Shown piece after piece: positions 1-28,222 of a stretch of DNA of 28,222 bases. Location of the stretch: the NCBI GenBank assembly GCA_029265085.1, contig JAJUJY010000042.1, positions 1-28,222 on the forward strand, read 5' to 3'. The notes beneath the pieces were generated by a model. The model was not told the DNA's origin. It searched no databases and saw only the letters and a program-made list of their open reading frames with translations. The position numbers were made by a program, and so were the translations under genes. How positions within the stretch are numbered: the first letter of the stretch is position 1; each line of letters opens with the position of its first letter. The DNA is from Chloroflexota bacterium. Its GTDB lineage: Bacteria > Chloroflexota > Anaerolineae > Anaerolineales > Anaerolineaceae.

Positions 1-121
1 AATCGTGATAGCAGATCGTAGGAATTTCAACACCAATACCTTGCGCTGCTTTCAGAATGGTGGTGCCTTCAGGAACACTGACTTCATGGTCGTCAATAAT
101 TAATGAGATTAAATTGGCCAT
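1..121 (-). CDS. Formate dehydrogenase-type catalytic subunit, N-terminal fragment (runs off left edge)
   Basis: Only the first 40 codons are inside the window. They begin [20 protein letters not shown] and continue to a PTICYHD motif, the pattern of the [2Fe-2S] ferredoxin domain at the N-terminus of NuoG, NAD-reducing hydrogenase and NAD-dependent formate dehydrogenase alpha subunits; the Cys in ICYHD would be the first cluster ligand. The ATG is preceded by AAGGA about 9 bases upstream. It lies 35 bases after the NuoE-NuoF fusion gene on the same strand, so the two are probably one operon. The nearby mobA and fdhD genes favour a molybdenum or tungsten formate dehydrogenase over an [FeFe] hydrogenase. 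That choice is an inference, because the catalytic domain is not visible. Confidence 0.75.
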
Positions 122-156
122 TCCTGGGTTCCTTATCGAAAATCATGGGTGGCGAA

Positions 157-1884
157 TTAATGTTTGCCGGGCTGAAATAATTTTGGCCAGTGCTTCATCG
201 CGGATAGAACTGCGGATGCGGCTGTTTGACCCAGCCCGCATAACGAGGCATCAGTCATTGTCCAGCCAACATCCTGAAGCCGGTTGAAGTCTTCAGGTAA
301 AGTTCTTCCACTGAGGATGCGAGCCATAATTTCATGCTGGCGTTGTGTGCCTAACTGGCATGGGTAACATTTTCCACAAGATTCTTCAGCAAAAAAGCGA
401 GTCAGGCGGAAAAGAATATCGCGAAGATCACGGGTGTCATCAAAAACAGTGATCACACCGGAACCCAGCGGTAAACCGGCAGCGCGTAAATCTTCAAAGG
501 ATAAACGGACATCCAGGTTCTGCGGGGTGGCAAATGCACCGGCTGCGCCGCCAAATAAGGCTGCCTGATAACTGCGCCCCGGCCGCATTCCGCCTGCCAG
601 GTCAAAGAGTAAATGGCGAAATGTTGTGCCAAAGGGAACTTCATAAAGCCCCGGCCGAACTACATCACCGGAAACACAGAATAATTTTGGACCGGGTGAT
701 TTTTCTGTGCCAATCGCTCGATATGCTTGAACCCCCTTGCGGATGATTAGGGGAATATTTGCCAGGGTCTCCACATTGTTAATCACGGTTGGCTTCCCAA
801 ACAGGCCGTGGGTGGTGGGAAATGGCGGCTTTACGCGCGGAAAACCGCGTTTGCCTTCAATCGATTCAAACAGGGCAGTTTCTTCGCCGCAAATATACGC
901 ACCAGCTCCGCGGCGAATTTCAACATCAAAACAAAAATCTGTTCCCAGAATGTTGGTCCCAAGAAGATGAACCTCTCGAGCTTCTTCAAGCGCATGGCTC
1001 ATAATCTGGTAAGGCAGCAGGTATTCACCACGGATGTAGATATACCCTTTTTGTGCGCCTATGGCATAGGCTGAAAGGATTAACCCCTCCAGCACGGTGT
1101 GAGGATCGTCTTCCAATAAGACCCGGTCTTTAAAGGTGCCCGGTTCTGCTTCATCTGCGTTGCAGATAACGTATTTGGTTGTGCCTGCTGCGCGGGCAGC
1201 GCCCTCCCATTTCAGACCGGTTGGAAAGGCAGCACCGCCGCGCCCTACCAGCCCGGATTGCTTTACCATTTCAATCAATTCAACCGGCTGCATTTTGAGG
1301 GCTTTGCGTAAGGCAAGGTACCCGCCGCGCTGCATATATTCTTGTAATGGAACCGTATGCCCTAATCCGCAGTTTGCGGTGAGAAGCGAAATATCTCCTC
1401 CTAAAATACTGTGCGGACGTTTCCCCTTCCCTGCTACCAAATCTTCCCAGGTTTGCGTATCTGCCTGTGCAACGGGTGCACCCTGGATCAGTGCAGCCGG
1501 AGCATGTTCACACAAGCCCAGGCAGGGCGCTCGTTCTACGGTGATTGTGGGCGAACCCGCAAATTGGGCGGTATCCAGCTCAATTTTTTGTGTCATTCGT
1601 TTGAAAACCCCGTCTGCGCCCGCCATAGCGCAGGCCGGGTCATTGCAGACATGAATGACTGTTTTTCCTACGGGTTCCCGGTAAAGTAAAGTATAAAAAT
1701 CAATTACCCCATAAACATCGGCCAGGGGAACATTCAAAGTCCTGGCAATTTCGGCAGCAGCAGGTTCAGGGATATACCCGTAAAGTTCCTGGGCTGCGTA
1801 CAAAGCCGGGATTAACATCGTCCTACCTTGGGAAGACATCTCGGTTAATTTTCCGCGCAAAGGAAATAAGTCAAGTTCAGCCAT
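157..1884 (-). CDS. NuoE-NuoF fusion: NAD(H)-binding subunit of a formate dehydrogenase-like complex
   Basis: Predicted diaphorase subunit of 575 residues that passes electrons between iron-sulfur clusters and NAD via FMN. Residues about 1-150 form a NuoE-like thioredoxin-fold domain with four [2Fe-2S] ligands, C80, C85, C121 and C125. Residues about 175-570 are NuoF-like: [13 protein letters not shown] (214-226) and [13 protein letters not shown] (242-254) for FMN/NADH binding, then [13 protein letters not shown] with C503, C506, C509 and distal C549 for a [4Fe-4S] cluster. There is no C-terminal 2x[4Fe-4S] ferredoxin tail, unlike many hydrogenase HndC/HydB subunits. The ATG at 1884 was chosen because AGAAGGAGA sits just upstream; an in-frame extension to 1971 lacks a ribosome site. 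Genes for MobA, FdhD and an N-terminal ferredoxin-domain subunit adjoin it, which points to NAD-dependent formate dehydrogenase. Complex I is unlikely because no other nuo genes are present. Confidence 0.9.
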
Positions 1885-1970
1885 GCAGTCTCCTTCTGAG
1901 CTGGTTATGGTTGTTTTTGTTTTGGGTAGTGACTGGGCAGTGATGTAAGGGACTAATTCGTACAATTCCA

Positions 1971-1988
1971 ATTATAATTATATATAAT
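1971..1988. promoter_or_regulatory. AT-rich divergent promoter between the NuoEF gene and mobA
   Basis: This stretch holds overlapping TATAAT boxes: on the plus strand at 1973-1978 and 1983-1988, and on the minus strand at 1971-1976. The plus-strand boxes are so near the mobA ATG (1990) that its mRNA would have almost no leader. The minus-strand box would give the NuoE-NuoF gene a leader of roughly 80 bases. No convincing -35 hexamer was identified for either direction. Confidence 0.45.
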
Positions 1989-1989
1989 T

Positions 1990-2592
1990 ATGCGAACAAT
2001 AGTCATTCAAGCAGGTGGTGAATCGAGACGGATGGGGGTCAACAAGGCGTTGCTACCCTTTTTAGGCCAGCCATTGGTAGAAAGGGTGGTCAACCGCGTT
2101 CAAGGAGTTGCCGCGGAGGTATTCATCACCACGAACAGTGCGGCAGAATTTGAGTTTTTAGCCTTGCCCTTGATACCGGACGTTTTTTCGGGCAGGGGAG
2201 CGCTGGGGGGGTTATATACGGCGATTTTCACTGCTCGTTATCCATCGGTTGGGGTCATTGCTTGTGATATGCCTTTTGTGAATCGTTATTTGTTAGAAGC
2301 GCAGTTTTCCTTACTGGAGTCAGGAGATTATGATGTAATCATCCCGGATACTCCGGTTGGTATGGAACCGTTTCACGCGGTGTACCGGAAAGAGACCTGT
2401 TTGCCTGCCATTCAAAAAGCTATTGAAACCGACCAGCGCCGGATGATTTCATGGTTTTCTGAGGTGAAGGTGTATAAAATGCAGGTTGAGGAGATCATCC
2501 AATATGATCCCAATTTGCAAGGGTTTATCAATATCAATACCCCTGAAGAGCTGCATCAGGCAGAGAAACTGGCTGCATCTCAGGCTAAATAG
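1990..2592 (+). CDS. mobA: Molybdenum cofactor guanylyltransferase MobA
   Basis: MobA joins GMP from GTP to molybdopterin, giving the MGD form needed by DMSO-reductase-family enzymes such as formate dehydrogenase; it acts in the cytoplasm. The 200-residue length is normal for the family. The nucleotide-binding signature QAGGESRRMGVNKALL spans residues 7-22 with K19 as the expected phosphate-binding lysine, and ACDMPFV (91-97) carries the metal-binding Asp93. A C-terminal INTPEEL motif is also typical. It is divergent from the NuoE-NuoF gene and its end overlaps the end of fdhD by 8 bases. There is no Shine-Dalgarno sequence; the ATG lies directly after AT-rich -10-like boxes, which suggests leaderless translation. 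Confidence 0.93.
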   Translation: MRTIVIQAGGESRRMGVNKALLPFLGQPLVERVVNRVQGVAAEVFITTNSAAEFEFLALPLIPDVFSGRGALGGLYTAIFTARYPSVGVIACDMPFVNRYLLEAQFSLLESGDYDVIIPDTPVGMEPFHAVYRKETCLPAIQKAIETDQRRMISWFSEVKVYKMQVEEIIQYDPNLQGFININTPEELHQAEKLAASQAK

Positions 2593-3403
2593 AAGGAAGT
2601 ACCTCGGGAGGGGATGTTAAATCCACCTGGCATGGCGCTTGAAGCCGTTCTGGGTGCGTATAGACATTAAATTGATTTCGGCGGGCGTACCCTATCAGGG
2701 TGATACCTAATTTGTCTGCGGATTGAATGGATAGCGAACTTGGTGAGGTACGCGAGACGATCACCATTGCGCCTAAGCGCGCAGATTTTTGCAGCATTTC
2801 TGAACTGATCCGTCCTGTTGTGAGGATCACTTTCTGTGTAGTTTGAATTTTGTGCAGCAATACCCATCCAGACACTTTATCGAGTGTGTTATGGCGGCCA
2901 ATATCTTCTGCCCGAACCAGTATCTTTTCACCGTCGCTTAGGGCTGAGCAATGCACACCGCGAACTTCGCGATATAACTCCTGAACGTCTAATAATTGAT
3001 CCATACATCTTAATAGCTTTTCGGGCTGAATAATCGATGCAAACTGGCTGGGCTGTTCTGAGGAAATTTCTTTTACACTGGTCTGCCCGCCTGCGCACCC
3101 CGAGGTTCGCTTCCAGTGGATTGGTTTGGTGACAGGATGGTTGAGCCAAACGTCAATATTGGTCAGATTTTCACACGGGCGGACGATTTCTACTTCTTTT
3201 ATATCGTTGATAACCCCTTCGTTGTATAAAAAACCGACAGCAAGCGCTTCAAGGTCTGTGGGGGTGCACATCCAGGTAAGCCAGACTTCGCCATTGACTG
3301 TCAGGCTGACATGAGATTCCTGGATTATGTGCGAATCAATATATTCCCAACCTTTTGTTGAATACTTCCAATAATTAATGGGTGGATTTGGTACAGCGGA
3401 CAT
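2585..3403 (-). CDS. fdhD: Formate dehydrogenase accessory sulfurtransferase FdhD
   Basis: FdhD moves sulfur from a cysteine desulfurase onto the metal of bis-MGD before insertion into formate dehydrogenase. The protein has 272 residues from the ATG at 3403; a GTG two codons upstream is also possible, but GAGGTG is better placed for the ATG. Family landmarks are CTPTDLEALAVGFLYNEGVI (46-65), RTSGCAGG (99-106), AEDIGRHNTLDKVSGW (165-180) and TTGRISSEMLQKSARLG (195-211). The flexible-loop CxxC of the E. coli protein is replaced by a single cysteine, C103. It faces mobA tail to tail with an 8-base overlap, and the formate dehydrogenase subunit genes are next door, so functional pairing is very likely. 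Confidence 0.93.
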   Translation of the reverse strand: MSAVPNPPINYWKYSTKGWEYIDSHIIQESHVSLTVNGEVWLTWMCTPTDLEALAVGFLYNEGVINDIKEVEIVRPCENLTNIDVWLNHPVTKPIHWKRTSGCAGGQTSVKEISSEQPSQFASIIQPEKLLRCMDQLLDVQELYREVRGVHCSALSDGEKILVRAEDIGRHNTLDKVSGWVLLHKIQTTQKVILTTGRISSEMLQKSARLGAMVIVSRTSPSSLSIQSADKLGITLIGYARRNQFNVYTHPERLQAPCQVDLTSPPEVLPSI

Positions 3404-3622
3404 CCTCACCTCTAGAATAACTAATGCTTTCGTTTAATTATACTTAAATTGTCAAGATTTTTCCGGTAGATTAATCAGCTGATATCTCCTCGAAAAAGCA
3501 GAACAGGAGTAAAATTACGGGCTTGTTGGTGCAGCTTATCCTGACTGCGCCTGCAGAATCATGGTAATATGAATTTTAACAAACCCTGATCCTTTAACCT
3601 CGCAAACACTTTTCGTGCAGGG
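3404..3622. other. Intergenic region between fdhD and the lipoprotein gene
   Basis: About 220 bases without a convincing gene. It must hold the promoter for fdhD on the minus strand. On the plus strand a TGG-TAATAT extended -10 is seen at 3562-3570, which would start the lipoprotein mRNA near 3577. An inverted repeat AACCCTG (3582-3588) / CAGGGTT (3618-3624) followed by a run of T lies in the resulting leader. No tRNA or recognisable riboswitch was seen. Confidence 0.5.
3562..3570 (+). promoter_or_regulatory. Extended -10 promoter of the lipoprotein gene
   Basis: TGG followed by TAATAT matches the extended -10 form seen elsewhere in this window upstream of unrelated genes. It lies about 53 bases before the first possible start codon. 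No good -35 is visible, as expected for an extended -10 promoter. Confidence 0.4.
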
Positions 3623-4699
3623 TTGTTTTTACGGAGCTTTAGTAACGCATTGCGTGCCAAAAATCAGTTTATCTTCCTGGCGTTATTCACTGCCGGGCTA
3701 ACCGTAACCAGTTGTAATTTGCCGGTTTCACAATTAAATCTCATTGATCCAACGGCAATTGCATTAACTGCTCAAGCAGTTTTGGCGGAAGCAGCTGCAG
3801 CCTCTACGGATTCTGCTGAGTTGGAACCTACAAACCCTGCGGAAACTCCAACCCCCGTAGTCATAATGAATACCTCATCACCGCAGGCTGGGGATCAGTC
3901 CGTTACCAATACCGTGGCAATGGTTGAAAATTGTGACCGGGCAGCCCCAGGGGTGCCTTTAGATGTTACTGTTTTTGATGGGGATAAATTTTTTCCAGGC
4001 TCTTCATTTACCAAAATTTGGCGATTAACCAACCGGGGGAGCTGTTCCTGGGATTCAAATTACGCTGTGGTCCATTTTTCTGGCTCAGATTTCGCGGCAG
4101 CTACAGAACAATATTTTTCTAAAACGATTTCACCAGGGCAATCGGTTGATATCGTAGTGGATATGGTGGCTCCGAATACGCCGGGATCCTATTCCAGCTA
4201 TTGGATGCTGCGTAATCCGGAAGGAAAATATTTTGGGATTGGTCCTGACGGCAATTCGCCGTTTTGGGTGATGATTGAAGTGGTTGAGGTCAGCACACCG
4301 ACTGCATTACCGACGACAACACCAACAGCCACGCCTTCTATCTATTCCAGCGGAACCCAAAGATTAAGTCTGGAAATGACCTTTGACCTGGATTCTGGCA
4401 GCATAAATCAAAGCCAACAGGATGATGATGTGCAGCTGGTTGTCTCCGATGATGGCAAGCTTAAGTTGAATTTAATCAATAATTCACGGCTTGGTTTGTA
4501 TGGGCAAGATTTACCTCGTGAGGTTGATTGCCGTGGAGCTACATTAAGTGATTTGCCCTATACGGTGGAATCCACTGTAGTCAATTCCTATTTGTGTTAC
4601 CGTACCAGCCAGGGACTTCCTGGGTATATTAAAATTACAAATATCGATTCCGGAAATCAAAGCATCGATTTTGAGTTTTTAACCTGGCTGATCCCATAA
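3623..4699 (+). CDS. Lipoprotein with NBR1-type Ig-like domain
   Basis: Predicted secreted lipoprotein of up to 358 residues, function unknown. Residues 13-30 are hydrophobic and end in TVTSC, a lipobox with C31 as the acylated cysteine. A Thr/Pro-rich linker (about 65-95) leads to an Ig-like domain (about 110-225) with FTKIWRLTNRGSCSW and a following YAVVHFSG, the hallmark of the NBR1-like central domain common in secreted Chloroflexota proteins. A second TPT-rich linker (about 230-245) precedes a C-terminal beta-rich domain I do not recognise, with two cysteines that could pair. Both in-frame starts are TTG: 3623 is the outer limit, while 3650 gives a more usual short signal peptide (MRAKNQ then hydrophobic) but its GGAG is 13 bases away. 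It ends 19 bases before the PGI/PMI-family gene, so the two are probably co-transcribed. Confidence 0.8.
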   Translation: MFLRSFSNALRAKNQFIFLALFTAGLTVTSCNLPVSQLNLIDPTAIALTAQAVLAEAAAASTDSAELEPTNPAETPTPVVIMNTSSPQAGDQSVTNTVAMVENCDRAAPGVPLDVTVFDGDKFFPGSSFTKIWRLTNRGSCSWDSNYAVVHFSGSDFAAATEQYFSKTISPGQSVDIVVDMVAPNTPGSYSSYWMLRNPEGKYFGIGPDGNSPFWVMIEVVEVSTPTALPTTTPTATPSIYSSGTQRLSLEMTFDLDSGSINQSQQDDDVQLVVSDDGKLKLNLINNSRLGLYGQDLPREVDCRGATLSDLPYTVESTVVNSYLCYRTSQGLPGYIKITNIDSGNQSIDFEFLTWLIP

Positions 4700-4718
4700 A
4701 TTTTATGAGGAGTTAAAC

Positions 4719-5768
4719 ATGATTCTTGATAACGCAAACCAATTCGCTGCCCTTGACTCATCCAAACTCCTCCATCAAATTGACCAATTACCAGAGCAAC
4801 TTGAGCAGGGTTGGAAATATGGCCTGATCCAGCCGCTGCCTGCATTTCAATCGCTTTCACGGGTGGTGTTGGTAGGCGCAGGCAGTTCCGCGGCTGCAGC
4901 GGAGCTGTTGGCCAGGTATATTGAGCCGTTTTCCACGATTCCGGTCATTGTGTATTGCGACTATGTTTTACCTGCCTGGGCAGCAGGACCTGAGACACTG
5001 GTTGTGGCGATTTCTTTTGCGGGGAATAGCGAAGAAAGCCTAACGGCAATTGATCAGGCTCATCAGGCTGGATGCTCAATCCTCGGTATTACAACTGGCG
5101 GTATGTTAAGTGAGGGTCTCACTGGGGCTGGTTATACCGTCTGGCAGTATGCACATCCTGGTCCCTCTCGAATGGCGGTTGGAGTGAATTTTGGTTTGCT
5201 GCTGGCATTGGTTTTTCGCTTAGGCTTGATCCCGAATCCCAGCAAAGAAATTGATGAGGCTGTCAAAGCTTTGCGAAGCCAGAAAGAATTGATCCAGGCG
5301 CAATCTCCTGTGAATAAAAATCCGGCCAAACGGATGGCTGGGCAAATGATGGGACGTTGGATCACCGTAGTTGGTGCTGGTGTTCTTCAGCCTGTGGCGC
5401 GCCGTTGGAAAGAACAATTAAATGAATTAGCCAAATCAGGTGCGCAATTTGAGGTGCTGCCTAACCTCGATTACAACTTTGTTGAAGGGACCACACAACC
5501 TGTTGAGGTTTTACCGCACAGCCTGGTGATTTTTTTGCGATCGAGTGCAGATCATCCCCGTAATCAATTGCGCTCACAGCTTACCCAGCAGCATTTTATG
5601 CTGGAAGGTGTTGGCACCGATTTTGTGAATGCCAGCGGTGAGTCTCGCCTGGCTCAACTCTGGACACTGGTTCAGTTTGGTGATTACTCGGCGTATTACC
5701 TGGCAATGGCTTATGGGGTGGATCCTGGGGTGGTTCCAGCGATTGACCAAATCAAATCGATGCTTTAG
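4719..5768 (+). CDS. SIS-domain bifunctional phosphoglucose/phosphomannose isomerase family protein
   Basis: Cytoplasmic sugar-phosphate isomerase family of 349 residues, normal length for bifunctional PGI/PMI enzymes that interconvert fructose 6-phosphate with glucose 6- or mannose 6-phosphate. The N-terminal SIS domain has VGAGSSAAAAELL (52-64) and the phosphate loop ISFAGNSEES (98-107). The second half has the family C-terminal domain, ending in GDYSAYYLAMAYGVDPG and an IDQIK helix. E236 in NELAK matches the catalytic glutamate, but the residue 16 positions later, His in the studied enzymes, is Tyr252 (in LPNLDYNFVEG). Activity is therefore uncertain. AGGAG lies 7 bases before the ATG. It follows the lipoprotein gene closely and is closed by a clear terminator at 5794. 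Confidence 0.85.
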   Translation: MILDNANQFAALDSSKLLHQIDQLPEQLEQGWKYGLIQPLPAFQSLSRVVLVGAGSSAAAAELLARYIEPFSTIPVIVYCDYVLPAWAAGPETLVVAISFAGNSEESLTAIDQAHQAGCSILGITTGGMLSEGLTGAGYTVWQYAHPGPSRMAVGVNFGLLLALVFRLGLIPNPSKEIDEAVKALRSQKELIQAQSPVNKNPAKRMAGQMMGRWITVVGAGVLQPVARRWKEQLNELAKSGAQFEVLPNLDYNFVEGTTQPVEVLPHSLVIFLRSSADHPRNQLRSQLTQQHFMLEGVGTDFVNASGESRLAQLWTLVQFGDYSAYYLAMAYGVDPGVVPAIDQIKSML

Positions 5769-5793
5769 CAGATCAACTAGCCAGAATTGCCAG

Positions 5794-5821
5794 TCCCGGT
5801 GTAGCTTTACCGGGATTTTTT
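5794..5821 (+). terminator. Rho-independent terminator after the PGI/PMI-family gene
   Basis: A perfect 7-bp stem, TCCCGGT (5794-5800) with ACCGGGA (5809-5815), has an 8-base loop and is followed by six T. It ends the lipoprotein-isomerase unit. Confidence 0.85.
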
Positions 5822-5920
5822 ACATTGATTTTACAAGTGCAAAATACTCAGCTTACGTCACCCTCCTATACTGGAATTCATAAGACCTTGTTCAACAAGA
5901 ATATTTGCATGGAGGAAAAC

Positions 5921-6502
5921 ATGAAATCGAGTATTTTGAAATTAACCAGCCTTTTGACTTTGATTGTGGTAATCGGTGGAATTTTGGCGCTTGCTCTACC
6001 TACCGGCACAGTTGCAGCATCTGCTATCCAGGAAGATACCCCGCCAAACTCAGAAAACGGGAATGGTTGGGGGCCACGAAAAGCCATCCTGGAGAAAGCA
6101 TTCAAACGAGAAAATGATTTGTTGGCTCACCTGGATGGGGATCTTGGCCGGATTCCTACTGTCGTTGAAAAAACCAATTCATTAATCGCAAAAGCACAGG
6201 CTAAAGGGCTTGATACCAGTAAAGTAGAAGCCGCACTGGCCGCCTATAAGAGCAGCGCCGCCGCGATAGCCCCGCTGCGCGATGAGGCTGCGGCAGTACT
6301 TGAAACCCATGCCGGTTTTGATGATAAGGGGAAAGTGACCGATTTGAAAATTGCTGCGGATACTGTCCGGACAGCCGGCGCAAAACTTCGCGAAGCGCAT
6401 CGAGCCTATCATGATGCTGGGCGTGAATTACGCCAGGCGGTGCGTGAATTTATTGAAGCCAATCGAAGTACGTTAGGACCAGCCGAAGCACCAGAAATGT
6501 AA
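5921..6502 (+). CDS. Small secreted alpha-helical protein of unknown function
   Basis: 193-residue protein not assigned to a named family. The start at 5921 is fixed by GGAGG 6 bases upstream; an in-frame extension to 5825 runs back towards the preceding terminator and has no ribosome site. Residues 1-35 form a signal peptide: a KSSILK n-region, a long hydrophobic core (about 10-28), and a probable cleavage after AASA, leaving IQEDTPP at the mature N-terminus. The mature part is rich in Ala, Glu, Lys and Arg and looks like a helical bundle or coiled coil (about 55-180), with no cysteine. It has terminators on both sides, so it is monocistronic. An extracellular or cell-surface helical role is an inference only. 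Confidence 0.8.
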   Translation: MKSSILKLTSLLTLIVVIGGILALALPTGTVAASAIQEDTPPNSENGNGWGPRKAILEKAFKRENDLLAHLDGDLGRIPTVVEKTNSLIAKAQAKGLDTSKVEAALAAYKSSAAAIAPLRDEAAAVLETHAGFDDKGKVTDLKIAADTVRTAGAKLREAHRAYHDAGRELRQAVREFIEANRSTLGPAEAPEM

Positions 6503-6523
6503 TATCTCTCATAAATATAACGC

Positions 6524-6560
6524 AACAACCTGCCTCAATTGTTTGGGCAGGTTGTTTTTT
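6524..6560 (+). terminator. Rho-independent terminator after the secreted helical protein
   Basis: An 11-bp perfect stem, AACAACCTGCC (6524-6534) with GGCAGGTTGTT (6546-6556), runs into six T. It also lies just beyond the end of convergent bioY, but the minus-strand reading lacks a long T run, so it is mainly a plus-strand signal. Confidence 0.88.
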
Positions 6561-6577
6561 GCATCTTATCGAAAGGA

Positions 6578-7153
6578 TTATTCTTTAGCGCCTAATTTCC
6601 AGGCTGCGGGCAGTATCCAGGCGGCCAGAGCGGCTTTGAGAATATCTCCTGGAATGAATGGGAGAACCCCGGCTGCCCAGGCTTTATCCAGCCCGATCAG
6701 GGTGGATAAATAGGCTGCGCCAAAGAAATAGATCACCAGGCTTCCCAGGCTGAATAAGGCAGCAACTTTATACCAGGTGCGGTCCCAACCGCGCTCAGCC
6801 AGAAATCCAACCAGAGCAGCAGCGGCCACAAAACCAACCAGGTAACCACCGGTTGGGCCAGTAAGAGCAGCCAGACCTGCACCGCCGCCCGTGAAAAAGG
6901 GTAATCCAGCAATGCCAGCGGTTACATACAATCCCAGGCTGGCAGTTCCGCGGCGAAATCCCAGTGCTGCGGCTACCAGTAAAACACCCAATGTCTGGCC
7001 AGTCACGGGAACAGGGGTGAAGGGAAGCGGAATTCTGACCTGTGCTAATAAAGCCACAATCAAAGTTCCTAACACAACAAAAGCAAAGTTAGTGAGCCAC
7101 CCCTGGCGAATACCGAGCCTGCGGGTGAAATTCAGAGCAAGCGTCTCGTGCAT
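6578..7153 (-). CDS. bioY: Biotin transporter substrate-binding (S) component BioY
   Basis: Membrane protein that captures biotin, either alone or as the S component of an ECF transporter whose energising module is elsewhere. The 191 residues contain about six hydrophobic segments. Family signatures are LAQVRIPLPFTPVPVTGQT (about 36-54), GLYVTAGIAGLPFF and the GPTGGYLVGF motif (about 99-108), followed by PFIPGDILKAALA near the C-terminus. GAGGT is placed about 8 bases before the ATG. No bioM/bioN ATPase or biotin synthesis gene is present in the window. A palindrome 37 bases upstream of the ATG is a possible operator. Confidence 0.93.
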   Translation of the reverse strand: MHETLALNFTRRLGIRQGWLTNFAFVVLGTLIVALLAQVRIPLPFTPVPVTGQTLGVLLVAAALGFRRGTASLGLYVTAGIAGLPFFTGGGAGLAALTGPTGGYLVGFVAAAALVGFLAERGWDRTWYKVAALFSLGSLVIYFFGAAYLSTLIGLDKAWAAGVLPFIPGDILKAALAAWILPAAWKLGAKE

Positions 7154-7190
7154 TTTTATTACCTCAAAAAATAGGATGGGTCTGGCGAAT

Positions 7191-7206
7191 ACCTGAATAC
7201 TCAGGT
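7191..7206. promoter_or_regulatory. Palindrome upstream of bioY, possible operator
   Basis: ACCTGA-ATAC-TCAGGT is a perfect inverted repeat of 6-bp arms with a 4-base spacer in the bioY leader region. A minus-strand TTGACC (7252-7257) and GTTAAT (7229-7234) with a 17-base spacer could be the promoter, putting the palindrome just downstream of the start of transcription. It does not resemble the long-spacer BirA operator of E. coli, so the regulator is unknown. Confidence 0.35.
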
Positions 7207-7321
7207 TGGGTACCGGTATGATTATGTCATTAACTCGCCTGGCAGAAAATCGGTCAATTGTTACTGGTTAAAACGCCATTCCTCCCCAAAAAGATACGCC
7301 AATATTCATGTTTAACCCGTG

Positions 7322-7330
7322 TGGTATAAT
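7322..7330 (+). promoter_or_regulatory. Extended -10 promoter of the carrier-protein/exporter operon
   Basis: TGG-TATAAT with the perfect -10 at 7325-7330, about 94 bases before the first gene of the operon. No strong -35 is seen. It is the only good plus-strand promoter found between bioY and 7424, so it probably drives all seven genes. Confidence 0.55.
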
Positions 7331-7423
7331 CCCCAATTGGTTTGGGAAGATGACAAATCGTAATCAATCTGTCAAATCATTTCTAAACTGTTCCAAAGAG
7401 CAAGAAAGAAAGGAAAATATCCA

Positions 7424-7669
7424 TTGAGCACACAAAGCTGGTTTGAACAGGTCAAAGAAGTTGTTGCTGGGGCGTTAGAGGTCTCGCCGGATCAAATAAC
7501 GGTTGACCTGGCTTATGGAGATATTCCCGAATGGGATTCAATGGGGCATATGAATGTGATGATGGCCATGGAAGATCGCTTTGGGGTTGAGATCACCACA
7601 GAGAATATTGCACAGTTGACTAGTTTGCCCATTCTGTGCGCTTACTTAGCGGAGCGCGAACATGATTAA
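7424..7669 (+). CDS. Acyl carrier protein-like aminoacyl carrier protein
   Basis: 81-residue phosphopantetheine carrier. EWDSMGHMNVMMAME (36-50) contains the attachment serine S39 in a DSM context rather than the DSL usual in fatty-acid ACP, and FGVEITTENIAQLTSL is a typical helix III region. It begins with TTG at 7424, with AAGGA about 9 bases upstream; no ATG is available in the correct place. Its last eight bases overlap the ligase gene. In the known amino acid:[carrier protein] ligase systems a small dedicated carrier is encoded beside the ligase, exactly as here. It is therefore more likely an aminoacyl carrier than the housekeeping fatty-acid ACP. Confidence 0.88.
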   Translation: MSTQSWFEQVKEVVAGALEVSPDQITVDLAYGDIPEWDSMGHMNVMMAMEDRFGVEITTENIAQLTSLPILCAYLAEREHD

Positions 7670-8852
7670 ATTTGAATTGCATCTTACCCCTGAAGTGCTT
7701 ATCCCTGATTTTTTGACCCGTGAAATTCAATCGAAGCTGGCTTATGTGGATGAACAGATTGAACAGGCAGCGGTTGCTGCGAATGGGCAATCGATTACGC
7801 TAACTTTAAAATCGGTTTTGGATGAAACGCATCAGGCTGAAATTACAGAAAAAGTTCAGCGGATTGTGCGCTCAATGGCAAAAGGCGCACGGAAGCCGAA
7901 AATTCAAGTTTTAGAAGAACACCTTGACCGCCCGATTCCCTATCAGCAAGACCCGATGGATCAATTGCTGGCTAGTGGTGAGTTATTTCAAGAAGGACAA
8001 GGTATTTTTACGCTTGGGCCGCTGCTCAGCAAATTAATTGCTTATCTGGAATCTCGTTTTGTGGAACTGGCAGATTCTTTTGAAGCAAAGCCCTATCGTT
8101 TCCCGACCTTGATTTCTGGCAAGTTCCTGGAGCGCGTAGGTTACTTTCGGGCTTTTCCGCATTCTCTGACCTTTGTGACGCATTTGCGTGAAGATTTGGA
8201 AGTGATTGAGGATTTTGCCGAACATGCCTGCTGCGGGGAGCACGGTTTAAATACAGCCATGGATTCTTTTTCATCAATCAATACCCTGGCTTCTCCGGCG
8301 GTTTGTTACCACCTTTATTTCACTCTGGCAGATAAACCATTGCCAGACGGCAAGTTGGTGGCTACTGCGGTAGGGAATTGCTTCCGTTATGAATCAAGCA
8401 ACCTGGTTTCATTAGAGCGGTTGTGGAATTTCACCATGCGCGAGATCATCTTTGTAGGTCCCCAGCAATATGTTCTGGACCAACGGGAAATTGGCCGCCA
8501 GCGGATGCAAAAAATATTGGCTGAATTAGGCCTGGCATACCAGGTGGAAACAGCGACCGACCCATTTTTTATTGGTGAGTTCAAACAGCAAACTGCTTTC
8601 CAGAGCGCTTTTCAATTGAAATTTGAAATCCGCGCCCGGCTGCCATTTAAAGACAGCACCTTAGCGGTCGGTTCTTATAACTATCATCAAGATTTCTTCG
8701 GCCGCCATTTGAATATCACTTTGCCTGAGGGTGGACCCGCGCATACCGGGTGTATTGCCTTTGGCTTGGAACGCATGGCTTATGCATTCCTGGCTCAGTA
8801 TGGATTTGATCCACAAAATTGGCCAGAGGCTGTGCGGAAGGCTGTGGCTTGA
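7662..8852 (+). CDS. Amino acid:[carrier protein] ligase, class II aminoacyl-tRNA synthetase homologue
   Basis: Predicted to activate a small amino acid with ATP and load it on the phosphopantetheine of the adjacent carrier. This family descends from the catalytic core of methanogen-type seryl-tRNA synthetase. Motif 2 is CFRYES (240-245) with the downstream RLWNFTMRE, and motif 3 is GCIAFGLERMAY (363-374). C215, E261 and C364 are placed as the three zinc ligands of characterised ligases and of methanogen SerRS. The 396 residues exceed the roughly 320 of the studied bradyrhizobial enzymes because of about 100 extra N-terminal residues of unknown role. GGAG sits 7 bases before the ATG, and the gene overlaps the carrier gene by 8 bases. 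A tRNA-charging role is unlikely. The amino acid specificity cannot be read; glycine or alanine is the family precedent. Confidence 0.85.
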   Translation: MIKFELHLTPEVLIPDFLTREIQSKLAYVDEQIEQAAVAANGQSITLTLKSVLDETHQAEITEKVQRIVRSMAKGARKPKIQVLEEHLDRPIPYQQDPMDQLLASGELFQEGQGIFTLGPLLSKLIAYLESRFVELADSFEAKPYRFPTLISGKFLERVGYFRAFPHSLTFVTHLREDLEVIEDFAEHACCGEHGLNTAMDSFSSINTLASPAVCYHLYFTLADKPLPDGKLVATAVGNCFRYESSNLVSLERLWNFTMREIIFVGPQQYVLDQREIGRQRMQKILAELGLAYQVETATDPFFIGEFKQQTAFQSAFQLKFEIRARLPFKDSTLAVGSYNYHQDFFGRHLNITLPEGGPAHTGCIAFGLERMAYAFLAQYGFDPQNWPEAVRKAVA

Positions 8853-9331
8853 GCGAGATTGTTATCCGTCCAGGGCTAAAGGACGACCTGCCAGCAGCGG
8901 CGGTGCTGTGGCAGGAATTGCAGTTCTTCCACCAAAAAGTTGGATTAGCCTTTCCACTGGATGAGCAAAGTCCCACTGCCTGGACAGCATCTTTTGAGCG
9001 AACGCTTGGCCGGTTCAGTTATTTATGGGTGGCGGAATTGGACGGTCAAATCAGTGGATTTCTCTTGGCAAGAGTTAAGCGAACTCCGGCCTATTTGGGC
9101 GGAGTGATGGTGGGAGAAATCAGTGATTTGTACGTTGCAGAAAGCCTGCGCGGGCAAAAAGTGGCTGCGCGTTTGGTGGCTTTGGCGCTGGAAGAATTCC
9201 AGCGGCAGCAAGTTCACTCAGTTGAGGTGCAGGTGATGGCCGCAAACCAGGGCGGAGTGGCTTTCTGGCATGCGCAGGGGTTTGAAACTGAATTAGTCCA
9301 GGTACGCCGCTCAATGAATTTGGAGGAGTAA
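8849..9331 (+). CDS. GNAT-family N-acetyltransferase
   Basis: 160-residue acyl-CoA-dependent acetyltransferase. The start is TTG at 8849, overlapping the ligase stop codon as TTGA, with GGAAGG about 7 bases upstream; a longer reading frame from 8819 lies wholly in the ligase gene and is not needed. The acetyl-CoA motif A region is EISDLYVAESLRGQKVAARL (about 92-111), with RGQKVA as the Q/RxxGxA-type loop, and motif B is AANQGGVAFWHAQGFE (about 130-145). The substrate is unknown. Translational coupling to the ligase suggests that the carrier-bound amino acid, or its released product, may be the amine that is acetylated; that is an inference. Confidence 0.85.
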   Translation: MSEIVIRPGLKDDLPAAAVLWQELQFFHQKVGLAFPLDEQSPTAWTASFERTLGRFSYLWVAELDGQISGFLLARVKRTPAYLGGVMVGEISDLYVAESLRGQKVAARLVALALEEFQRQQVHSVEVQVMAANQGGVAFWHAQGFETELVQVRRSMNLEE

Positions 9332-10123
9332 ATGCTGGAAGTAACCAGAGCGCAGGTGTTTGATGCATTAACCAGAATTGGAATTCAATCCGGAGATGGT
9401 TTGCTGATCCACTCTGCTATCCAGTTTTTAGGCAAACCGGCTGATGGGGTGGGAATGTATTGGCAGGTGATATCTGATGTATTAGGCCCGGATGGAACGG
9501 TTGTTGTGCCTGCTTTCAATTTTGATTTTGCACGCGGGGTCCCTTTTGACCCACAAAATACACCTTCAAAGGGAATGGGTGTTTTCCCGGAATATGTCCG
9601 GAAATTACCGCAGGCTGCTCGAACATTGCACCCGCTTCAATCTGTGGCAGCGGTTGGGCATTACCGTGATGACCTGACTGGTCGCGATACGCCCTCGGCA
9701 TTCGATCCCAATTCTGCATTTGACCGGATGCTGCAGTTAGATTTTAGGTTGTTGCTGCTTGGTGCGGATATTCAGGCGGCTTCTATGGTGCATTACAGTG
9801 AACAGCGTGCGGAAGTTCCTTATCGTTATTGGAAAAAATTTACGGGTGAGGTCAAAATTGGCGATACCTGGGTGCAGCGCTCCTATCGTATGTTTGTGCG
9901 TGACCTGGAAATTGGCCCTGAGTTAGACTTACACCCAATCCAGCATCTTTTAACTGAACGCGGCCAATGGCATTCCGAAAAATTGAATTATGGCTGGCTT
10001 TCCTCCTGCCGATTAAAGGACTTTGTCCAGGCGGCCGATGATTTGTTGGCAGAGCACCCGTGGAGTCTGGTCGGGAACGCTCCAGAGGCGATCGAACGAT
10101 ACCAATCAACTAAACGATATTAA
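9332..10123 (+). CDS. AAC(3)-family acyl-CoA N-acyltransferase
   Basis: 263-residue member of the antibiotic N-acetyltransferase AAC(3) fold. Landmarks are LLIHSAIQFLG (24-34), LGPDGTVVVPAFN (51-63), TPSKGMGVFPEYVRKLPQ (77-94), ARTLHPLQSVAAVG (96-109) and LLLGADIQAASMVHYSEQRA (141-160), with H154 and E157 matching the conserved active-site histidine and glutamate. The ATG follows the GNAT stop directly and is preceded by GGAGGAG. Despite the family name it should not be read as drug resistance: chromosomal members also occur in biosynthetic and surface-polysaccharide clusters. Its place between a carrier-protein ligase and a peptidase suggests acyl or aminoacyl transfer to an amine in a small-molecule pathway. 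Confidence 0.85.
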   Translation: MLEVTRAQVFDALTRIGIQSGDGLLIHSAIQFLGKPADGVGMYWQVISDVLGPDGTVVVPAFNFDFARGVPFDPQNTPSKGMGVFPEYVRKLPQAARTLHPLQSVAAVGHYRDDLTGRDTPSAFDPNSAFDRMLQLDFRLLLLGADIQAASMVHYSEQRAEVPYRYWKKFTGEVKIGDTWVQRSYRMFVRDLEIGPELDLHPIQHLLTERGQWHSEKLNYGWLSSCRLKDFVQAADDLLAEHPWSLVGNAPEAIERYQSTKRY

Positions 10124-10147
10124 ATCATATCAGCGGAGAGACAATTC

Positions 10148-11461
10148 ATGACCAGCATGATGGACCTGATCCAGGAGCTGTGGTTCCTACAGCGCAATAT
10201 CGTATCCGATGATTTTGACCGGGCTTTGGATCGCTTGTCCAAGGAAGTTCCCATGCATATTCACCAGTATCCAACGGGAGAAGCATGCTGGACCTGGCGG
10301 GTCCCCGAGAAGTGGTCTTGCCAGGAAGCCTTCCTTGAAACTTTGGACGGAAGGCGGGTTATTGATTTTGCCAATCATCCCCTGCATGTGATATCTTATT
10401 CGCTGCCATTTGAAGGTGTGGTGGATCGTGAGACTCTCTTAAAACATCTGCATGTCCACCCCAGGCTGCCAGAGGCCATTCCCTTTGTTTTTAAGTATTA
10501 CGACCGCGATTGGGGTTTATGTGCTTCGCAGCAGGTGCGTGATGGCCTTGAGGATCAAGAATATCGGGTTGTCATCCGGACAACATTTGAACCTTCCACG
10601 CTGAAAGTGGGGGAAATTGTTGTCCCCGGCCAGTCAAAAGAGTCTTTTGTGATTGTGACTCATTTATGCCATCCGGCAATGGTCAACGATGATTTAACCG
10701 GTGTTGTGGTCGCTTTGGAAGCCGCCCGTAAATTGCTGGCAGGTCCCCAACCCTATTACACATATCGTTTCTTGATTCTTCCAGAAACCATTGGCTCGGT
10801 GGCTTATCTCAGCCACCATGAAGATTTAATCCCGGATACGGTTGGCGGTTTGTTCCTGGAAATGCTTGGAAATGACTCGCCCCATTCTTTGCAGGGATCT
10901 TTCCAACCTCAAAGCCAGCCAGACAAAGTATTCAATGCCGCACTGATGGATCTGGATGCCCAGGCCAGCCAGGGTGCTTACCGGACAGTCATTAACAATG
11001 ATGAGCGCCAATTTAATGCGCCTGGCGTACGGGTGCCCATGCTTTCAATTTCCCGGGTAGAGCCAGCCGGCTCTCCTACCCGTCCCTACCGGGAGTATCA
11101 CTCTAGTTTTGATACTCCGGAGATAGTGACTGTGGATCGATTGGAACAGTCGCTTGAGGTAGTTCTTGGATTAATCCATGCCTGGGAAAATAATCAGTAT
11201 GTAGTCAATTATTTTAAAGGCGAGATTTTTTGTTCTGGCTACGGCATTTTTATTGACTATAAGGTTAATCCTGAAGGCCACCGGCGGCTGTTTGAGATTA
11301 TGGAACGAATCGATGGTGAGCATACAGTGGCAGATATCTCCAGTGAATTGAATTTGTCTTTTCAGCAGACCTTTGATGTGATTTCGCTGCTGGTTCGTAA
11401 AGGATTAGCCCAGTACAACCGCACCCCAAAGAGCACAAATCCGCATAAAATGAAGGCATGA
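10148..11461 (+). CDS. DUF4910/M28-like zinc aminopeptidase-domain protein with C-terminal winged helix
   Basis: 437-residue protein of the DUF2172/DUF4910 group, related to M28 zinc aminopeptidases but with unproven substrates. The ligand set is intact: THLCHPAMVNDDLTG (171-185) gives His and Asp ligands, PETIG (212-216) gives E213, and EYHSSFDTPE (316-325) gives H318. An N-terminal region (1-70) and a C-terminal winged-helix segment (about 375-425) complete the family architecture. No signal peptide is present, so it acts in the cytoplasm. GGAGAG lies 8 bases before the ATG; the stop overlaps the cydD-like start as ATGA. Relatives are found in polysaccharide and natural-product loci. Here it may remove an aminoacyl group or hydrolyse a product of the upstream enzymes. 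Confidence 0.85.
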   Translation: MTSMMDLIQELWFLQRNIVSDDFDRALDRLSKEVPMHIHQYPTGEACWTWRVPEKWSCQEAFLETLDGRRVIDFANHPLHVISYSLPFEGVVDRETLLKHLHVHPRLPEAIPFVFKYYDRDWGLCASQQVRDGLEDQEYRVVIRTTFEPSTLKVGEIVVPGQSKESFVIVTHLCHPAMVNDDLTGVVVALEAARKLLAGPQPYYTYRFLILPETIGSVAYLSHHEDLIPDTVGGLFLEMLGNDSPHSLQGSFQPQSQPDKVFNAALMDLDAQASQGAYRTVINNDERQFNAPGVRVPMLSISRVEPAGSPTRPYREYHSSFDTPEIVTVDRLEQSLEVVLGLIHAWENNQYVVNYFKGEIFCSGYGIFIDYKVNPEGHRRLFEIMERIDGEHTVADISSELNLSFQQTFDVISLLVRKGLAQYNRTPKSTNPHKMKA

Positions 11462-13200
11462 ACATTGATCCACGGCTGCTGCGTCAGGCGAAACTGGCGC
11501 AGGGAGCCTTGATTGCGACCATTTTGTTGGGCTTTACAGGTGGTCTGTTAACTGTTTTTCAGGCACGCCAGTTAAGCGCCATAATTAACCGTGTATTTTT
11601 GCTTGGGCAAGGATTGGCAGAGGTTCAATCTTTGTTTTGGGTGTTGCTGGGGATAATTTTAATCCGAGGTTTGGTCGCAGTTGGCAGTGAATTGTCTGCA
11701 GCGGCGGCGGCAGTCAAAATCAAGGAGCAAATTCGTGCCCAATTGTTCCAGCGATTAATGCAGCTGGGACCAGCCTATGCTCGCAATGAACAGTCTGGAG
11801 AAATCTCCAATACGCTGACACAGGGTGTGGAAGCCTTAGATGCGTATTTCAGCCAGTTTTTGCCCCAGTTAATTCTGGCGGCGTTGATCCCGCTATTGAT
11901 TTTGACGCTGGTTTTTCCGGTGGATGTACTTTCTGGGGTGGTGCTGCTGCTAACTGCACCGCTGATCCCCGTGTTTATGATCTTGATTGGAAAAGCCGCT
12001 GAAAATGTTACGCGCAAACAATGGGGCATTCTTAGCCGTTTAAGTGCTTTCTTTCTGGATACCCTACAGGGATTAACCACCCTCAAATTACTTGGGCAAA
12101 GCAAAGTACGAGCGGACAAGATTGACCAGGCCAGTGAGCGGTACCGGCAGGCCACGATGCAGGTATTGCGGGTGACATTTCTATCTGCTTTGGTGCTGGA
12201 ATTGGTTGGAACAATTTCTACAGCAGTGATCGCCGTTGAAATTGGGCTGCGGCTGTTATATGGGCGGTTAGGGTTTGAGCAGGCTTTTTTTATCCTGGTT
12301 ATAGCGCCTGAATTTTACCTGCCGCTGCGTTTACTAGGCCAGCGATTTCATGCCGGGGTTTCTGGGGTGACTGCTGCACAGCGGATTTTTGAAATCTTGG
12401 ATACGCCTTTGCCCGTTCACGTTCAGGTTGAGCAAGCAAAATCGACCACTCAACAAGATTTGCAAGCCCCGTATCAAATTGAATTTAATCACCTGACCTA
12501 TACCTACCCTGGACGCGAACAGGCTGCCGTTCAAGATATTTCTTTTACTTTATCTTTCGGGAAGATTACTGCCCTGGTCGGAGAGTCAGGTGGGGGAAAA
12601 AGTACCCTGGCTCAGCTTCTTTTGCGATTCGTCCAACCGGAATCTGGTGGTATTTGGGTGAATGGATTGGATATGCAAACAATTCCTGTGACTCTTTGGC
12701 GCAAGCAGGTGGCATGGGTTCCGCAGCAGCCGTATTTATTCCAGGGTAGTTTTGCGCAAAATATTGCCCTGGGGAGGCCGGAAGCCGGTCTAGAAGAAAT
12801 CCGGACTGCCGCAAAAGCCGCCGGATTGGACTCATTCATCCTTTCCTTAACCGATGGCTATGACACACAAATCGGTGAACGAGGTGCGCTTTTAAGCGGT
12901 GGTCAGGCTCAACGACTGGCTCTGGCAAGGGCTTTCCTGGTTAATGCCCCGGTGTTGGTGTTGGATGAGCCAACCGCTCACCTTGATCCTCAACAAGAGG
13001 CAGAAATTGAGGAGGTCACGCGCAAATTGTGCCAGGAACGTACGGTACTGGTCATTGCACATCGTTTGCCAACAGCAGCAACAGCGGATCAAATCCTGGT
13101 GATGGCTCAGGGCAAAATTATTGAACGGGGTACGCACGCTGAATTGATTTCAACGCAAGGGACGTATGCCCGGCTGGTACGCCAATATGGGGGTGGATGA
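11458..13200 (+). CDS. cydD: CydD-type subunit of a heterodimeric ABC exporter
   Basis: 580-residue half-transporter of the thiol reductant exporter type. In E. coli, CydDC exports cysteine and glutathione and is needed for cytochrome bd assembly. Residues 1-320 form the membrane domain with about six helices; TAPLIPVFMILIGKAAE and LVIAPEFYLPLRLLGQRFH are CydD-specific in character. The nucleotide-binding domain has Walker A GESGGGKST (about 374-382), signature LSGGQAQR and Walker B VLVLDEPTAHLD. It overlaps the peptidase gene by 4 bases and the cydC-like gene by 4 bases, so all are translationally coupled. No cydAB oxidase genes are in the window, leaving open whether it serves cytochrome bd or exports a product of the upstream enzymes. 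Confidence 0.9.
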   Translation: MNIDPRLLRQAKLAQGALIATILLGFTGGLLTVFQARQLSAIINRVFLLGQGLAEVQSLFWVLLGIILIRGLVAVGSELSAAAAAVKIKEQIRAQLFQRLMQLGPAYARNEQSGEISNTLTQGVEALDAYFSQFLPQLILAALIPLLILTLVFPVDVLSGVVLLLTAPLIPVFMILIGKAAENVTRKQWGILSRLSAFFLDTLQGLTTLKLLGQSKVRADKIDQASERYRQATMQVLRVTFLSALVLELVGTISTAVIAVEIGLRLLYGRLGFEQAFFILVIAPEFYLPLRLLGQRFHAGVSGVTAAQRIFEILDTPLPVHVQVEQAKSTTQQDLQAPYQIEFNHLTYTYPGREQAAVQDISFTLSFGKITALVGESGGGKSTLAQLLLRFVQPESGGIWVNGLDMQTIPVTLWRKQVAWVPQQPYLFQGSFAQNIALGRPEAGLEEIRTAAKAAGLDSFILSLTDGYDTQIGERGALLSGGQAQRLALARAFLVNAPVLVLDEPTAHLDPQQEAEIEEVTRKLCQERTVLVIAHRLPTAATADQILVMAQGKIIERGTHAELISTQGTYARLVRQYGGG

Positions 13201-14930
13201 TGAAAACGGTTTTCCGGTTGACCGCTTTCTTGCGTCCATTTTGGGGCTGGGTTCTGCTTTCAATTCTGATTGGCACTGCCACAATTGCCAGTGGTATTGG
13301 CCTGTTAGGAACTTCGGCTTATTTAATCGCAAAGGCGGCTTTACACCCTTCGATTGCCTATTTGCAGGTAGCGATTGTTGGTGTGCGTTTTTTTGGTATT
13401 TTGCGCGGTGTCTCTCTTTATGTGGAGCGGCTGGTTTCTCATTCGGTGAATTTTCGATTGTTAGCCCAATTACGCGGCTGGTTTTATCGGTCGGTGGAAC
13501 CATTGGCTCCGGCTGGATTAACCCAAACACATTCTGGAGACCTGTTAAATCGGGCAATCACGGATATTGAAACTCTGGAAAACTTTTATGTGCGGGTGGT
13601 TGCACCGCCGGTAATTGCATTAATCACCACATTGGGTTTAGGGGCGTTTTTTGGGCAGTTTCACCCGGTTTTAGGGGTGGTTTTGATCGTTGGGCTATTG
13701 ATCAGCGGAGCAGGAGTGCCAGTTTTGGCCCGACTGCTTAGTTGGCGGCCGGGGAAATTATTGGTGGATGAGCGCAGCCGGTTAAATACACTGCTGGTAG
13801 AAAGCATCCAGGGGATCAGCGATTTATCTGCGTATAGCCAAGAAGAGACTGTGGTTTATAAAATGAGGCAGGCAAATCAGGCGGTCAGCCATGCGCAGTC
13901 TCGTTTAGCCTGGACCGGCGCCCTCTCGGCGGGATTAAATTTGCTGGCAGCGAATCTAACAATGTGGGTTATTTTATGGGTTTCAGTCAACCTGGTACAG
14001 GCTAATCGTTTCGATGGGGTGATGTTGGCCGTGTTGGCCATGATGACCCTGGCCGGATTTGAAGCGGTCAATCCTTTGGGGCAGGCGGCTCAATTGTTGG
14101 AAAGCAGCCTCCAATCAGGCAGGCGGTTATTTGAACTGGCTGCTGCAATTCCGGCAGTCCATGAGCCGGACCAACCCGTACAGTCTCCATTGAACGCGGA
14201 TCTCTATGTGCATGGATTGCATTTTGCTTACAATCCTGGTGAGTTCCCTGTATTGGTTGATATTGACTTGCAGCTTCCGGAAGGCAAAAAGATTGCTCTG
14301 GTTGGACCAAGTGGGGCAGGAAAATCATCCCTTGTCAATGTTCTGCTGCGTTTTTGGCCGTATGAACGCGGGCGCCTGACCCTGGGGAACTGTGAGCTCA
14401 ACCAGCTTCCTTCTGAGGTTGTGCGCCGCTATTTTAGTGTCATTCCGCAATCTACCACCTTGTTTAGCGGGACAGTGCGGCAAAACCTGCTATTGGCAAA
14501 TCCTCAGGCGGGCGAAGATGCACTGGTTAATGCTTTACGGCGGGCAAACCTGATGAGTTGGCTGTCCAACCTGCCCCAGGGATTGGATACCTGGATTGGC
14601 GAGCAAGGCCAACAGATTAGCGGAGGAGAACGCCAACGCCTTGCCGTAGCGCGTGCCTTACTGCGTTCTGCGCCGATTTTAATTCTAGACGAAGCAACAG
14701 CAAACCTGGATGCTATCAATGAAAGGCAGCTGTTGGAGACTATTTTTGAAGTTGCTGAACAGCGTTCGATTCTGTTAATTACGCACCGGCTGGTTCAATT
14801 GGAACGAATGGATGAAATTTTGGTTTTGAATAATGGCAGGATTGTTGAGCGTGGGACCCATGCTGACCTGCTGCGGATGAATGGATTGTATGCCAGGATG
14901 TTGAAGATACAAAATCAGGCTTTGGAATAA
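13197..14930 (+). CDS. cydC: CydC-type subunit of a heterodimeric ABC exporter
   Basis: 577-residue partner of the preceding CydD-like protein. The membrane domain opens with GLLGTSAYLIAKAALHPSIA (about 35-54), then VGVRFFGILRGVSLYVERL and SGDLLNRAITDIETLENFYV, all strongly CydC-like. The ATPase domain has Walker A GPSGAGKSS (about 370-378), signature ISGGERQR and Walker B ILILDEATANLD. Two consecutive ATGs occur at 13197 and 13200; the first overlaps the cydD stop as ATGA and follows a G-rich ribosome site. It is the last gene of the operon, ended by a shared hairpin terminator. The exported substrate is not readable from sequence. Confidence 0.9.
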   Translation: MMKTVFRLTAFLRPFWGWVLLSILIGTATIASGIGLLGTSAYLIAKAALHPSIAYLQVAIVGVRFFGILRGVSLYVERLVSHSVNFRLLAQLRGWFYRSVEPLAPAGLTQTHSGDLLNRAITDIETLENFYVRVVAPPVIALITTLGLGAFFGQFHPVLGVVLIVGLLISGAGVPVLARLLSWRPGKLLVDERSRLNTLLVESIQGISDLSAYSQEETVVYKMRQANQAVSHAQSRLAWTGALSAGLNLLAANLTMWVILWVSVNLVQANRFDGVMLAVLAMMTLAGFEAVNPLGQAAQLLESSLQSGRRLFELAAAIPAVHEPDQPVQSPLNADLYVHGLHFAYNPGEFPVLVDIDLQLPEGKKIALVGPSGAGKSSLVNVLLRFWPYERGRLTLGNCELNQLPSEVVRRYFSVIPQSTTLFSGTVRQNLLLANPQAGEDALVNALRRANLMSWLSNLPQGLDTWIGEQGQQISGGERQRLAVARALLRSAPILILDEATANLDAINERQLLETIFEVAEQRSILLITHRLVQLERMDEILVLNNGRIVERGTHADLLRMNGLYARMLKIQNQALE

Positions 14931-14932
14931 AA

Positions 14933-14970
14933 AAAACGGGTGCACAATTCCAAAATGCGCACCCGTTTTA
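14933..14970. terminator. Bidirectional terminator between cydC and the CpXC gene
   Basis: An 11-bp perfect stem, AAAACGGGTGC (14933-14943) with GCACCCGTTTT (14959-14969), separated by 15 bases. Runs of A on the left and T on the right let it act for both the exporter operon (plus) and the convergent CpXC gene (minus). Confidence 0.85.
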
Positions 14971-14986
14971 TTGTTACAACCAGGAA

Positions 14987-16339
14987 TTACTTCTTGAGAT
15001 TATTCACCATAGACTGGCGTAAAGCCATGCGGTGAATATCTTTGAGGCCGTCTACCAGTTCTGCTGGCTGCTGTTGGGCTTCCGTCTGGGCGACCAGATT
15101 GGCAAGCAGCTCAACAAACTCTGATGTAACCATTTCTGATTTTTCCGCCATCTTCTTCTGGCGTTCTTCTCCGCTGGGGACGGAAAGCAATTCTTCAATG
15201 AACGCGAACTCCGGTGGCGGTGCAGAAGCTTTTTCAATCACAGCCGCCATGCGATTCAGCCGGGAAATCCGGTCGAGATCAGCTAATTTGCGGGCGATCT
15301 TTAATTCTTCTTGCAAAATTTCTGCAAATAATTCATCATAGCGGTCCAGGTTTTGTTCCATTGCCGCTTCAACGTTGGCGGAGGTCATAATCTGGTTGAT
15401 TAATTTCCGGCGAGCTTCTTTTTCTACCTGGATTTGCTCATCCATTTTCTTGGTAAAGTCCAGGAGGGATACCCGCAAGGCTTCCAGCTTTTGTTTGGTT
15501 TCACCTTCAGATTTTTCAATCCGCTCAGTGAGGATTTGGAAAAATTGGTAGTCTAACCCATTTCGAACCAGGCTGACCAGGGTAGATAAAGCAGCTTCGC
15601 TGGGAGCTTCCACCATCAGTTCAATCAGTTTTTCACGGGTGAGGCCTTCCTTGCTGGCTTCCTGGAGTTTCTGAATGGTTTGCTGCACTTCGGCGGTCTG
15701 AGCAGCCAGCCGTTGACCGACTTCAGTTTGTTCAACCAGTTCTTGCTGCAGTCCTGCCAGGCCGCGGGCAGTGCGCTCGTCACCTTGAGCCAGAGTGGCT
15801 TCAATTAATCGGGAAAGCATCGAGAAGAACGATTCATCGATCAGGTCTTTTTCCTGGGCAATGATTGTGGCACGGTCTTCTTTGTTGGCAGTCATCATAA
15901 TTCGCTGCAACAACTGCAGACGTTTTTGCTGGTCTTCAATCATTTGTTTGGTGATGCCGTCGCCTTCCAGGATGCGCTCTACCATCGTTTGAAAGGTGAG
16001 CATGCTTTGAGGCCGTAATAAATAGCCTTTGCGCTTTTCCATGGGCAGGTTGTTTACCACCTGGTTAATGATTGGACCAAACATTCTTTCTTGTTCGTTT
16101 AACGGCAGACCTAATTCAGAAGGGAAAAAGGTTAACAAGAGTTCTTTTTCCGGGTCGTGATAGACAATTGGGGTGCTGACCATGCCCTCATATCCGCAGC
16201 TAGGGCAGTGGATGACATTGACCATCCCGCTGAGTAGTTTCTGTTTGGCTTCTGGGTCCATTCCCAGGTCAAAGAGTTGTTCCACGTCTGCCATCAGCGG
16301 AGACTTACAGCGTGGACAGTTAGTTTGGATTTTCGGCAT
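14987..16339 (-). CDS. CpXC-domain zinc-ribbon protein with long coiled coil
   Basis: 450-residue cytoplasmic protein of unknown function. The N-terminal zinc ribbon has CPRC (C8, C11) and CPSCG (C45, C48), the CpXC-domain pattern, followed by a mixed domain to about residue 95. From about 130 to 440 it is almost entirely charged helix, rich in Glu, Gln and Lys, consistent with long coiled coils; there is no signal peptide or membrane segment. The ATG at 16339 has only a weak ribosome site. An extended -10 (TGG-TATAAT, minus strand) 38 bases upstream and a terminator downstream make it monocistronic. Neither neighbour suggests a role; a structural or scaffold function is only a guess. Confidence 0.85.
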   Translation of the reverse strand: MPKIQTNCPRCKSPLMADVEQLFDLGMDPEAKQKLLSGMVNVIHCPSCGYEGMVSTPIVYHDPEKELLLTFFPSELGLPLNEQERMFGPIINQVVNNLPMEKRKGYLLRPQSMLTFQTMVERILEGDGITKQMIEDQQKRLQLLQRIMMTANKEDRATIIAQEKDLIDESFFSMLSRLIEATLAQGDERTARGLAGLQQELVEQTEVGQRLAAQTAEVQQTIQKLQEASKEGLTREKLIELMVEAPSEAALSTLVSLVRNGLDYQFFQILTERIEKSEGETKQKLEALRVSLLDFTKKMDEQIQVEKEARRKLINQIMTSANVEAAMEQNLDRYDELFAEILQEELKIARKLADLDRISRLNRMAAVIEKASAPPPEFAFIEELLSVPSGEERQKKMAEKSEMVTSEFVELLANLVAQTEAQQQPAELVDGLKDIHRMALRQSMVNNLKK

Positions 16340-16377
16340 GGTGTTTTGATCTCACATTCTTTAAGAAATACAGATGG

Positions 16378-16386
16378 ATTATACCA
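16378..16386 (-). promoter_or_regulatory. Extended -10 promoter of the CpXC gene
   Basis: Minus-strand TGG-TATAAT (TATAAT complementary to 16378-16383), giving a leader of roughly 30 bases. A TTGACA is present too but only 7 bases upstream of the TATAAT, so it cannot be a normal -35 for this box. Confidence 0.55.
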
Positions 16387-16421
16387 CCGCTGTCAAATCC
16401 ACCGCGTTGAACTGTAAAACG

Positions 16422-16449
16422 AAAAATGCTGGCAAAATTTTTTGCCAGC
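16422..16449 (-). terminator. Rho-independent terminator after the histidine kinase gene
   Basis: Read on the minus strand, GCTGGCAAAA pairs with TTTTGCCAGC (16428-16437 with 16440-16449) and is followed by ATTTTTC. It closes the aminotransferase-kinase unit 25 bases after the kinase stop. Confidence 0.8.
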
Positions 16450-16473
16450 GGTTTGCACGCTGCGGTTTACTTT

Positions 16474-18042
16474 CTAGGAAAGGTCTTCCTGGCGAGGCAG
16501 CGAGAAGCAGATGCGCGCACCTTTGCCGCTTTCTGGATCTACCCAGATGCGCCCATCATGGGCTTCAATGATTGCCCGGGTCAAATATAATCCCAGCCCA
16601 ACTCCCTTGGTATGCCGGGCGGCTTCAGGAGAACGGTAGAAGCGGTCAAAAATGTGCGGGATATCTTCCGGGGCAATCCCAGGACCTTGATCTGCAACGC
16701 AGACGATCACAAATTCTGGCCGGACCTGACCACTGATGCATATTTCCCCTTCGGGAGAATATTTAATCGCGTTTGAAATTAAGTTAGATAGAACCTGTTG
16801 GAGGCGGTTCTCATCAGCCAGTATGACCGGAAAATCTTCCGGAAACTCGATGACGATTTTGTGGTGAGAAGTTTGGGTTTGCTGGCGTTCGGCCGTTCGC
16901 CGGGCCAATTCAGGGAGATACACATCCGAGCGTTTGAGGACCATACCACCGGCTTGCAGCCGGGAGGCATCCAGTAAATTTTCTACCAGCCGGCCGAGAC
17001 GATCGGTTTCTTCCTCGATAATTTCCAGGCTCTCCTGGACAATCGCACGATCCCAACGTGCATCTTCCCGCCGCAAGGTGGAAACATATCCTTTGATTAA
17101 GGCCAGAGGTGTTTTTAACTCGTGGCTGATAATGGAAATAAAAGTGCTTTTTAATTCTTCTGCCTGGCGGAAATGGGTGATATCCCGGATGGTGGCGATG
17201 ATATTTATCAAAGTACCTTCACTGGAAATTACCGGCGCATAAGTGATCCCGACAGGCAGCGGGGGTAATTTGTCGTTGCGTTTGAGATCGCCTTCCACAT
17301 ACAGGTGAGCGTGCGGCGTAAGCGGCCAACCACCCGCAACCGCCTTTTCCAGGGTCAGGTCTTGTGGAGGACGGTTCCAACGGACAACTTCTTCATGCTG
17401 TTTCCCCTGGATCTCCGCTGGATTAATTCCCAAGATTCGTTCAGCAGCAGGGTTACACCGTTCAACTTGCTGGGTCGAGGTCAAGATGATGATCCCATCG
17501 GCAACCGAATCCAACAGGCTGTCCATGCGCTGCTTGGATTGGATCGATTGGGTATAGAGCTGAGCGTTTTGAACCGCAATCGCCGCCTGGTTGGCGAAAC
17601 TGTTTAATAAAGCGCGGTCATTGGAAGAGAAAAATTCTTGATAAGAACGAAAGATGAAAATTAGGCCAACCACTTTTTGGCGGGCGACCAGAGGAAGAAC
17701 AACGCCATTTAAAAATCCCATGCTGGCGGCCCGGGCCAGCTCTTTCAGACGGCGGTTGATCTCCAGCAATTCAAATTGTTCAGGGTCTGCTGTTTCAGAG
17801 ACCTGTTCCAAATAGGGTTCGATAAATCGTAGAAAGACAGGGGGGAGGCCCTGAGAGACAGGGATGCGCCATCCCCCCATTTCATTTCGAAGTGCAATCA
17901 ACCCGGCCTGGCCTGCCAGCATTTCAATCGAAATATTTAGAATGCGCCCTAATAACTTCTCCAGGTCTAATTCCTGGGTCATGGCGCGAGATATTTCTAG
18001 TAAATAGTCACGCTGGCGGACACGAAAGTCGGGAAGAAACAT
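16474..18042 (-). CDS. Cytosolic GAF-PAS sensor histidine kinase
   Basis: 522-residue sensor kinase without membrane segments. Order of domains: GAF (about 12-165), PAS (about 172-292), HisKA with H-box SIISHELKTPLALIKGY (303-319) and phospho-acceptor H307, then HATPase with N-box LSNLISNAIKYSP (418-430), G1 DQGPGIAPED (451-460) and G2 GVGLGLYLTR (480-489). The catalytic set is complete. The ATG at 18042 was chosen because CAGGAG lies 10 bases upstream and 20 bases separate it from the aminotransferase stop; a longer frame to 18168 would overlap that gene. No response regulator is next to it, so its partner must be encoded elsewhere. The input signal is unknown; GAF and PAS domains suggest a soluble small-molecule or redox cue. 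Confidence 0.9.
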   Translation of the reverse strand: MFLPDFRVRQRDYLLEISRAMTQELDLEKLLGRILNISIEMLAGQAGLIALRNEMGGWRIPVSQGLPPVFLRFIEPYLEQVSETADPEQFELLEINRRLKELARAASMGFLNGVVLPLVARQKVVGLIFIFRSYQEFFSSNDRALLNSFANQAAIAVQNAQLYTQSIQSKQRMDSLLDSVADGIIILTSTQQVERCNPAAERILGINPAEIQGKQHEEVVRWNRPPQDLTLEKAVAGGWPLTPHAHLYVEGDLKRNDKLPPLPVGITYAPVISSEGTLINIIATIRDITHFRQAEELKSTFISIISHELKTPLALIKGYVSTLRREDARWDRAIVQESLEIIEEETDRLGRLVENLLDASRLQAGGMVLKRSDVYLPELARRTAERQQTQTSHHKIVIEFPEDFPVILADENRLQQVLSNLISNAIKYSPEGEICISGQVRPEFVIVCVADQGPGIAPEDIPHIFDRFYRSPEAARHTKGVGLGLYLTRAIIEAHDGRIWVDPESGKGARICFSLPRQEDLS

Positions 18043-18062
18043 TCGGTATAGCTCCTGAAGCT

Positions 18063-19412
18063 TTAGTCGGCGTGTTGGCGGACTTTTTCGTGAACTTCTT
18101 CTTCGGCCTGCTGGATGGCGTGTTCTAAGATCGTTAACCCTTCTTCCATTTCGGCATAGGTTGTGCAAAGAGGCGGAGAGATGCGAATCACACTCTTACC
18201 GCAGCCTAATGTGAGCAGCCCATGTTCAAAAGCCAGGTCAACAATCCGGTCGCGAATATGTTCGTCAGGTTTGTTCCCTTCCCGGTCATGAACAAATTCA
18301 ATACCGATCATCAGGCCAATTCCGCGCACTTCGCCAATTGATGGGTGGCGGGTCATCATTTCGCGCAGGCGATTCAGCGTGAACTGGCCAACCGCGGCTG
18401 CGTTTTGCATCATACCGTTTTCCACCAGATCAAGTGTGGCCAGCGCAGCAGCGCAGGAGATTGGATTGCCGCCGTAGGTGTTGCCGTGGGAACCTTTTGG
18501 CCATTTGACCACACTCTTGCGCGCGACCATCAAGCCTAACGGCATACCCGAAGCGATTCCTTTTGCGGAGACAAAGATATCCGGTTCAACGCCAAAGTTT
18601 TCGATAGACCACCATTTTCCGGTGCGGCCAACCCCAGCCTGCACTTCATCAGCAATCAGCAGAATGCCGTGCTTATCGCAAAGACGGCGCAGCGCGGGGA
18701 AGAAACCAGCCGGAGGAACAATGTAACCACCCTCGCCTTGAATTGGCTCAACCAGGATGCCAGCTACATTATCCGCTGGGACAATCCGCCCAAAAATCTC
18801 CTCTTCCATGTAACGCACAACAGTTTCGCCGTAATCTGCGTCGCCAGGGTGGGCTGCTAAGACTGGCCGGAATGGATCGGGAAATGGAACATGGGTGACC
18901 CCATTCATCAGGGGATAAAATCCGCGATGATAACTTGATTTACTGGCGGTAAAGGTCACAGACCCCATTGTCCGGCCGTGAAAACCACCCAGGAAGCCGA
19001 TAAACTCAGAGCGGCGCGTTGCGTGGCGGGCAAGTTTGATTGCCGATTCAACGCTTTCGGTGCCGGAATTGGTCATAAAGCTGACCGCCTCTTCCTTAAA
19101 AGGCGCAATCCGGTTGATATATTCTCCTAACCTGATCCAGTTTTCATGGTAAAAGTCAGAAGAAATGTGAATGAATTTTTCAGCCTGATCTTGAATGGCT
19201 TTTACGACCTTTGGGTGACTGTGACCGGTGGAAACCACCGCAATACCTGCCGCAAAGTCAATGAACCGGTTGCCATCGACATCCCAGACTTCAACGCCAC
19301 GGCCATGATCCATAACAAACGGGTAACCTCTTGGATAAGAGGGGGAGATCACTGAATGATCTCGGTCGATCATTTGCCTGGCATTGGGTCCAGGTAGGTT
19401 GGGGATCCGCAT
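18063..19412 (-). CDS. Class III PLP-dependent aminotransferase (4-aminobutyrate/acetylornithine type)
   Basis: 449-residue cytoplasmic transaminase using pyridoxal phosphate. Evidence: NSGTESVESAIKLAR (115-129), FHGRTMGS (144-151), ADEVQAGVGRTGKW (254-267) with D255 contacting the cofactor ring, and SAKGIASGMPLG (282-293) with K284 as Schiff-base lysine. Length and the SPSYPRGYPFVM opening fit the GABA/acetylornithine/lysine-type class III group rather than class I; the exact amino donor cannot be fixed from sequence. The ATG at 19412 has GGAGG 6 bases upstream; an in-frame extension to 19493 includes untranslated leader. It is followed by the histidine kinase gene on the same strand, probably as one transcript. 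Confidence 0.88.
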   Translation of the reverse strand: MRIPNLPGPNARQMIDRDHSVISPSYPRGYPFVMDHGRGVEVWDVDGNRFIDFAAGIAVVSTGHSHPKVVKAIQDQAEKFIHISSDFYHENWIRLGEYINRIAPFKEEAVSFMTNSGTESVESAIKLARHATRRSEFIGFLGGFHGRTMGSVTFTASKSSYHRGFYPLMNGVTHVPFPDPFRPVLAAHPGDADYGETVVRYMEEEIFGRIVPADNVAGILVEPIQGEGGYIVPPAGFFPALRRLCDKHGILLIADEVQAGVGRTGKWWSIENFGVEPDIFVSAKGIASGMPLGLMVARKSVVKWPKGSHGNTYGGNPISCAAALATLDLVENGMMQNAAAVGQFTLNRLREMMTRHPSIGEVRGIGLMIGIEFVHDREGNKPDEHIRDRIVDLAFEHGLLTLGCGKSVIRISPPLCTTYAEMEEGLTILEHAIQQAEEEVHEKVRQHAD

Positions 19413-19502
19413 GAATTCCTCCATATGAAAATGATTGTGAATTTGATGAAGGTGAAAATGGGACAACCAATAACAGATTTCCCTTGGGGGCAAATCACCT
19501 AG

Positions 19503-19532
19503 ATTATATCATCGCTGATCCGGTCACTTCAA
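19503..19532 (-). promoter_or_regulatory. Promoter of the aminotransferase-kinase unit
   Basis: Minus-strand TTGAAG (complement of 19527-19532), an 18-base spacer and a perfect TATAAT (complement of 19503-19508). It predicts a leader of about 85 bases before the ATG at 19412. Confidence 0.6.
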
Positions 19533-19558
19533 ATGAGACAAAGCCTGAAATGTTAGAC

Positions 19559-19587
19559 AAAAAAGCACCCTTCAAGAGTGCTTTTTT
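19559..19587. terminator. Terminator after the ROK kinase gene
   Basis: AAAAAAGCAC (19559-19568) pairs with GTGCTTTTTT (19578-19587) across a 9-base loop. The ROK kinase on the minus strand ends at 19634 and is the natural user. The symmetrical A and T runs mean it could also stop plus-strand read-through. Confidence 0.82.
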
Positions 19588-19633
19588 GATTCGTATTCAT
19601 CTTTGCATTGATATTTACATACCGCATGGAATG

Positions 19634-20572
19634 CTAATGACCGAGGGATTGCTGCGCCAAAGCCAGCGCACCGATCAGACCAGCGTCATCTTTTAAAGCA
19701 GCGGTTGTGATTTCCAGGTTGCGAATATATGCAGGGGATAATATTCGCTCAGGCAAGGCTGCTTTGATCGGTTCTATGATTAATGCACCTGTGCTGGAAA
19801 CCCCGCCACCCAAAATGACAATTGAGGAGTTAAATATATGAAGAAAGTCAGCAAGAGCATATCCAATGTAAGTGCCGGCACGGGTTAATGCTTTTTGAGC
19901 CAGGGGATCACCTTGAGCAGCAGCCTGGCTGACATCTACTGCGGTTGGGTTGTTAATGCTGCTCAGGCTGGATGAAACCCCCAGCGCCAGTTTTTCGTTG
20001 ACGTACTTTGCGATCGCAGTGCCGGAAGCAACGGCTTCCAGGTGTCCGCGCTGGCCGCAGCCGCACATTGGGCCTTCAGGAATAACCGTAACATGGCCAA
20101 ACTCACCAGCGAGGCCAAAATCACCGGTCAAGAGCCGGTCATCGATAATCACGCCGCCGCCGATGCCTGTGCTGATGGTGAGATAAAGGACATTGTGATG
20201 TCCCTGGCCTGCACCATGTTTCCATTCCCCCAGTGCGGCCAGATTGGCATCATTTCCCAAAAATACTGGCACATGGAAGCGATCTTCAATTGGCTGGCGA
20301 AGTTGAATTTCTTTCCAGCCCGGCACATTGGCTGCTTCATATACAATGCCGTTTGCCGGATTTAAAAACCCTGGAACCGCAATGCTGATTGCGGCTACTT
20401 CACCATCCGCTGGCCATAACTCAGCTATGGTATTACTTAAACGTTCCAGGGGTGTTTGTTCTTTATCCCGGGTGCGAATTTTCTTTTGGGCAACTGGCTG
20501 GGTACTTTTTTCTGGGTACACAGCCACACGAATTTGTGTTCCACCAACATCAGCAGTGATTATCTTCTTCAT
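19634..20572 (-). CDS. ROK-family sugar kinase (glucokinase-like)
   Basis: 312-residue cytoplasmic kinase expected to phosphorylate glucose or a related sugar with ATP. The phosphate loop ADVGGTQIRVAV (7-18), GNDANLAALGEW (106-117) with catalytic base D108, STGIGGGV (134-141), and the ROK zinc motif H160 plus CGCGQRGHLEAVASG (170-184) are all present; the last zinc position is H177 instead of the more common Cys. There is no N-terminal helix-turn-helix, so it is a kinase and not a ROK repressor. No Shine-Dalgarno is visible; a TATAAT box ends 8 bases before the ATG, implying a leaderless mRNA. It is divergent from yvcK and the gap-pgk block, consistent with feeding sugar into glycolysis. Confidence 0.9.
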   Translation of the reverse strand: MKKIITADVGGTQIRVAVYPEKSTQPVAQKKIRTRDKEQTPLERLSNTIAELWPADGEVAAISIAVPGFLNPANGIVYEAANVPGWKEIQLRQPIEDRFHVPVFLGNDANLAALGEWKHGAGQGHHNVLYLTISTGIGGGVIIDDRLLTGDFGLAGEFGHVTVIPEGPMCGCGQRGHLEAVASGTAIAKYVNEKLALGVSSSLSSINNPTAVDVSQAAAQGDPLAQKALTRAGTYIGYALADFLHIFNSSIVILGGGVSSTGALIIEPIKAALPERILSPAYIRNLEITTAALKDDAGLIGALALAQQSLGH

Positions 20573-20580
20573 AATTTCAA

Positions 20581-20586
20581 ATTATA
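20581..20586 (-). promoter_or_regulatory. -10 box of the ROK kinase, probable leaderless start
   Basis: Perfect TATAAT on the minus strand ending 8 bases before the ATG at 20572, so transcription should begin at or within a few bases of the start codon. The -35 region is poor. Confidence 0.55.
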
Positions 20587-20682
20587 GCATGAGGGAGAAA
20601 AAATCTAGAAAATAATTTGTGAATAAGCGCTGGTTTGAGAGTTTTTGGTAGTGAAAAATTGTTCAAACAGCACATTTTTTCG

Positions 20683-20711
20683 TTGACGCTTTTCCGAAAG
20701 CCTATTATAAA
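20683..20711 (+). promoter_or_regulatory. Sigma70-type promoter of yvcK, probable leaderless start
   Basis: TTGACG (20683-20688), exactly 17 bases, then TATAAA (20706-20711). The predicted transcription start is near 20718, only about 3 bases before the ATG at 20721. Confidence 0.7.
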
Positions 20712-20720
20712 TAAAGAGAT

Positions 20721-22073
20721 ATGCAAGCATCTAAAGGAAATTGGTTCCAGCGATTAAGTCAACGTGCAAAAAGAAATGTGCGTTGGTTGGCTCCGGGTAT
20801 TGGGGTCAAGCGTTGGGTTCTGTTTCTTTTATTGGGAACCACATTGGTCGGTGTTGCGCTGGCGTTGATTTTGTTGGAGATTTACCGTTCAACCCCAGAT
20901 AACTGGATGCTGCCTATCGTTAAAACTGTCTCCCTGCAGTCGCTGGATCGTCCGCTGCGCGTGCTGGTTTTTGGCAGTTTAGGCGTTGGGTTGGTGCTGT
21001 TCAGCATCTGGAAAATAAACCGCTCTTTGCTCAAGCCGTATGTGCGCCCCGGGCGTTCTGTACTGGATACGGTAACCAGCTTTCGTAAACGGGAACGGGG
21101 ACCCCGGGTGGTGGTGCTTGGCGGTGGAACTGGATTGTCCTCGCTGCTGCGCGGCCTGAAAGAATATACCAACAATATCACGGCCATTGTGACAGTAGCG
21201 GATGACGGCGGTTCTTCTGGTGAATTGCGGCGCAATATTGGTATTTTACCGCCGGGTGATATTCGAAACTGCCTGGCAGCACTGTCAGACGATGAAGAGT
21301 TAATCACCCAGTTGTTCAAATACCGCTTCGGTGAAAAGGCAGGTCTTTCCGGGCACAGCCTGGGAAATCTCTTAATCACAGCTCTTACCGATATTACAGG
21401 TAGTTTTGAGGAAGCAATTGCTGAGTCTGGCCGGGTTCTTGCGGTACGTGGGCAGGTCTTGCCAGCCACCCTTCATGATGTCAAACTGGTTGCAGATGTC
21501 CGGCTGCCTGTATTGGACCGCGAGGTGCGTATTCAGGGTGAGAGCAATATTCCGGAAGCGGCCGGGCAGGTGCGGAGAGTCTGGCTGGAGCCGAATAATC
21601 CGCTGGCATACCCGCCAGCCATTCAGGCAATTCTTGCAGCTGATCTGATTGTGATTGGACCTGGCAGTTTGTTTACCAGTATTTTGCCTAATTTGTTGGT
21701 TCCCGATCTTGCGGCTGCATTAAGGATCAGCCGGGGATATAAATTTTATATCTGCAATGTGGCAACCCAGCCTGGTGAAACCGATGGTTTTAACTGCGCA
21801 GACCACGTGCACACCATCGAGCAGCATATCGATGGTCGGTTGTTTGACCTGGTGATTTGCAATAATCGCCAGATGGGCGGCGTACCCGAAGAATTGAATC
21901 TGGTTTTGCCTACCCCCAACATGGATGAGGAATACGCCGTTTATTGTTCGGATTTGATTGACGAAGACCAGCCCTGGCGGCATGATTCAAAAAAGCTTGC
22001 TCAGGCGGTCATGGATCTGTATTATGAACGAACAGGTCCGGTGCTTACTCGCGAAGATGACCTTTTACAGTAG
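20721..22073 (+). CDS. yvcK: YvcK/CofD-like protein with N-terminal membrane anchor
   Basis: 450-residue member of the YvcK family, proteins that bind UDP-sugars and are required in Bacillus for growth on gluconeogenic carbon sources and for cell-wall homeostasis. Two hydrophobic helices (about 33-53 and 79-97) anchor it to the membrane, an extension absent from the Bacillus protein. The Rossmann-like core starts with PRVVVLGGGTGLSSLLRGLK (128-147), then VADDGGSSGELRR (about 159-171), PPGDIRNCLAALS, SGHSLGNLLITAL and IGPGSLFTSILPNL. It sits alone upstream of gap and pgk, without the rapZ and whiA neighbours common in Firmicutes. The lack of a leader means it probably uses leaderless initiation. 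Confidence 0.9.
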   Translation: MQASKGNWFQRLSQRAKRNVRWLAPGIGVKRWVLFLLLGTTLVGVALALILLEIYRSTPDNWMLPIVKTVSLQSLDRPLRVLVFGSLGVGLVLFSIWKINRSLLKPYVRPGRSVLDTVTSFRKRERGPRVVVLGGGTGLSSLLRGLKEYTNNITAIVTVADDGGSSGELRRNIGILPPGDIRNCLAALSDDEELITQLFKYRFGEKAGLSGHSLGNLLITALTDITGSFEEAIAESGRVLAVRGQVLPATLHDVKLVADVRLPVLDREVRIQGESNIPEAAGQVRRVWLEPNNPLAYPPAIQAILAADLIVIGPGSLFTSILPNLLVPDLAAALRISRGYKFYICNVATQPGETDGFNCADHVHTIEQHIDGRLFDLVICNNRQMGGVPEELNLVLPTPNMDEEYAVYCSDLIDEDQPWRHDSKKLAQAVMDLYYERTGPVLTREDDLLQ

Positions 22074-22097
22074 GGTTGCACCTCTGTGTGGAAGGCA

Positions 22098-22114
22098 TGG
22101 TAAAATTTTATAAT
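22098..22114 (+). promoter_or_regulatory. Promoter of gap
   Basis: TGG-TAAAAT extended -10 (22098-22106) with TTGCAC (22076-22081) 19 bases upstream; a second TATAAT overlaps at 22109-22114. The region lies in the 58 bases between yvcK and gap, so gap can be transcribed on its own at a higher level than yvcK. Confidence 0.45.
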
Positions 22115-22122
22115 CCTGATAG

Positions 22123-23184
<1,062 letters not shown>

Positions 23185-23208
23185 TCACAGTCTGACTTGA
23201 AATGAAGT

Positions 23209-23255
23209 CGTAATGCGTAATCCGGGTTTTTCCAACCTCGCGGTTACGCATTACG
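23209..23255. repeat. Long hairpin between gap and pgk
   Basis: CGTAATGCGTAA (23209-23220) and TTACGCATTACG (23244-23255) are perfect 12-base inverted repeats; allowing one bulged T the stem extends to 15 bp. The 3' side has no T run, so it is not a normal terminator. It could stabilise the gap transcript, mark a processing site, or be a copy of a dispersed palindromic repeat. Confidence 0.7.
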
Positions 23256-23276
23256 CTTAAACCATGGGAGGAAACA

Positions 23277-24452
23277 ATGTTTAATAAGAAATCTGTAAAC
23301 GACATCGATGTTAAAGGGAAACGCGTTTTCGTGCGTGTGGATTTCAATGTGCCGGTGAAAGAGGGTGTTGTTGGTGACGATACCCGTATCCGTGCAGCAT
23401 TGCCGACCATCCAATATTTGCTTGATCAGGATGCGGCTGTCATTTTAGCATCCCACCTGGGTCGTCCTAAGGGCGGACCGGAAGCCAAGTATTCTCTCAA
23501 GCCAGTGGCTGAATATCTGGCAAAATTGTTGGGCAAGCCAGTAGCATTTGCCGAAGACTGCATTGGTCCTGTGGCCGAAGCTGCTGCAAAAGCGCTCAAA
23601 CCTGGTGAGGTGTTGGTGCTTGAAAATACCCGCTTCCATCCCGAAGAAGAAAAGAATGGCGCGGAAATGTCCGCTGGATTGGCTGCATTGGCAGAAATCT
23701 ATGTCAATGATGCCTTTGGGACAGCGCACCGTGCACACGCCTCAACCGAAGGTATTGCCCGCCATTTGCCTGCTGTGGCCGGTTTCTTGCTGGAAAAAGA
23801 AATTAAATACCTGGGGCAGGCGATCGATGATCCCAAGCGCCCGTTTGTGGCTATTTTGGGTGGCGCAAAAATCAGCGACAAGATTGGCGTCATCAAAAAC
23901 CTGTTGACCAAAGCCGATGCCATCTTGATCGGCGGCGGTATGGCTAACACCTTCTTCAAGGCGCAGGGTTTGGATATGGCCGATTCTTTGGTGGAAGCCG
24001 AAGCTATTGAGACTGCCAAAGAATTGCTGGCTGCTGCATCTGGCCGGTTGTATTTGCCGGTGGATGTGATTTTGGCTGACAAATTTGATGCTGAAGCTGA
24101 AGCGAAGGTGGCAAAGGCTGGTGATGTACCTGCTGGCTGGCGCATCCTGGATATTGGCCCGGAAACTGTGGCTGCGTATGCCAAAGTGATTGCCGGGGCT
24201 GGTACAGTGGTCTGGAATGGCCCGATGGGTGTGTTTGAGTTCCCCAAATTTGCCGAGGGTACGTATGGCGTGGCCAAAGCTGTCGCTGCCAGCAGCGCGA
24301 TCAGCGTCATTGGCGGCGGAGAATCGGTTGCAGCAATCAATCAATCCGGTTTATCCGATAAGATCACCCATATTTCTACGGGCGGCGGTGCTTCCCTGGA
24401 AATGTTGGAAGGCTTAGTTTTACCGGGTGTGGCTGCATTGCAAGATAAATAA
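23277..24452 (+). CDS. pgk: Phosphoglycerate kinase
   Basis: 391-residue glycolytic kinase converting 1,3-bisphosphoglycerate and ADP to 3-phosphoglycerate and ATP in the cytoplasm. Evidence: [12 protein letters not shown] (17-28), [11 protein letters not shown] (35-45), SHLGRPKG (59-66), [28 protein letters not shown] and the C-terminal nucleotide loop [11 protein letters not shown] followed by [13 protein letters not shown]. Length is typical, all substrate-binding arginines expected in these motifs are present, and there is no fused triosephosphate isomerase domain. GGGAGG stands 6-7 bases before the ATG. It follows gap and is closed by a 13-bp terminator. Confidence 0.97.
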
Positions 24453-24476
24453 ATTCTTGTCGATTTAAGCACATTT

Positions 24477-24522
24477 GACGGGTTTCAGGGTATAATGTTC
24501 GCCTGAAACCCGTCCTGTTTTT
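24477..24522 (+). terminator. Rho-independent terminator after pgk
   Basis: A perfect 13-bp stem (24477-24489 with 24502-24514) with a 12-base loop is followed by CTGTTTTTC. The loop contains TATAAT (24491-24496), which may be chance. Confidence 0.85.
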
Positions 24523-24555
24523 CTCGAAATGCACCCGAATCGACCCCTCTCGCAC

Positions 24556-24584
24556 TGGACAAAAACGACGGTATCTAGTAAAAT
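24556..24584 (+). promoter_or_regulatory. Sigma70-type promoter of rpsT
   Basis: TGGACA (24556-24561), a 17-base spacer and TAAAAT (24579-24584), predicting a leader of about 35 bases before the TTG start of rpsT. Confidence 0.65.
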
Positions 24585-24625
24585 TTACGGTCGCAATAAG
24601 TTGAACGTTATCCGGAGGAAGTACT

Positions 24626-24892
24626 TTGGCTAATATTAAGTCTCAGATTAAGCGTAATCGGCAGAATGACAAACGGCGCTTACGCAACCGCTTTTTCCGC
24701 GGCGCTGCTCGCAAATTCGTTGCGAAAGCCCGCGTAGCAATGGAAACCAGCGAAGCTGAAGAAGCACGCCTGGCCGTTATTGAAGCGGTTCGTGCGTTAG
24801 ATAAAGCTGCAGATAAAGGCGTCATTCACAAGAACAACGCCGCTCGCCGCAAGAGCCGCTTAATGAAGCAATTGGCTTCATTAGCAAAATAA
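24626..24892 (+). CDS. rpsT: Ribosomal protein S20
   Basis: 88-residue primary 16S rRNA-binding protein of the small subunit. The sequence MANIKSQIKRNRQNDKRR and the later KGVIHKNNAARRKSRL motif are diagnostic of S20; it is rich in Lys, Arg and Ala as usual. The start codon is TTG, with GGAGG 8 bases upstream. The E. coli rpsT gene also starts with UUG and is autoregulated at translation, so the rare start may serve the same purpose here. It has its own promoter and is followed by hairpins. Confidence 0.96.
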   Translation: MANIKSQIKRNRQNDKRRLRNRFFRGAARKFVAKARVAMETSEAEEARLAVIEAVRALDKAADKGVIHKNNAARRKSRLMKQLASLAK

Positions 24893-24906
24893 TTTTTTGA
24901 CTTTTT

Positions 24907-24970
24907 CCCGGCTGTGCCGGGGTTAGGAATTGTTTCCGGCAGCGGGAGTTTATCTCCCGCTTTTGCTTTT
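24907..24970 (+). terminator. Tandem hairpins ending rpsT
   Basis: CCCGGC-TGT-GCCGGG (24907-24921) is followed by GCGGGAG (24942-24948) paired with CTCCCGC (24954-24960) and a TTTTGCTTTT tail. The second hairpin is a standard terminator; the first may protect the rpsT 3' end. Confidence 0.82.
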
Positions 24971-25034
24971 CAAAACCCTGGTCTGCATATATTGGGCGTT
25001 ATCGTAAAAGAAAAAGCCCGAGGGATTGGGCTTG

Positions 25035-25043
25035 TGTTATAAT
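25035..25043 (+). promoter_or_regulatory. Extended -10 promoter of argS
   Basis: TGT-TATAAT with the perfect -10 at 25038-25043, about 50 bases before the argS start. An AAGCCC/GGGCTT hairpin (25014-25033) occupies the place of a -35. Confidence 0.5.
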
Positions 25044-25094
25044 CTCAAGCGGAATTTTTATTTTGCTTTGTTATCAATTGAATGGATGGGATGC

Positions 25095-26858
25095 ATGTTT
25101 GAGTCCGAGCAGCGCTTGATTGAAGAAAAAATCATCCAATATTGTGCTGAAAATGGCCTGCCTGAACCAGTGATCCAGTGGAAGTGGATTCCATTTAGCG
25201 GACATTGGGGAATTTCCACACCATTTTTCCAATTAGCAGCGCAAGAAGCCCGTCAAGGAAAAAAGATAGTTGTCAATCAGCGTGCTCAGGAACTGGCCCA
25301 AGCGTTTGCAGATTATTTGGGCACTCCCTCCGGATTTGAAAAACTCGAAGCCGTAAATGGCTATTTAAACCTGTATTTCTCGCAACTTGAATATGTTCAC
25401 CGTGTCGTTGACACAGTCCTTCAACAAGGAACCTGTTTTGGCAGCGGTCCAGCTCGCGGTGAAAAGGTCATGGTGGAATTTTCACAGCCGAATACCCACA
25501 AGGCTTTCCATGTGGGGCATTTGCGCAGCGCGATCTTAGGGGATGTGCTGGCTAGAATCCTGGTTTTTTCTGGTTTGGAAGTCGTACGCGCCAATTATCC
25601 TGGCGATATGGGCCTGCATGTGATTAAGTGGCTGTGGTGCTACATGAATTTCCATGCAGGAGAAAAGCCAGAACAAGATATCACCCGCTGGATGGGTGGA
25701 ATTTATGCCGAAGCCAGTAAACGGTTGGAAGAAAATCCGGAACTGGAAACCGAAGTTCGGGCTTTGTATTCCCGCTGGGACCAGCGGGATCCGGATGTAG
25801 TGGCGCTGTGGGAAGAAACCCGCCAGTGGTCGCTGGACGGCTTTAATGAGATCTATGATCTGCTGGATATCAAATTTGACCGGTATTACTTCAATAGCCA
25901 GGCCGAACAACCCGGGAAACTGTTGGTTCAGGAATTGATTGCGAAGGGAATCGCAAAGGATGAACGCCCTGATGGGGCAGTGGTTGTGAAAATTGATGAA
26001 TTGCTTGGACTCAATCAAGAAAAATACCGTGTCATGGTTGCGCTTCGTTCGGATGGAACGGCTCTGTATGCCACGGAAGACCTTGCCCTGGCAGTTCAAA
26101 AATTTAACGAATATCCTGATTTGACCCGCTCGTTGTACGTGGTGGATGTGCGCCAATCTTTGCATTTCCAGCAAATCTTTAAGACTCTGGAAATTGCCGG
26201 GTATCCCTGGGCAAAGCATTGCCAGCATGTTCCATACGAGTTGGTGAATTTACCCGGAAATGTGGTCATGGCTTCTCGCGAAGGAACCGTAGTTCTCCTG
26301 GAGGACCTGGTTCGCGAGGCTACTCAGCGTGCTCTGGAAGTTGTGGAGCAGAAAAATCCGAATTTGACCGCGGATCAAAAATTTGCAATTGCGCGCGCGG
26401 TAGGGATCGGGGCGATTAAATACCCGATGCTTGCCCGCGATAATACGAAGATTGTCACCTTTGACTGGCAAACCGCCCTGGATTTCAATGGGCAGGCAGC
26501 ACCGTATATTCAATATGCGTATGTGCGCACAGGCAGTATTTTACGCAAAGTGGATGGTGTGCTGCCTGAATCGACGCTGCCGGATTATGAGATGACAAAG
26601 CAAGAAATCGAGCTGGTGGATATGATTTCTCACCTGCCGACTGAAGTCCAACGCGCTGCTGCGGAACTTCGCCCGCTGCTCCTCTCGACCTATGCATATG
26701 AGCTGGCTCGCGCGTTTAACGACTTCTATACTCAGTGCCCGGTGCTTCAAGCAGAAGAACCGGTGCGAAAAGCGCGTTTGCGCCTTGTTATGGCAACACG
26801 CCAGGCTTTGGGCAACAGTCTGGCTTTGCTGGGCATCACAGCCCCAGAAGCGATGTGA
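25095..26858 (+). CDS. argS: Arginyl-tRNA synthetase
   Basis: 587-residue class I synthetase that charges tRNA-Arg. The ArgRS-specific N-terminal domain (about 1-115) is followed by VEFSQPNTHKAFHVGHLRS (127-145) with the HIGH-type HVGH, and the KMSKS-equivalent loop MASREGTVV (about 392-400). The C-terminal helical anticodon-binding domain occupies about 465-587. ATG 25095 is preferred; ATG 25086 three codons upstream is possible, and the open frame back to 25026 would run through the promoter. The ribosome site is only a weak GGATGGG. The next gene follows after 45 bases without a terminator and may be co-transcribed. Confidence 0.95.
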   Translation: MFESEQRLIEEKIIQYCAENGLPEPVIQWKWIPFSGHWGISTPFFQLAAQEARQGKKIVVNQRAQELAQAFADYLGTPSGFEKLEAVNGYLNLYFSQLEYVHRVVDTVLQQGTCFGSGPARGEKVMVEFSQPNTHKAFHVGHLRSAILGDVLARILVFSGLEVVRANYPGDMGLHVIKWLWCYMNFHAGEKPEQDITRWMGGIYAEASKRLEENPELETEVRALYSRWDQRDPDVVALWEETRQWSLDGFNEIYDLLDIKFDRYYFNSQAEQPGKLLVQELIAKGIAKDERPDGAVVVKIDELLGLNQEKYRVMVALRSDGTALYATEDLALAVQKFNEYPDLTRSLYVVDVRQSLHFQQIFKTLEIAGYPWAKHCQHVPYELVNLPGNVVMASREGTVVLLEDLVREATQRALEVVEQKNPNLTADQKFAIARAVGIGAIKYPMLARDNTKIVTFDWQTALDFNGQAAPYIQYAYVRTGSILRKVDGVLPESTLPDYEMTKQEIELVDMISHLPTEVQRAAAELRPLLLSTYAYELARAFNDFYTQCPVLQAEEPVRKARLRLVMATRQALGNSLALLGITAPEAM

Positions 26859-26903
26859 AAAGATTTCTAATCTATCTTCACATTCAAAAGGAGTAAAACA
26901 AGT

Positions 26904-28220
26904 ATGACCATCCGTACCCTGATTATGGGCGCCGCGGGCCGCGACTTCCACAACTTTAATGTGTATTTCCGCGATAACAAGGAATACCAGGTTGTGGCTT
27001 TCACCGCGACCCAAATCCCTAACATCGAAGGCCGGCGCTATCCGGCAGAATTAGCGGGTTCATTGTATCCCGAGGGGATTCCGATCTATCCTGAAAGTGA
27101 ACTGGTTAACTTGATCAATGACCTCAAGGTTGATCAGGTTGTGTTTGCTTACAGCGATGTTGCCCACGAGTATGTTATGCACAAAGCATCCCAGGTGATG
27201 GCCGCTGGTGCAGATTTCCGCCTGATGGGTTTGAATAACACCCAGGTGAAATCAACCAAACCGGTTATTTCCATTTGTGCGGTTCGCACGGGTTCCGGCA
27301 AGAGCCAGACCACCCGCCGCGTTTCCTTGATCCTGCGCAGCATGGGTTTTCGCGTGGCTGCCATTCGTCACCCAATGCCCTATGGTGACCTGGTCAAGCA
27401 AAAGGTTCAACGCTTTGCGGATTACAGCGACCTGGACAAGCATGAGTGCACCATCGAAGAGCGCGAGGAATACGAACCACATCTCGACAACGGCGTGATT
27501 GTGTACGCTGGTGTTGATTATGAAGCGATCCTGCGCCAGGCTGAACAAGAAGTGGATATCGTCCTGTGGGACGGCGGCAACAATGACTTCTCTTTCTACA
27601 AGGAAGATTTGGCGATTGTTGTGGCAGACCCGCACCGCCCTGGTCATGAATACCGCTATCATCCCGGCGAGACCAACATCCGCCACGGTGATGTCTTCGT
27701 GATCAACAAGGTGGACACTGCTTCTCCGGAAGCTGTGATTGCTGTGCGCGAAAAGATCGTTGAATTGAATCCGGATGCCGTGATTATTGAAGGCGCTTCC
27801 CCCTTGTTTGTGGATGATCCCGATGCCATTCGCGGCAAGCGCGTTCTGGTCATTGAAGACGGCCCGACCCTGACCCACGGCGAAATGGCCTACGGTGCCG
27901 GTTGGGTGGCTGCCCGCCGCTTTGGCGCAGCCGAAATTGTGGATCCTCGCCCGTTTGCGGTGGGTTCAATCATCAGCACTTACGAAAAATACTCAAAAAC
28001 TGGCCCGATCCTGCCCGCAATGGGCTATGGTGAGGAACAGATGCGCGATCTGGAAGCAACTATTGACCGCGCTGACGTAGACCTGGTGATTTCCGCCACT
28101 CCGATTGATCTGACCCGCGTGATCAAGATCAACAAGCCGATGCAGCGCGTTCGCTATGAACTGCAGGAGATCGGCCAGCCAACATTGGAAGATATCCTGA
28201 AAGCCAAATTCGGCAAGTAA
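26904..28220 (+). CDS. Cyclic 2,3-diphosphoglycerate synthetase-family P-loop protein
   Basis: 438-residue cytoplasmic nucleotide-binding protein of the group (COG2403) that includes the archaeal cyclic 2,3-diphosphoglycerate synthetase. Residues 1-118 form a Rossmann-like N-terminal domain starting MTIRTLIMGAAGRDFHNFN. The P-loop AVRTGSGKSQTTRRV (126-140) opens the second domain, with VLWDGGNNDFSF (about 222-233) and VFVINKVDTA (about 268-277) as further nucleotide-site motifs. Most bacterial members are uncharacterised and often called predicted GTPases. It follows argS by 45 bases, with AGGAG 10 bases before the ATG. The nearby gap and pgk make a link to glycolytic phosphoglycerates attractive, but the reaction is unproven in bacteria. 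The stop is at 28218-28220, so the gene is complete. Confidence 0.82.
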   Translation: MTIRTLIMGAAGRDFHNFNVYFRDNKEYQVVAFTATQIPNIEGRRYPAELAGSLYPEGIPIYPESELVNLINDLKVDQVVFAYSDVAHEYVMHKASQVMAAGADFRLMGLNNTQVKSTKPVISICAVRTGSGKSQTTRRVSLILRSMGFRVAAIRHPMPYGDLVKQKVQRFADYSDLDKHECTIEEREEYEPHLDNGVIVYAGVDYEAILRQAEQEVDIVLWDGGNNDFSFYKEDLAIVVADPHRPGHEYRYHPGETNIRHGDVFVINKVDTASPEAVIAVREKIVELNPDAVIIEGASPLFVDDPDAIRGKRVLVIEDGPTLTHGEMAYGAGWVAARRFGAAEIVDPRPFAVGSIISTYEKYSKTGPILPAMGYGEEQMRDLEATIDRADVDLVISATPIDLTRVIKINKPMQRVRYELQEIGQPTLEDILKAKFGK

Positions 28221-28222
28221 GC

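Follow-up and report, generated by a model that had tools for sequence, protein, structure and literature searches.

What purpose is served by an amino acid attached to a carrier protein by a SerRS-like ligase is the question raised by the present locus, and the role of such aminoacyl-carriers is called unknown in a passage of a 2022 review (PMC9437257). The window, that is, the whole 28,222-nt stretch of DNA analysed here, contains a ligase of this type among seven genes (Table 1), which the initial annotation had placed on a single strand, and the open reading frame check located all seven on the + strand at the positions listed. It is reasonably likely that the five-gene cassette at 7424-11461 decorates a nonulosonate-type (sialic- or pseudaminic-acid-like) glycan precursor with an amino acid.

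Table 1. Coordinates of the genes and signals of the locus in the window
Feature	Positions	Strand	Remarks
Extended -10 promoter-like box TGGTATAAT	7322..7330	+	5' of carrier gene
Carrier protein gene	7424..7669	+	TTG start; 81 aa; PF00550, 29.0 bits
SerRS-like amino acid:[carrier protein] ligase gene	7662..8852	+	396 aa; matches PDB 3mey/4h2s (sequence, fold)
GNAT N-acyltransferase gene	8849..9331	+	TTG start; PF00583; variable module slot
AAC(3)-fold N-acyltransferase gene	9332..10123	+	PF02522
DUF4910/DUF2172 mono-zinc protein gene	10148..11461	+	PDB 3k9t match, 200 bits
CydD gene	11458..13200	+	TIGR02857; judged outside conserved module
CydC gene	13197..14930	+	TIGR02868; judged outside conserved module, like CydD
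Intrinsic terminator hairpin, two-sided	14933..14969	+	-19.1 kcal/mol, z -4.56

Architecture of the locus and its ligase

The Pfam labels of the five module genes are PP-binding, tRNA-synt_2b, Acetyltransf_1, Antibiotic_NAT, and DUF4910 with DUF2172, and CydD and CydC are ABC transporters. From the carrier gene to CydC, the gaps at the six junctions are -8, -4, 0, +24, -4, and -4 bases, in agreement with the earlier account of five overlapping or abutting junctions and a sixth gap of 24 bases. The terminator said to close the set is likewise present, with T-rich sequence directly 3' of the hairpin, and this two-sided hairpin could also terminate a convergent gene. The evidence on the promoter said to precede the set is mixed, given that the sigma-70 consensus scan of positions 7150-15000 listed no site 5' of the carrier gene, with a total not above that of the shuffles, whereas an extended -10 box, missed by the -35/-10 scan, does lie in this region, with five such boxes in the whole window where 0.56 would be expected. 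Co-transcription of all seven genes is probable in this window, because CydD overlaps the stop region of the DUF4910 gene by 4 bases and the terminator follows CydC.

The carrier contains the phosphopantetheine serine motif EWDSMGH, and residues 89-393 of the ligase match the Bradyrhizobium Bll0957 Gly:[carrier protein] ligase (PDB 3mey/4h2s; E 4.7e-42), with 4h2s also being the best match in the fold comparison. The two ligases share a SerRS-derived class II core, Cys/Glu/Cys zinc ligands, and a neighbouring carrier gene, but are only 32-33% identical over approximately 310 columns, and the window ligase has around 90 additional N-terminal residues ahead of the alignable part, of which residues 34-90 align with archaeal-type SerRS models and chains. 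The zinc ligands C215, E261, and C364 are present in all 37 relatives aligned, and the Bll0957 ligands, which we take to be numbered Cys131, Glu176, and Cys279, fit the alignment with the window ligase. Ligases of this family have otherwise lost the tRNA-binding N-terminal domain of SerRS. The match to Pfam tRNA-synt_2b reached 24.3 bits, under the cut-off of 29.3. Given that the score against NF005479 (186.7 bits) is under the curated cut-off of 357, the ligase is, by its sequence, a distinct subfamily, taken to work like the rest of the family rather than as the NF005479 equivalog. The glycan gene context of the Chloroflexota module is a further difference from the Bll0957-type ligases.

The modules of the window and of loci L024 and L036 were considered as the possible oldest form, but the ligase tree places all three sequences at the base, with long branches for L024 and L036, and does not separate their branching order. 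A homologue from the Acidobacteria (36%) has FabH-like and AurF-like genes as its neighbours, and looks like part of another pathway.

Recurrence of the five-gene unit and the position of CydDC

The carrier, ligase, GNAT, AAC(3), and DUF4910 genes form a genuine unit, which travels as a cassette in a group of the Chloroflexota. The carrier gene adjoins the ligase gene in 40 of 43 Chloroflexota loci (tblastn and profile), GNAT is present in 38, AAC(3) in 40, with all three misses at contig ends, and DUF4910 in 35, where seven of the eight misses are at contig ends and one locus, L007, represents a true absence. The order ligase-(GNAT)-AAC(3) is maintained across the loci, in which the genes were taken as the longest open reading frames, a procedure that hides some genes, carriers most of all (the capsule-type gene of one locus, L087, was missed in this way and seen by tblastn).

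The same association is found in the 201 genomes of one order, where a close AAC(3) (>190 bits) occurs in 39/41 ligase-bearing and 0/160 ligase-free genomes, and a close DUF4910 (>400 bits) in 38/41 and 2/160, respectively, with both thresholds being chosen after a gap was noticed in the score lists. These are raw counts that ignore shared ancestry, taken from genomes many of which are fragmented and incomplete. The AAC(3) count leaves out a fragment (120 bits, 53% identity) in G209, a genome counted as ligase-free, while the DUF4910 count leaves out fragments in G017, G057, and G129 and the divergent copy (33%) situated in the module of G002 itself. The two ligase-free exceptions with a close DUF4910, G086 and G209, are on contigs of 3.9 and 4.9 kb that end just 5' of DUF4910 and inside AAC(3). 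Chance adjacency of the five genes is rejected on the recurrence of the loci and the co-occurrence in the 201 genomes. The ligase-carrier pair is thus tied to its partners, instead of occurring without them in nearly all relatives, and the five-gene core of the initial annotation survives, whereas its CydDC component does not recur.

Both window subunits of CydDC exceed their NCBIfam equivalog cut-offs (CydD 642 against 435 bits, CydC 498 against 329 bits). The initial annotation had assigned them the export of the product, and it is highly improbable that the module makes an exported metabolite (an N-acyl amino acid or a peptide), with CydDC as its exporter. The overlap of DUF4910 and CydD, the terminator beyond CydC, and the probable co-transcription of the set would all suit such a role, as would the detachment of the module from the glycan cluster in the window, L024, and L138. 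Against it, in the 28 loci where the gene following the module can be seen, that gene is never CydD, and no CydD was found on a ligase-bearing contig among the 201 genomes, many of them fragmented. Elsewhere, CydD lies directly after cydA in 57 of 79 places, and at E<1e-100 CydD is missing from 20 of the 41 genomes that carry the ligase. In addition, 33 of the 43 modules lie among glycan genes, and the window open reading frames scanned contain no condensation, NRPS, or peptide-ligase family. Export by CydDC is unsupported because the transporter adjoins the module only in this window, and is otherwise found mostly behind cydA; it is therefore rejected on the gene context in relatives. The window open reading frames scanned contain no cydA or cydAB, in contrast with the usual arrangement, and CydDC is a neighbour here, most likely serving cytochrome bd assembly.

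Glycan gene context of the module

The placement of the module among nonulosonate genes in relatives suggests a candidate acceptor. A NeuB, cytidylyltransferase, or capsule-type gene accompanies the module in the 33 loci mentioned above, and 39/43 have one or more genes from the wider glycan cluster. By gene, the 43 loci include NeuB in 26, cytidylyltransferases in 26 and 16, capsule-type genes in 32, sulfotransferase in 22, and PAPS synthesis in 15, from which the product of the cluster may be read as a sulfated, sialic-acid-like glycan. All of these three markers (NeuB, cytidylyltransferase, and capsule-type gene) are missing from ten loci, of which several are short contigs. This context favours the aminoacylated sugar among the three products first suggested, and not the N-acyl amino acid or the small peptide.

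All five module genes are absent from 20 of 20 ligase-free glycan clusters (L078-L097; tblastn, with a profile for the carrier), stretches that were hand-picked for a good marker match. The capsule-type marker is also found in 105/160 ligase-free genomes, with 15 genomes of weak marker match scored as lacking it, and its co-occurrence with the ligase says little on its own, because the marker itself is common.

No nonulosonate genes were found among the open reading frames scanned in the 28-kb window. For the other two detached modules, the genome of L024 has a separate glycan cluster on another contig, while that of L138 (G212) has the capsule-type marker only. The organism of the window would carry its nonulosonate genes elsewhere in the genome.

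The Dlt D-alanylation system likewise uses a carrier protein to activate an amino acid, which is then moved to a cell-surface polymer, although the module ligase is unrelated, the Chloroflexota module has no MBOAT label, and a cytoplasmic sugar precursor is expected as the acceptor. A Dlt-like transfer of the aminoacyl to a glycan hydroxyl (as an ester) or to another acceptor, for example a glycolipid, with AAC(3) and DUF4910 acting on a separate N-acyl of the same sugar, appears unlikely. One locus, L037, combines the same type of ligase and a carrier with MBOAT, AlgX-like, and cytidylyltransferase genes, an arrangement that presumably resembles DltA/C/B/D, although this locus also fits the main proposal. 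The neighbours of the module include no aminotransferase, which also fits an ester; among the matches listed for 30 genomes, the nearest strong DegT on the ligase contig lies at a distance of 29-44 kb in 13 of 14 genomes and of 109 kb in G002. The constant partner in the Chloroflexota is nevertheless AAC(3), not MBOAT, and the AAC(3) enzymes are N-acyltransferases.

Putative chemistry of the cassette

The amino acid, the acceptor sugar, and the chemical steps of the decoration are those that we infer from the families, residues, and context of the five genes. In the first step, the SerRS-like ligase and ATP would activate a small amino acid and load it on the phosphopantetheine of the carrier. 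The GNAT may then cap the amine of the carrier-bound amino acid, or acylate another amine. The GNAT slot is variable, with GNAT missing in 5/43 loci: it may be empty, occupied by one GNAT or by two in tandem (L016, L022, and L043), and once, in L138, by a formyltransferase, which would act in its place. Amine capping is not essential, because GNAT is absent from some loci. The GNAT was also considered as PseH of the pseudaminate pathway, for which we take the NCBIfam model to be TIGR03585, and this was rejected because the seven NCBIfam families listed for it do not include PseH.

In the third step, the AAC(3)-fold enzyme would shift the aminoacyl from the carrier onto the amino group of the sugar. 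This protein scores 122 bits against PF02522 (curated Pfam cut-off 25), and its H154 and E157 are conserved in 44/44 sequences aligned. It belongs to the same sequence family, with the same conserved His and Glu, as the AAC(3) aminoglycoside N-acetyltransferases and FrbF, but differs from the former in having no aminoglycoside context and in scoring 94.6 bits against NCBIfam AAC_3, under the cut-off of 270, which places it outside the aminoglycoside resistance class.

In the fourth step, the mono-zinc DUF4910 protein may strip the resident N-acyl from the sugar amine, or join AAC(3) in an exchange; a sugar N-deacylase or an acyl-exchange partner of AAC(3) is thus proposed for it. The protein had been annotated as a zinc peptidase that trims the product. 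The zinc is upheld, with the ligands of the single site (H175, D181, and H318; PDB 3k9t) kept in 53/53 proteins aligned, while the peptidase is not, given that the catalytic Asp and Glu of M28 are both replaced in the same 53, an alignment in which two of the 20 rows labelled distant (L136 and L137) are module-type. Three loci (L001, L002, and L006) have a divergent DUF4910 (30-34%). Judged from these residues, peptide trimming is unlikely, because the zinc ligands are retained without either catalytic residue, and it was rejected as a function; the loss of M28 catalysis is likewise argued for a solved member of the family in a passage of PMC4000134.

Similar proteins occur in known loci. Cj1295 of Campylobacter, located in a flagellin-glycan locus, is required for the di-O-methylglyceroyl group on pseudaminic acid (PMC3068675), and the CA_C2195 locus of C. 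acetobutylicum, as given in table 2 of PMC4000134, contains DUF4910, an 'aminosugar N-acetyltransferase', an acyl carrier protein, and N-acetylneuraminate synthase. The module shares with these the mono-zinc site and the lost M28 catalytic pair. In relatives, DUF4910, acyltransferase, and carrier also lie in nonulosonate loci (26/43 with NeuB, 33/43 with NeuB, cytidylyltransferase, or capsule-type gene), whereas the window itself has no nonulosonate genes among the frames scanned. The group added in the Campylobacter system, however, is not an amino acid, and the C. acetobutylicum cluster has an ATP-grasp amino acyl ligase instead, with no SerRS-like ligase named in the portion of PMC4000134 cited here.

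A distant DUF4910 is found in 45/160 ligase-free genomes, 38 of them with an AAC(3) within 3 kb. In 18 hand-picked loci of the 45, the AAC(3)-DUF4910 pair lies behind NeuB in 13, and no carrier was found by profile at any of the 18; PseB lies upstream of the pair in the single ligase-free locus scanned for it. The two proteins share a single open frame in five genomes. The ligase-free pairs probably use another donor, because there is no carrier nearby. This, together with the loci that have no GNAT, would suit an alternative in which GNAT and AAC(3) acetylate sugars from acetyl-CoA, while the ligase and carrier serve a different acceptor and merely share the cassette. Such a division is distinctly improbable, given that a close AAC(3), one fragment aside, accompanies only the ligase and that the ligase-(GNAT)-AAC(3) order is kept. 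As for the exact reaction of the proposed decoration, there is a serious, if still tentative, possibility that the cassette swaps the N-acyl of the nonulosonate for an amino acid (N-acetyl- or N-formyl-), with the SerRS-derived ligase and the carrier as the donor.

Full-text searches, judged by title and start of abstract and with most subscription journals and bioRxiv outside their coverage, listed no paper linking nonulosonates to aminoacyl-carriers, and the name of the ligase brought up little literature. The cassette offers a bounded, testable hypothesis for the purpose of the aminoacyl-carriers, with five proteins and one class of acceptor, and with the carrier-free AAC(3)-DUF4910 pairs of the sister genomes as a natural control. 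It points to amino acids on the sulfated, sialic-acid-like glycans of the Anaerolineae, and granular sludges are reported to contain glycoconjugates that are sialylated and sulfated (PMC10483923). If the proposal is true, amino acid activation of the translation type would feed the chemistry of cell-surface glycans, and this would be the first physiological role for the aminoacyl-carrier proteins of this class of SerRS-like ligase.

The Five-Gene Unit and Its Ligase

The seven genes reported in the initial annotation are present in the window at the positions and in the order that it gave, and its account of tight junctions is borne out by five overlaps or abutments in six, with a remaining gap of 24 bases. 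Family scans of the seven open reading frames (ORFs) recovered a phosphopantetheine carrier, a synthetase-like protein, a GNAT, an AAC(3)-family protein, DUF4910 with DUF2172, CydD, and CydC. The terminator proposed to close the set is supported by a strong hairpin at its end; for the promoter, there is an extended -10 box 93 bases upstream of the carrier start codon, where a plain sigma-70 scan listed no site. Exact TGNTATAAT extended -10 boxes number five in the whole window, against 0.56 expected (0/100 shuffles), which suggests that such promoters may be usual in this organism. By the family scans, the flanks are housekeeping-type genes, with a NuoF-like subunit, MobA-like, FdhD, SIS/PGI-type, and BioY on one side, and CpXC, a histidine kinase, an aminotransferase, ROK, CofD, GAPDH, PGK, S20, and ArgS on the other.

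Coordinates of the features in the window and in loci fetched from other genomes (L numbers)
Sequence	Position	Feature
Window	5825-6502	Long ORF without any Pfam match
Window	7424-11461 (+)	Carrier, SerRS-like ligase, GNAT, AAC(3), and DUF4910 genes
Window	11458-13200	CydD
Window	13197-14930	CydC
Window	26904-28220	Long ORF without any Pfam match; continues past the window end
L037 (Rhodospirillaceae MAG)	7221-13173	Row of carrier, AlgX-like, MBOAT, SerRS-like ligase, and asparagine-synthase genes
L040	6160-8067	636-aa fusion of NeuB with a xylose-isomerase-like TIM barrel
L046 (acidobacterial)	2254-7389	Ligase relative (36%) adjoining FabH-like, AurF-like N-oxygenase, and NAD_binding_4 reductase genes

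In a sequence search, the Bradyrhizobium Gly:[carrier protein] ligase aligns with residues 89-393 of the window ligase. It is also the best fold match of the structure prediction (mean pLDDT 83), and archaeal SerRS is among the hits ranked just behind it. All three zinc ligands, whose numbering in the known ligase fits the alignment, are conserved in 37/37 aligned relatives. Given its longer N-terminus relative to the Bradyrhizobium enzyme, and a score below the NF005479 cut-off, the protein is classed as a subfamily, which would work like the known amino acid:[carrier protein] ligases. Characterised ligases of this class use glycine or alanine, and the amino acid loaded here may be one of these; glycine is also named in the title of PDB 4h2s.

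The genome collection yielded 46 ligase loci, 43 of them in Chloroflexota MAGs (titles mostly Anaerolineales or Anaerolineae), the others in two alphaproteobacteria and one acidobacterium. The partners in the 43 Chloroflexota loci are the carrier (40), AAC(3) (40), GNAT (38), and DUF4910 (35); contig ends account for each of the three AAC(3) misses and for seven of the eight DUF4910 misses, which leaves L007 as a genuine exception, and L001, L002, and L006 carry a divergent DUF4910 (30-34%). Among 201 genomes from the order of the L024 genome, 41 of which have the ligase, close AAC(3) homologues (>190 bits) occur in 39/41 ligase-bearing versus 0/160 ligase-free genomes, and close DUF4910 homologues (>400 bits) in 38/41 versus 2/160. 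These two exceptions, G086 and G209, have contigs of 3.9 and 4.9 kb, truncated just before DUF4910 and inside AAC(3), and it is due to the latter break that G209, counted as ligase-free, also has an AAC(3) fragment (53% identity). The carrier, ligase, GNAT, AAC(3), and DUF4910 genes almost certainly form one functional unit, and it is this core of the supposed seven-gene operon that recurs, without CydDC.

CydD was found in 21/41 ligase-bearing versus 57/160 ligase-free genomes (p 0.07), and never on the contig of the ligase across the 201 genomes, where it lies 3' of cydA, on the same strand and within 5 kb, in 57 of 79 places. The gene following DUF4910, visible in 28 loci, encodes a sulfotransferase (16), a glycosyltransferase (6), a 2-hydroxyacid dehydrogenase (1), or another protein (5), and is CydD in none, so that the transporter very probably lies outside the unit to which it had been assigned. 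In many genomes of the stretches L098-L117, the CydD matches fall inside reading frames roughly 1,200 aa long, a length that points to a probable CydD-CydC fusion, in contrast with the two separate genes of the window.

Genomic Setting

The unit stands alongside NeuB, a cytidylyltransferase, or a capsule-type gene in 33 of the 43 Chloroflexota loci (NeuB in 26, a capsule-type protein in 32, and cytidylyltransferases of PseF/NeuA type in 26 and 16). At least one gene of a wider recurring set is found in 39/43, including sulfotransferases (22/43), ATP-sulfurylase/APS-kinase (15/43), short-chain dehydrogenases, GFO/IDH/MocA, 2-hydroxyacid dehydrogenase, PF01973 (MptE/Maf-like), and glycosyltransferases; none was found in L001, L024, L036, and L044, the last two on contigs of only 5.4 and 3.2 kb. 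This gene content is what would be expected of a sulfated, sialic-acid-like glycan, the sugar class being assigned from NeuB and the cytidylyltransferases. In genomes G012 and G029, another NeuB copy, accompanied by PseB-like and RmlD-like genes, lies upstream in the same locus. NeuB also lies inside open frames similar in length to that of L040 in many other genomes.

Twenty stretches from ligase-free genomes, chosen by hand and checked by tblastn, carrier profile, and gene order, all contain a capsule-type marker, and none of the five genes was found in any of them; the unit thus behaves like a cassette that can be inserted. In L024 it is flanked by a trigger-factor gene and an integrase, with the nonulosonate cluster on a separate contig, and in L138 it is likewise detached, the capsule-type marker being on a different contig. 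A nonulosonate cluster is assumed to exist elsewhere in the genome of the window, these two precedents being the whole of its basis.

Putative Chemistry of the Unit

In 53/53 DUF4910 proteins the one zinc site seen in PDB 3k9t (H, D, H) is kept, whereas both catalytic residues of M28 peptidases, the Asp and the Glu, are missing from every protein in the alignment, so that of the proposed zinc peptidase the zinc ligands stand and the peptidase activity is unlikely. AAC(3) retains a conserved His and Glu in 44/44. The published analysis of CA_C2195 agrees with this loss of the M28 residues in DUF4910, and its authors proposed from gene context an amino-sugar transacylation, or in principle a deacylation (PMC4000134).

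The slot between the ligase and AAC(3) has no GNAT in 5/43 loci, two in three, and a formyltransferase in L138. Carrier-bound amino acids are formylated in gramicidin synthetase, and the sharing of one slot by acetyl and formyl donors suggests that its enzyme would cap an amine; alternatively, it may acylate the sugar rather than the carrier-bound amino acid. No aminotransferase adjoins the module, which speaks against local production of an amine acceptor; on the contig of the ligase, the closest strong DegT match among those listed is 29-44 kb away in 13/14 genomes.

By inference, Cj1295 too belongs to DUF4910, and the products of the neighbouring Campylobacter genes Cj1296-Cj1299 are presumably an AAC(3)-like protein, an acyltransferase, and a carrier. 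The Cj1295 report groups this protein with a homologue from C. acetobutylicum, states that pseudaminic acid needs it to acquire the di-O-methylglyceroyl amide at its C5, and suggests that it strips the resident acetyl group (PMC3068675).

A distant DUF4910 (26-42% identity) occurs in 45/160 ligase-free genomes, with AAC(3) within 3 kb in 38 of the 45, and among ligase-bearing genomes only in G002, as the copy within its own module. Eighteen of these 45 loci were fetched, and the carrier profile found no carrier near the pair in any. The pair is downstream of NeuB in a pseudaminate-type operon in 13/18 (PseB was above the cut-off in L120, the one locus scanned), and in the other five (L125-L129), which have no NeuB within the stretches fetched, AAC(3) and DUF4910 share a single open frame of 708-739 residues. 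Our reading of these carrier-free, NeuB-linked pairs and single frames is that AAC(3) and DUF4910 would perform one reaction, which a soluble acyl donor could feed or, where the genome has the ligase, the aminoacyl-carrier.

In L046, the aminoacyl-carrier perhaps has a different, small-molecule use. The L037 locus also has a cytidylyltransferase, and its arrangement resembles the Dlt system with a different ligase. In L041 the ligase lies next to a DHQ-synthase-like gene and a carrier of divergent sequence; both contexts again indicate sugar chemistry, in which O-aminoacylation is one possibility. The detailed order of reaction steps proposed for the unit is tentative, and somewhat more apt to be wrong than right; we lean, with moderate confidence, towards aminoacylation of a nonulosonate-pathway sugar as the function of the unit.
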